From contig CM026556.1 in assembly GCA_015143295.1 (NCBI GenBank), positions 17,298,547 to 17,362,546 on the forward strand: a stretch of DNA of 64,000 bases, given 5' to 3'. This stretch comes from Tetracentron sinense. Its lineage: Eukaryota > Streptophyta > Magnoliopsida > Trochodendrales > Trochodendraceae. The notes beneath the pieces are model-generated. The model searched no databases and was not told the DNA's origin. It saw only the letters and a list, made by a program, of their open reading frames with translations. The stretch's first letter is position 1, and each line of letters begins with the position of its first letter. Positions 1 through 64,000 of this stretch are shown piece by piece. The position numbers and the translations under genes are program-made.

Positions 1-1893
1 AAGCATTTTTTTTACTCCAAGGGATACATAAAGTCGTTTCACAAAGAAACTTGACATATTTTTATAAAAGAAGTGAAGTTTGAACCCCCTTGGATCAATG
101 TTAGTCTGTTTACGGGTTCTCAGTGTTATTTGGAGTTGCACCTTAGTTGCACCCTTATTTAAAATGTCGCACTCATATATTTTTTTACTTCAAATGACAA
201 ATAGAAGCGTTTCGTAAAAAAAATTAACACATTTCTGTAGACGAAGTGAAGGTCAAACCCTTTTGATTAACCTTGATCTGTTTCGGGTCCTGAAGGCTAT
301 ATAGAGTTGCACCTTAGGCGCACCCTCATTTAAAAAGTAACACTCAAACATTTTTTTACTCTAAGGGCTATATAAAAGTGTTTCATGAAGAAACATGGGC
401 ATATTCTTATAGAAGAAGTGAAGTTTGAACCTCTTGGATCCATTTTACTCTGTTTCCGGGTCATCAGAGCTATTTAGAATTACACTTTAGTTGCACCCTC
501 ATTTAAAAAATCACTCATACATTTTTTTTACTTCAAGTAACAAATAGAAGCGTTTTGTAAAAAAAAGTTGACACATTTTTATCAAAGAAGTGAAGGTCGA
601 ACTATTTCGATCAACTTTGATCTATTTTGGGTTCTGAAGGCTATTTAGAGTTGCACATTAGGTGCACCCTTATTTAAAAAGTCGCACTCAAGAATTTTTT
701 TACTCCAAGAGTATAAAAGCATTTCATAAAAAAAAAAATTGACATATTTTTATAGAATAAGTGAAAATCGAACCTCTTGGGTCCACTTTGGACTATTTTT
801 GGGACCTCAGTGTTATTTTAATTGCACCTTAATTCCACCCTCATTTAAAAAGTCGCACCCATACATTTTTTTTACTTCAAGTAACAAATAAAAGCGTTTC
901 ATAAAAAAAAATTGACATTTTTATCCAAGAAGTGAAGATCAAACCTTTTCGATCAACATTGATCTGTTTCGGGTCTTGAAGGCTATCTAGAGCTGCACCT
1001 AGGCACACCCTTATTTAAAAAAGAGTAAAAATTGACCTTGGGTCCACTTTGGACTATTTTCAAGACCTCTGGGATAATTTGAGTTGCATCCTAGTTACAT
1101 CCTCATTTAAAAAGTCGCATTCAATCATTTTATCTCTTTAAGTGACAAATAAAAACGTTCGCAAAAAAAAAAAATTGACACATTTTTATACAAGAGTGAA
1201 GGTCGAACCCTTTCGATCAACTTTGATCTGTTTTCAAGTCCTAAATGCTATATAGAGTTGCACCTTAAGCACACCCTCATTTAAAAAGTAGCACTCAAAC
1301 ATTTTTTTTACTCCAAGGGCTATATAAATGTGTTTCATCAAAAAATCTGGACACATTTTTTTAGAAGAAATGAAGTTTGGACCCCTTGGATCCATTTTAC
1401 TCTTTTTTCAGGTCATCAGGGCTATTTGGAGTTGCACCTTAGTTGCATCCTCATTTAAAAAATCGCACTCATACATTTTTTTTACTTCAAGTGTCAAATA
1501 AAAGCGTTTCGTAAAAAAAATTGACACATTTTTATAGAAGAAGTGAAAGTCAAACCCTTTCGATCATTATTGATCTGTTTCGGGTTTTGAAGGCTATTTA
1601 GAGTTGCACCTCAGGCGCACCCTTATTTAAAAAGTCGCACCCAAGCTTTTTTTTACTCCAAGGGCTATATAAAAGCGTTTCATTAAAAAAAATAGGCATA
1701 TTTTTGTAGAAGTGAAAATCTAACCCCTTAGGTCCACTTTGGACCATTTTTAGGACCTTAGGGGTAATTTGAGTTACACCTTAGATGCATCCTCTTTTAA
1801 AAAGTTGCACACAAACATTTTTTTTAGTCGAAGGGATACTTAGAAGTGTTTCATCAAAAAATATGGGCACATTTCATCAAATTTAAGACTGAA
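1..1893. repeat. Satellite-like tandem array, ~171-bp monomers in alternating A/B dimers
   Basis: Eleven monomers can be counted from the recurring 'atttaaaaagtcgcactc' junction, near 157, 328, 501, 672, 843, 1013, 1105, 1279, 1453, 1625 and 1794. Spacing is 169-174 bp, except one 92-bp truncated copy. Two subtypes alternate. Type A has 'ctccaagggctatataaa' and 'cttggatccattttactc'. Type B has 'cttcaagtgacaaataga' and 'gatcaactttgatctgtt'. Some A copies form a third variant with 'gggtccactttggac'. The period is therefore a dimer of about 342 bp. Monomers are clearly diverged, which points to an old array. The left end runs off the window and similarity fades after about 1893. Short open frames inside have no support as genes. 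Confidence 0.9.
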
Positions 1894-2124
1894 ATTTACC
1901 TATTTTATTTTATAAAAACATTTTATAGATTCTTTAAAAGTAGAAAAAAAAAAAATGATTGCAACATGGTGCAACGTAAAAGAGCACTTACCATAGATAT
2001 TTATAAAATTGGAAAAATGAGTTCTAATAAAAACTGGGTACATGCTTTCCTGCCAGTTTGTTGAGATTGATATTAAATAGGCTCATATTGTCATAAGAAT
2101 CATTTCCTATTTGGAAGATAAATC

Positions 2125-2303
2125 AAACATATGTCCAAAGTTGGAGGTCCTGGTTTCCAAATCTCACTCCCCCTTTATGGCCAGTCCTGCACGGGTTTAC
2201 CTGAACTTACCTGGTGTGGCGGGTTGTGGGCTCACGCCGCACCCTCGGGGATTAGTCCTGACCCAAAGGGTTGGGGACACCCCGAGTTCCCAAAAAAAAA
2301 AAA
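2125..2303 (+). mobile_element. tRNA-derived SINE copy 1
   Basis: About 165 bp, closely matching the copy at 55692-55870, ending in 'gggttggggacaccccgag' followed by an A tract of 13. The head resembles the pol III A box (compare 'cgccaagtggg' in the other copy) and is followed by a B-box-like 'ggtttccaaatctc'. The long open frames across it come from its high GC and are not genes. Target duplications were not found. Confidence 0.75.
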
Positions 2304-3347
2304 GCTTGAACAATTTCAATGATAGATAAGAATAAGATAGCTGAGACTATCCTGGGGCTCTTCACATTCTATTTTAATATTCACCTGCTGTGCCTAACAT
2401 TCATAGTCCACAGAGAAGATTAGTATTCTGTTCAATGGGTATCATCTTCATGGTACAACACAAAACTGTTCTACGGAATCCAAAGTCTCTCTCCAAGAAC
2501 TGTCAAAAAGGAGAGGTGAGGATCCCCAAAATCCAAAAACTTGGGGAGAACTGAAGAATGTCGTCTTACCTACAGACATTAAAAAAATATTATGTAAGAC
2601 ACTTCACAAAATGTTAAATCATTTAAAAATGGAATGTAAGACACTTCACAAAATGTTAATCATTTAAAAATGGAATTCAGTCTAAATTAATGACTTACAT
2701 ATAAAATTATAACAGCTAATAACAAATATTCTCTCAATACAATCAAGTGAAGAAGACTCAGTTGGATCAAGATGAAGTCGTATTTATAAAACTCGAAACA
2801 GAACTCTCAATTGCTGAACAATCTTGATAAGATGCTTGTGAAACTAAAAAAGTTCAAATAGCATAAGCTCTCTAAACTTGGAAAAATCAGTCCTTCACTA
2901 AGTTTGAAGTTTACTCAATTCAGTCCCCTCATTTGGCCCAAGTCATGTTTTGAGTTTCTAAACATTGGTTCACTAGAGGTTAGAGCACATAATTAATGTC
3001 ATTTGAGAACATATCATGCACAGTAAATGGGTTTCACACAGAGGTTAGAGCACATAATTAATGTCAGTCTGTATATCCTATAGTATTTATGAAATAAATT
3101 AATATGCACAAATTATATAGAATATGTTACGGTGGCTACTTGACAAATTAAAAAAGCATACATATATGCTAAGCAAACATGTAATTTATTTCCCATTTAT
3201 TGGAGGAGGCGCATAGACTAGACTTGCAGAACAAGATTTCAAATAGTTGGGATAGGGCACTGATCAAGAAGAAAGACTGAAGGAGACTCACAGAGCAAAG
3301 AAAAAAATTCTAATAGGAATTGGTTGCTTTTTTTTACTAGCTGTTAC
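2304..3347. other. No gene seen; two short local duplications
   Basis: AT-rich sequence without a supported gene. It holds a 43-bp tandem duplication (2591-2676, beginning 'atgtaagacacttcacaaaa') and a 27-bp direct repeat (2975-3001 and 3040-3066, beginning 'agaggttagagcacataatt'). Confidence 0.6.
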
Positions 3348-3551
3348 CTGAGCTGCTTGGAGATCCCTACCGATGGCAGCTGATGGCACCAGTGTAACAT
3401 CAGCAGCCCCATGAGAACATGAAAGATCATTAGTCTAACCATCTGAATTTTTATCAACTGCATGAAATAGGGGGTAGTAAGATAAGCTTACATACTTATG
3501 ATCAGCCACATAGGTTTCACCAACCAACTAAAGGTGTATCTTGGAATATAT
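3348..3551 (-). pseudogene. Sulfoquinovosyl transferase SQD2-like fragment, two exons
   Basis: Two neighbouring minus-strand exons match SQD2, the chloroplast glycosyltransferase that makes sulfoquinovosyl-diacylglycerol. The upstream exon (3496-3551) begins after a 'cag' acceptor and reads YIPRYTFSWLVKPMWLII, ending at donor 'gtatgtaag'. The next (about 3348-3418) reads AADVTLVPSAAIGRDLQAA and ends at donor 'gtaaca'. These are consecutive in the family protein, where an FLHRAAD stretch joins them. Here the FLHR codons look shortened by one base, breaking frame. No other SQD2 exon was found within 2 kb on either side, so this is probably a captured or decayed fragment rather than a working gene. 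Family identity is firm; loss of function is inferred. Confidence 0.7.
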
Positions 3552-5869
3552 CTGCAGGCACCATGAGAAAGTCAGGCTTTGCACTAAGTAGTTGATATAT
3601 CCGAGAGAAGTGATCTACTTGACATATTAATGAAACAATACACCTTTAGAACTTCAAAAATATTCAAATCTAGAGGGAATAGCAATAAACAACCCTGAAG
3701 TTTTCCACTCCTTGAATACTAACAAACCACATAATGGAGTTTGTCCCTGATTAAGTGGACAATAATATTTAAGATAATGGTTTACCTTCAGCGAGGTGAC
3801 CAATACACAGACAAAGAATTAGTGTGGGAGCTAAAGGCCCCCACAGTTATGACGGGTAGCATATGCGTGATGCCCCCAGCAGTTACCTGAGCTAAAGGCC
3901 CCCACCATGAATATTTCTCATATTGCTTTAGGAAGTTTTAGAAGAAAGCATCAAATCAGACACTTGAAACATTTTGATGGTTCCAGTTAGGCCAAAGAGA
4001 TCCCCTAAGTTGGACCCATCTAATGGTTAGCCGAAGTCCACCTAGAGAGACGAACAAGTATTAAAGCATACATGTGCAAGCACTAAGGTGCACCCAACCC
4101 ACCAACATGTGCAAGCATACATGTGTTTTGAACAGATCTAGTGTAGGAATTTACAAAAATAACCAAGGAGATAATTTCTAGATATTTATTGAGTCTCTAG
4201 GTCCAGATTTTCACAATTACATGTTATAGGCTCATGCCATCAAGAATCCTTGTTGCTTTCATTTCTATTTCTGTAGAAACAATTATAAAGAAAATTAAGC
4301 TTAGCAAGTTGAAGAAGTACAAAGCCATAGAACTTCTCAAAAAAGGCAACAAAATAACAGGAATACAAAAACCAGGAAAAGGTGTAAATCCTTGTTGCTT
4401 CCTCTGAATCTCAATTATTCCCCACCACTCACTTCACTCACATTTCTCACTTCCCTCATTTTATTGCTTCCCTCCTTAGTGCAGAGTGCACACACATACA
4501 CCCATCAATGTATTATAATTATTAAAATAAAAATCAATTCTTTGAAAAAAAGAAAGAAAGAAGATAGCTATTTCTTCCAAGAGCAATAGTCTGCTCCTTG
4601 GGTAAGGAGCATATTATTGCTCTCACTCTAACAAAGCCCCTTTTAACAGCGCATAACACTAAAAAAATATAGTACATTGATGGGTGTATCTGTAAAATTT
4701 TCCTACGACCAAAATCCGGAAGATCACATTACATACTAAATAAGATGATAAAACAAGCATCACATACAGTAGGGGCTTTATACTTCCTAGAAGTCCCCTT
4801 TGTTCCTGACATTTCAATTTAAAGTGTAAAAGCCGTACCCAAGCCATACATGGGTAATGCATTCATAAATAAGTACAGATATTACAAAATCTATATGGTT
4901 CTCAATGAAAGAATATGGATGACTTGATTACCTAGACAAAGAGCTTTGATTTGGGGAACTTGAAGAAAGCCTACCAAATTATTATGTGGCCTAAGGAGGA
5001 AAAGCAACCAAGAAGTCAAGAACAGATCGGAGAGCTAAAACCACACAATGGATTGAGCTGGGAGACAAGGGCATATAAAACCAGATGTCGTATATATAAT
5101 CTGGACATGCCCACAAAATTCAAATGATCAAATGGATTTAAACCTGTAGTGTAAACTGAAAAGATTCATGTTGTGTGATACGTGCAACAATTAAGAATTA
5201 AGTGGCCACTTATAAACAGGGGTAGCATCTTAACTGTGCAACATGAGACCAGACCATGTTCCATCATTCAGAGTTGTGTATCCAGCCCACTACAACTTTG
5301 ATCCAGAAGGAAGTCCCATGTGGGTGTGATGGTGATAATTCCACCCATTTAACTAACCTTGATCAGGTACTAACCACTATAAGTCACTAATAGGAGTAGT
5401 GTCCTATCCGTGAAAAATGAGACCAAAAGGAAAAAATCTGTTATTTCTATCTATTTCTCCCCTGACTCTCATCTCTCTCCCTTGATCAGGTACTAACCAT
5501 TTGTTAGTTGTTGGTTAGAGAACCTTAGTCACGTAACACTCTCTCTCTCCTATCTCTCTTCCTCTTAATCCCCATCTGTAATAGTAGATATAGCACAGAA
5601 TATGTATTACAAATACAGAGTACAAAATATAAAATAATAGGTAAACAGACTGTATTCTGTCATGTCCCTATCTCCGCATATATGTTACCTGAGTATTCAT
5701 ATTCTTTAATTGAGTTTCCTTCTATAAAACTCAAACCCAAGGCTCGTGAAGACAACACATTTGACAGTACGATTTTACTAATTTTAGGGGGGGAAATTCA
5801 AGTATTTAGTTCTTCAAATCACCCTAAATAACCAAAAACCAATATCATATCAAGAATCTAAATTGAAAG
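3552..5869. other. No gene recognised; contains a small inverted-repeat element
   Basis: No conserved reading frame was found on either strand. A perfect 16-bp inverted repeat ('tacacccatcaatgta' near 4498, its complement near 4676) encloses about 190 bp with a central hairpin-like 'tgctccttgggtaaggagca', which looks like a tiny MITE. A direct repeat 'gagctaaaggcccccac' lies near 3828 and 3892. Confidence 0.5.
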
Positions 5870-7330
5870 AACCAAAAAATACTATCATCCATCTCCATCT
5901 CTCTCTGCACTTCCCGTGGCAAGAAAGAAGCACATTCTCAACAACACTATCATCTGCAATACAATATTTTAGCTCTAGAGCATGAACCTAGTGTAGCTTG
6001 TGAAATTGATGACACAGCAGCAAGAATGTTTATGAAGGTTACTCTGTTCAGTCTCCAGCCAACTCGCATCATATTGAAGAAATGCTCCATAGCTTTGGAT
6101 ATTGATGCCTCTAAATCAGCTAATGCCCCAATCATAAAATTCTATGAAACTTGATCGCACTCCGACATCAAAGACACCAAATCTTTACCATTAAGCACCA
6201 CATTTTGCATACATGTTAATCAGCCCATTTCCAATTGCAACCTTCACATAATTCAGGCAAGTTCTGAGTACAAATGCATGAACCTCTCTACCTTTCCTCC
6301 TTTCTTCCAACACTGCAAACTCAGCAAAAGCATTGAGCAGGACCACATAAGAATCACAAATTATTCCAAGTCCCTCGTCTCCCAGAAAACCTCAGTTGCT
6401 GTTTCTCCTTGCTTTTGCCTCACCAACCTGACCATGAGTCCATTCAAGGAAACCACATTCCTCTCCCCCATCTGCTCAAAAATCTTCTCAGCATTATCAG
6501 GCAAGCCAAACTTAGCGAATCCACTAATCATAGATTTCTAAAGAATCCAGATTTCTCAACACCGGCAAGCATTTGTTGAAGCAAACATAAACCGGAATCA
6601 ATGGAAGAAGAAAGAGTGGCAGATATCAAACTTCCAAAAGTATACTCATTAGGTTTAAAAGTGAACCCCAAATCCTCCCATTGCATTTCCGATTAAATCT
6701 AAAATGCAGAAAAAACATATCCTCTTTGAGAATAAACTGAAATAATAAAATTCCAAGATATTGAATTTCTTATTTGTATCCCATCGAACACCTGCCAAGC
6801 ATAAACTGAAGAACCCACAAAACAACTCCCATGCACCGATATTAGCGCATTACAGTCTAACAATATCTGAAGTATATTGGGTTTTTGAAACTAAACCATG
6901 AATTTGCATCCCAAAACTAAGCAAGTCCTGCCCAGAGTCCTGGCAAGCAGAGAGTGCACTACCAAGTGCATAGTGAGTTGGGAAAAATCTCATATGAATC
7001 ATTTAGCAGAAAAGAGCAGAGTCTTTATCAGGCATGCCATGCTTGGCATAGCCAAAAATCAAGCATTCTATGTTATGGAATTTCTCTCAGCCATTTCATC
7101 ACCCATGCTTGGCATAACCAAAAATCAAGCGGTCCGTGTTATGGCATTTCTCTCAGCCATTTCTTCAAACACTTTGTGAGTATCCACCGAATTACCTGTC
7201 CTAACATATACATTAATCAGTAAGCTGGACTAGAAGAAATCGCCGACAACCGGTTCTTGAATGAAGCTTTTAGCATCTTCAAAAGTACAAGAACTCTCAC
7301 ATCGATGAACAAGATACTCAAATTTCAGAA
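5870..7330 (-). pseudogene. Decayed PPR gene, MEF7/At5g09950-like (E/DYW class)
   Basis: Read on the minus strand, successive segments follow the order of Arabidopsis At5g09950 (MEF7), an organellar RNA-editing PPR protein. LINVYVRTGNSVDTHKVFEE lies near 7215-7160, then ALGSALSACQDSG and QIHGLVSKT (about 6970-6860). FKPNEYTFGSLISA lies near 6650, then GFAKFGLPDNAEKIFEQMG (about 6520-6460) and KVAIGNGLINMYAKCGA (about 6240-6190). IGALADLEAS, NRVTFINILAAVSSIS and finally YCIADDSVVENVLL follow, near 6130-5910. The frame changes repeatedly, there are several stops, and a block is missing between the MYAKCGA and IGALAD segments. The C-terminal E/DYW region is absent. The family call is strong and it is clearly not translatable. 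Confidence 0.85.
7037..7168 (-). repeat. 66-bp tandem duplication inside the PPR pseudogene
   Basis: Two copies beginning 'ccatgcttggcata' at 7037 and 7103, period 66 bp. Each contains the antisense of the EMAERN codons. The parent family has this PPR segment once, so the duplication arose in this copy. Confidence 0.8.
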
Positions 7331-9015
7331 CACGAAATGAGTCATGATCAGTTGTTTTAGATGGAATTGGTATGGAGTTTCGACACTATATCAAGATTGG
7401 ATATACTAGTCTATGAACTCCTGCAATGGAATCAGTGAAGAAGACAATTTTTCTAAATGCTGATGAGGGTTTTCATATTTGAAGATAACAAGATCCTCAG
7501 CTAGAACAGGAGAAGCTGTGGAAATACAGAACAAAGGCAGAGGAGGGGGCAGACCACGAGCAAACAAGAAGAAGAAAAAAACCGTAAACCCCTTTTATAC
7601 GATCGTTCCCGCAACACACCATCAACTTCCCGCGGAAGTTGATATGTCGACTTCCCGTGGAAGTAACGAGGACCCTGCTTCCCAGGGAAGTAGATATTCT
7701 AACTTTCACTGACTTCCTACTTTTCGGGAGGTTAACATGATATTGGTAAACCAAACACAAAAATGCCCGACTTTTGACTTCCCTGAACCCAGAAGTCGTA
7801 AAAGTCACTGGGTAAGTCTATCCAAACACTACCTTAAATTGAAATCGAGAATCACATATAAATGATTTGTAACTGTTGTGTCCACCATCAAGAGTTGCGT
7901 CCCGTCCTAAGACTCTTAATTAGGTATAATAGATGTGTTTAGAGAAGGTTGGAAGAGGGAAGGTATCATAACCGTGCTACGTTTTGGTGCTTAGGAATTT
8001 GGAAAATGAAAGATTTAAAGGTTTTTATAGCTTGTGTTTTCAAAGTTAAGATGGAAGGTTTCAAAAAATCAGAACCGATGCAATGCTTTGGGTCCTTAGA
8101 AAGATGGAAAATGAAAGGAAATCAAAACCGATGCTATGTTTTGAGTCTTTAGAAAGTTGGAAAATGAAACAGTTTGGAACTTGCAAAGGGATGCAATGCT
8201 TTTGATGGACATGTCTCTTTACTCTCCCTCTCTCACCCTCTTGAACGGACATGTCCCTGACGTCACCCAACTGTTTGAAAAGTTACTGAAGAGAAAGGGA
8301 TGCAACCCTTCACCCACCTCTCCACTTTGAGAATTCTGAGTTTTCTGATTGACACGTGTCATAGGATGGTAGTCCTACATGGCAGAATGAGAGAATACAT
8401 TATGGCATAGTATTAAGAAATAGAATAGTAAGAGTTTGGCCGGTTTGGACCAACCAACCTTGACCGGGTTGATCCCGGTTTTAAAATCTTGGATTGAGGA
8501 ATCATTTTCCAAACTCGTATAGGCACTTGAATGACTTAGTTTTAAAAGGAGCACTCATATGCCATATTGCAAGAACATGGGTAATCATATGTAAAAACTC
8601 CTTTTTCTTTTTGGTCAAGCATTGTAAGAGATTAAATGCAATGAATGACTTAGTTTTAAAAGAAGCACTCATATGCCATACTGCAAGAACATGGGTAATC
8701 ATATGCAAGAACTCCTTTTTTCTTTGGTCAAGCAGTGTAAGAGATTAAATGCAATGTCATGGATCAAATGGTCACGGGAAGCTATTGTTTTGACTTTTGT
8801 CTATTTCATAACAGTTATTGGCCGCTATTATTGTTACAAAGGCCTTTGTAATGGTAAACCCTAAATCAACTACTTTCTAAAGCTAAAAAGCAGATTTTGC
8901 ATCATTACGTGAGGTGACATATGATAATATCATATATCCATGTTGATGCTTAAGTTAAAATTATGATCAGGAAAAGAGTAATCTTACTACCCTATAAAAA
9001 AAAAAAATAAGCATT
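7331..9015. other. No gene; short palindromes and local repeats
   Basis: Around 7626-7700 three imperfect dyads of the form 'acttcccgcggaagt' occur in succession, with related half sites to 7800. Three degenerate copies of a segment ending 'gaaagatggaaaatgaaa' lie near 7990, 8095 and 8150. No protein family was recognised. Confidence 0.55.
8529..8756 (+). repeat. 114-bp tandem duplication
   Basis: Two nearly identical copies starting 'gaatgacttagttttaaaa' at 8529 and 8643 and ending 'gagattaaatgcaatg'. The open frames across it are by-products of the duplication. Confidence 0.9.
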
Positions 9016-9180
9016 TTATTTAGAAAATTCATCTACCACTCTAAAATTCTTGGAATGCTGGTTCGACGTTTGGGCAGCTCCCAACCATTTTTGGATGAGC
9101 TGAAATACTTGTTTGTCATGTAACAGTCCCCGGTGGGTAGCACCAACTCCCACTCTTTCTGCTGCTGCAAATCCATCAGC
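9016..9180 (-). CDS. LCAT3-like last exon with His and stop
   Basis: Acceptor 'atgcacag'. 54 codons and a TAA: ADGFAAAERVGVGATHRGLL, then HDKQVFQLIQKWLG and a basic tail ending VVDEFSK. THRGLL carries the catalytic His. This exon is intact. Confidence 0.92.
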   Translation of the reverse strand, partial: ADGFAAAERVGVGATHRGLLHDKQVFQLIQKWLGAAQTSNQHSKNFRVVDEFSK

Positions 9181-9983
9181 CTGTGCATGGAACAGTGGAA
9201 TTACAAGGAGATATCATATTATAGTAGAAAATTTAAGACCATCAGGTAAAGGAAATATAAGATGATAACTTTTTAACTTTACCAACTAGTGATCGAGCCT
9301 AAATAATTTTAAATTTCTGGTTATAGGGAAAACCGACTTGTTGGCTAATAGTATAAAAAACATCAAACCTGTCTGATTATGTTGAAAAGTGTCCTACTGT
9401 GGCTCTGATGTGGGACTCAACACTGTTACATTTTGTTTCCTTGGATAGAATTGATCGTAATTCACACTGTTAAATTCTAAATTCTTCATCGTTGAAGTAC
9501 AGAAAGTGACACCACCCCAACTCTATTTATTATGTGACCGAATTCTAGCATGCCGTTGATTGTATCTCCACAATGTGATACAAAGCATGTAGCATTTTCG
9601 AATGAATGACGCCCAGAACAAGCCAATTTGCTCTTCATATATCCAGTGCAGTGAGCACCAAGTGTTGCACATGTCGATTATATCCGACTTGAAAAGAAAC
9701 CAATAAAACTTAAAACTAGAGAAGAATGAACCTTTAAGAATAAGCCCAATAGTTTTTTTACACAACCATGAAGACATGGTTTTTATAACCAGCCCGAGCT
9801 CGTTTTGAAAATGCTTCCGGCAAGCCTGAGCTCGTTTTCCGGCAAGGCAACTACCATGTCTGTGTGAAAATCTCTCTTGACCTTCGATTGAGAGATTCTC
9901 GTTGATCAGATACGGAAGAAATTGGTAGTGCTGGTTCTCTTCCTCAAAACAGGGAACCTAAAAACTATTAGCATCATGTCTTC
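9181..9983. other. Start of LCAT3-like intron 10, nothing recognised
   Basis: AT-rich intronic sequence with no protein family or repeat recognised. Confidence 0.5.
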
Positions 9984-10612
9984 ATGGATAAGAGAGCTCA
10001 TTTGTTCAATGCGGAGACTAAGTCTTTTGATCTCCAAGAGGTATTTTTGAGTGAGGGTAGATTGATTAAGATCATAGAGAGGGGGATAAGGGGTTCTCTC
10101 AACATTCTTTGGCTTCCGGAGGATGCGATTCAGTGGATGAGAATAACTACTGGTGAATGCCTTGAAGAGAAACAAGGGTACCTAGTTAGGAAATTCAAAG
10201 GAAGGCTATGCACCGTATAGGAGGGAAAAGATCAAACGCAAGAGGTAAGTTTCTGGTGTTCTTGTCGTTCAAGGGATCCGGAGTCGAAGATGGGATAACC
10301 ATACCAAAGGGCCCCAGGAGTTCAGGATGGAAGGCTCTACAAGCTTCTTTACTGGTCTTTACTCCGCAAAATCAACTATTATGGCATTAATGGAGAGAGC
10401 CAACCTGCAGATGTGTTCATGCTAAGAACACACCAGGATGAGATTTTTGAGGACAGCCTGAAGGAAGGCATCAGAAGTCATGTGGTGAAGGTCAAGGGAT
10501 CCAGCAAAGTTGGGGTGGATTTAGATGTAGGTGCAATTTCGAATATGAGTAGACGCAGTGGTGTGGTCCAGGATTGGAGGATGCCTAGGATAAAGTCGCA
10601 CAAATCATGACT
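9984..10612 (+). pseudogene. Degenerate plant retroelement-associated domain
   Basis: Three overlapping frames read as one damaged protein. FNAETKSFDLQEVFLSEGRL and GSLNILWLPEDAIQWM come first. RKFKGRLC and GKFLVFLSFKGSGVEDG follow, then ITIPKGPRSSGWKAL. This layout resembles an N-terminal domain common in plant LINE-like reading frames and related genes of unknown function. I cannot name the family with certainty. Frame changes show it is dead. Confidence 0.45.
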
Positions 10613-10614
10613 TG

Positions 10615-10800
10615 AAAGTGCGGAAGATCTAGCCATCAAAAAGCTCCAGATGTTTTGTGATTCTCAACTCGTCGTGAATCAGCTTAATGGTGTCTACGAG
10701 TGTCGAAATGATAGAATGCGTTGATATGCTACCCTCCTCCGAGCTCATTGTGAAACTTTCGACATCATAGAAATCAAGCATATTCCTATTAGCCTCAAGG
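10615..10800 (+). pseudogene. Ty3/gypsy-type RNase H fragment
   Basis: The plus strand reads EDLAIKKLQMFCDSQLVVNQ, LNGVYECRNDRM, stop, then ATLLRAHCETFDIIEIKHIP. This matches the RNase H block of plant gypsy polyproteins (DSQLVV..LNG.YE.R..RM). One in-frame stop, no flanking integrase or RT. Confidence 0.75.
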
Positions 10801-11218
10801 TTACAACCTTGGGTACTCTTAATAATTTTGACAATAACATAATGGAATGACAACTGTGGTACTAAGGATTCTTCTAAGTGCTTTTTTAAAATACAGATTA
10901 TGAGAGCATTAGCAAATCTCTCAGGCATAAAGAATGGAAATCATTCAAGGCAAATCAAAGTGGATCTATTTAAGCAAGTCATCAAAAAGAATGATCAACT
11001 CAAGCTATTGATCTTAGTAAAAGATGAAGATTCAAGATCATACCCAAAGTCCAAGTTGGATCACAAACAAGAAAAGATCTTGTAGTCAAATCCAAATCTA
11101 AAGATCCAAAATCAAGTTGAGAAGAAGAGAAGAAGAAAATATGAGGTTTTAGAATGAGTTTAGGGATTTTCAGAACCCAGTCCTATGACCGAAACCATTA
11201 CATATCGGGCGTAACACT
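10801..11218. other. No feature recognised
   Basis: Lys-rich open stretches only, no family match. Confidence 0.4.
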
Positions 11219-11355
11219 CGTTACGTAACGGTTTCGGTGTTAAGGTTTTGTTTCGGGATAAACGGGTAAAAGTACGGTATCTGGTATTTGAGGCCACCGA
11301 AACCGTTACGTAATGAACATTACGTAACTCTTTCAGCGATTTTTTAAACCATGAT
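11219..11355 (-). mobile_element. End of a CATGGTT-type DNA element
   Basis: A perfect 19-bp inverted repeat (11221-11239 and 11295-11313, 'ttacgtaacggtttcggtg') with a 55-nt loop, including the 12-bp palindrome 'cgttacgtaacg'. The minus strand begins 'catggtttaaaaaatcg', the same terminus as the element at 26824. The other end was not found. Confidence 0.5.
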
Positions 11356-11389
11356 TGCAAGTGTATACAAGAAGGAAGAAAGATACTCA

Positions 11390-13329
11390 TGAGCTCCACT
11401 AAGAATCCTCTTCGGATCCAGGTAACATCTTTCCTTCTAGTTCTAATGTTGACTCTGATTTACCCATTGCTATTAGGAAATGTATTAGGTCTTGTACTCA
11501 ACATCCCATTGCTAATTTTGTTTCCTATCATGCATTGTCTAATTCGTATTTTGCAGTTGCATTGGCCTTGTCTTATGTGTTTGTCCCTTGTAATGTAGCA
11601 TATGCACTTTCCCAAGCAGAGTGGTGAAAATCCATGAAAGAAGAGATGTTTGCACTTGAGAAGAATAGTACCTGAGATATGGTCGAGTTACCAAGAGGAA
11701 AGAGGTTAATTGGATGTAGGTAGTAGGTGTTTGTTCATAGTGAAGCACCACTTAGATGAATCAGTTGAAAGATACAAAGCTTGTCTAATCACAAAAGGAA
11801 ATACACAAACATATGTGATAAACTATCAGGATATGTTTGCTTCAGTTGCCAAAATAAACTCATTGAAAGTTCTTCTGTCCCTTGTAGACAACCAGGATTG
11901 ACCTCTGTATCAACTTGAAGTGAAGAATGCATTCTTGCATGGTGACTAGGAGGAAGAAGTGTACATGATACCTCCTCTTGGCTTTATATGTCCCTTAAGT
12001 GAAGGGAATGTGTATAAGTTGAAGAAGGCATTGTATGGACTAAAGCAACCTCTCAGAGCCTAGTTTGAGAGGTTTCGCAACACTATGGTGAAAACTGGTT
12101 ACAAGCATAGCTACGTAGACCATGCATTGTTTATTAAATACTCATCAGAATGTGACTATTCTGATTGTCTATGTGGATAATATTGTAGTTACAATTAATG
12201 ATAATATTGTAGTGTCGGAAGAGTTTGAGATCAAGGATTTGGGTCAGTTGAAATACTTTCTTGGGATCGAGGTGGTTAGGTCTAAGAAGTGTATTTTCAT
12301 CTCACCACACAAGTATGTTCTTGATCTTCGAAAGGAGATAAGCATGATGGGTTGTAAACCATGTGAATCCCCCTTCCATTGATATTAACCACAAACTCAA
12401 TGAAGGTAATGGGGAATGCCTTCCAGATGCAGGGAGATACCAGAGACTTGGTCACCTTATTTATCTCTCACCAGACCAGACATTGCTTATGCAGTTAGTG
12501 TAGTTAGCCAGTTTATGCATGCTCTCACCACCGGACACCTAGACGTTGTAAATAGAATTCTCCGCTACTTCAAGTCGTCTCCTAGAAAATGTTTAATGTA
12601 TACATGTCATAGAAGCTTAAGAGTTGAAGCCTACATTAATGTTGATTGGGCAGGCAAAGTTTCAGGTAGACGCTCTACTTCTAGGTATTGCACTATGGTT
12701 GGAGGCAATTTGTTACGCCGTGAAGTAAGAAGCAACATGTAGTTGTAAGATCCAGTGTAGAAGCACAATTTAGAGCTATGACACATGGGGTGTATGAATT
12801 GCTTTGGCTCCAGCTATTTCTGACTGAGATTGGGTCCCTACTAGTGGTTCTATGAGTTTATATTGAGACAATAAAGCAACAATTAGCATTGTCCACAATC
12901 TTGTGCAACACAATATAACTAAGCATATTTAGGTCATCGTCACTTTATTAAGGAAAAATTGAAGGACGAGTTACATTTGCACTCCATTCATAAAATCTGA
13001 AGATCAGTTGCCTGATGTGTCGACTAAGGGTCTTGGTGGTACTCAGTTTTGAATTTTTTTTAGCAAGTTGGGAATGAGTGATATCTAAATACCAACTTGA
13101 GGGGAAGTGTAGAATACTTTCATTACGTATTTATTTCATGTCTTATACAATGTAATAAGCCTATACTATTAGTATCTCTCATATACTAATCGTATACCAT
13201 TAGTGAGTATAAATAAAGTGTGTAAGAGAGACTGAATTAACTCTCTCTAATTCCATACCATATTTCTCTTCTTTCTTCTCTTTTCTCTCTCTTGCACAAA
13301 CCCTAGTTTACTATTCCTAATTTTCTACA
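11390..13329 (+). mobile_element. Ty1/copia retrotransposon remnant (RT-RNase H-3' LTR)
   Basis: The plus strand carries the end of the integrase/RT linker, reverse transcriptase and RNase H. RT motifs: DESVERYKACLITKGNTQTY, LEVKNAFLHGD, YKLKKALYGLKQP, the YVDN form of the YVDD box, and KDLGQLKYFLGIEV. RNase H: SLTRPDIAYAVSVVSQFMHA, ILRYFKSSPRKCL and DWAGKVSGRRSTS. Several stops and shifts interrupt it, many at conserved Trp codons. Gag, protease and the 5' LTR are absent. A purine-rich tract and a 222-bp 3' LTR close it. It lies antisense within LCAT3-like intron 10. Confidence 0.92.
13108..13329 (+). repeat. 3' LTR of the copia element
   Basis: 222 bp beginning TGTAGAA and ending TTCTACA, a perfect 7-bp terminal inverted repeat. 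Preceded by the polypurine tract 'gaggggaag' (13099-13107), just after the RNase H reading frame. Contains a 'tataaataaag' box near 13208. Confidence 0.88.
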
Positions 13330-13491
13330 AATGAGTCTCTTGTAGCCTTGTAGGTGCTCATAAAACCATAATATTCTTGTGAACCTGTTGGTTATGCCCT
13401 ATCACTTCCGAAATTGCACAAAATTAGATTATTGACTTCTCAAGTTCTTTGCACCTTCTCTGATATTTTATTTATTCAATAGCCCTCTCCG

Positions 13492-13513
13492 CCCCCCCCC
13501 CCCCCCCCCCCCC
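13492..13513 (+). repeat. C22 homopolymer followed by A tract
   Basis: Twenty-two consecutive C then nine A. Length is likely unstable and may be a consensus error. Confidence 0.9.
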
Positions 13514-13753
13514 AAAAAAAAAGAAAAAAGAAACATATCAACGGTTTCTTTATGTTTTACCATTAAATGAGATTTTGGCTCCTTAATTGAAGTACTCATT
13601 TTGTCTTCTGTTTTCTAACTAACTAAAGAAGTTGTATCATCTCTTAGTATTCGAGCCAGGCTTCAGCTAGCTACCTCAAGGTTGTGACACAGTACCAACC
13701 AATTGAGCCACAGATCCTGAAGATTTTCATATAATAACATGAATAAAAAATAA

Positions 13754-13829
13754 AAGAATATTGGGGCTGAAACAAAGGTCAGAAATAGCACCTTGGTTGA
13801 TTCAGCAGGAACTGTTTCATCTTCATTAG
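13754..13829 (-). pseudogene. Partial second copy of LCAT3-like exon 10
   Basis: Directly downstream of exon 10 on the minus strand, about 40 bp repeats the codons for DETVPAESTK and the donor. A second copy of the acceptor region ('tttgtttcagccccaatatt') then follows. It lacks the YVDG half. One base difference restores the family Val. Confidence 0.8.
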
Positions 13830-13832
13830 CAC

Positions 13833-13886
13833 CTTGGTTGATTCAGCAGGAAGTGTTTCATCTCCATCCACATAAGAATATTGGGG
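13833..13886 (-). CDS. LCAT3-like exon 10 with acid residue
   Basis: Exactly 18 codons after acceptor 'tttcag': PQYSYVDGDETLPAESTK, donor 'aag|gtgcta'. The catalytic Asp motif in the family is YVDGDGTVP; here G is E and V is L. Confidence 0.88.
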
Positions 13887-13969
13887 CTGAAACAAACCAT
13901 GAATAGAAGAAATAAAGTTAAGAATGTACTAATTTTATTTTTGGGTGTGAGCGAACACACATCCACCCA

Positions 13970-14655
13970 CCCACACACACACAACCGCATGTGCGCACGC
14001 ACACCCGCATGCACGCGCACACACACAGAGTAGGTAGCAAACAAATGGCGGTGGTTTTCACTTTTCACATGTTATTCATCAGAGATTGAGGAAGCGAAAA
14101 CAAGCCACCTCTTTTTTCATTGTATTTAGGGGTAAAAATATGAAAAAATAAAGAGATGCCTTCTTTTATTGATCAACCATTATCTGAGGAAAAAAAAAAT
14201 CAAATTTTGTTTCTTTACTGAGCACAAATCTCACATTACATTAGATTCCTTCTTAGGACGTCTATGACCGATCCCTCCCATTCATCTCATTGTTTCTCAG
14301 AACATCTATAGATGCCCGCACACCCACCCACACCCACACCCACACCCACACGCGCACACACAGAGAGTAGGTAGCAAACAAATGGCGGTGGTTTTCACTT
14401 TTCACATGTGATTCATCAGAGATTGAGGAAGCTAAAACAAGCCGCCTCTTTTTTCATTGTATTTAGAGGAAAAAATATGAAAAAAAAAGAAGAAAAAAGA
14501 TGCCTTCTTTTCTTGATCAACCATATCTAAGGAAAAAAAATCAAATTTTGTGTCTTTACTTAGCACAAATCTCACATTACATTAGATTCCTTCTTAGGAC
14601 ATCTATGACTGATCCCTCCCATTTCATCTCATTGTTTCTCAGAACATCTATAGAT
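13970..14655 (+). repeat. 337-bp tandem duplication seeded by a CA-rich microsatellite
   Basis: Each copy starts with a (CA/CCCA)-rich tract, then 'gtaggtagcaaacaaatggc' (14030 and 14367), and ends 'tctcagaacatctatagatg'. It lies in LCAT3-like intron 9. Confidence 0.88.
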
Positions 14656-14949
14656 GTCCTATTGACCAAAGTCCAAACAATGGTCTACCAGCCTAATAAC
14701 TGTTATCATCTAGATGGTGGCCGTGACAACCATTTGATGAAACTCAATTACAACTTACAAGATCCATGTCAAAGAACAGCTGGGTCGTGTGACAGTAACT
14801 ATAGACTGTTTTGAACAAATATCATCAATGACCAGTCAACAAAATTCGATGGATAAGATAATTACTCGTCTAATGGACCTACTATTGGAATGGAAGTTCC
14901 CTAAGTGGGAACCATTGGTCACTTGCGTAAATGTTTCTCGCCCTCTCTA

Positions 14950-14993
14950 TACATATATATATATATATATATGGAGAGAGAGAGAGAGAGAAA
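14950..14993 (+). repeat. (AT)n(GA)n microsatellite
   Basis: Perfect TA run followed by a GA run. Confidence 0.9.
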
Positions 14994-15331
14994 GACATGG
15001 TTAGGAAAGCTTCCATGGAACTAAAAGCTCTATTTCAAGGGGTGTGTGTCTGTCTGTGTTTGTAAGAGGGCTAATTTGGTACCCAGGGGTGTGTACGTGT
15101 CAAAGAAGGATAATTTGGTAGCTAGCATTCTTTAACGGTACACAAAACAGTGATATGATATCTAATGCTTCTGCACACCATTATGCCATCGCCCACATTT
15201 TGGGTACTAATGAGTGATGACATTATCGTCAGACATCACCATATACAGGTTTTATGTTGTTGGAACCTACAGCTAACCACTATATGGTAACTTGCATAAA
15301 GAATTTCAAACACAAAAATCAGTTTACTAAC

Positions 15332-15386
15332 CATTGAGTTGCATATTTCCGACAAGTCCTCAATTGGAGAGGTTTCAGAAACATAG
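15332..15386 (-). CDS. LCAT3-like exon 9
   Basis: Acceptor 'aatgcag'. Completes Cys with exon 8, then YVSETSPIEDLSEICNSM, donor 'atg|gttagt'. 158 + 55 bp keeps frame. Confidence 0.88.
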
Positions 15387-15935
15387 CTGCATTGCAGAGA
15401 AAATGTGTCAGATGTGCTTACAGAGAAGATCGGGTTGTGTCAATTGTTTTCTGTAAATTAAAAAAAAATTAAAAGAATAATAAATCTCTTGTACTAAAAG
15501 CAAGCTATTGTATGTTTACTTGCAGACACAACATTCATTCTTAATATATTGCAATTTTTTTTGCGTCTCAGTAAGTTGAGAATAACCATTTTGAAAGTGA
15601 TTGTTAATATTGACATTTGACAATTACTTTCTCGTCCTACAGTTCACAAGGCCCTATTTTAGGCTGATCATTTGAGTGAGGGAAGCCAGAGCATTGGTCA
15701 AGAGAGAGAAAGAAGAGGAACTATAATCGAGAAAGTCATGAGAATCTTGATTACAAAAGATATTTTACAAAACTTGCAGAAATGAGCTTTAACAGGATTA
15801 AAAGGTCAGATTAAATGGGTTTGAAGTTTGTATTCATTCATCCTGATATTAACCAACTGGTGCTTGCTCAGTTGCAGGTAGCTTAAACTAAAAAATAGAA
15901 AAAAGTTAAGAAAAGAAATGAAAAACCCATTTAAG

Positions 15936-16585
15936 CCCTACTGCTTGTACCTATGAGAAACGTGCAAAGGGGTTGAAATCCACCATTTGATTGGTCCAAC
16001 ATAAGGACATCTCCTTGCCTGAAACTTGATCTGATTGGATATGATCCTAAACACTTGAACTAGATCACTTCGCTTAAATGGTGAGAAGGAAAATTATGAG
16101 GATCTGGAGAAAAAGTTCCAGTGTATCAGATAGTTACAACCATCTGTTCAGGTCACTTTAATAAATTTGCCATTGTCAGATGAATAGCAAGGATCTAACA
16201 GCATTGCCAAATTCCTACTTATTGGCTTCAGAAAGGATTAGGATGAATACTTCTTAGGATGGAGGACATGAAGACCAACCTACCTGCCTAAGCCAAACAA
16301 AACTTGCACATGCAGATGCAAGGGCTGGACCCCAGTAATAAAGGGTACCTAATCAATAAAGAGACCTGAACAGATGATTGTAACTATCTGATCCACTGGA
16401 CCTTTTCCTCCAGATCCTCATCATTTTACTTCTCACCATCCAAGCAAAGTGAAATAGTTCCAATTTTTAGGATCATATCCAATCGGATCAAGTTTCAGCC
16501 AAGGAGATCTCCTCATGTTGGACTAATCAAATGGCAGGTTTAAACCCCATTGCACATTTTTCACATGTACATACAAGTAGTAGGA
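15936..16585. mobile_element. Foldback element with ~230-bp inverted arms
   Basis: The left arm (about 15936-16165) and right arm (about 16345-16585) are imperfect inverted copies of each other, sharing 'gattggatatgatcctaaa' and 'atcagatagttacaa'. Outer tips are 'cctactgcttgta' and its complement. The 180-bp centre has no coding capacity. Target duplication unclear. Lies in LCAT3-like intron 8. Confidence 0.8.
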
Positions 16586-17260
16586 CTGTCAGATGGCAGA
16601 GCCTGGGTCTTACCAGGCCCGGGGGGCACTAGGACCAGGTGAGGGTATGGCCAGGGCCTAAAAGAAGAATAAATTTCTTTCCATACACTGCATTCGGATG
16701 TCAACTTGAAATCAATCCTCCTCATTTATCCCGTCTAGGGACAGGCGATGTAATAGAAAGAGCAACACAACTGAATTATTGTTTTCTATTTTATTTACTC
16801 AGTGGCAAAGTAGTATTATTTTTTTAAAGTTAAAAAAAAGTATAATATACTATAAATTATTATGTGTTTACTATTGTTTTACATTGAAGTTATATATATA
16901 AAATACTATATTTTTGTTATGTGTTTAGCTATATGCTTTTTCTTTCCTTATATTTAATTTTGACACAGTACTAATATAAGACATATATCGATCTTATATG
17001 TATAGTATAGATCTTATTAAAGTGTTAAGATTTAGATATAGTAATAATTTTGTTATGGGGATAAAATAAGTTATTTTAAAACAATACTGACATAAGGCAT
17101 AGTACTAGTATATATCTAAATTTACAACAATACTAACAGAAAGGCATTTTGACACAATACTAACATAAGGCATAGTATTAAAGTGCTCCTATGTAAAACA
17201 TATTTAACAACATACTAATATAGTAAGTATATATCTTATATATAATAAATACTATACATA
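16586..17260. other. AT-rich intronic sequence, no gene
   Basis: A GC-rich edge (16590-16660) is followed by strongly AT-rich DNA with repeated 'actaacataaggcatagta' motifs near 17085 and 17160. A loosely similar GC-rich edge lies beyond the solo LTR (18600-18720), so both may belong to one element split by the LTR. Confidence 0.4.
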
Positions 17261-18564
17261 TGTGCGATAGCCGGCCCGGGTCGATCCCCTCCCCACATCC
17301 GTGTTTTTCAACCGATGCGAAGCCGAGATCTGTTAGAGTCGCCACCAATCAAGATTTTTGGGTGAGATTGGTCACCCACAATTAAGAACCCTCGATTGAA
17401 TAAAAAACCGAGAATGGGTCCGGGGATTCTTTTATGAGTTGGGGAAGGTGTTAGGCACCCCACCTCATCCGTCGAGCGACGGTTACCTCTTAACTTTCTC
17501 CATTAAATTAATTCGAAATTATTTTCTATTTTTTTATTATTATTTCGAGAAAAACCACCCCTCCTCGACCGAGTTAAGGCGATTTCATCCCTACTTGTTT
17601 TCTTTTATTTCGAGATTGGAAAGCCACCCCTCCTCGACCGAGTTAGGGTGGATTTCTCTCTACTTGCGCGGCAAAATCCCTTTTCCCTAAATCGGCGAAC
17701 GGCCACACATCCCTCCTCAACCGAGTTAAGAGGGGCCCCGCCTACATTTGGATGGAAAAGGGACAAAACTACTAACAATAATAAAGAAAAGCTTAAAAAA
17801 GAAGTCGAAGATCTAGTCTTCCGGCCCTCTCTTTCACCCGGATTTCCTCGTCCGCACAACCGTGAAGAGGGAAATCTCCGAGCTACTCAGAGAAAGTGAG
17901 GGAAGAAGAGACTTGGACGGGTAGAAACAGAGGATGAGGATGTGGCATACCTTTTCCCTTTATAAATGCTCCAAGTGGTTGAAGAGAAGAGAATGCTTTG
18001 ACGAGATCCGAACTTCCAAGATTTCCCCCAAAGTTGGTGAAGATCACTCCTAGGTTGATGGCTGGAATTTCTGGGATTCGAGGGCTAAGCTAGGCTTTTT
18101 CAGAGTTCTCCTCGGTTTCAAGTTGAAAGCCTAAAGGATTCTCCTCCGATTCTCAAGAGTTCTCCTCTGGATTTTCCAAGATGATTTATGAGTTGGAGTA
18201 AGGCTCCTTTTATAAGGTGAAACAATAGGATTTTCACGCTTTTTTTCCGATGTGGGACTAAAAAAAATAACCCCGAAACGTGTTGGCCCGCAAAACGAGA
18301 TTTTAATTAGGTTTCCGTACGCCGCGCCTTTATGAAGGGCGCGTGACTAATCTTGGCAAAAAAATAGGGGCGCACCCTTATAAAGGGCGCGGGTTAATTT
18401 CAAGCTTAAAAACAAGTTCCCCCCCCTTGGGCTCGAGTTGGTTTGGGCTTGGGCTTTGTTCTCGGCTTTGATCTTCGACCTTTCGGAGTCCGGATTTCGT
18501 CATCTTTCTCAATACTTGGGCACCACTGGGTTTTCTCAGGCCCATGCAAAATAGGGTGTCTACA
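17261..18564 (-). mobile_element. Solo LTR (gypsy-like), 1304 bp
   Basis: Bounded by TG...CA ends ('tgtgcgatag' and 'gggtgtctaca') and a perfect 5-bp target duplication 'acata' (17256-17260 and 18565-18569). On the minus strand it starts TGTAGACACCC, as many plant gypsy LTRs do, and has a 'cttataaaagg' TATA box near 18215. No internal domain, so it formed by LTR-LTR recombination. Sense to the LCAT3-like gene, intron 8. Confidence 0.88.
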
Positions 18565-18784
18565 ACATATATAATGGTGTAGAATAGCATGTGGAGGGCC
18601 TGCCCAGCCCTCAACTTAGAGGGTTTTCAAGAATTCAGCGCTACCCAGGCCCACGGGCCTTGTAGAAAAAAAAGCCCTCAAATTTGCAGGCTTAGGAGGG
18701 TCGGATTTCCACCCCAAACAAGCAGGGAGGCCCTCTTGTCCTGACATTAGTATTGCAAATGGGTGATGTGGCTTAGTTACATAC

Positions 18785-18942
18785 CAAACATCAATAGGCG
18801 TATCAAACGATGTCCCAAAGATGTTATAGAAACTGACGCCATTTGGCAGTTGAGCATTATTGAGAATTTGGCGGGTCCCTGCTGCCCATCTGAGAATAAA
18901 GAAGTTGAATGGTAGAGCTATTGCCTTCTTGTCATAAGTTAG
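18785..18942 (-). CDS. LCAT3-like exon 8
   Basis: Reads LTYDKKAIALPFNFFILRWA, then AGTRQILNNAQLPNG and VSFYNIFGTSFDTPIDV. The donor is a strong 'gtatgt'. The base pair before the expected start is AC ('tttacac') where the family requires AG, so the acceptor appears lost. Confidence 0.88.
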
Positions 18943-19057
18943 GTGTAAATAAAATGAAATTTGTTAATAAAATAAATGATAACCACAGGTAAAATATCCA
19001 GATGAATGTAGGAAATTCTTGGCAGAGATGTAACTATTGTGCTACCAACAAAGCATA

Positions 19058-19108
<51 letters not shown>

Positions 19109-19110
19109 TA
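19058..19110 (+). repeat. Compound (CA)n(TA)n(GA)n microsatellite
   Basis: Three perfect dinucleotide runs in succession. Confidence 0.92.
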
Positions 19111-20573
19111 AAATAATTTACCAAATACAGTCAGATACGCGGCCATTTGTTGATATTACAGGGTCAAAGCATAAAATTGGCCTATTTCACTGGATTTTAA
19201 TCAAATGGAAACATAGCATCATCTTCCAGAAATTTGCTTAAGGCAATTCAAAATCATTGGCAATGAAGAATGAACAAGGTCATTAATGATAATATTAAAG
19301 AACAAATATGCTCACAGAAAACAATCATACTTAATAGAAGCTAAAAATCTTACGACAAATCCCTGGCATTCCCAGCTTAAACTGGTTCTCCATGATCAAT
19401 AAAACTTTGCCTATTCAACTTAGAGCCTTGACATTGGACCTGTGTACCAGTATCAAGCACAAACATGACAAGGTGTCCGGCTGGCTATCATCTTGGGCTT
19501 TGAATTGATTCCTGCATTGGGTTCTTCCGCCAAAAAAAGTACTTTTTTGTTCATTTAGAAGGGGATGCATCGGAAGATACAAGTGGGGATGAATCCTAAG
19601 ATACAAGTCAATACAACGATTCAAAGTGATAAAGTTCATCTGCTTATTCAGAATGAACTCGCCATTCACTTGAGGAATGTCTTTAGTACCTGGTGCAACA
19701 TAATACTTTTCAAACAAAAATCAATTCCATAAACATTATAATGATGGTTTAATGAAGCTTCAATCAATTTCTAGAAGTTTTTTGAAGGATATAGTACCTT
19801 ACATTACCATCCCGAAACTGTAGCAAGGAGTAACAGTAGGTATTTTGAGAATAGGAAACATGATTCTGACTTTTCGGTGTTCAAACTTCAAAGTTCGGAG
19901 ATGGATTCAAACTGTCTTCTTTCTACAAGCCTTCTAAGCCATGCAAATACATCGAATTTCATATCCTCTAACTATTTTCAGGTTGAGGATATCCAGTCGG
20001 ACGAAGTGAATGTACAAAGCATCAGGATAAAAAAGTGAATGTACAAAGCATTTATTGTGGGATTCACAAGTCACAGTCATTTTTTACATGAAAAGTCACT
20101 TCCTAAACAATTCAAAATGGTATTAGTTACTGATGTAGAATGGTCTCTGGACTTCTCTCGAACACTTGCTGAAATCTGGACAGCAAATTGAGATCATGAA
20201 GAAACATTTAAATCTTACATGAATAGCACTTGCTGTTTTTTGGAATACAGAAAGAATATCTCAAGAACAAACAAAATAAATCAAGGAAAATTGTTTTTGT
20301 TTCAGAAAACAGCAATAGATAATCACTTAGCAAGAAAAAATGGTACAAATCAATCACAAAAAAACCCTAAAGGGTGTATGTTTAATAGGTCTTATCAAAT
20401 GAATAAAAAACTTTGTTTGAATATTCAAATCTATATTGTACTTCCTTTCTTTTATATATTGAGCTTATTTACCGATAAAAAAAATATTCAAATCAAACGA
20501 ATCAATTGCCACTAACATACATGTCCCTCTCTTTATGTAAACAAACCTTAAACAAAATTCTACTGCGGACGAA
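19111..20573. other. LCAT3-like intron 7, no feature recognised
   Basis: A 100-codon open frame on the minus strand (19415-19717) shows no recognised domain. Otherwise AT-rich. Confidence 0.45.
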
Positions 20574-21707
20574 GTGAATTATTGATTGAAGCAATTAGGA
20601 GGACGACCACACTCACAAGTTGACATTATTTTGACTCTACTATCATCTAATTCGTAAGATTAACACTATTTCGACCAAGGATCACAACAATTTGGTATCA
20701 AAGCCGTTGATCCTTGAGAAACCAAGGTGACCAAAGCAGAACTTGGGCAAGCACTTGAGAAACTCAACGATCGAATCGAAGAAATGATGAACCGTTCTGA
20801 TCAAAACTCCTCACCAATCCAAGTCATACTGGAAAAGATGGAATCAATTAAAAAAACACCCTACTAGTCTAGATTCGCATAAGCATCACAAAGCACCAAG
20901 GTATGTCAACGAGTTAGGGTATTCTTACCGAACTCCAACATACCATCGATCAGTGAAGGTGGATTTTCCATAATTCAATGGAGACAATCCCATGGGTTCG
21001 ATCTATATAGTTAAACAATGCCAAGATTACAATCGAATTTCAGATGATCAAACAAATGCAGCTGAAGATGCTCTTGACAAAACACAAGATGCAGTTGACG
21101 CTACAATAGAAAATGGTGTTGTGTAGATCAGATCTGAATGAAAAGAAATTTTGGGTGTTCGGATTCAACCCCAAACATTCCAGCCAAAGATTATCAAGAT
21201 GAGAGTTGAGTGGATTTTCCATGCTAGGATGTTGAATGATCCACCTCCAACTAAATGGCCTATCAAGGTCAATTTCAAGAAGAGGACGAAGATGAAGGAC
21301 CAACGTAAATTTTTGGGGATTTTTAGCCTTGAGGACAAGGCTATTTCCAAGGGGAAGGGAATGATGCACACCTCCACTACCTACATGCATACCATGTTCA
21401 TCCCTAACACACTAGTCTCCCCACTTTGAGTAACCACTATTTAAATTTCAATAATGGCTATCTTAGGTAGATTTGCTTAATCTTCTCTCCTAGTTTATCT
21501 ATATTCTAGTTGTCATTCTCAGTTTTTGATTTCCTTCTAATAAGGTAGTTTAGTTGCTTTATATAGGAGAATATGTAATCTTGAATAACAAAGAATTATT
21601 GATTAAAACAATTAGGAGGACGACCCACCCTCACAAGTGGCCATTATTCTGTCTCTACTATCATTAGTTCGGAAGATTAACACTATTACGATCAAGGATC
21701 GTAAACA
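20574..21707 (+). mobile_element. Internally deleted Ty3/gypsy element
   Basis: A truncated 5' LTR end (20574-20689) is followed by a primer-binding site 'tggtatcaaagcc' matching initiator Met tRNA (20693-20705). Gag start follows, with the family VDFPxFNGDNP-type motif. Pol is gone: the sequence jumps to a C-terminal stretch with RVEWIFHARMLNDPPPTKWP and SLEDKAISKGKG, then a polypurine tract and the 3' LTR. Only about 670 bp of interior remain. Antisense within LCAT3-like intron 7. Confidence 0.85.
21362..21707 (+). repeat. 3' LTR of the deleted gypsy element
   Basis: Starts TGATGCACACC just after 'aaggggaaggga' and ends 'cgtaaaca'. Its last ~115 bp match 20574-20689, the surviving end of the 5' LTR. 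A 'tttatatagg' box lies near 21560. Confidence 0.82.
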
Positions 21708-21828
21708 CATTATAGGTGAGAAACCAATACAAATAAACTAAAAAAAATAAAGAGAGAACAGAAAATCTCAAACACCGTCATTGTGAGAATTTAGAAGGTA
21801 TCCTGCTATTGAAACTTGAAAGCTGTAC

Positions 21829-22011
21829 CTCATTATTTCTCAAAGCTTCTTCAAATAGAACAACACTTTCAGTTGGTCCATATGATTCCAATTTGACTGA
21901 AGAAGTTTCCTTGCCTTCAGATTCCTTTTGCCAAACCCGAATCTGAGGTTGCTTTTTCCACTTGAACTGTGGATTTGGCAGCATCTCATATATTGAGGGG
22001 CACTCAACCAA
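21829..22011 (-). CDS. LCAT3-like exon 7
   Basis: 61 codons, fully open: acceptor 'gtgcag', LVECPSIYEMLPNPQFKWKK, then QPQIRVWQKESEG and LESYGPTESVVLFEEALRNN, donor 'gag|gtacag'. Very close to the LCAT3 subgroup rather than LCAT4. Confidence 0.92.
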
Positions 22012-22937
22012 CTGCACATTAGAACAAGTTATGTCATTTTAGCTGACAGTGGATAGCTTCACAAAACATAGCCACTAGATATGTGCCATTGTGATTATTC
22101 AGCAAGCAGCATAAATAACTGTTACAGAAGATATTGAGATGCATTGTGGAATTGGTCAAGAAATAACATGCTAAAACCAAATGTATTTTCCTCTGTTACA
22201 AATATTAGTAAGGTGATCAGGTAGAAGCACAGAACGCAACTTTCTAGGGGGTGGTAGACCACCTTATGAGACATGTTTGTAGAACTTCTATAACTGTCTT
22301 TTTCAGGTTTTTACAAAGACAGATCAAGTTTCTAACCCTAAACTGAGGTAATTCCGCTAACCCAATAACCCTCGTGTTCTTACTTTCTTTCAACTAAATT
22401 TATTTATTATTGAAATTAGTCTATGTCCGTTTGTCTCTGTGCATGTGCTTTTTTTTCCTTTTCTTTTTTTGGTTGGCTATACATGTATCACTCTTCCAAT
22501 AGATATGGCTATGCTACAGCATGACCTACCAGTGAAGTATCCATTTCAGAACCCATCCATATGGGAAAATGAACAGTTTGACATTGATGTGTATAAGCTA
22601 TGTGTTAGATCCCTGTTGGGATGCTTGCAAGACAATAACCATATAATTCACATGCTCACAACTCAAAATCTGGTCATATTATGATCAAAATCATTGAAGA
22701 AAGTAGGCCCAAATCTTAAAGAACTTTAACATCCATTGTAGGTGGGACTTGGGAGTGGGACTGATCACAGATTTTGCTAAATAAAAGACGAAGCAAAAAA
22801 AATATTGAACTACAAGACTCTAAAGCAAGAACCATGAAAGACTGGACAGCCGTAAGTGGTGTCTTCACATAGTAGCTTAATTTTCTTTGGGTTAACATAT
22901 CATCATACTTGTTAATTTGTTAGGTCTGAAAAATTAC
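22012..22937. other. LCAT3-like intron 6
   Basis: An 81-codon plus-strand frame (22439-22684) has no recognised domain. No repeat structure seen. Confidence 0.45.
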
Positions 22938-23021
22938 CAGTTGATGGATTGTCCATCTTGATACGAAAAAGTAGCTTTCAAAGCCCTCAACAAACTGCAA
23001 TCCCGTTAAGAGAGAATCATT
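22938..23021 (-). CDS. LCAT3-like exon 6, 5' end lost
   Basis: 28 codons: NDSLLTGLQFVEGFESYFFV then SRWTIHQL, donor 'ctg|gtaatt'. About 17 bases that should precede it (the GAPGCI codons and an AG acceptor) are not recognisable; no AG occurs in the preceding ~30 bases on the minus strand. Confidence 0.8.
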
Positions 23022-23839
23022 TTGTTAAGCATATATCAGAATTAATAATCCAGTGCAAACATGCCTTAAATTCTTTAACTCAAGAATGGAAGTAACGTGT
23101 TCTGCATGTTTTTCACTGCACAAAATGCCACTTGGAGGCACGTCTACAGATAAAAATGAAAACACAATAGAAAAAACGGTTAGCATTTATTTGGATTCAC
23201 CATTATTTTGTATTTTAACTTGTTTTATACCGCATAACCGTCTACAGATTTTGTAGTAAAAAAATCCATTTGGAGGTATGACCCTGTCTTAAAGAAAACC
23301 AAAATGCATCTGAATCTTTTGCTATAAAAATTAGATTGGTCCCATGAAATTTGATTCTAGTCAAGAAAACATGTTTTTAGACGTTTCTCTAAAACCACTG
23401 TAAAAAATTAAATAAAATGATCCCTCTGTCTCCCTCCTCAATACCACATATAGATCAAACGGCAAATCATCCCTTTTTTTAATTGGTAAGATAATTGTTT
23501 CATTAATGAGCAAAGAGAAAAATATAGAAAGAAGTTCAATGGCAAGTAACCTCAAAGAATACAATATTAGATAGAAAGTATCAACTTCCTAACCCCTATT
23601 CGAACTACATTCACAAACAAACTGAACCAAATCATCCACCTCCCTATGAGTAGAGCTCCAAAAGAGTAGCAGTTGGCAAATCCACAGGCCCAAGAAAGGC
23701 AACATATTCTGATTTTGACTACAGAAAGATGGCACGGCTTTTTCATCAACACTTTTCACCCTTAATATGTTAAATTATATTAATTAGATCATATTTTCAA
23801 AATAACATTACTTAGAAAAACAAAGTATAAAGGAATTGC
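23022..23839. other. LCAT3-like intron 5
   Basis: Contains two loosely repeated segments sharing 'cgtctacagat' (near 23143 and 23239). Nothing coding recognised. Confidence 0.4.
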
Positions 23840-23891
23840 CTTGAAACGGGCACACGATGCAAATCCACTTGTTTACATACTGTGCAAATAC
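23840..23891 (-). CDS. LCAT3-like exon 5
   Basis: 52 bp after acceptor 'caacag'. Reads VFAQYVNKWICIVCPFQ. The donor is 'caag|gcaatt', GC instead of GT. GC donors are used at low frequency in plants, so this may splice poorly rather than not at all. Confidence 0.8.
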
Positions 23892-24032
23892 CTGTTGATG
23901 GACAATTTAGATCACAAGTCATTCCTCTCATGGCACAAAACTCCGCATACATTCCAAACAACAAGGATAAATTATTCAACTAGTCACCAAGATAGATAGA
24001 TAGACAGATAAAAAGAAGAAACGTATGCGCAC

Positions 24033-24168
24033 ATCAGGATAGAGCGAGAGGAAACACAACATAAGAAGTTCACCCATTGAATGTGAAATAATATTCACTT
24101 TTCTCCCCCCAGAAGCCTTGTATGCAGCAGCCAATTTTACTTTCAGACCATCCAATATTTTTTCAATT
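24033..24168 (-). CDS. LCAT3-like exon 4 with nucleophile Ser
   Basis: Acceptor 'ttggcag'. Reads IEKILDGLKVKLAAAYKASG, then GRKVNIISHSMGELLM. HSMG carries the catalytic serine; the following Gly of the family's SHSMGG is Glu here. It ends in SLYPD at donor 'gat|gtgcgc', a weak but legal GT. Confidence 0.85.
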
Positions 24169-24326
24169 CTGCCAACAGAACCATCCTAAAGCTGTGAATA
24201 TTTGACAGTTCATAATATGCAAGTTCAAGGAACTCTAACAGTCATTAATTCATAACAGTTGGCAAGGCTTGGTTCACCTGAGGATCATATAACCAACCAA
24301 AAATTAACAAGTATATAATTGACTAC

Positions 24327-24461
24327 CTATTGCTTTGCCGGAAGTCATAACCATATCCAAACAACGTAGTTCCCTTCTTGTAAATGATAGACGTCTGTCA
24401 TAAGCATATCAATCATATCATGGAAATGATAGACGTCTGTCAAATCTATACATTTTGTAAA
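24327..24461 (-). CDS. LCAT3-like exon 3, frame-shifted
   Basis: Acceptor 'ttccag', then FTKCIDLTDVYHFHDMIDML. The family continues with a GCGYKKGTT stretch. Here a second copy of the 19 bases encoding the TDVYHF region replaces GCGY, adding seven bases net. The downstream codons KGTTLFGYGYDFRQSN survive, but in another frame. Donor 'atag|gtagtc'. With the insert removed (128 bp), exon phases 2-3-4 agree, which supports the shift being a true later change. Confidence 0.85.
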
Positions 24462-26287
24462 CTGGAACATCAAGAAAAGGAGTATTATCTGAGAGATAAA
24501 GACATAAAAACAAAAATAAATTGTTAGAGTCAAAAGCATAAGTACAATAATACATTTTTGCCATACTAATACCAGATGGCATCTCTCAAATGATAAGGAG
24601 TCAAATAACTTTAACTTTTCTCGTATGTGTTAAGATTTACATGGAAGAAAAATATTCCAGAAAAGCATATCTTATGCACTTCATTTTTTATTTTATGAAT
24701 ATCTTATATCTATTGACATTTTCGTACATATCATTTTACCCCTAGTATCCAGAAAAGAGACAAATAAAGAGAGAGAGAGAGGAAGATAATTTCCTACAGT
24801 ATTCTCAAAGCAAATATATGATTAATATATATTCATTGGACAAGGAACTGATAAACTCATTTTGTATTGTGACAAATGGCAGAAGGAATCATCTCTTCGT
24901 TAAAGATTTCTTGTGACATTGAGAAATTACGAGGAGAGGAATTGTGTAAGTTAACGTCAAGGACTCAAGCTACTTTTTCATAATAACTTCTTTTTGGTTA
25001 AACACAAGTAATGCATACACCCAAACATACACACACACGCCTTAGGGAACCAGGCCATTGCACTTCAATATTGAAAAAAATGACCGACTAGACGCACTAA
25101 GCTAATCAAATTTAAGTAAAGTTTCGACTGAGTATCATGGTCTTGGTTTCTAAACCTAAGTTAACTCTATCCATCCATGAAATTAATGAATGTTAAAGTG
25201 TATATGCCAAGGTCACTAGAAATTTATGCAGTAATAAATAGATCCATACCCCTGCACTTCTAACATTAACTTCAAGCTTGTACTATTTTCTACTTTCAAA
25301 AACATAAGTAGTTTTGATTAACAAAATGGGGCAAAGTTTCTACTAAACTGCTTCTGAGTATTGAATAAATAAAGGAACATCTAGAACACCTTATAACCCG
25401 ATATGGATGAGTTTTTGGACGTAGTTTGACTGAGATAATAACCATGTGATTAGCTGGCATTTAAACTACTAACAGGGAGACAACTGATGAACAATTTAAA
25501 TGCTATAGATTGATGTAGGGGAAATGAAGTCATTTGAAGAGCACAACTACAAGCCATTCAAACCTTCATTGAATCTTAAGTGCATAATACTGTTAACTAA
25601 AGATTATATGCATTTATAAAGCTTTACTAAATTCCTTATGGTTTTCAGAAATGCTAGTGTACCTACGAACTAATTGTAAGTTGTAACAGTTTGGAATTTG
25701 ATGCATCATTTTTTTTTTTTAAATCTCAGTTGTTTCAAGAAGTCTCATCATCAATGCATCATCCCAAATATTTTAGGGTGGCGACACGAACCTGTTCCAT
25801 CACTCGGTTCTATTAAAACCATAACTTCGGTTAATTCATGTGTTATTAAATCGCGTGTTTCAAGAGGCTTCTCTACCATATATCATGCTTTATAGTATAA
25901 CTCCTAAAAAGATGGCAGACCCCACATTGTGATGCCAACTACCAAGCACCATCAACGTCAGTGCTGGCCTGGTGAATATGCTAGGTCCAAATGCCTTACT
26001 TTTTGCCATTACGAATCAATCAGGATCATTCACTCAATGGAACACATCTTGACGAGCTATTACCCAAAAATCATATTAATTGAGTGATCTTGCCACCTCA
26101 TGTGGGAAATTCCTCCAAGGACGGCATTATGCTAAAATGTATGTGTGGTGTATACATATATAAAAAGGAATAACAAAAACCCATGTCTTGCAATTAGCAA
26201 ATTTATAAACCCGTAAATCCATGATAATGGCAACCTACTCGTGCTCTCATTCTAAGGGAATGGCATGGACACAACTATAAATCTTAC
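24462..26287. other. LCAT3-like intron 2
   Basis: 1.8 kb of AT-rich sequence with a short GA microsatellite near 24770. No transposon or gene recognised. Confidence 0.5.
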
Positions 26288-26379
26288 CAATGAGGGGTCT
26301 AAAATATCAATTGCATAGAGTCCGTAATCATCTTCAGGTACGACAATTTCAGTGTTATCATCTACAGATTTTGTATAAC
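26288..26379 (-). CDS. LCAT3-like exon 2
   Basis: 92 bp after a polypyrimidine-'ccag' acceptor. It reads GYTKSVDDNTEIVVPEDDYG and then LYAIDILDPSL, the conserved block before the lid region. Donor 'ttg|gtaagat'. Joins exon 1 in frame. Confidence 0.9.
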
Positions 26380-26560
26380 CTGGAAAAAAAAATTCACTAC
26401 AATCAACTTCATGAGGACTATATTAAACAGAGCATATTACTAAAATAGATTGAGACATAAATATAAAAAATTGTCACCCCGCAAAAAAAAATCGGAGAGG
26501 ATCAAAGTATCAGAGCTGAAACGATTCAAAACCATAAGAGATCTCTTAGAAGAGACGGAC

Positions 26561-26786
26561 CTTTTTTGGGATTATAGATGGACCAGAGCTTCTTCTTGAA
26601 CTCCAAATTAGCTAGGAAGATTTGAACCCAAACCCTGGTCTGGAACCCGAATCTCTCATCCTTGGAATGCAAGATGGAACCTCCGATGCCAGAGACCAGA
26701 AGGAATGGATCAAGATAAGAGTTTCCATCAACGGTTTTAGATTTCCGGCCCCGGAAACAAGGGAAGAGACTACAATCACCAAGCAT
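26561..26786 (-). CDS. LCAT3-like exon 1
   Basis: 75 codons plus one base. After a short Cys-containing N-terminus comes the conserved DPFLLVSGIGGSILHSKD, then RVWVQIFLANLEFKKKLWS and IYNPKK. VSGIGGS contributes the oxyanion-side motif of the family. Donor is 'aag|gtccgt'. An upstream in-frame Met at 26810 is possible but less family-like. The start codon lies 38 bp from the DNA element at 26824. Confidence 0.88.
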
Positions 26787-26823
26787 CTCTCCGCTGGTTG
26801 GATGTTTCATATTCGGGTAAAAC

Positions 26824-27793
26824 CATGGTTTATAATATCGATACATATCAATCGATACGGGCCGATACGTATCTTATTTGGAGCTACCTGATACACTAGT
26901 ACGCTGGAAAAAAAAACTTCAGTGAATTGGGCCGATACAAGCCCAATACACTCGATCAGAGAATTTTTCAGTCAGTTTTTTTTCTCATTCCATTTACACT
27001 AGGATCCACAATACTGACCTGATACACACAACTTATTTACATAATGTATTATTAAGTAAATGATTTTACTTTCATTTACTTTAGGTTAATATATGTAAAT
27101 AAGTTTATCCATTGGTTATGATGCCCTAGCCCAACCCTACTTATCAGGAACAACTGGTTATGATGCCCCGGCCTAACCCTACTTATCAAGAGCCACTGGT
27201 TATGATGATCAGTCCTAGTCTTCAACTGACAGTTATGCAAAAATGTACCTGAGAATGTACAGCACGATAATGACTTGGACACAGTGGTGTCATCATGTCT
27301 GGACAACTTATAATGTATCACTCTACTCAATTCCTAATCCCACAATGATAGAGTATAAGTAAGCACAAAGCTCAATGGGGTATTGAGCTTCTATCATGTA
27401 TGTAATTTGATTTGTGAATACACGGGTCCATGTATTTTCATATTTTTTATTTATTAATGCAAGTGGGCTTCTATCACTTGGTTAAGTAACTATGGTTTGT
27501 ATTTTCATATATATTTATCAGCACGCACATCTTTTTTAACTTATAAATTTGTTAACTCTCATATGTATGATTATAAATGTAGTTAGAGGTCTTTATTTAG
27601 TTTGTTTTTAGCTTATATTTGCATTAAAAGATGTTTTATGCAAGGTATCCAAGTTTTTTCTTGCGTATCCTAGCTTTTTTTAGCGTATCATGAATTTTTT
27701 CGCTGTATCCAACCGATACGGTACCGATACACCAATACGTATCTTATTTTGGACTTACTGATACGGCGACCGATACCGATATTTTCAACCATG
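26824..27793. mobile_element. CATGGTT-ended non-autonomous DNA transposon (hAT- or MULE-like)
   Basis: Ends 'catggtttataatatcg' and 'gatattttcaaccatg' are inverted copies. The subterminal regions are rich in 'gatacg/cgtatc' words in both orientations. Flanks repeat 'ggtaaaac' (8 bp, hAT size), or 'gggtaaaac' (9 bp, Mutator size) if one terminal base is assigned differently. The centre carries two and a half copies of a ~45-bp repeat with 'ggttatgatgccc' (27113-27210) and no transposase. It sits 38 bp upstream of the LCAT3-like start codon, so it interrupts the 5' UTR or promoter. Confidence 0.8.
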
Positions 27794-28384
27794 GGTAAAA
27801 CTAGGGTGACGAAAGGGTTAGGTGGAGATGGAGTTAATGTTGCTGCTGCTGCCCACTGCTGCTTTGAGCAAAATTTGGAGCAAGAAGAAGATATAATAAG
27901 AGAAGTGAGGCTAGCTAGTTTAGTTGGTAAAATCTCGTCATCGTACAAGAGACCTGGGATCGATTTCACCTACATATGGTTGGGGGGATTTATGGAAGAG
28001 AGAGGGCTACCCCTCATTGTGTAGCCCATAAGTCCATAAGGCCTCCAATGAACCACAAAAAACAGTGATTAGCATACCTCCTCATTACGTTATCCAACAT
28101 ACCAATGTGTCCTCGTGTCCCCTTTAACACCCCATTTAACCCTGATTAAGCTTAACTTAAAGATTTTATGAGGCGTGGCTCAATGAGGACCGGGCATCTC
28201 AATTTCGTTACAATGGAAAGAGATTAATTTTCAGTCGGAGCTATGTGGCATTTTAGCAGAGCTGCCAGTAAATTAAATTTAAAAAAATCTAAAAGTAGCA
28301 TGTTATTCGGAAAGTGACACGTATTTTTCTGTTTGGTGAGTAGTATGCGCGCATGGTTTCTCCTACTATTTTTTTTTAGATAAG
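27794..28384. other. Former upstream region of the LCAT3-like gene
   Basis: Holds the displaced target copy and a GCT-repeat stretch (27841-27870). The open frames on both strands here match no family. Confidence 0.4.
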
Positions 28385-28880
28385 ACATGGGATCTTCTCG
28401 GCAACAGATTCTCTCTGGTAGATGCTCGAGATTAACACTCGGGCTTTTCATGACCCGTGGGAAGGCATTTAATTATAGGAGTGATAGCATGCATTGCAGA
28501 TTCCGTTGAGTGGTACACGCACACCTCCCAACTTTACCACATGTCATTTTTAAAATCTATTAACCATGGTTAAGATTCACTCATTCCTAAGGTTAAATAA
28601 TCTAACCTTAGTTTTTTTTTTAAAATTAACCTTGCTTATGATTATTTTTAATATTTTTCTCACCAAGGTTATATTATTTGACCCTAAGAATGAGTAAATC
28701 ATAACCACAGTTAATGGATGTCAAAGAGGACATGTGGCGAGCTTGGGAGGTGTGGATGTACCACCCAACAGAATGTGCAATGCATGCTACCACTACCCTA
28801 ATTAAATGCCTTCCCACGTCATGCAAAAAGTGGTGCCGAGTGTAAATCTCGGGCATCTGCCAGAGGTAATCCACAGCAAA
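28385..28880. mobile_element. Foldback element, ~230-bp arms
   Basis: The sequence from 'ggcaacagattctctctgg' to about 28620 is repeated inverted from about 28665 to 28880. Shared blocks include 'gggaaggcatttaatta', 'gtagcatgcattgcaga' and 'acctcccaa..ccacatgtc', with a small AT-rich loop near 28635. No coding capacity. Confidence 0.8.
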
Positions 28881-28973
28881 TCTTATCAATTCAGGCTGGC
28901 ATGGAGACCGCCAGCAATCGATGGAAAGGTGCTACATACGTTGTATACTCCCATTAGAGTGAGTCGGGATCCT

Positions 28974-30217
28974 TTGCAGAGACCTCTACAAGGAATCCTT
29001 GTAGACTCTACCTCTGTGTGCTACATACCCAATACCTTAACAGTTGTTGACGGAAAAAATTAAGCTTCTGTCAATCCCCGTAAGGAAACTTAATATTTTA
29101 GTAGATTTCAGCCCAGTTCTCTCTCCTCTTTACATTAAGTCACTCTTCTCTTTCCTTTTCTCTCTCTCACGTCACTTTCTTCTCTATCTCTCCCGTCACT
29201 CTCTCCCTCTCCCTCTCCCTCCCCTCCCCAAAAGCTTTAATAAAGTTTTAGTTGACTAATTACTTCGATTAGGAGAACTAAGGCTTTTGTGTAAAAATGA
29301 AAGTGCAGAAACCCTAGAAAATGTGTCTCTTTGTTTTCATCAAGTCAAATGGTAGAGTGATTTCAATGACACAGTCTGATCCAAAAGTTCGCGACTGGTT
29401 CAGGTTTTAGTGGATGACAAGTTCTGATCCACAAGTCACTCTGAAATTGGGCTATAATTGAGCCCGCATGGTTCAAGAACCACTGGCCCAATCCAGTACA
29501 AGGACTAAGCTAGGGTTTTAATGGACTAGACTAGGTTTTGACCAAACTATAGGGGCATGATGTTTAGTTTGGGCTCGCATAGAGCTGACCTAAACTCAGC
29601 TGGAACTGGAAGCCTCAAAACCTGCTACCAATCATAAGGAGGCTTTGATTCTTTGTTTCGTCTCTTTCCCTAATCCATTTTTTTTTGTATCTTAGTACTT
29701 CAATGCCACAGACTATTGCGACAATTACTCATTGTTTCTATCATTCTTTGATTCCTATAGCTCTACAGTCTCTCTAACAAGATGATCCTGTAATCCCTTA
29801 AATGATTGATTTCTACAGCTCGATATTGTGGAATTTCCCTGAACATTGTTCGATCTTGACAAATTTATCTTGTACTCAGCTCAGTTCAGCTCAATTCGTG
29901 GACACCACTAACAATAAGTATGGCTAATTCAAGATTCTCAAGTTCGAGCTATTTTCCTTAATTAGTCAACCAAAACTCCATTAAAGCTTTGGGGGAAAAG
30001 GAGAGGGACAGATGGAGAAGAAAGTGACGTGAGAGAGAGAAAAGGAAAAAAGAAGAGTGACTTAAGGTAGAGAGGAGAGAGAAATGGGCTGAAATCTACA
30101 AAAATATTAAGTTTCCTTACGGGAATCGACGGGAGTTTAATCTTTTCCATTAACAACTGTTAATACGTGGCACACAAAGATGGAGTCAACAAGGATTCCT
30201 TGTAGAGATCTCTACAG
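28974..30217. mobile_element. DNA transposon with ~280-bp TIRs
   Basis: The left TIR (28974-29265) and right TIR (29942-30217) are about 85-90% inverted copies, including a TC-rich stretch and 'gtaaggaaacttaatattt'. The right tip is a perfect 16-bp palindrome 'tgtagagatctctaca' (30201-30216). The ~680-bp interior encodes no transposase. The long TIRs suggest a Mutator-like non-autonomous element. No clear target duplication; the right end abuts the 0.9-kb repeat array mid-unit. Confidence 0.78.
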
Positions 30218-31475
30218 CTCACAAGGTGTAATTGTACATGAAAAAAAGATCAAAAAATTAGTTTCTACATCAAAAATTTTGAAGAATTAAAGAATATAAA
30301 AATATAATAGCTAAAAGTACAAGAACCAAGAAGATGATTGTATTTGGATCGAGTCACTAAAAGAGAATTTCCCTTAAGAAAAACATCTAGTCACCATTGA
30401 TTAACTCGCTAAGCTAAATACTAATACTAGATAAATAATAAAAATAATATACCTCAATAAAACTATGGGGAGTTCTAGCCATAAACGCCCCCTCTTTTTA
30501 GCACAAGCACAAATACTTTGCGGTGGGGCCCACTACCTAGGTGTTCGTCGAACTGGTAAGAGTGGGACGTTCACGGCCCTACAAGTCTACATGCAGCTAA
30601 ATCCTAAAAATAATATTTTTTTCTATAATAAAACCAAACAAAAAAAATATTAGATTATCAACTCTATAACGATAAGATTAACTTACATAAAGTAGCAATG
30701 AATATTCTTATTATGTAAGACTATTTAAGTCATAAAAATCAAATTAACAAGAATAAAATTTCAATGAAAAATCTGAATACCGACTTACCGCGAGTGAAGC
30801 TGAAAGTAAGGTGAAACATGGAATTAATTGTCCTTTTTAGAAGTTGTTGATTCTGCTTCAGAGTTTCCATATAGTTTTAATAGTGTAATTAACTACTTTA
30901 GTGAAGAAATATACTTTAGAAATCAGGAAAAAAAATCACATTATTACCAAAACAAGATAAGAAATTAAACAAAATGATAAAACTTACCATTAATAAATCC
31001 AAGAGCAAAGGGCATTCATCGACAGTAATATAGACAAAAGCAGAAGGGCAGCCAAGAGCTAGGTGAGGCCTAGGGTAAGTGGCCCTTTTGCAGAAGTCGT
31101 CGTTCACGCCCCGTTCCATATAGCTCATATGATGTAGTTGTACATGAAAAAAAATATCAAAATATCAATTTCTAAATCCAAATTTTTGAAGTAAGGAATA
31201 TAAAAAAATAATACGTAAAAGTACAAGAACCAAGAAGAGGATTGTATTTGGATCGAGTCACTAGAAGGGAATTTCCCTCAAACAAAACATTTAGTCACCA
31301 TTTATTAACTCACAAAGCTAAATACTAACACTAGATAAATAATAAAAATAATATATCTCAATAAAACTAAAGGGAGTACTAGCCATAGACGCCCTAATTT
31401 TTTAGCACGAGTACAAATACTTTGCGGTGGGGCCCACAACCTAGGTGTTTGTCGAACTGGTAAGAGTAAGACATC
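30218..31475 (-). repeat. 0.9-kb array units, first block (~1.4 copies)
   Basis: The unit in plus coordinates runs, in order: 'tccatatagctcacaaggtg'; a 'gatcgagtcactag' box; 'gactaactcgctaag'-like box; the 'gccatagacgccc' to 'gagtctacatgcagcta' GC-rich core; 'ataacgataagattaactt'; 'ccaatcaaaatggtgagact'; 'gtttccatatagttttaat'; 'gttaatgaagccgagagc'; and 'ggtaagtggcccttttgcag'. One full copy (30218-31128) and the start of a second are present. On the minus strand the last part forms a short frame with VNDDFCKRATYPRPHLALGC. Confidence 0.85.
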
Positions 31476-31609
31476 TACGGCCTGCTCATATCACCATTCA
31501 ATAGAGAAATTTATATAACGTTGTTCTCTACACCCACACATGATAGATAAGAAAAGTAAAAAAATATCAGCCATCAAAATTGAACTAAAACACAGTATAA
31601 AATTGCAAG

Positions 31610-31721
31610 CTAGTAGTCAAACTTGAGCAATGTAAACAGCAAGTCAGCAACCAATGATTCAGGGAAAGGGCCGAATTTGTTTGGCTCAATAATGTGAGCA
31701 AGCGAGTCATTCTCAACATAC
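31610..31721 (-). CDS. Last exon of an unidentified gene
   Basis: Acceptor 'atag' then an open frame encoding YVENDSLAHIIEPNKFGPF, then PESLVADLLFTLLKFDY and a TAG. The residue mix and the in-frame junction with the exon at 32437-32576 (phase 2 to phase 1, giving IDR|YVEND) suggest a genuine coding end. I do not recognise the family. Confidence 0.55.
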
Positions 31722-32436
31722 CTATCCTAAGATTATAGTTCTTTCAATTCAGGATGATAAAAGAGTCATTTTCTGCTTCAAAATGGTATGCCATCCAACT
31801 CAATCAAAATGAAGCTTATAGGTTCATATCATGTAATCATTCGTCAGAGCAAGACCTAACTACAACTCAATCAAAATGAAGTAAGGATTTCATGTAGGAA
31901 AAGGAAAAAAAATCATTACCTTATGCATTTGTTTGAAAACTCATAACTGATAAAGTATTTTGTATCCTAATCCTGCATGCATTCAATCTTGAGAATAAAT
32001 AACAGTATAAAAGATAGAAAAATACAATACAAAATTAGAACAAAGGGAAAAATACTATTACAATTGAAGGACTATGCATCTTCTTGTAGGTTCCAATTAT
32101 AATCCTTCAATAACAAAAATTCATAAAAAAATAAAATAAAACAATCGGTAAGATCTCTATTTATAGATAATCACACTGAACAAATAGACTTATATGGGAG
32201 AAGAATTACACTCAGAACATTCGCAATGGTTTTTCTCCATGTTTTACCGATTAGGTAAAGAAATAGAAAATAAAGATGAATCCTAGCGTGAGTTTTTCTT
32301 TATATAATAAAAAATAATGGTAAATCTTCACGAGCAACCTTTGTATGGTGAAAACTTTTGGGTAGTCTTCCCGTGTTTGTTGTGGAATGTATAATAGGCG
32401 CTAGCAAACAAGGTGGACAATTAAGTTAAAACTTAC

Positions 32437-32576
32437 CTGTCAATCAACATCACACATATGAAGCCAAAAAGGTGAAAAGAGTAATCTCTCTGTTTGTAAT
32501 GTCCAGCAAGAAACTCAACTCCAAAATCTCTATGAGCCAGTAGCAGATAAGCACTTGACAGTAGCAACCCTATTTT
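32437..32576 (-). CDS. Internal exon of the same unidentified gene
   Basis: Acceptor 'attcaag', 46 codons: KIGLLLSSAYLLLAHRDFGV, then EFLAGHYKQRDYSFHLF and GFICVMLIDR, donor 'cag|gtaagt'. Fully open with good splice sites and a hydrophobic start. A possible earlier exon ending MTFRG with donor 'gtaagc' lies near 34200 on the same strand, but its link is a guess. Confidence 0.55.
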
Positions 32577-34823
32577 CTTGAATAAGGATGTTTCCAAAGC
32601 AAGTAATGTATTGCACTCAACTTAAGAAAACCGAACATAATTAAAAAGTAGATGAAACAAAGCATCAATACTATATTTTCATTTGTTCACGAAGCACTTT
32701 CTCCATTTAAAATATCACACCACTTTAAGAAACAAACCATCCATGTGTACTTCTTTTACTTGTTTTTTTTTTTTTTGGGGGGGGGGGAATGAATTTCTCT
32801 ACCTTCTGGCACCCTGGCTGATGAATAAACTGTCCAATGATAGGTTCTTGTATTCTCTCTATTTCTTGCTATGAATGTTATTCAGAATAGCATGAGAAAC
32901 ATACTGCTAAACACACTGAAATCGTCCATAGGACTTAATTTTCGAGGACTCGTCTCCTTTTGTGCTTATTCACATTTAAGTTGATGACATCACCCGAATA
33001 AATAGGCACACATACAAACAGATAATGCATGGTTGCAACATATATGATGAGAAAAATTATATTATCTCCTACACCATTGTGAATATCATTCTCTTAAATT
33101 AAGTGAACCATTTAGTGCTGAATATTGTTGATTAATGAAGGGGGGATCAAAACAGTCTCTTGCGCGTTGAGCCATGGCTTGCATGAAACTGAGACCATTT
33201 AATCTGGCTGTATAGACCTGCCGTGAGGGGACTCCTGTATGCATCCATAAACAGGGTGTTGCCTCACGAGAGCTGTGAGGTCCTGCAGCTAGTTGCTTTG
33301 GCCTCAAGCTTCCTGATATGGCCATGCCATGGTAAACAGGTCATGTACAATGCATTGTGGGCATAATGGCCTGGTGACACTAAGCATGGAATCAAATCTT
33401 TTGGGAAGAGGGGAATGATTGAATCAGTCTATCGTTCCTTCTCCAACTTGTAGCTTTCTTTCATTATTGGACGAACTTCCAATACTACCTAGTGATTACT
33501 TGCAAATAATGCTGACTTCTATTTTTCATATTTATTAGATGTAGGCAAGTTTGGGCAGGTCTTCAATTATTGACTTCCAATACTACCTGGACGAAGTCAG
33601 ACATTATGGCATACACATCAGACATGTGCTAACTAAGACCCATCATTTCTAAGTTTTGTTATTTAGTTCAAAAGGCTGCTTGGTATATGTTTACTCATTT
33701 ACTAACCTAATCTCCAAATAGGAAAACTGAAACAAACATGACAAAGAAGGACCGCCATCCTCTTTTCAACATTATAGATCAAGCCATAATGTGATGTGAA
33801 GGTTCTAAAATCAACCCCAATCACGTTAAAATTGAAAGCAAAATAGGCCTGGTCAAATGCGCAAAGGTTTTGAAAACTCAGAGATTTGGATGAGGAGGGG
33901 TGTAGCCGTGTAGGACAAGAAAGCAAGAGCATCTACCCCACTGAGCAATCAGAATCCAAAATAATCCAAATGAAAGTAGAACTAAAACACGATCAAGCTC
34001 CTAACAACGGCATCTGCCCTAATTTTCCAAGAAAAAACAACCAAAATGCATCATATTCAACCATAATTTCACATAACAGAACAATCTCATTAGAAATCAG
34101 TAAGAAATCTAAGTAAACATAAACTAAACAAAGTCCGTTCAAAACTAATAAATATCAGTAAACAACGACAGTTGATGAAGAAAAATAGATTGAAAGCTTA
34201 CCCCTCTGAAAGTCATGGCTGCTGTGAATTGTAAGGCACAAAATATGAGTTATAGAAAAGGCCCTGCCTCCAACCCCGATGCACTTCCGAAAATATCTCC
34301 TATTGGCTTTCGTCATTTTTACTGGGCTAGCATTTCATTCCGAGGCTAATCTGCAGATGCCAAAAACTAAGTGAAATTGTGATTTATCCCTTTTAATAGA
34401 CAAAGATAGAGAGAGAACAAAAGGTACAAAAGTAACTTACATAATACATGGGGAAAACAAAGGATTTTGTGCTGATTGTGCTGCTATCAGATCGGAGAGA
34501 GATGCTACCAGAGTATGGTATTGTCCCCGATAAGGACCCACTGCAGAGGAACTCGACTCTCTATGACCATATTGTATAGAAAAGCTTCTGCTTGAAGCTG
34601 TTAGATTGTCCAAAGTCCATCTTCAAGTCCGGACATGTTTAAAGTCTCAAGAGATGGTTTAAAGTCTACCTTTTGTAGACTCTTCTCTCTGCTACTTATT
34701 GCAAATGTAGAAGAGTCAAAATCAAAAGTGATGCTTCCACTCTACACCTTATTATTAAAAGGGACCTCATTGGTATCACTGATGCTGCTGTTCAAATCGT
34801 CAGCTGCTGTTCAAATCGTTCAC

Positions 34824-37800
34824 GCCCCGTTCCATATAGCTCACAAGGTATAATTGCACATGAAAAAATATCAAAAAAACAGTTTCTACATCAAAGTTTT
34901 TGAAGAAATAGAGAATATAAAAATATAATAATTAAACGCACAAGAACGAGGAAGAGGATTGTATTTGGATCGAGTCACTAGAAAGAAATTTCCCTCAAGC
35001 AAGACATCTGGTCACCATTGATTAACTCGCTAAGCTAAATACTAACACTAGATAAATAATAAAAATAATATATCTTAATAAAACTAAGGGTAGTGCTAGC
35101 CATAGGCGCCCTCTCTTTTTAGCACAAGACAAATACTTTGCGATGGGGCCCACTATCAAGGTGTTCGTCGAACTGGTAAGAGTAGAGCGTCCACGGCCCT
35201 GCGAGTCTACATGCAGCTAAATCCTAAAAGTAATATTTTTTTCTTTAATAATACTAAACACTAAAAATATTAGATTATCAACTCTATAACGATAAGATTA
35301 TCTTACATAAAGTAGCACTGAATATTCTTATTGTGTAATAAAAATCATATTACTAAGAATAAAATTTCAATTAAAAATCTAAGTACCCAATCAAAATGGT
35401 GAAACTTACCGCGAGTGAAGCCGAAAGCAAGGTAAACCATGGAATTAATTGTCCTTTTTAGATGTTGATTCTGCATCGGAGTTTCCATATAATTTTAATT
35501 GTGTAAATAACTACTTTAGTGAAGAAATATACTTTAGAATTCAGAAAAAATCATATTATTAAAAAAACAAGACAAGAAATTGAACAAAATGATAAAATTT
35601 ACCGTTAATGAAGCCGAGAGCAAAGGGCATCCATCGAGAGCAACACAGGCAAAAGCAAAAGTGCAGTCGAGAGCAAGTTGAGGCCTAGAGTAAGTGGCCC
35701 TTTTGCAGAAGTCGTCGTTCACGCCCAATTCCATATAGCTCACAAGGTGTAATTGCACATGAAAAAATATCAAAAAATCAGTTTCTAAATCAAAGTTTTT
35801 GAAGAAATAGAGAATATAAAAATATAATAATTAAATGTACAAGAACGAGGAAGAGGATTGTATTTGGATCGAGTCACTAGAAGGGAATTTCCCTCAAGCA
35901 AGACATTTGGTCACCATTGATTAACTCGCTAAGCTAAATACTAACACTAGATAAATAATAAAAATAATATACCTTAATAAAATTAAGGGAAGTGCTAGCC
36001 ATAGGCGCCCCCTCTTTTTAGCACAAGCATAAATACTTTGTGATAGGGCCCACTATCGAGGTGTTTGTCGAACTAGTAAGAGTGGAACGTCCACGGCCCT
36101 ACGAGTCCACATGCAGCTAAATCCTAAAAGTAATATTTTTTTCTTTAATAATACTAAACACTAAAAATATTAGATTATCAACTCTATAACAATAAGATTA
36201 ACTTCCATAAAGTAGCACTGAATATTCTTATTATGTAAGATTATTTGAGTCATAAAAAATCAGATTAGCAAGAATAAAATTTCAATGAAAAATCTCAGTA
36301 CCCAATCAAAATGGTGAGACTTACTGCTAGTGAAACCGATAACAAGGTGAAACATGGAATTAATTGTCCTTTTTAGAAGTTGCTAATTCTGCATCGTAGT
36401 TTCCATCGACAGCAACACCGGCAAAAGCAGAAAGGCAGTTGAGCAAGGGGTAAGTGGCCCTTTTGCAGAAGTCGTCGTTCACGCTCCATTCCATATAACT
36501 CACAAGGTGTAATTGTACATGAAAAAAATTTCATAAACTCTGTTTCTACATCAAAATTTTTGAAGAAATAGAGAATATAAAATTATAATACCTAAACGTA
36601 CAAGAACTAAGAAAATGATTGTATTTGAATCGAATCACTAGAAGGGAATTTCCCCTCAAGCAAGACATCTAGTCACCATTTATCAACTCGCTAAGCTAAA
36701 TACTAACACTAGATAAATAATATACCTCAATAAAACTAAGAGGAGTTATAACCATAGACACCCCTTCTTTTCAGCACAAGCACAAATTATTTGCAGTGGG
36801 GCCCACAACCTAAGTTTTTGTCGAACTGGTAAGAGTGGGAAATCCATGTCCCTGCGAGTCTACATGCAACTAAATCCTAAAAGTAATAGTTTTTTATATA
36901 ATAATACTAAACTATAAAAATATTAGATTATAAACTCTATAACGATAAGATTAACTTACATAAAGTAGCACTGAATATTCTTATTATGTATCATTATTTA
37001 AGTCATAAAAAATCATATTACCAAGAATAAAATTTTAATTAAAATCCGAGTACCCAATCAAAATGGTGAGACTAACCGTGAGTGAAGCCAAAAGCAAGGT
37101 GAAACATGGAATTAATTTTCCTTTTTAGAAATTGTTTGATTCTGCATTATAGTTTCCATATAGTTTTAATGGTGTAATTTACTACTTTAGCGAAGATATA
37201 TACTTTAGAAATCAGATAAAAATCATATTATTAACAAAACAAGATAAAAAATTAAACAAAATGATTAAACTTACCGTTAATAAAGTCGAGAGCAAAGGGC
37301 GTCCATCGATAGAAACACAGGGAAAAGCAGAAAGGCAGCTCAGAGCAAGGTGAGGCCTATGGTAAGTGGCCCTTTTGCAGAAGTCGTCGTTCATGCCCTG
37401 TTCCATATAGCTTTTTTTTATTGGTAAATCTTGTTCCATATAACTCACAAGATGTAATTGTACATTAAAAAAATATGAAAAAAATCAATTTCCACATCAA
37501 AAATTTTGAAGAAATAAAGAATTTAAAAATATATAATGCCTAAAAGTACAAGAACTAAGAAAAGGATTTTATTTGATCGAGTCAATAAAAGGGAATTTCA
37601 CTAAAGCATGACATCTAGTCACCATTGATTAACTTACTAAGCTAAATACTAACACTAAATAAATAATATACCTCAATAAAACTAAGGGATGTTGTAACCA
37701 TAGACGCCCCTTCTTTTTAGCACAAGCACAAATATTTTACGGTGGGGGCCACAACCTAGGTTTTTGTCGAACTGGTATGAGTGGGACATCTATGGCCCTA

Positions 37801-39707
37801 GAGTCTACATGTAGCTAAATCCTAAAAGTAATATTTGTTTCTATAATAATAGTAAACTATAAAAATATTAGTTTATCCACTCTATAACGATAAGATTAAC
37901 TTACATAAAGTAGCACTGAATATTCTTATTATGTAAAAATTTTTAAGTCATAAAAAATCAGATAAGCTAGAATAAAATTTCAATAAAAAATCTGAGTACC
38001 TAATCAAAATGGTGAGACTTACCTCGAGTGAAGCTAAAAGCAAAGTGAAAAATGGAATTAATTGTCCTTTTTAGATGTTGATTCAGCATCGGAGTTTTCA
38101 TATAATTTTAAAGGTGTAATTTACTACTTTAGTGAAGAAATATACTTTACAAATCAGGAAAAAAAATCATATTATTAACAAACCCATATATGAAATTAAG
38201 CAAAATGATAAAACTTACCGTTAATGAAGCTGTGAGAAAAGGGTATCCATCGACAACAACACAAAAAAAATCCGAAGGGCAGCCGAGAGCAAGGTGAGGC
38301 CTACGGTAAGTGGCCCTTTTATAGAAGTCGTCGTTCACGTCCCGTTCCATATAGCACACAAGGTGTAATTGTACATTAAAAATAATCAAAAAAACTGTTA
38401 TTACATCAAAAATTTTAAAGAAATAAATAATATAAAAATATAATACCTAAAAGTACAAGATCTAATATGAGGATTGTGTATGGTTAAGTCACTACAAGAG
38501 GATTTCCCTCAAAGAAGACATCTAGTCAGCATTGATTAACTCGCAAAGCTAAATACTAAAACTAGATAAATAATAAAAATAATATACCTTAATAAAACTA
38601 AGGAGAGTACTAGTCATAGACGCCCCCACTTTTTAGCACAAACACCAATACTTTGTAGTAGGGCCCATAACCTAGGTGTTTGTTAGATTATCAACTCTAT
38701 AACGATAAAATTAAGTTATATAGAATATTCTTATTATGTAAGATTATTTAGGTCAGAAGATATGAGATTAGCAAGAATAAAATTTCAATGATGTAATTAA
38801 CTACTTTAGCAAAAAAATCTACTTTAGAAATCAGAAAAAAAAATCATATTATTAAAAAAAACAAGATAAGTTATTCTTATCATTATAGAGTTGATAATTT
38901 AATTTTTTTTACAGTTTACTATTATTATAGTAAAAAATATTACTCTTAGGAATTAGCTGCATATAGACACACAGGGTCGTGGACGTCCCACTCTTACCAG
39001 TTCGACAAACACTTAGGTTGTGGGCACCACCACAGTATTTGTGTTTGTGCTGAAAAGAGTGGGCATCTATGGCTAGCACTCCCTTAGTTTTTATTGAGGT
39101 ATAATATTTTTATTATTTATCTAGAGTTAGTATTTAGCGCACTGAATATTCTTAATATGTAAGATTATTTAAACCCTAAAAAATCAGATTAGCAAGAATA
39201 AAATTTCAATGAAAAATTTAAGTACCCAATCAAAATGGTGAGACTTATAGCAAGTGAAGCCGAATGCAAGGTGAAACATAGAATTAATTGTCCTTTTTAA
39301 AAGTTCTTGATTTTGCATCGAAGTTTCCATATAGTTTTAATTGTGTAATTAACTACTTTAGCAAAGAAATCTATTTTAGAAATCAGAAAAAAAATATTAT
39401 ATTATTAACAAAACAAAATAAAAAAGTAAACAAAATGATAAAACTTGCTTTTAATGAAGTTGAGAGCAAAGGGTATTCATCGACAGCAACACAGGCAAAG
39501 GTACAAGGGCAGCCGAGAGCAATGTGAGGCCTAGGTTAAGTGGCCCTTTTGCAGAAGTCGTCGTTCACGCCCCATTCCATATAGCTCACAAAGTGTAGTT
39601 GTACATGAAAAAAAGATCAAAATATCAATTTCTAAATCAAACTCGCTAAGCTATATACTACCACTAGATAAATAATATACTTCAATAAAACTAAATGGAA
39701 CAATATT
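34824..39707 (-). repeat. 0.9-kb array units, about five copies
   Basis: Unit boundaries at 'tccatatag' fall near 34830, 35730, 36490, 37420, 38345 and 39575. Copies differ by deletions: the 36.4-kb copy lacks part of the SYMERG-frame region. At 38.9-39.15 kb the GC-rich core is inverted relative to its flanks. The frame beginning SYMEQ/SYMER is open in three of these copies. Confidence 0.88.
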
Positions 39708-42685
39708 TGTGAAGTCCCCCCGAACCCACGCTCAAGGGATAATGTTCCGAGACACATGCTCGTTCGTCACAACCACACATGCGGAAGACTTTACCAGCGA
39801 AAATGCGGGAATTTTCAACTTTCTTATGAGCTTACATAAGCAATAACAACTGATCATCACAATAACCCATCATAAGCAAATGCGTTATCTCACTGGTTAC
39901 AGAATTTGCGTCACAATTGCGTTATCGTCACTTTTTGCGTCACAATTGCGCCGATACACTTTCCAAACTCTATCAAGCGTAGCTCCTTGCCAATCGGCAA
40001 CCACTTCAAAATTTGAAGACATAAAATGAGGGAGGGTGAGCTATAGAGCCCAGTAAAATTTAGAGTCCATCTACACTATTTTCTACATAGTTATATTCAT
40101 CAATAATGATATAGTATTATACTACAATTCTCATATTATAATAATATGGTAAATAATAATATCGTAATTCGTGATCCGATGGTCACTCAGAGCTATTTCA
40201 CCCTATCTGAGGTTCTCAAACTCCAAATATTTTCCATTGTCAAATTCATCCGGTCATTGTTCACAACAATAAGTTATCATTTCAGATAACCGCTCACGCT
40301 CTATCCTTGAGTCCACAGACTCGATCGACTGGGCATTTGCCCGTGTACAACCGCTATCCTTGAGTCCGTAGACTCAATTATTAACCAACCGGGCCTACGT
40401 CCAATCAAGCCATACTTTGAGTCTTTAGACTTAATACACATCCGGGCCTTCACCCGCAGAATTAACACAAATCATCTGATCTCAACCACGATGGAAAACT
40501 CGTCCACATGACATTTCTATCAAAGACAACCAATTGTTCTCCCCTAACTTAATCAAAGAGGATCTATGAATAACACACCAGCCTACTCCCGACTCTCAGT
40601 CACGAAGGACTACACAATACCACAACTCCAAACCTAGCCAAAGAGGATGTATGGATATTAATCCACCTACTCCTGACTATCAGTCACAGAAGACTACACA
40701 ATATCACCACTCCAGACCTAGCTAAAAAGGATCTATGGATAACACTCCACCCACTCCCGATGATCAGTTACGTACCTCGCCAAAGAGAATCTATGGACAT
40801 TATTCCACCCACTCTCAACAATCAGTCACGTACCTCGCCAAAGAGGATCTATGGATATTATACCACCCACTCCCGACTATCAGTCACGGAGGACTACACA
40901 ATATCACCGCTCCTGACCTAGTCAAAGAGGATCTATGGATATTAATCCACCCACTCCCGATTACGAGTCACGGAGGACTATACGACATCACCACTTCTCA
41001 CCTAGTCAAAGAGGATCTATAGATATTAATCCACCCACTCCCGACTATCAGTCACGGAGGACTATACGACATCACCACTCCTGACCTAGTCAAAGAGGAT
41101 CTATGGATATTAATCCACCCACACTAGACTATCAGTCACGGAGGACTATACGACCTCACCAGTCCTGACCTAGTCAAAGAGGATCTATGGAAATTAATCC
41201 ACCCACTCCCGACTATCAATCACGGAGGAGTCCTCACCAGTCCTGACCTAGTCAAAGAGGATCTATGGAAATTAATCCACCCACTCCCGACTATCAATCA
41301 CGGAGGAGTAAATGATATCACCACTCCTGGACTTAGCCAAAGAGGAATTATGGATATTAATCCACCTACTCCCGACTATCAGTCACGGTGGACTATACGA
41401 CATCACCACTCCTGACCTAGTCAAAGAGAAACCATATATAACGTTTCACACAAGTTAGGTTTTATAAAACCGTAGGAAATCCCCAATTATTCAGGCCTTG
41501 CTTAAATAATTAAACCAGTTGGGCCTCACGGCCGTGGCCAAGTCCGAGGTATACTGTCTCGATGTGGAATATTACCCGGGCAATGGACTTTTCCATTGCC
41601 TTACCATATTCAAACATCACATCACACATGTTCCGATAGGGAATATATCTGGGCCAATGCGTCCGTCCATCTCCCTACAACATTCAAACGACATCCCATC
41701 ACGCAGGGTTTGTTCCAAGGTGGAACTTTACCAGGCCAAGTGTTCAAAGATCATCACATCATACAAGGTTGTTCTGATAGGGAACTTAACCAGGCCAATG
41801 GACCTACCATTGCCTTAAAACAAACATTATATAACATTCATCATGCAAGGATGACTTCATGACACATAGAGGAGCCGACACAACCCTCCTGCAAAATCTA
41901 CATTAACTGTTATCAATCGCCTAGGGTCCTGACAGAACCCCAGGTGATCCGTCTGTTTACGATTGATCGTCTTGATCGATCGCACCATCGATCGCATGTC
42001 TTCTGTATGCTTACGATCGATCGCCACATCACTGCGATCAACCCGAAATCGAGGGCTACGCCCCTCTGCTCCATTTCCACGCTTTCTCATCCCTTCCATA
42101 CACAATGCACTGGGTCTCTGACCCTTTCTATCCCCGTCATACTTTATCCACGCCATTCAACAAACAAAATAGCTTAAATAAAGGGAAAAGAGAAGAGAGG
42201 GAGAAATTTTACCTACTACACGACTTTCGAGACTCCGGATGTTGAAATTATCGTGGCTAATGCGCTCAGAACACCAGAAAACCTCTAGGTGAACTGCCTC
42301 TCTCTAACTTCCACTTTCTCTCTCTAGAATTCTCTCTTTACATGCCAATCGAGATGCCAGGAAGAAAAACAGACGTCGCCAGCACGTCGGAAAAGTTGAA
42401 AAACCCCATAGTAGCCTTCCTCTTCCTTTCTCACTTCTTTTCTCTCTTTCCTCTTTCTCTTTACTCTCTCTATAAACGAAATAGGCAGAGCTTCGCTCTC
42501 TTTGCAATCCGTGAGAATGAGGGGAGGGTTTACCCTCATATAGAGGAGGAAAGGGGTGAGGTGTCCCCATGATTTCATTGATGACATCACAAACTTTGAC
42601 TATTTGACCGGTTTTCCCACTTTTTTGCATATACGACCTCCGAAACCCTACTAAGCGATGTGCTGACGACGTCCATTTTTCAAAA
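39708..42685 (-). mobile_element. Long LTR block A (truncated)
   Basis: Starts with a worn terminus 'tgtgaagtccccccgaaccc'. It contains, in order, the three TGAGTC dyads (40311-40430), the 'aaagaggatctatgga' minisatellite (about 40505-41430), a set of 'gggaacatatctgggcc'-like repeats (41560-41815) and the GATCGATC cluster (41961-42040). A pyrimidine-rich leader follows (42290-42480). The TATA-end and terminal CGTCACA of block B are missing, so it is cut near 42685. Confidence 0.75.
40505..41430 (-). repeat. Minisatellite of LTR block A
   Basis: Degenerate 55-85-bp units built on 'gtcaaagaggatctatgga' and 'actcccgactatcagtcacg'. Not a CRISPR: units are contiguous and spacer-like parts are themselves repeated. 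Confidence 0.85.
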
Positions 42686-44729
42686 TCATAAAATATGAGA
42701 TTAGGAAGAATAAAATTTCAATGAAAAATCTAAGTACCCAATCAAAATGGTGGGACTTGCCGCGATTGAAATCGATAGCAAGGTGAAACATGGAATGAAT
42801 TGACCTTTTTAGAGTTGTTGATTCTGCTTTGGAGTTTCCATGTTGTTTTAATGGTATAATTAACTACTTTAGCGAAGAAATCTACTTTAGAAATCAGAAA
42901 AAAATCATATTATTAAAAAAAAAAACGATAAGTTATTCTTATCGTTATAAAGCTGATAATTTAATTTTTTTATAGTTTAGTGTTATTATAGTAAAAAATT
43001 ATTACTTTTAGGAATTAGATGCACGTAGACTCATAGGGTCGTGGAAGTCCCTCTCTTACTAGTTTGACAAACACCTAGGTTGTGGGCCCCACCACAAAGT
43101 ATTTGTGCTTTTGTTAAAAAGAGTGAGCGTCAATGACTAGCTCCCCTTAGTTTTATCGAGGTATATTATTTTAATTATTTATCTAGTGTTAGTATTTAAG
43201 ATTACTTAAGCTATAAAAAATCAGTTTAGCAATAATAAAATTTCAATGAAAAATTTGAGTAACCAATCAAAATGGTGAGACTTTAACGAATGTGGAGCTG
43301 AAAGCAAGGTGAGACATGGAATTAATTGTCAGTTTTAGAAGTTGTTTATTCTGCATCATAGTTTCCGGTAGTTATAATGGTGTAATTAACTACTTTAGCG
43401 GAAAAATCTACTTTAGAAATCAGAAAAAATCATACTATTAGCAAAACAAGATAAGAAATTAAACAAAATGATAAAATTTACCGTTAATGAAGCCGAGAGC
43501 AAAGGGCATTCATCGATGATAACACAGGCAAAAGCAGAAGTGCAGTCGAGAGCAATGTGAGGCCTAGGATAACTGACCCTTTTACAAAAGTCATCGTTCA
43601 CACCTCATTCCATATATCTCAATAGGTGTAGTTGTACATGAAAAAAAGATCAAAATATCAATTTCAACATCAAAATTTTTAAAGAAATAAGGAATATAAA
43701 ATATAATACCTAAAAGTGCAAGAACTAAGAAGAGGATTGTATTTGGATCGAGTCTTTAGAAGGGAATTTTCCACAAGCAAGATATCTAGTCACCATTGAT
43801 TAACTCGCTAAACTAAATACTTCCACTAGATAAATAATAAAAATAATATATCTCAATAAAAAATAAAACTAAACGGAGCAATATTTTTATAGAATAATAT
43901 TATTATAGAAAAAAGTATTACTTTTAGAAATTAGCTACATGTAGACTTGTAGGGTCGTGGACATCCAACTCTTACAAGTTCGACAAACACCTAAGTTGTA
44001 GGCCCCACCACAAAGTATTTGTCCTTGTGCTAAAAAGAGTGGGTGTTTATGGCTAGTACTCCCATTAGTTTTATTGAGGTATAATATTTTAATTATTTAT
44101 CTAGTTTTAGTATTTAGTGTACTGAATATTCTTATTATGTATGATTATTTAAGCCATAAAAAATCAGATTAGCAAAAATAAAAATTCAATGAAAAATTTG
44201 AGTACCCAATCAAAATGGTTAGACTTACCGCAAGTGAAGCTGAAAGCAAGGTAAAACATGGAATTAATTGTCTGTTTTAAAATTTTTTTATTCTGCATTG
44301 TAGTTTCATATAGTTTTAATGGTGTAATTATCTACTTTAGCAAAGTAATCTACTTTAGAAATCAGAAAAAAATCATATTATTAACAAAACAAGATAAGAA
44401 ATTAACAAAATGATCAAACCTACCGTTAATGAAGCCGAGAGCAAAGGCCATCGATCGACAGCAACATAGGCAAAAGCAGAAGAGCAGTCGAGAGGAATGT
44501 GATATCTAGGGTAAGTGACCCTTTTGCAGAAGTCGTCGTTCACACCCCATTCCATAGAGCTCACATGCTGTAATTGTACATGAAAAAAAGATCAAAATAT
44601 AAGTTTCTACATCAAAATTTTTAAAGAAATAAAGAATATAAAATTTAATACCTAAAAGTACAAGAACTAAGAAGAAGACTGTATTTGGATCGAGTCTTTA
44701 GAAACAAATTTCCCTAAACCAAGACATCT
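42686..44729 (-). repeat. 0.9-kb array units between LTR blocks A and B
   Basis: Two units with 'taagtgaccctttt' ends near 43575 and 44515. Both have the GC-rich core in inverted orientation (43020-43190 and 43930-44110). Confidence 0.85.
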
Positions 44730-45494
44730 TATGACGCCATGAACCCGTGCCTAAGGAATAATGTTCCGAGACGCGTGCCCGTTCGTCATAACCACGCATC
44801 CAGAAGACTTTACCCGCGAAAATGCGAGAATTTTTAACTTTTCTTATAAACTTACATAAGCAATAATAACTGGTAATCACAATAACCCATCATAAGCAAA
44901 TGCATTACCTCACTGGCTATAGTAGTCTTTCCTTTTTGCGCCACAATTACGCCAGTACAATTCCCAAAATCGATTAAGTGTAGCTCTTTACCAATCGACA
45001 ACCGCTTCAAAATCTGAAGACATAAAATCAGGGGTGAGCTATAGAGCCCAGCAAAATCCACAGTCCATCTAGACTATTTTCCACATAATAATACACATCT
45101 GAATGATATAATAATACGGATCAATTTCCATATTACAATAGTAAATAATATCGTAAATCGTGAACCGAGGTCACCCAGAGCTATTTCACTCTAACCGAGG
45201 TTCCCAACCTCATACTATTTCTCATCTATCAATTTCATCCAATATCAATTGTGTTCACAATACCAGGTTACCGTTCCAGATAACCGCTCACTCTCTATTC
45301 TTGAGTCCACAGACTCGATCGACCAGGCCTTCACCAGCATACAACCTCTATCCCTGAGTTTACAGACTCAGCTATCAATCGATCGGGCTAATGCCCATTC
45401 AAACCATACCTTGAGTCTGTAGAAACAATACAAGATCATACAACTATCTGACTCAACCACAGTGAGAACCTTGTCCTCACGAAATCTCTATCAG

Positions 45495-46235
45495 ATAATA
45501 CAACCATCGCCTCCCCTGACCTAGTCAAAGAGGATCTATGGATGTCATTCTACCCACTCCCGACTATCAGTCATAGAGGATTAAACCACACCACACTCCT
45601 GACCTAGTCAAAGAAGATTTATGGATATAAATCCACCCACTCCCGACTATTAGTCACAGACGACCACACAATGCCACCACTCCAGACCTAGTCAAAGAGG
45701 ATCTATGGATAACACTCCACCCACTCTCGACGATAAGTCACGCACCTAGTCAAAGAGGATCTAAGGATAGTATTCCACCCACTCTCAACTATCAGTCACG
45801 TACCTCATTAAAGAGGATCTATGGATATTACTATTACTCCACCCACTCCCGACTATCAGTCACGGAGGACTAACAACACACCACTCTTGACCTAGTCAAA
45901 GAGGATCCATGGATATAAATCCACCCACTCCCGACTATCAGTTACAGACGACCACACAAGGCCACCACTCCAGACCTAGTCAAAGAGGATCTATAGATAA
46001 CACTTCACCCACACTCGATGATCAGTCACGCACCTAGTCAAAGAGGATCTATAGATAGTATTCCACCCACTCCCATCTATCAGTCACGTACCTCGTTAAA
46101 GAGGATCTATGGATATTACTCCACCCACTCCCGACTATCAATCACGGAGGACTAACAACACACCACTCCAAACCTAGTCAAAGAGGATCTATGGATATAA
46201 ATCAACCCACTCCCGGCAATTAGTCACGGAGGACT
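45495..46235 (-). repeat. Minisatellite of LTR block B
   Basis: About ten units of the same 'gtcaaagaggatctatgga' family, alternating long (~82 bp) and short (~58 bp) forms. Confidence 0.85.
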
Positions 46236-46699
46236 AAAGGCTAACATCTGATACTGATTAGAGTTTCTAACCGTAGTAAATCTGAAATTATCCTAAGCCT
46301 CACTTGGATAACTGAACCAATTGGGTCTCGCGCCCGTGGACCAAGTCCAAAAGTATATCGTTCCGCTAGGGAACATGATCTGGCCGATGAACCCTTTCAT
46401 CGCCTCATAAATGTTTCATTAACGTCACATCACACAAAGATAGTTACGAGGTGGAACTTTCCCAGGCCGATGGACCCTACCATCGCCAGAACATCACATT
46501 ATGTCATGGTTGTTCCGATAGGGAACATATCCGGGCCGATGGATCCGTCCATTGCCCAACAAATAACCAATTACATCACATTATAATGGGTCGTTCCCAT
46601 AGGGGACATATTCGGGCCAATGGATCCATCCATTGCCCTAACAAGCATCCAAGCACATCAGATTTCGCGTATGGAAGCCCAAGTCAGGCTTCCGGGTAC

Positions 46700-46895
46700 C
46701 AGGACGATCGATCTCCATCGATCGCACCGACGATCGATCGTCACACCCTACAATCGATCGCCGAGGGTCTAGAAGTCTCCCAGGTCCTCTGACATGCTTA
46801 CGATCGATCGTCAGAACACCGGACAATCGATCGCCCACGGCTTTTGCATGCAGTGAGATCGATCGTTCAAACTGACGATTGATCGCCCAAGCTTA
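46700..46895. promoter_or_regulatory. GATCGATC cluster in LTR block B
   Basis: Eight or more 'cgatcgat' words within 200 bp, several as the self-complementary 'cgatcgatcg'. The same cluster recurs at 41961-42040, 58155-58300 and 63315-63505. Role unknown. Confidence 0.6.
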
Positions 46896-48148
46896 TTCAA
46901 GCATGAAATTCCGAGCTTTTCAGCCTGGAACTAAGGGCTACCTCCCTATCATTCCATTCTAATCCCATCCCCATCCATTCCATTCTCATTCACGGGTATT
47001 AAACCCCTTTTCTATTCACATCACACAATCCACAACATGCACGGGTCTCCGACCCTTTATCCATTCACACCATAAACTCATATCACATTCCATAAACAAA
47101 ATAAAGAAGAATAGGGGTAGTTAGGAGAAAATAAAAAAGATGGAAGGGGGTTTTACCCATTTTACGTATACAGCGGGTCTTGGGCCCTTTTTCATCCACG
47201 CAATAAAGCAAGAACATCATCCACAACAAGAAAAACATATTTAAAGGGAAAATAGGAAAGAGGGAAAAGCGATTTTACTTCAATACCCGAAGATCGTGGC
47301 GTCTGGGAGTGAAACGGACACCGCCACTGCGTCGGGAGCTACGATCAACCCCAAGGAGCGCCCTCATCTTTCTTCTCTCTAGACTCTCTCTAGAATGGGC
47401 AAGACAGAGCTTCGGCTCTCTTGCTCTTTGTTCGTGAGAAATGAGAGGGCCTTGCCCCCTTTATATAGCCAAGAGGATGGGGGGGTTAAGATCATGCATA
47501 AAGCACATGACCATAATGGTGTGGAAAGTTGACCGGGTCAACTGGTTGGACCGGTTGACTTATTTTCCGATTTTTCTCGTGTATACTACCACTGTAAACC
47601 TACTATACGAAATCCGATTTTGACGAAACTTCAGGTGACCGAACTTTAAACAGTCGGACACCCGCTATAGAAATTTAGGGGAAAGATTCTGAGTTTTGAC
47701 AGCAAAAACTAAATCAGGGAGAAAACTGCAAAAACACTACTTTTCTTATTTCGGACACAAAACATGCAGTCCTTTCCTCAATGAGATGATAAACGCCCGA
47801 AACGACATACAATCGTCCACAAGTTTTGCAGATTTCTATTGGGACAGGCTGAAAATACTGAGGACCTACTAAATGTCCGATCCCGCGTATTTCCTGGGTT
47901 TTTGAACACCGATTGCATTGCAGTAACGCGAATTGATGTATGATGGAACCAGCACGACGAATAATTGTCCCGATAGTCGACTGACACGCTGTGTGCGATT
48001 TTCGAAAAAAAATACTGAATTTTATCGGTACAAACCCAGTCCCACACAAAAACCCACTTCCCACAAATTTAATCAATTTTTCGACAATTCAGCCCGGTTA
48101 AGGATCAATAACCCCAATTTAATTATATTAAAATTATGGATCATCACA

Positions 48149-49677
48149 TATCTAGTCATCATTGATTAACTCGCTATAAGCTAAATACTACCATTAGATA
48201 AATAATGAAAATAATATACCTCAATAAAACTAAAGAGAGTAATATTTCTATAGTACAGTATTATTCTATAAAAAAATAACCCCAATTTTATTATATTAAA
48301 ATTATGGGCCGTCACACATTAAGTCACCATTGATTAACTCGCTAAGCTAAATACTAACACTAGAGAAATAATATATCTCAATAAAACTAAAAGGAATAAT
48401 ATTGCTATAGTATAGTATTATTATAAAAAAAAATATTACTTTTAAAAATTAGCTGCATGTAGACTCGCAGGGTCGTGGACGTCCCACTCTTACCAGTTCG
48501 AGAAACACCTAGGTTGTGGGCACCACCACAAAGTATTTGTGTTTGTGCTAAAAAAAGTGGGCGTCTATGGCTAGCACTCCCCTGAGTTTTATTGAGGTAT
48601 AATATTTAACTACTTTTCTAATGTTAGTATTTCGCGCACCGAATATTCTTATTATGAAAGATTATTTAAGCCATAAAAAATCAGATTAACAAAAATAAAA
48701 TTTCAATGAAAAATTTGAGTACCCAATCAAAATGGTGAGACTTACCGCAAGTGAAGCCGAAAGCAAGGTTTTCATGAAATTAATTATCCATTTTAGAAGT
48801 TGTTGATTGTGCATCGTAGTTTCAATATAGTTTTAATACAGTAATTAACTACATTAGCGAAGCAATCTAGTTTAAAAATCAGAAAAAATCATAGTATTAA
48901 CAAAACAAGATAAGAAAATAATTAAACGACTTGATAAAACTTACCGTTAATGAAAACGAGAGCAAAGGGCATTCATCGACAACAACATAGGAAAAAGCAG
49001 AAGGGCAACCAAGGGCAATATGAGGCCTAGGGTAAGTGGCCCTTTTGCAAAATTTGTCGTTCACGCCCCTTTCCATATAACTCACAAGGTGTAGACATGG
49101 AAAAAAGATTAGCAAGAATAAAATTTCAATGAAAAATTTGAGTACCCAATCAAAATGGTGAGACTTACCGCGAGTAAACCCGATAACAAGATGAAACAAA
49201 GAATTAATTGTCCTTTTTAGAAGTTGTTAATTCGGCATCGTAGTTTTCATATAATTTAATGATGTAATTAACTACTTTAACGAAGAAATCTACTTTAGAA
49301 ATTAGAAAAACAAATTCATATTATTAACAAAACAAGATAAGAAAAGAATTAAACAAAATGAACAAACTTACCGTTAAAAAAGGCGAGAGCAAAGGACATC
49401 GATCGGCAGCAACACAGGCAAAAGCAGAAGAACAGTCGAGAGCAATGCGATATCTAGGGTAAGTGACCCATTTGCAGAAGTCGTCGTTCACGCCCCATTC
49501 CATATAGCTCACAAGGTGTAGTTGTACATGAAAAAAATATCAAAATATAAGTTTCTACATCAAAATTTATAAAGAAATAAAGAATATAAAATTTAATACC
49601 TAAAAGTACAAGAACTAAGAAGAGGATTGTAATTGGATTGAATCTTTAGAAGGGAATTTCCTTGAATCAAAACATCT
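48149..49677 (-). repeat. 0.9-kb array units with an LTR tip
   Basis: Unit sequence is interrupted at 48281-48317 by just the last ~37 bp of an LTR ('attatgggccgtcacaca'). A unit near 49.1 kb carries a distinctive deletion joining 'caaggtgtagacatgg' to 'attagcaagaataaa'. The SYMERG-type frame is open twice (48897-49199, 49324-49512). Confidence 0.85.
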
Positions 49678-50747
49678 TGTGACGCCCTGAACCCGCACCT
49701 AAGGAATAATGTTCCGAGACATGTCACCGTTCGTCTTAACCACGCATACGGAAGACTTTACCTGCAACAATACGGGGAATTTTTAACTTTTCTTATTAGC
49801 TTACATAAGCAATAACAAATGGTCATTACAATAACCCATCATAAGCAAATGTAATAACTCACTTCTATAGTAGCATTTACTTTTTATGCCACAACTATGT
49901 CTGTACACTACCCAAAATTAATCAAGCGTAGCTCCTTGCCAATCAACAACCGCTTCAGAATCTGAAGACATAAACTGAGGAGTGAGCTATAGAGCCCAAC
50001 AAAATCCACAATCCATCTAGACTATTTTCCAGATAATAATACATATCAAAATGATAAAATAATACCGATCAATTTTAATATTACAATAGTAAATAATATC
50101 GTAAATCGTGGCCCAAAATCACTCAGAGCAATTTCACTCTAACCGAGGTTCCCAACCTCAAACTATTTCCCATCCATCAATTTCATCCAATATCAACTGT
50201 GTTCACAATTCTAGGTTACCGTTCCTGAAAACCGCTCATTCTCTATTCTTGAGTCTAATGACTCAATCGACCAAGCATTCACCTGCATACAACCTTTATC
50301 CCTGAGTTCACAGACTCAGCTATCAATCGATTGAGTTCATGCCCATTCAAACCATACCTTGAGCCTTTAGACTCAATACAAGATCATAAAACTATCTAAC
50401 TCAACCACAGTGAGAACCTTATCCTCACGACATCTCTATCAGATAACACAACCATCGCTTCCCCTGACCTAGTCAAAGAGGATCTAGGGATATCATTTCA
50501 CCAACTCTTGACTATCAGTCATGGAGGACTAACAACACACCACTCCTGACCTAGTCAAAGAGGATCTATGAATATAAATTCACCCACTTCCGACTATCAG
50601 TCACGGAGGACCACACAATGCCACCACTCCAAACCTAATAAAAGAGGATCTATGGATAACACTCCACCCACTCCCGACGATGAGTCACGTACATAGTCAA
50701 AGAGGATCTATGGCTAGTATTCCACCCACTCCTGACTATCAGTCACG
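49678..50747 (-). mobile_element. Long LTR block C (truncated)
   Basis: Starts with a clean 'tgtgacgccctgaaccc' after the target 'catct' (49673-49677). It continues through the dyads and about four minisatellite units, then stops inside 'agtcacgta', where array sequence 'gtaagtggccc' takes over. The shared 'gta' suggests a microhomology join. Confidence 0.8.
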
Positions 50748-53100
50748 TAAGTGGCCCTTTTGCAGATGTCCTCGTTCACGACCCGGTCAATATAGCTCAC
50801 GAGGTAGTTGTACAAGACAAACATATCAAAATATAATTTCCTATATAAAATTTTTTGAAGAAATAAAGAATATAAAATATAATACCTAAAAGTATAACAA
50901 CTAAGAAGAGAATTGTATTTGGATCGAGTCTTTAGAAGAAATTTCCCTAAAGCAAGACATCTAGTCATCATTGATTAACTCCCTAAGCTAAATATTAAAA
51001 CTAGATAAAAAATAAAAATTAATATATCTCAATAAAACAAAAGGGAGCAATATTTTTTTAGTATAGTATTATTACATAAAAAATATTACCTCTAGGATTT
51101 TAGCTAGACTCGTAGGGTCGTGGACGTCCTACTCTTACCAGTTCGACAAACATCTAGGTTGTAGGCACCACCACCAAGTATTTGTGCTTGGGCTAAAAAG
51201 AGTGCGTCTATGGCGATCGCTCCCCTTAGTTTTATTAAGGTATAGTATTTTATTTATTTATTTATCTAGTGTTAGTATTTAGCGCACTGAATATTCTTAT
51301 TATGTAAGATTATTTAAGCCATAAAAAATCAGATTAACAATAAATAAAATTACAATGAAAATTTTGAGTACCCAATCAAAATGGTGAGACGTAACGCAAG
51401 TGAAGCTGAAACCAAGGTAAAAGATGGAATTAATTGTTCGTTTTAGAAGTTAGTTGGAGTTTCCATATAGTTTTAATGGTGTAATTAACTACTTTACTGA
51501 AGAAATATACTTTAGAAATAAACAAAAAAAAATTATTATTTAAAAAAAAAACAAGATAAGAAAATAATTAAACCAAATGATAAAACAAACCAATAATGAA
51601 GTCGAGAGCAAAGGGCATTCATCGACAGCAACACAGGCAAAAGCAAAAGGGCACCCGAGAGCAAGCTAAGGCCTAAGGTAGTTGTGGCCCTTTTGTAGAA
51701 GTCGTCGTTCACACCTCGTTCCATATAGCTCACAAGGTGAGGTTGTACATGAAAAAAAAATCAAAATATCAATTTCTGCAGCAAAAAAATTTCAAGAAAT
51801 AAATAATATCTAAAAGCACAAGAACTAAGAAGAGGATTGTATTTGGCTTGAGTCACTAGAAGGGAATTTACCATAAGTAAGACATCTAGTCACCATTAAT
51901 TAACTCCCTAAGCTAAATATTAACACTAGATAAATAATAAAAATAATATAACACAATAAAAAAAATATACCTCATAGAAGCCTCGTCTTTTTAGCACTAG
52001 TACAAATACTTTGCGGAGGGGCACACAACCTAGGTATTTGTCGAACTAGTAAGAGTGGGATGTCCACGGCCCTGTGAGTCTACTACATGCATCTAAATCC
52101 TAAAAGTGATATTTTTTCTATAAGTATTCTAAACTACTAAAATATTAGATTATCAACTTTATAACAATACCATTAACTAAGATAAAGTAGCACCGAATAT
52201 TCTTATTATGTAAGATTATTTAAGCCAAAAAAATTCAGATTAGCGACAATAAAATTTCAAAGAAAAATTTGAATGCCCAATCAAAACGGTGAGACGTAAT
52301 GCAAGTGAAGCCGAAACAAAGGTGAAACATAGAATTAATTGTTCGTTTTATAAGTTGTTAATTCTCCATCACAGTTTCCATATAGTTTTAACATTGTAAT
52401 TAACTACTTTACAGAAGAAATCCACTTTAGAAATTTTTTAAAAAATCATATTATTAAAAAAAAAACAAGATAAGAAAAGAATTAGACAAAATGATAAAAC
52501 ATACCGTTAGTGAAGCCGAGAGCAAAGGGCATTCATCGACAGCAACACAGGCAAAAGCAGTCTCGCAAGCTGTGGCCTAGGGTAAGTGACCCTTTTGCAG
52601 AAGTCGTCGTTCACACAGCTTTCCATATAGCTCACAAGGTGTAGTTATACATGAAAAACAATTCAAAATATCAGTTTCTGCATCAAAATTTTTTGAATAA
52701 ATAAATAATATAAAAATATAATACCTAAAAGTACAAGAACTAAGAAGAGGATTGTATTTGGATCGAGTCCTTAGAAGGGAATTTCCCTCAACCAAGACAT
52801 CTAGAGATCATTAATTAACTCGCTAAGCTAAATACTAACACTAGATAAATAATTAAAATAATATATCTCAATAAAACTATGGGGAGTGTTAGCCATAAAC
52901 GCCTTCACTTTTTAGCACAAGCACAATTACTATGCGGTGGGGCCCACAACCTAGGTGTTTGTCGAATTGGTAAGAGTGGGACGTTCACGGCCCTGTGAGT
53001 CTACACGCATCTAAATCCTAAAAGTGATATTTTTTCTATAATAATACTTAATTATTAAAATATTAGATCATCAACTCTATAACCATACCAATAACTTAGA

Positions 53101-53158
53101 ACCCTCGAGGATTAGTCCTGACCTAAAGGGTTGGGGACACCCTGAGTTCCAAAAAATA
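53101..53158 (+). mobile_element. SINE copy 3, 5'-truncated
   Basis: Only the last ~58 bp of the SINE remain, from 'ccctcgaggattagtcctg' to the A-rich tail. Downstream flank is the same as in copy 2. Confidence 0.85.
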
Positions 53159-55691
53159 ACATTATTTAAGTCACAAAAAATCATATTAGCACGAATAAAA
53201 TTTCAATGAAAATTTTGAGTACCCAATCACAATGATGAGACTTATTATGAGCCAATAGCAAGGTGAAACATGTAATTAATTGCCCTTTTTAGAAGTTGTT
53301 CATTCTGCATCATAATATTTATATAGTTTTAATGGTGTAATTAACTACTTTAGCGAAAAAATCTACTTTAGAAATCAGAAAAAAAATCATGTTATTAACA
53401 AAACAAGATAAGAAAACAATTAAACAAAATGATAAAACTTACCGTTAATGAAGGCGAGAGCAAAGGGAATTCATCAACAGCAACACAGGCAAAAGCAGAA
53501 GGACAGTCGAGAGCAAGGTGAGGCCTAGGGTAAGTGGCCCTTTTGCAGATGTCCTCGTTCACACCCCATTCAATATAGCTCACAAGGTGTAGTTGTACAT
53601 GAAAAAAAGATCAAAATATCATTTTCTACATCAAATTTTTTGAAGAAATGAAGAATATAAAATATAATACCTAAAAGTATAACAACTAAGAAGAGGATTG
53701 TATTTGGATCGAGTCTTTAGAAGAAATTTCCCTAAAGCAAGATATCTAGTCATCATTGATCAACTCGCTAAGCTAAATACTAAAACTGGATAAAAAAATA
53801 TAAATTAATATATCTCAATAAAACTAAAGGGAGCGTATTGAATAATTGTGCTTGTGCTAAAAAGAGTGCGTCTTTGGCTATCATTCCCCTTAGTTTTATT
53901 GAGGTATATTATTTTATTATTTATCTAGTGTTAGTATTTAGCGCATTGAATATTCTTATTATGTAAGATTATTTAAGCCATAAAAAATCAGATTAGCAAA
54001 AATAAAATTACAATGAAAATTTTGAGTACCCAATCAAAATGGTGAGACGTAACGCAAGTGAAGCCGAAACCAAGGTGAAACATGGAATTAATTGTTCATT
54101 TTAGAAGTTAGTTGGAGTTTCCATATAGTTTTAATGGTGTAATTAACTACTTTACCGAAGAAATCTACTTTAGAAATGAACAAAAAAAATATATATTATT
54201 TAAAAAAAAAAAGAGATAAAAAAAGAATTAAACAAAATGATAAAACATACCGATAATAAAGCCAAGAGCAAAGGGCATTCATTCACAGCAACACAAGGAA
54301 AAGCAAAAGGGCAGCCAAGAGCAAGCTGAGGCCTAAGGTAGTTGTGGCCCTTTTGCAGAAGTCTTCGTTCACACCCCGTTCCATATAGCTCACAAGGTGA
54401 GGTTGTACATGAAAAAAATATATATATATATCAGTTTCTGCACCAAAAAAATTTCAAGAAACAAATAATATAAAAAAATATCTAAAAGCACAAGAATTAT
54501 GAAGAGGATTGTATTTGGCTCGAGTCACTAGAAGGGAATTTACCACAAGTAAGACACCCATTCACCATTAATTAACTCCCTAAGCTAAATATTAACACTA
54601 GATAAATAATCAAAATAATATAACTCAATAAAAATAATATACCTCATAGACGCCTCCTCTTTTTAGCACTAGCACAAATACTTTGCGGTGGGGCACACAA
54701 CCTAGGTATTTGTCAAACTAGTAAGAGTGCGATGTCCACGGCCCTGTGAGTCTACTACATGCATCTAAATCCTAAATGTAATATTTTTTCTATAATTATA
54801 CTAAACTACTAAAATATTAGATTATCAACTTTATAACGATACCATTAACTTAGATAAAGTAGCACTGAATATTCTTATTATGTAAGATTATTTAAGCCAA
54901 AAAAAATCAAATTAGCAACAATAAAATTTTAATGAAAAATTTGAGTACCCAATCAAAACGGTGAGACGTAACGCAAGGGAAGCCAAAACCAAGATGAAAC
55001 ATAGAATCAATTGTTCATTGTAGAAGTTGTTAATTCTCTATCGTAGTTAATTAGACAAAATGATAAAACATACCTTTAGTGAAGCCGAGAGCAAAGGGCA
55101 TTCATCGACAACAACACAGGCAAAAGCAGAAGGGTAGCCGAGAGCAAGCTGAGGCCTAGGGTAAGTGACCCTTTTGCAGAAGTCGTCGTTCACACCCCAT
55201 TCCATATAGCTCACAAGGAGTAGTTGTACATGAAAAAAAATTCAAAATATCAGTTTCTGCATCAAAATTTTTTGAAGAAATAAATAATATAAAAATATAA
55301 TACCTAAAAGTACAAGAACTAAGAAGAGGATTGTATTTGGATCGAGTCCCCAGAAGGGAATTTCCCTCAACCAAGACATCTAGAGATCATTGATTAACTC
55401 GTTAAGCTAAATACTAACACTAGATAAATAATAAAAATAATATACCTCCATAAAACTAAGAGGAGTGTTAGCCATAGACGCATTCTCTTTTTACCACAAG
55501 CACAAATACTTTGCGGTGGGACCCACAACCTAGGTGTTTGTCGAATTGATGAGAATGGGACGTTCACGGTCCTCTGAGTCTACACGCATCTAAATCCTAA
55601 AAGTGATATTTTTTCTATAATAATACTAAACTATTAAAATATTAGATTATCAACTTTATAACGATACCATTAACTTAGATAAAGTAACACT

Positions 55692-55870
55692 GATTCATGG
55701 GCCTTTCGCCAAGTGGGAGGCCTTGGGTTCCATTTCTCACTCCCCCTTTGGGGCCAGCCCCGCACGGGTTTATCCAGACTTACCAGGTGTGGCGGGTTAT
55801 GGGCTCATATTGCACCCTCGGGGATTAGTCCTGACCTAAAGGGTTGGGGACACCCTAAGTTCCAAAAAAT
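55692..55870 (+). mobile_element. SINE copy 2, full length
   Basis: Head 'gggcctttcgccaagtggga' resembles a tRNA A box, and 'ggttccatttctc' a B box. The tail is 'gagttcc'-like plus A-rich. It replaces about 20 bp of the array unit after 'aaagtaacactg'. Confidence 0.82.
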
Positions 55871-56235
55871 AACGTTATTTAAGTCATAAAAAATCATATT
55901 AGCACGAATAAAATTTCAATGAAAATTTTGAGTACTTAATCACAATGATGAGACTTACTGTGAGCCGATTGCAAGGTGAAACATGTAATTAATTGTCCGT
56001 TTTAGAAGTTGTTCATTCTGCATCGTAATTTTCATATAGTTTTAATGGTGTAATTAACTACTTTAGCGAAAAAATCTACTTTAGAAATCAGAAAAAAATC
56101 ATGTTATTAACAAAACAAGATAAGAAAACCATTAAACAAAATGATAAAATTTACCGTTAATGAAGGGGAGAGCAAAGGGAATTCATCGACAGCAACACAG
56201 GCAAAAGCAGAAGGGCAGTCGAGAGCAAGGTGAGG

Positions 56236-56297
56236 CCTAGGATGAAAGAAAAATCTTGCTTTTGGGATATCCATACGCCATGCCACGACATCAACTT
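56236..56297. other. Spacer at the centre of the large inverted duplication
   Basis: 62 bp with no unit homology ('gggatatccatacgccatgc' inside). To its left units run one way, to its right the other. Confidence 0.8.
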
Positions 56298-57748
56298 GGT
56301 TTCTGATTTCTAAAGTAGATTGCTTCGCTAATGTAGTTAATTACTCCATTAAAACTATATTAAAACTACGATGCTCAATCAACAACTTCTAAAACGGATA
56401 ATTAATTCAATGAAAACCTTGCTTTTGGCATCACTTGCGGTAAGTCTCACCATTTTGATTGGGTACTCAAATTTTTCTTTGAAATTTTATTCTTGCTAAT
56501 CTGATTTTTTATGGCTTAAATAATCTTTCATAATAAGAATATTCGGTATGCTAAATACTAACATTAGATAAGTAATTAAATATTATACCTCAGTAAAACG
56601 AAGGGGAGTGCTAGCCATAGACGCCCACTCTTTTTAGCACAAACACAAATACTGTGGTGGGGCCCACAACCTAGGTGTTTGTTGAATTGGTAAGAGTGGG
56701 ACGTCCTCGACCCTGCGAGTCTACATGCAACTAATTTTTAAAAGTAATATTTCTTTTATAATAATACTATACTATAGAAATATTGTTCTCTTTATTTTTA
56801 TTGAGGTATATTATTTTTATTATTTCTTTAGTGGTAGTAATTAGCTTAGCGAGTTAATCAATGGTGAAGGAAATTCCCTTCTAACGACTCAGATGCAAAT
56901 AGAATCTTCTTCTTAGTTCTTGTACTTTTAAGTATTATATTTTATATTCTTTATTTCTTCAAAAAATTTTATGTGGAAATCGATATTTTGATATTTTTTC
57001 ATGTACAACTACACCTTGTGAGCTATATGGAATGGAGCATGAACGACGACTTCTGCAAAAGGGCCACTTACCTTACCCTGTGCCTCACATTGCTCTCTGC
57101 TGCCCTTCTGCTTTTGCCTGTGTTGCTGTCAATCAATGCCCTTTGCTCTCGGCTTCATTAACGGTAAGTTCTATCAAAACGTTTATTTGTTTTCTTATCT
57201 TGTTTATTTAATCATATGATTTTTTTATTATTTCTAAAGTAGATTTCTTCGGTAAAGTTGTTAATTACACCATTAAAACTATTTAAAAACTACGATGCAT
57301 AATTAACAAATTCTAAAACGGACAATTAATTCCTTGTTTGACCTTACTTTCGGCTTCACTTGCGTTAAGTCTCACCATTTTGATTGAGTACTTAAACTTT
57401 TTATTGAAAATATATTCTTGCTAATCTTATTTTTTATAGCTTAAATAATCTTACATAATAAGAATATTCAGTGCGCTAAATACTAACACTAGATAAATAA
57501 TTAAAATAATATACCTAAATAAAACTAAGGGGAGTGCTTGCAATAGACGCCCACTCTTTTTAGCACAAACACAAATACTTTGCGGTGAGGCCCTCAACCT
57601 AGGTGTTTGTCGAACTTGTAAGAGTGAAATGTCCACGACCCTGCGAGTCTACATGCTACTAATCCTTTAGTTTTATTTAGATATATAGTTTCATTATTTA
57701 TCTAATGGAAGTATTTAGCTTATCGAGTTAATCAATGGTGACTAGATG
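56298..57748 (+). repeat. 0.9-kb array units, inverted orientation
   Basis: About one and a half units, reverse complement of those on the left. Includes a frame with MNDDFCKRATY and LLSAALLLLPVLLSINALCS (56973-57161). The GC-rich core (56570-56780 and 57480-57660) is inverted relative to its flanks. Confidence 0.87.
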
Positions 57749-58779
57749 TGTGACGACCCATAATTTTAATATAATCAAATTGGGGTTATTGATCCTTAAC
57801 CAGGTTGAATTGTACAAAAATTTATTAAATTTGTGATTTTTGTGTGGGACTAGGTTTGTACTGATAAAATTGAGTATTTTTCTTCAAAAATCACACATAG
57901 CATGTCGGTCGACTATCGTGACAATTATTTTTCGTGTTGGTGTCATACATAGATTCGTGTTGCCGCAGTGCAATCGGTGTTCAAAAACCCAGGAAATACG
58001 CGGGATCGGACATTTAGTAGGTCTTCAGTATTTTCAGTCTGTCCCAATGGAAATACGTGAATAAGAATGGAATTGATGGGGATGAGATTAGAATGGAGCG
58101 AGAGGGAGGTAGCCCTCAGTTCCGGGCTGAAAAGCTTGGAATTTTATGTTCGAATAAGCTTGGGCAATCAATCGTCGGTTTGGACGATCGATCTCACTAC
58201 ATGCAAAAGCCATGGGCGATCAATTGTCTGGTGTTTTAACGATTGATCGTAAGCATGTCAGAAGACCTGGGGGATTTCTAGACCCTTGGCAATCGATCAT
58301 AGGGTGTGATGATGCTTGTACCCGGAAGCCTAATTTGGGATTCCATACGTGAAATGTGATGTGTTTGGATGCTTTTTATGGCAATGGATGGATCCATTGG
58401 CCAAAATATGTCTCCTATGGGAACGACTTGTTATGATATGATGTAATTTGTTATTTGTTGGGCATTGAACGGATGCATCGGCCCGGATATTTTCCCTATC
58501 GGAACAACTATGACATGATGTGATGTTATGGCGATGGTAGGGTCCATCAGCCTGGGAAAGTTCCACTTCGGAATAGTCTTTGTATGATGTGACGTTAATG
58601 AAACGTTTATGAGGCGATGAAAGGGTTCATCGGCCAGATCATGTTCCCTAGCGGAACGATATACTTCTGGACTTGGTCTATGGGCGCAAGGCCCAATTGG
58701 TTTAGTTATCCGAGCGAGGCTTAGGATAATTGAAGATTTACTACAGTTAGAAACTCTAATCAGTATCAGATGTTAGTCG

Positions 58780-59945
58780 TTAGTCCTCCGTGACTGATAG
58801 TCGGGAGTGGGTGGATTTATATCCATAGATCCTCTTTGACTAGGTCAGGAGTGGTGTGTTGTTAGTCCTCCGTGATTGATAGACGGGAGTGAGTGAATTT
58901 ATATCCATAGATCCTCTTTGACTAGGTTAGGAGTGGTGTGTTGTTAGTCCACAGTGACTGATAGTCGGGAGTAGGTTGATTTATATCCATAGATCCTCTT
59001 TTACTAGGTCTGGAGTTGTGTGTTGTTAGTCCTCCGTGACTGATAGTCGGGAGTGGGTGGAGTAATATCCATAGATCCTCTTTGACGAGGCATCTAACTG
59101 ATGGTTGGGAGAGGGTGGAATTCTATCCATAGATTCTCTTTGACTAGTTACGTGACTGATGGTCGGGAGTGGTGAAGTGTTATCCATATATCCTCTTTGA
59201 CTAGGTCTGGAGTGGTCGCATTGTGTGGTCCTCCGTGACTGATAGTCGGCAGTGGATGGACTTATATCTATAGATCCTCTTTGACTAGGTTAGGAGTGGT
59301 GTGTTGTTAGTCCTCCATGACTGATAGTCGGGAGTGGTTGGAGTAATATCCATAGATCAACTTTGACGAGGTACGTGACTGATAGTCGGGAATGGGTGGA
59401 ATACTATCCATAGATCCTCTTTGACTAGGTACGTGACCGATCGTCGGTAGTGGGTGGAGTGTTATCCATATATCCTCTTTGACTAGGTCTGGAGTGGTGT
59501 CTGTCATTGTGTGGTCTTCCGTGACTGATAGTCGGGAGTGAGTGAATTGATATCCATAGATCCTCTTTGACTAGGTGAAGAGTGGTTGGTTGTTAGTCCT
59601 CCGTGACTAATAGTTGGGAGTGGGTGGGGTAATATCCATAGATCCTCTTTGCCGAGGTACGTGACTGATAATCGGGATTGGTGGAAAACTATCTATAGAT
59701 CCCCTTTGACTAAGTACGTGACTGATCGTCGAAAGTGGGTGGAGTGTTATCCCTAGATTCTCTTTGGCTAGGTCTGGAGTGGTGGCATTGTGTGGTCATC
59801 TGTGACTGATAGTCGGGAGTGGGTGGATTTAGATCCATAGATCCTCTTTGACTAGGTCAAGAGTGGTGGTGTGGTTAAATCCTTTGTGACTGATAGTCGG
59901 GAGTAGGTGAAATGATAACCATAGATCCTCTTTAACTAGGTCAGG
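58780..59945 (+). repeat. Minisatellite of LTR block D with higher-order pattern
   Basis: Sixteen units marked by 'gatcctctttgactagg'. Successive spacings are 82, 82, 82, 58, 57, 84, 82, 58, 58, 88, 82, 57, 58, 82, 86 bp. After the first unit this is a repeated long-long-short-short block of about 280 bp. Confidence 0.9.
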
Positions 59946-60028
59946 GGAGGCGATGGTGTATTATCTGATAGAGATGTCGTGAGGACAAAGTTCTCAGAGT
60001 GAGTTAGATTGTTGTATGATCTTGTATT

Positions 60029-60155
60029 GAGTCTAAAGACTCAAGGTGTGGTTTCAATGGGCATGAGCCTGATCGATTGATAGCTGAGTCTGTGAACTCA
60101 GGGATAGAGGTTGTATGCGGGTGAAGGCCTGGTCGATCGAGTCTGTGGACTCAAG
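60029..60155 (+). promoter_or_regulatory. Three spaced TGAGTC/GACTCA dyads
   Basis: 'ttgagtctaaagactcaa', 'ctgagtctgtgaactcag' and 'cgagtctgtggactcaag', about 54 bp apart. They resemble bZIP/GCN4-like half sites arranged as inverted pairs. The same trio occurs in blocks A, B and C. Function not known. Confidence 0.55.
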
Positions 60156-60725
60156 AATAGAGAGTGAGCGGTTATCTGGAACAGTAACCTGGAGTTGTGA
60201 ACACTGTTGATATTGGATGAAATTGATGGATGGGACATAGTATCAGGTTGGGAACCTCGGTTAGAGTGAAATTGATCAGGGTGGCCTCGGAACACGATTT
60301 ACGAAATTATTTACTATTGTAATATAGAAATTGATCAGTATTATTATATCATTTTGATATGTATTATTATGTGGAAAATAGTCTAGATGGGCTACAGAAT
60401 TTGCTGGGCTCTATAGCTCACCCCTCATTTTATGTTTTAAAATTCTGAAGCGGTGCTCAATTGGCAAGGGAGCTACGCTTGATAAATTTTGGGAAGTGTA
60501 CCGCGTAATTGTGGCGCAAAAAGTAAAGACTACTATACCCAGTGAGACAATGCATTTGCTGATGATGGGTTATTGTGATGACCGGTTGTTAGTGCTTATA
60601 TAAGCTCATAAGAAAAGTTAAAAATTCACGTATTTTCATGGGAAAAGTCTTCCGCATGCGTGGTTATGACGAACGGGCACGCGTCTCGGAACATTATTCC
60701 TTAGGCGCGGGTTCGGGGAGTCACA

Positions 60726-62099
60726 AGATGTCTTGGTTCAGGGAAATTCTCTTCTAAAGACTCGATCCAAATACAATCCTCTTCTTAGTTCTTGTACTTT
60801 TAGGTATTAAATTATATATTCTTTATTTTCTTTAAAAATTTGATGTATAAACTTTTATTTTGATATTTTTTTCATGTACAACTACACCTTGTGAGCTATA
60901 TTGAATGGGGCGTGAACGACGACTTCTGCAAAAGGGTCACTTACCCTAGATATCACATTGCTCTCGGCTGTTCTTTTGCTTTTGCCTGTGTTGCTGTCGA
61001 TCGATGCGCTTTGCTCTCGGCTACGTTAACGGTAAGTTTGATCTTTTTGTTTAATTCCTTTCTTATCTTGTTTTGTTAATAATATGAATTTGTTTTTCTC
61101 ATTTTTAAAGTAGATTTCTTCGCTAAAGTAGTGAATTACATCATTAAACTGTATGAAAGCTACGATGCAGAATCAATAACTTCTAAAAAGGACAATTAAT
61201 TCCATGTTTCATCTTGCTATCGGCTTTACATGCAGTAAGTCTCATCATTTTGATTGGGTACTCAAATTTTTCATTGAAATTTTGTTCTTGCCAATCTTTT
61301 TTTGTTTTTTTATGTCTACACCTTGTGAGTTATATGGAAAGGGGCGTGACCGATGACTTCTGCAAAAGGGGCACTTACCCTAGGCCTCACATTGCCATTG
61401 GTTGCCCTTCTGCTTTTTCTAGTGTTGATGTCGATGAATGCCATTTGCTCTTGTCTTCATTAACGGTAAGTTTTATCAAGTAGTTTAATTCTTTTCTTAT
61501 CTTGTTTTATTAATACTATGATTTTTTCTGATTTCTAAACTAGATTGCTTCGCTAATGTAGTTAATTACTCTATTTAAACTACGATGCATAATCAACAAC
61601 TTCTAAAACGGATAATTAATTCCATGAAAACCTTTCTTTCGGCTTCAGTTGCGGTAAGTCTCACCATTTTGATTGGTTACTCAAAATTTTCATTGAAACT
61701 TTATTCTTGCTAAATTCATTTTTTATGGCTTAAATAATCTTTCATAATAAGAATATTTAGTGCGCGAAATACTAACATTAGATAAGTAATTAAATATTAT
61801 ACCTCAATAAAACTAAGGGGAGTGCTAGCCATAGATGCCCACTCTTTTTAGCACAAACACAAATACTTTGTGGTGGGGCCTACAACCTAGGTGTTTGTCA
61901 AACTGGTAAGAGTGGGACGTCCACGAGACCACGACCCTGCGAGTCTACATGCAGCTAATTTTTAAAAGTAATATTTTTTTTTATAATAATACTATACTAT
62001 AGCAATATTATTCCTTTTAGTTTTATTGAGATATATTATTTTTATTATTTCTCTAGTGTTAGTATTTAGCTTAGCGAGTTAATCAATGGTGACTTAATG
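60726..62099 (+). repeat. 0.9-kb array units, inverted orientation, with shared deletion
   Basis: Reverse complement of 48.3-49.68 kb, including the same rare deletion join ('atgtctacaccttgtgagtt' near 61312) and the same variant 'cctagatatcacattgctc'. Two SYMERG/SYIEWG-type frames are open (60891-61079, 61214-61483). Confidence 0.88.
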
Positions 62100-64000
62100 T
62101 GTGACGGCCCATAATTTTAATATAATAAAATTGGGGTTATTGATCCTTAACCGGGCTGAATTGTATAAAAATTGATTAAATTTGTGGGAAGTGGGTTTTT
62201 TTGTGGGACTGGGTTTGTACCGATAAAATTCAGTATTTTTTTTCGAAAATCGCACACAGTGTGTCGGTCGACTATCGGGACAATTATTCATCGTGCTGGT
62301 TCCATAATACATCGATTCGCATTGCCGCAGTGCAATCGGTGTTCAAAAACCAGGATATACGCGGGATCGGACATTTAGTAGGTCCTCAGTATTTTCAGCC
62401 TGTCCCAATAGAAATTTGCGGAACTTGTACCACTGCGGGTCAGTAGACCCTGTGTACGACTGACTGTCGTTTCGGCAGTTTATCATCTCATATGAGGAAA
62501 TGACAACCTATTTTGTGTCCGCAATCAGTAAATTAGTGTTTTTGTAGTTTTCTCCCGGATTTATTTTTGCTGTCAAAACTCAGAATCTTTCCCCTAAATG
62601 TCTACCACGGGTGTCGGACTGTCTAAAGTTCGGTCACCTGAAGTTTCGTCAAAATCGGATGTAGTATAGTAGGTTTACGAAGGTAGTATACACGAAGAGG
62701 GCGCTTTGCGCATTATCTCAACCCTCCATCCTCTTGCCTATATAAAGGGGGCAAGGCCCTGTCATTTCTCACAAACAGAGAGCAAGAGAGCCGAAGCTCT
62801 GTCTTGCCCATTCTAGAGAGAAAGTCTAGAGAGAGTGAGAGAGAAGAAAGAAGAGGGCGCTCCTTGGGGTTGATCGTCGCTCCCGACGCCTCGATCTTAA
62901 CGTATAGAGGTAAAATCTCTTTTCCCTCTTTCCTATTTTTCTTTTAAATACGTTTTTCTTCTTGTGGATGATGTTCTTGCTTTATAGCGTGGATGAAAAA
63001 GGGCCCAAGACCCGTTGTATACGTAAAATAGGTAAAACCCCCTTCCATCTTTTCTATTTTCTCCTAGCTACCCTTATTCTTCTTTATTTTGTTATTGGAA
63101 TGTGATATGAGTTTATGTTGTGAATGGAAAGAAGGTCGGAGACTCGTGCATGTTATGGATTGTGTTTGTGGTCGTGTGATGTGATTGGAAAAGGGGTTTA
63201 ATACCCATGAATGAGAATGCAATGGATGGGGTTGGGATTAGAATTGAGCGAGAGAGAGGTAGCCCTCAGTTTCATGCTGAAAAGCTCGGAATTTCATGCC
63301 CGAATAAGCTTGGGCGATCAATCGTCAGTTTGGACGATCGATCTCACTGCATGCAAAAGCCGTGGGCGATCGATTGTCCGGTGTTTTGACGATAGATCAT
63401 AAGCATATCAGAGGACCTGGGGAATTTCTGGACCCTCGGCGATCGATCGTAGGGTGTTACGATTGATCGTCGGCGGCGATCGATGGAGATCGATCGTCCT
63501 TGTACCCGGAAGCCTGATTTGGGCTTCCATACGCGAAATGTGATGTGTTTGGATGCTTGTTAGGGCCATGGATGGATCCATTGGCCCGAATATGTTCCCT
63601 ATGGGAATGACCTATTATTATGTAATGTAATTTGTTGGGCAATGGACGGATCCATCGGCCCGGATATGTTCCTTATCGGAACAACCATGACATGATGTGA
63701 TGTTATGGCGATGGTAGGGTCCATCTGCCTAGGAAAGTTCCACCTCGAAACAGTCTTTGTGTGATGTGACGTTAATGAAACATTTATGAGGCGATGAAAG
63801 GGTTCATCGGCCAAATCATGTTCCATAGATCCTCTTTGACTAGGTCAGGAGTGGTGTGTTGTTAGTCCTCTGTGACTGATAGTCAGGAGTGGGTTGAGTA
63901 ATATCCATAGATCCTCTTTGACAAGGTACGTGATTGATAGTCGAGAGTGGTTGGAAGTCTATCAGTAGATCCTCTTTGATTAAATATGTCTTTCTTAGTT
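62100..64000 (+). mobile_element. Long LTR block E, runs off the window
   Basis: Begins TGTGACGGCCCATAATTTT. TATA box 'tatataaa' at 62749-62756, then a leader with GAGAGAG runs and a possible donor 'gag|gtaaaa' (62907). The GATC cluster (63315-63505) and the 'ggcccggatatgttcc' repeats (63540-63820) follow, then minisatellite units to the edge. A segment of about 180 bp present in block D between these two repeat sets is missing. Confidence 0.78.
62749..62756 (+). promoter_or_regulatory. Putative LTR TATA box (block E)
   Basis: 'ctatataaaggggg', followed 20-40 bp later by a leader conserved in block B on the other strand. This fixes the transcriptional direction of the LTR family. Confidence 0.6.

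Follow-up and report, generated by a model that had tools for sequence, protein, structure and literature searches.

Closest described systems

Orientation-switching arrays and large inverted repeats have been described in several settings, and the comparisons made here draw on part of each published account. Human fold-back inverted duplications combine large inverted flanking copies with a spacer and a short novel junction (PMC3907307). The satellite macro-dyad symmetries of Tribolium madens are tandem arrays that switch orientation, with inverted subarrays of kilobase size, among which two inversion types predominate and the inversion sites are conserved (PMC13081366). Plant arrays mixed with LTR sequences include the Lathyrus satellites, derived from LTR-retrotransposon tandem repeats (PMC7004042), and the Cassandra tandem arrays (PMC7215508), and plant inverted repeats that make siRNAs include Arabidopsis VIM4-VIM2 and PAI, where a deletion brought the copies close together and read-through transcription was shown (PMC13213937).

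The locus described here lies in a 64,000-nucleotide stretch of Tetracentron sinense DNA, hereafter the window (contig CM026556.1, 17,298,547 to 17,362,546). It shares inverted flanking copies, a spacer and a short novel junction with the human cases but, going by the part of that account considered, differs from them in that its spacer is an array in two orientations whose halves come from different module classes (PMC3907307); a plain inversion explains the locus at least as well as a fold-back inverted duplication. Unlike T. madens, as far as described (PMC13081366), the present junction occurs in one of 65 genome matches, the locus itself, and the array has ~900-bp units, LTR-like inserts and a duplicated flank. 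Unlike the Lathyrus and Cassandra arrays, within what the same accounts cover (PMC7004042; PMC7215508), the LTR-like blocks here occupy one site of an unrelated unit, with which they appear to have been multiplied. The Arabidopsis repeats, in the portion considered (PMC13213937), differ again, since here the distance between the best-matched arms is 8.9 kb in the array and 35 kb in the flank. A literature search of titles and abstract beginnings returned none describing this locus, which does not establish its absence from print.

Architecture of the locus

We identified the following features, given in window coordinates with strand and, in brackets, the evidence used; C1464 and C22 are other contigs of the same genome, and C6 is the one that carries the locus.

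1..1874, plus: distal 171/344-bp tandem array (TRF), reaching left to -5158
2238..33152, plus: left copy of the array flank, a true inverted-repeat arm (8 inverted blocks)
34816..56241, minus: left array block, ~900-bp units with LTR-like blocks E, A and B (unit mapping)
39713..42680, minus: LTR-like E, divergent, at a different insertion point (flanks; identity to A, B and C)
44730..48316, minus: LTR-like A (termini; flanks CATTA/CATCT; CTATATAAAG at 47459, minus)
48317..49677, minus: unit AB, flanked by LTR-like A and B (groups as sister to the C1464 copy, at 94.8%, support 100/100)
49678..50746, minus: LTR-like B, truncated inside its own 84-bp repeats (matching truncated block at C1464 24562-25631)
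50747..53529, minus: direct three-unit higher-order repeat, first copy (tree pairs, tile matches)
53530..56241, minus: the same repeat, second copy, cut at the junction (tree pairs, tile matches)
56242..56299, no strand: 58-bp filler, putative breakpoint junction at the orientation switch (genome matches and alignments of both sides)
56300..64000, plus: right array block, comprising U1, U2, LTR-like C, unit CD and LTR-like D (C22 collinearity)
57749..60725, plus: LTR-like C (TG...CA; 5-bp target-site duplication AGATG/AGATG)
60726..62099, plus: unit CD, between LTR-like C and D (nearest by identity: C22 copy, 94.8%)
62100..64000, plus: LTR-like D, cut by the window end (CTATATAAAG at 62738, plus)

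A sequence-only reading of the window had reported that units and LTR-like blocks read minus to the left of a 62-bp spacer and plus to its right. The switch is real, with minus orientation up to 56241 and plus from 56300, the exception to block orientation being a ~240-bp piece of the ~900-bp unit that is flipped in some units; the unmatched stretch between the arms measures 58 bp.

Block C has the ends of a solo LTR (TGTGACG...GTCACA, with AGATG on both sides) and lacks the stretch that carries CTATATAAAG in A and D; by comparison, the flank and the 3' end of A are altered, B is cut short and D runs into the window end. Insertion of LTRs independently in each arm was considered and rejected: every preserved end of A, B, C and D lies at the same position of the unit, which a single insertion multiplied with the unit explains more simply. 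E is separate (its 3' part is 75.5-78.6% identical to A, B and C). The kinship of the blocks has no clear resolution, the three possible groupings drawing 5, 8 and 8 sites for A, B, C and E, and 8, 6 and 2 sites for A, D, C and E.

The junction at 56.24/56.30 kb

Both array blocks have collinear relatives on other contigs. Positions 39773-56241 align with C1464:35563-19084 at 97.4% over 16549 columns (~16.5 kb; K2P 0.0205), and positions 56300-65204, where the right block continues beyond the window, align with C22:10183600-10192595 at 93.3% over 9040 columns (~9 kb; K2P 0.051). C1464 is a contig of 35.6 kb, probably unplaced, on which the left block has a different continuation.

When a 161-bp query over the junction was compared with the genome, only 1 of 65 matches spanned it, the locus itself; its left 52 bp are 100% identical to C1464, ending at 56241, its right 51 bp are 100% identical to C22, beginning at 56300, and the filler had no genome match with this query. 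The collinearity of the two sides thus ends at the same two bases, and the ~900-bp unit that is cut here continues intact in both relatives, with both sides aligned. Each side is found intact elsewhere in an uninverted context. As to copying of the filler from a known source, the fetched stretches gave only weak matches of 12-20 bp (E 0.046-0.73). From these alignments, the junction looks like a non-homologous breakpoint, left by a chromosome rearrangement, and not like the midpoint of a mirror-image array. The breakpoint is placed to the exact base within a long repeat array, since both sides still have intact relatives in other parts of the genome, and is a well-resolved example of ordinary genome reshuffling.

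A wrong join of two array contigs at 56.24/56.30 could imitate such a breakpoint, and the repetitive nature of the region, together with the different continuation of the left block on the short contig C1464, would fit this. We nevertheless consider an assembly error improbable: there are no N bases in 144 kb of sequence, a false join would be expected in shared sequence whereas the filler is without genome match, and the arms differ by ~3-10%, which argues against a mirrored read.

Relationship of the two array blocks

The sequence-only reading took the array itself to be a mirror-image duplication about 56.26 kb. The outer segments are indeed inverted, with 46366-50749 matching 59658-63828 (87-89% in BLAST, K2P 0.097) as an inverted collinear stretch of 4.1-4.4 kb; in a tree restricted to units of the window, the AB and CD pieces group as sisters (100/99 and 98/94), their alignment has exact runs of 105 and 99 bp, and the motif 'TTAATG' is common to these two only (2 of 8 copies). 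The axis of the outer matching segments, however, lies at 55.1-55.2 kb, displaced by ~1.1 kb from the supposed centre, and the left interior is not mirrored but direct: for all 19 of the 300-bp tiles in 50701-56400 the best match in the window is direct, and in the tree the left-interior units pair as a direct two-copy block (51324 with 53983, 52230 with 55049 and 53176 with 55889, at 92.5-95.5%). The 3' part of LTR-like C (59701-60900) has its best match in A in all four tiles, not in its supposed mirror partner B. Aligned end to end, the two proposed arms are 70.8% identical over 5629 columns, with a further 2541 gap columns, and they do not follow mirror order about 56.26 kb.

Nor are the arms each other's closest relatives. 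AB and CD are 92.1% identical, and each has nearer kin elsewhere in the genome at 94.8% (on C1464 and C22, respectively). They fall into different classes, a split supported 100/100; 92 sites favour the classes, 6 favour the arms and 4 are crossed, and the tree does not fix the place of CD inside its class. Class-supporting sites are absent from a 369-bp stretch, which is poorly aligned in part. Modules of both classes occur in direct orientation on C1464 (7147-8516 and 25634-27007, ~18 kb apart), which also argues against mirror duplication. We therefore regard a mirror duplication of the array as very unlikely.

The three rare markers invoked for it are all present, although only the cattaagtcacc flank is restricted to the two arms (2 of 8 copies). 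The internal unit deletion is spanned by all eight full-length genome copies, AB and CD included, and the 'gatatctaggg' variant is carried by all eight, so neither is arm-specific. As judged from the copies compared, the shared markers mostly come from an older family of direct-tandem modules, while the 'TTAATG' flank and the 369-bp stretch are a hint of exchange between the arms. Mirror-image looks in arrays can thus mislead: rare markers within the window suggested a local mirror duplication, while comparison with copies outside the locus favours a rearrangement and uncovers an inverted duplication of the flank on a far larger scale.

Inverted duplication of the flank

A large inverted duplication does exist, though a different one from that proposed: it consists of flank outside the array and is not an array palindrome about 56.26 kb. 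Flank positions 2238-33152 recur in reverse at 68288-116781 (window coordinates, beyond the window), a long inverted copy of high identity (~97% in most blocks) for which the array forms a 35-kb spacer. The left arm is 30915 bp long and the right 48494 bp, of which the inverted blocks cover 28749 and 28881 bp, respectively, and in six of the eight blocks the arms differ at 635 of 20667 sites (3.07%). The distal tandem array has its inverted counterpart at 118944-121760 and 123752-129000, the latter position being the fetched limit. This type of duplication is able to mediate further inversions.

Long copies of the flank piece 18700-20700 occur on C6 in the orientations plus, minus, plus (17317, 17379 and 17613 kb) and on C22 as minus, minus, minus. 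Over a 3-kb stretch the three C6 copies are almost equidistant (96.68, 96.87 and 97.09%), and for flank 6000-8000 a C22 copy and the inverted neighbour score 3266 and 3282 bits, at 96% each; the flank data therefore do not order the events. Since the flank arms differ by 3.07% and the array arms by a K2P of 0.097, the separation of the array arms does not date from the flank duplication.

Possible histories of the locus

The flank and array would form a cassette, long copies of which occur on at least two chromosome-scale contigs, and further contigs carry arrays. The locus would be one of several copies of this segmentally duplicated cassette, in which the ~31-kb flank (F) is followed by the array (A), whose ~900-bp units are interspersed with LTR-like blocks: F+A- would be followed by a second, reversed cassette, tail to tail (A+F-), the two broken arrays being joined without homology at 56.24/56.30, with the 58-bp filler in between. 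The simplest history, and the one that we think probably applies, is a single inversion within a row of cassettes. The flipped segment would run from C6 17.3548 Mb to somewhere in 17.50-17.60 Mb, where the second breakpoint is predicted, and the inversion would have turned a direct module pair, of the type still present on C1464, into an inverted one. On C6, arrays read minus as far as 17.3548 Mb; those at 17.3548-17.3606 and 17.4772-17.4971 Mb read plus, and minus returns at 17.6285-17.6312 Mb; these extents are lower bounds, with the flipping of the ~240-bp piece within units set aside.

The same junction, filler and inverted flanks would also be accounted for if A+F- had been copied in reverse beside F+A-, by template switching or by inserting a duplicated segment, while pre-existing DNA kept its orientation. 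Complex inverted-duplication junctions are known from human cases, in the part of the account considered (PMC3907307), and almost equidistant C6 flank copies would be expected of a copying burst. Inverted copying does not by itself explain the plus orientation of the further array at 17.47-17.50 Mb, and the array of the right block is nearer to C22 than to the neighbouring array, so that we hold this history to be possible but rather unlikely. We infer inversion rather than inverted copying, with end joining as the repair route. Counting against the inversion are the near-equidistance of the flank copies, the hints of exchange between the arms, and the larger divergence of the right block from C22 (K2P 0.051) than between the flanks (0.031), by which array and flank have different histories.

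Alternatively, the cassette may be an amplification unit in its own right, whose arrays tend to settle tail to tail with occasional exchange between arms; such a tendency would be a plant counterpart of satellite macro-dyad symmetry. We consider this reading improbable.

Coding content and transcript potential

No candidate among 12 was matched in the protein search at E<=0.001, and three array ORFs had no Pfam match above cut-off, the only candidate for a unit-encoded protein being NMN_transporter, which was rejected as below cut-off (E 0.0072; 16.7 bits against 27.3). From the look of three ORFs, the flank gene was presumed to be an LCAT-type enzyme, an unproven assignment; the three ORFs have no Pfam LCAT match, and the 13 genome matches to PF02450 all lie away from the locus. 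The window contains no known RNA family at gathering score.

The CTATATAAAG copies at 47459 on minus (LTR-like A) and at 62738 on plus (LTR-like D) are directed away from the junction. The best-matched arms are distant from each other, those of the array being 8.9 kb and those of the flank 35 kb apart. Ordinary units that are 84-85% identical lie opposite each other across the junction, within ~0.2-0.8 kb, and a putative transcript crossing it could possibly form an imperfect hairpin.

Structure of the array and its orientation switch

The window spans C6:17298547–17362546 and, judged by sequence features such as a copia-type RVT_2 remnant, resembles plant DNA. Its array is composed of units of approximately 900 bp, as given by the spacing of successive landmarks (35020, 35919), and carries LTR-like blocks; units and blocks read minus to the left and plus to the right of a 58-bp filler at 56242–56299. 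The orientation switch reported in the sequence-only reading is real.

LTR-like blocks and distal tandem array (coordinates under 1 and over 64000 are beyond the window)
39713–42680, minus: LTR-like E
44730–48316, minus: LTR-like A
49678–50746, minus: LTR-like B
57749–60725, plus: LTR-like C, starting with TG and ending with CA, with a perfect 5-bp duplication, AGATG
62100 to window end, plus: LTR-like D
1–1874 (from −5158): distal 171-bp array with a 344-bp higher-order period; counterpart at 118944–129000, roughly 70–85% alike between arms

LTR-like A, B, C and D share one common unit position at each preserved end, and thus probably represent a single insertion multiplied together with its unit. 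The left interior (50747–56241) is a direct repeat of two copies of three units; its start is at unit phase 681 and its end at 679, so that it amounts to a whole number of units, as if a ring of them had been linearised. We also observed a piece of ~240 bp inverted relative to the rest of the unit in 9 of the 20 units that were counted: 6 of the 17 to the left of the switch and all 3 to its right. This piece, at unit positions 25–262 (e.g. 43880–44117, 48397–48635 and 61764–62010), carries a short inverted duplication at its edge and may be a micro-inversion or a small foldback element.

Comparison of the junction with other stretches of the genome (1.16 Gb, 1479 contigs) gave the decisive result. 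Window 39773–56241 corresponds to contig C1464 in reverse (35563–19084; 97.4% over 16.5 kb) and this match halts at 56241, the contig's own end lying at the other side, while window 56300–65204 corresponds to C22:10183600–10192595 (93.3% over 9.0 kb), the match beginning at 56300. Where the window has the filler, the unit continues into phase 681 in C1464 and through phases 539/538 in C22. A 161-bp junction query retrieved at least 65 matches (counts are lower bounds, very common words being skipped), and among the matches listed only one, the query itself, spans the junction. With a filler present and no homology at the edges, the probable repair route is end joining. An assembly error at this point is improbable, since the 144 kb of sequence contain no N and a false join is not expected to bring a filler without genome match.

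The array arms belong to different classes

The switch had been interpreted as a mirror-image duplication about 56.26 kb. Inverted matching segments do exist (46366–50749 versus 59658–63828), with an axis at about 55.1–55.2 kb, and within the window the pieces of the unit between A and B (AB, 48317–49677) and of the unit between C and D (CD, 60726–62099) are sisters (u48676/u61298, 100/99; u49108/u60728, 98/94), which favours that interpretation only while the comparison stays within the window. Aligned end to end, the proposed arms are not mirror images of each other (70.8% with 2541 gap columns); each of the 19 tiles of the left interior finds its best match within the window in direct orientation, and the tiles of LTR-like C (59701–60900) match A best, not B (4 of 4).

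Among the matches listed, the CD composite is present at full length in eight copies, CD itself and AB being two of them. Of the markers considered rare and shared by the arms, the cattaagtcacc flank holds, in 2 of 8 copies, but the internal deletion (spanned in 8 of 8, the exact string seen in 7) and the 'gatatctaggg' variant (8 of 8) are general. AB groups with a C1464 copy (94.8% identity, support 100/100), and the copy most identical to CD is that in C22 (94.8%), branching within the class of CD being mostly open; AB and CD are 92.1% identical. Of the informative sites along 3.1 kb, 92 unite AB with C1464 and CD with C22, six unite AB with CD and four are crossed. Both module classes are present in direct orientation in C1464, and 17.456–17.516 Mb of C6, the contig of the window, holds two CD-class modules in direct orientation with a spacing of about 18.4 kb. 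Judged by these relationships, the array arms are not a pair. C1464 (35.6 kb), which ends inside the array, would represent the alternative haplotype or else a further cassette.

The cattaagtcacc flank is located where CD resembles the AB class, in 369 bp without a class-supporting site, a gap reached in 13 of 20000 trials of random site placement. Part of this stretch is misaligned because of a local duplication in AB, so that sequence exchange (gene conversion) between the array arms is only hinted at. The patch 61913–62141/48275–48435 is near-identical between arms, against the class pattern, and partly misaligned.

A large inverted repeat of the flanks

Extending the comparison 20 kb leftward and 65 kb rightward beyond the window, we identified inverted blocks pairing 2238–33152 with 116781–68288. 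In the left arm they account for 28749 of 30915 bp; in the right arm, which includes unmatched stretches (e.g. 97478–112207), for 28881 of 48494 bp. Six of the eight blocks show 635 differences in 20667 sites (3.07%); outside this sum, 11567–12521 and 26262–33152 are 94.66% and 91.25% identical. Both flank arms end distally in the 171-bp array, the right one reaching the end of the sequence examined (129000), and left of about −5160 there was no match to the right side up to 129000. ORFs at 18619–26873 (minus) in the duplicated flank resemble exons of what we take to be a candidate plant LCAT-type acyltransferase gene, an identity for which Pfam gave no confirmation; a Ty1-copia-type reverse transcriptase remnant lies at 12119–12379 (RVT_2, E 8.4e-10).

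The ~31-kb flank and the array appear to behave as one cassette, with flank plus and array minus in the left part of the window and at C6 17.60–17.63 Mb, and array plus and flank minus right of the junction; near 10.08–10.25 Mb of C22, plus arrays and minus flanks are both present. Flipping everything between 17.3548 Mb and a position somewhere within 17.4971–17.602 Mb of C6 would give one orientation for all copies seen, making a single inversion the shortest account. The main rival, a cassette copied in inverted orientation, is rather unlikely. Piece 18700–20700 has further long copies at C6 17613 kb (plus) and C22 10083, 10220 and 10254 kb (all minus) and partial ones in C19, C201 and C14; piece 6000–8000 has a near-full C22 copy at 96%, level with the inverted neighbour, and partial ones in C21, C10, C13 and others. 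Compared over a single stretch of 3 kb, the three flank copies in C6 are equidistant (96.68, 96.87 and 97.09%).

Among the matches listed, C19 arrays are plus at 25.94–26.45 Mb and minus at 26.60–26.63 and 26.90–26.92 Mb, and with orientation varying along this contig, switches may be common in the ~900-bp unit repeat. Inverted segmental duplications are of a known kind, as are inversions whose breakpoints fall in repeats; PMC13081366 describes satellite arrays switching orientation, and PMC7004042 and PMC7215508 describe plant tandem arrays containing LTR sequence. The present locus is a well-resolved further example among such rearrangements and arrays.

Hairpin potential

Plant hairpin cases described in PMC13213937 relied on close copies and read-through. 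Here, LTR-like A (minus, 47459) and LTR-like D (plus, 62738) both contain CTATATAAAG, directed away from the junction in each, and LTR-like B and C are without the region holding it. The longest exact runs in the AB–CD alignment are 105 and 99 bp, with arms 8.9 kb apart. On the two sides of the junction, ordinary units of 84–85% identity lie facing one another (56300–56523/55875–56094 and 57082–57448/55875–56236), so that a transcript crossing it, if there is one, could fold into an imperfect hairpin.
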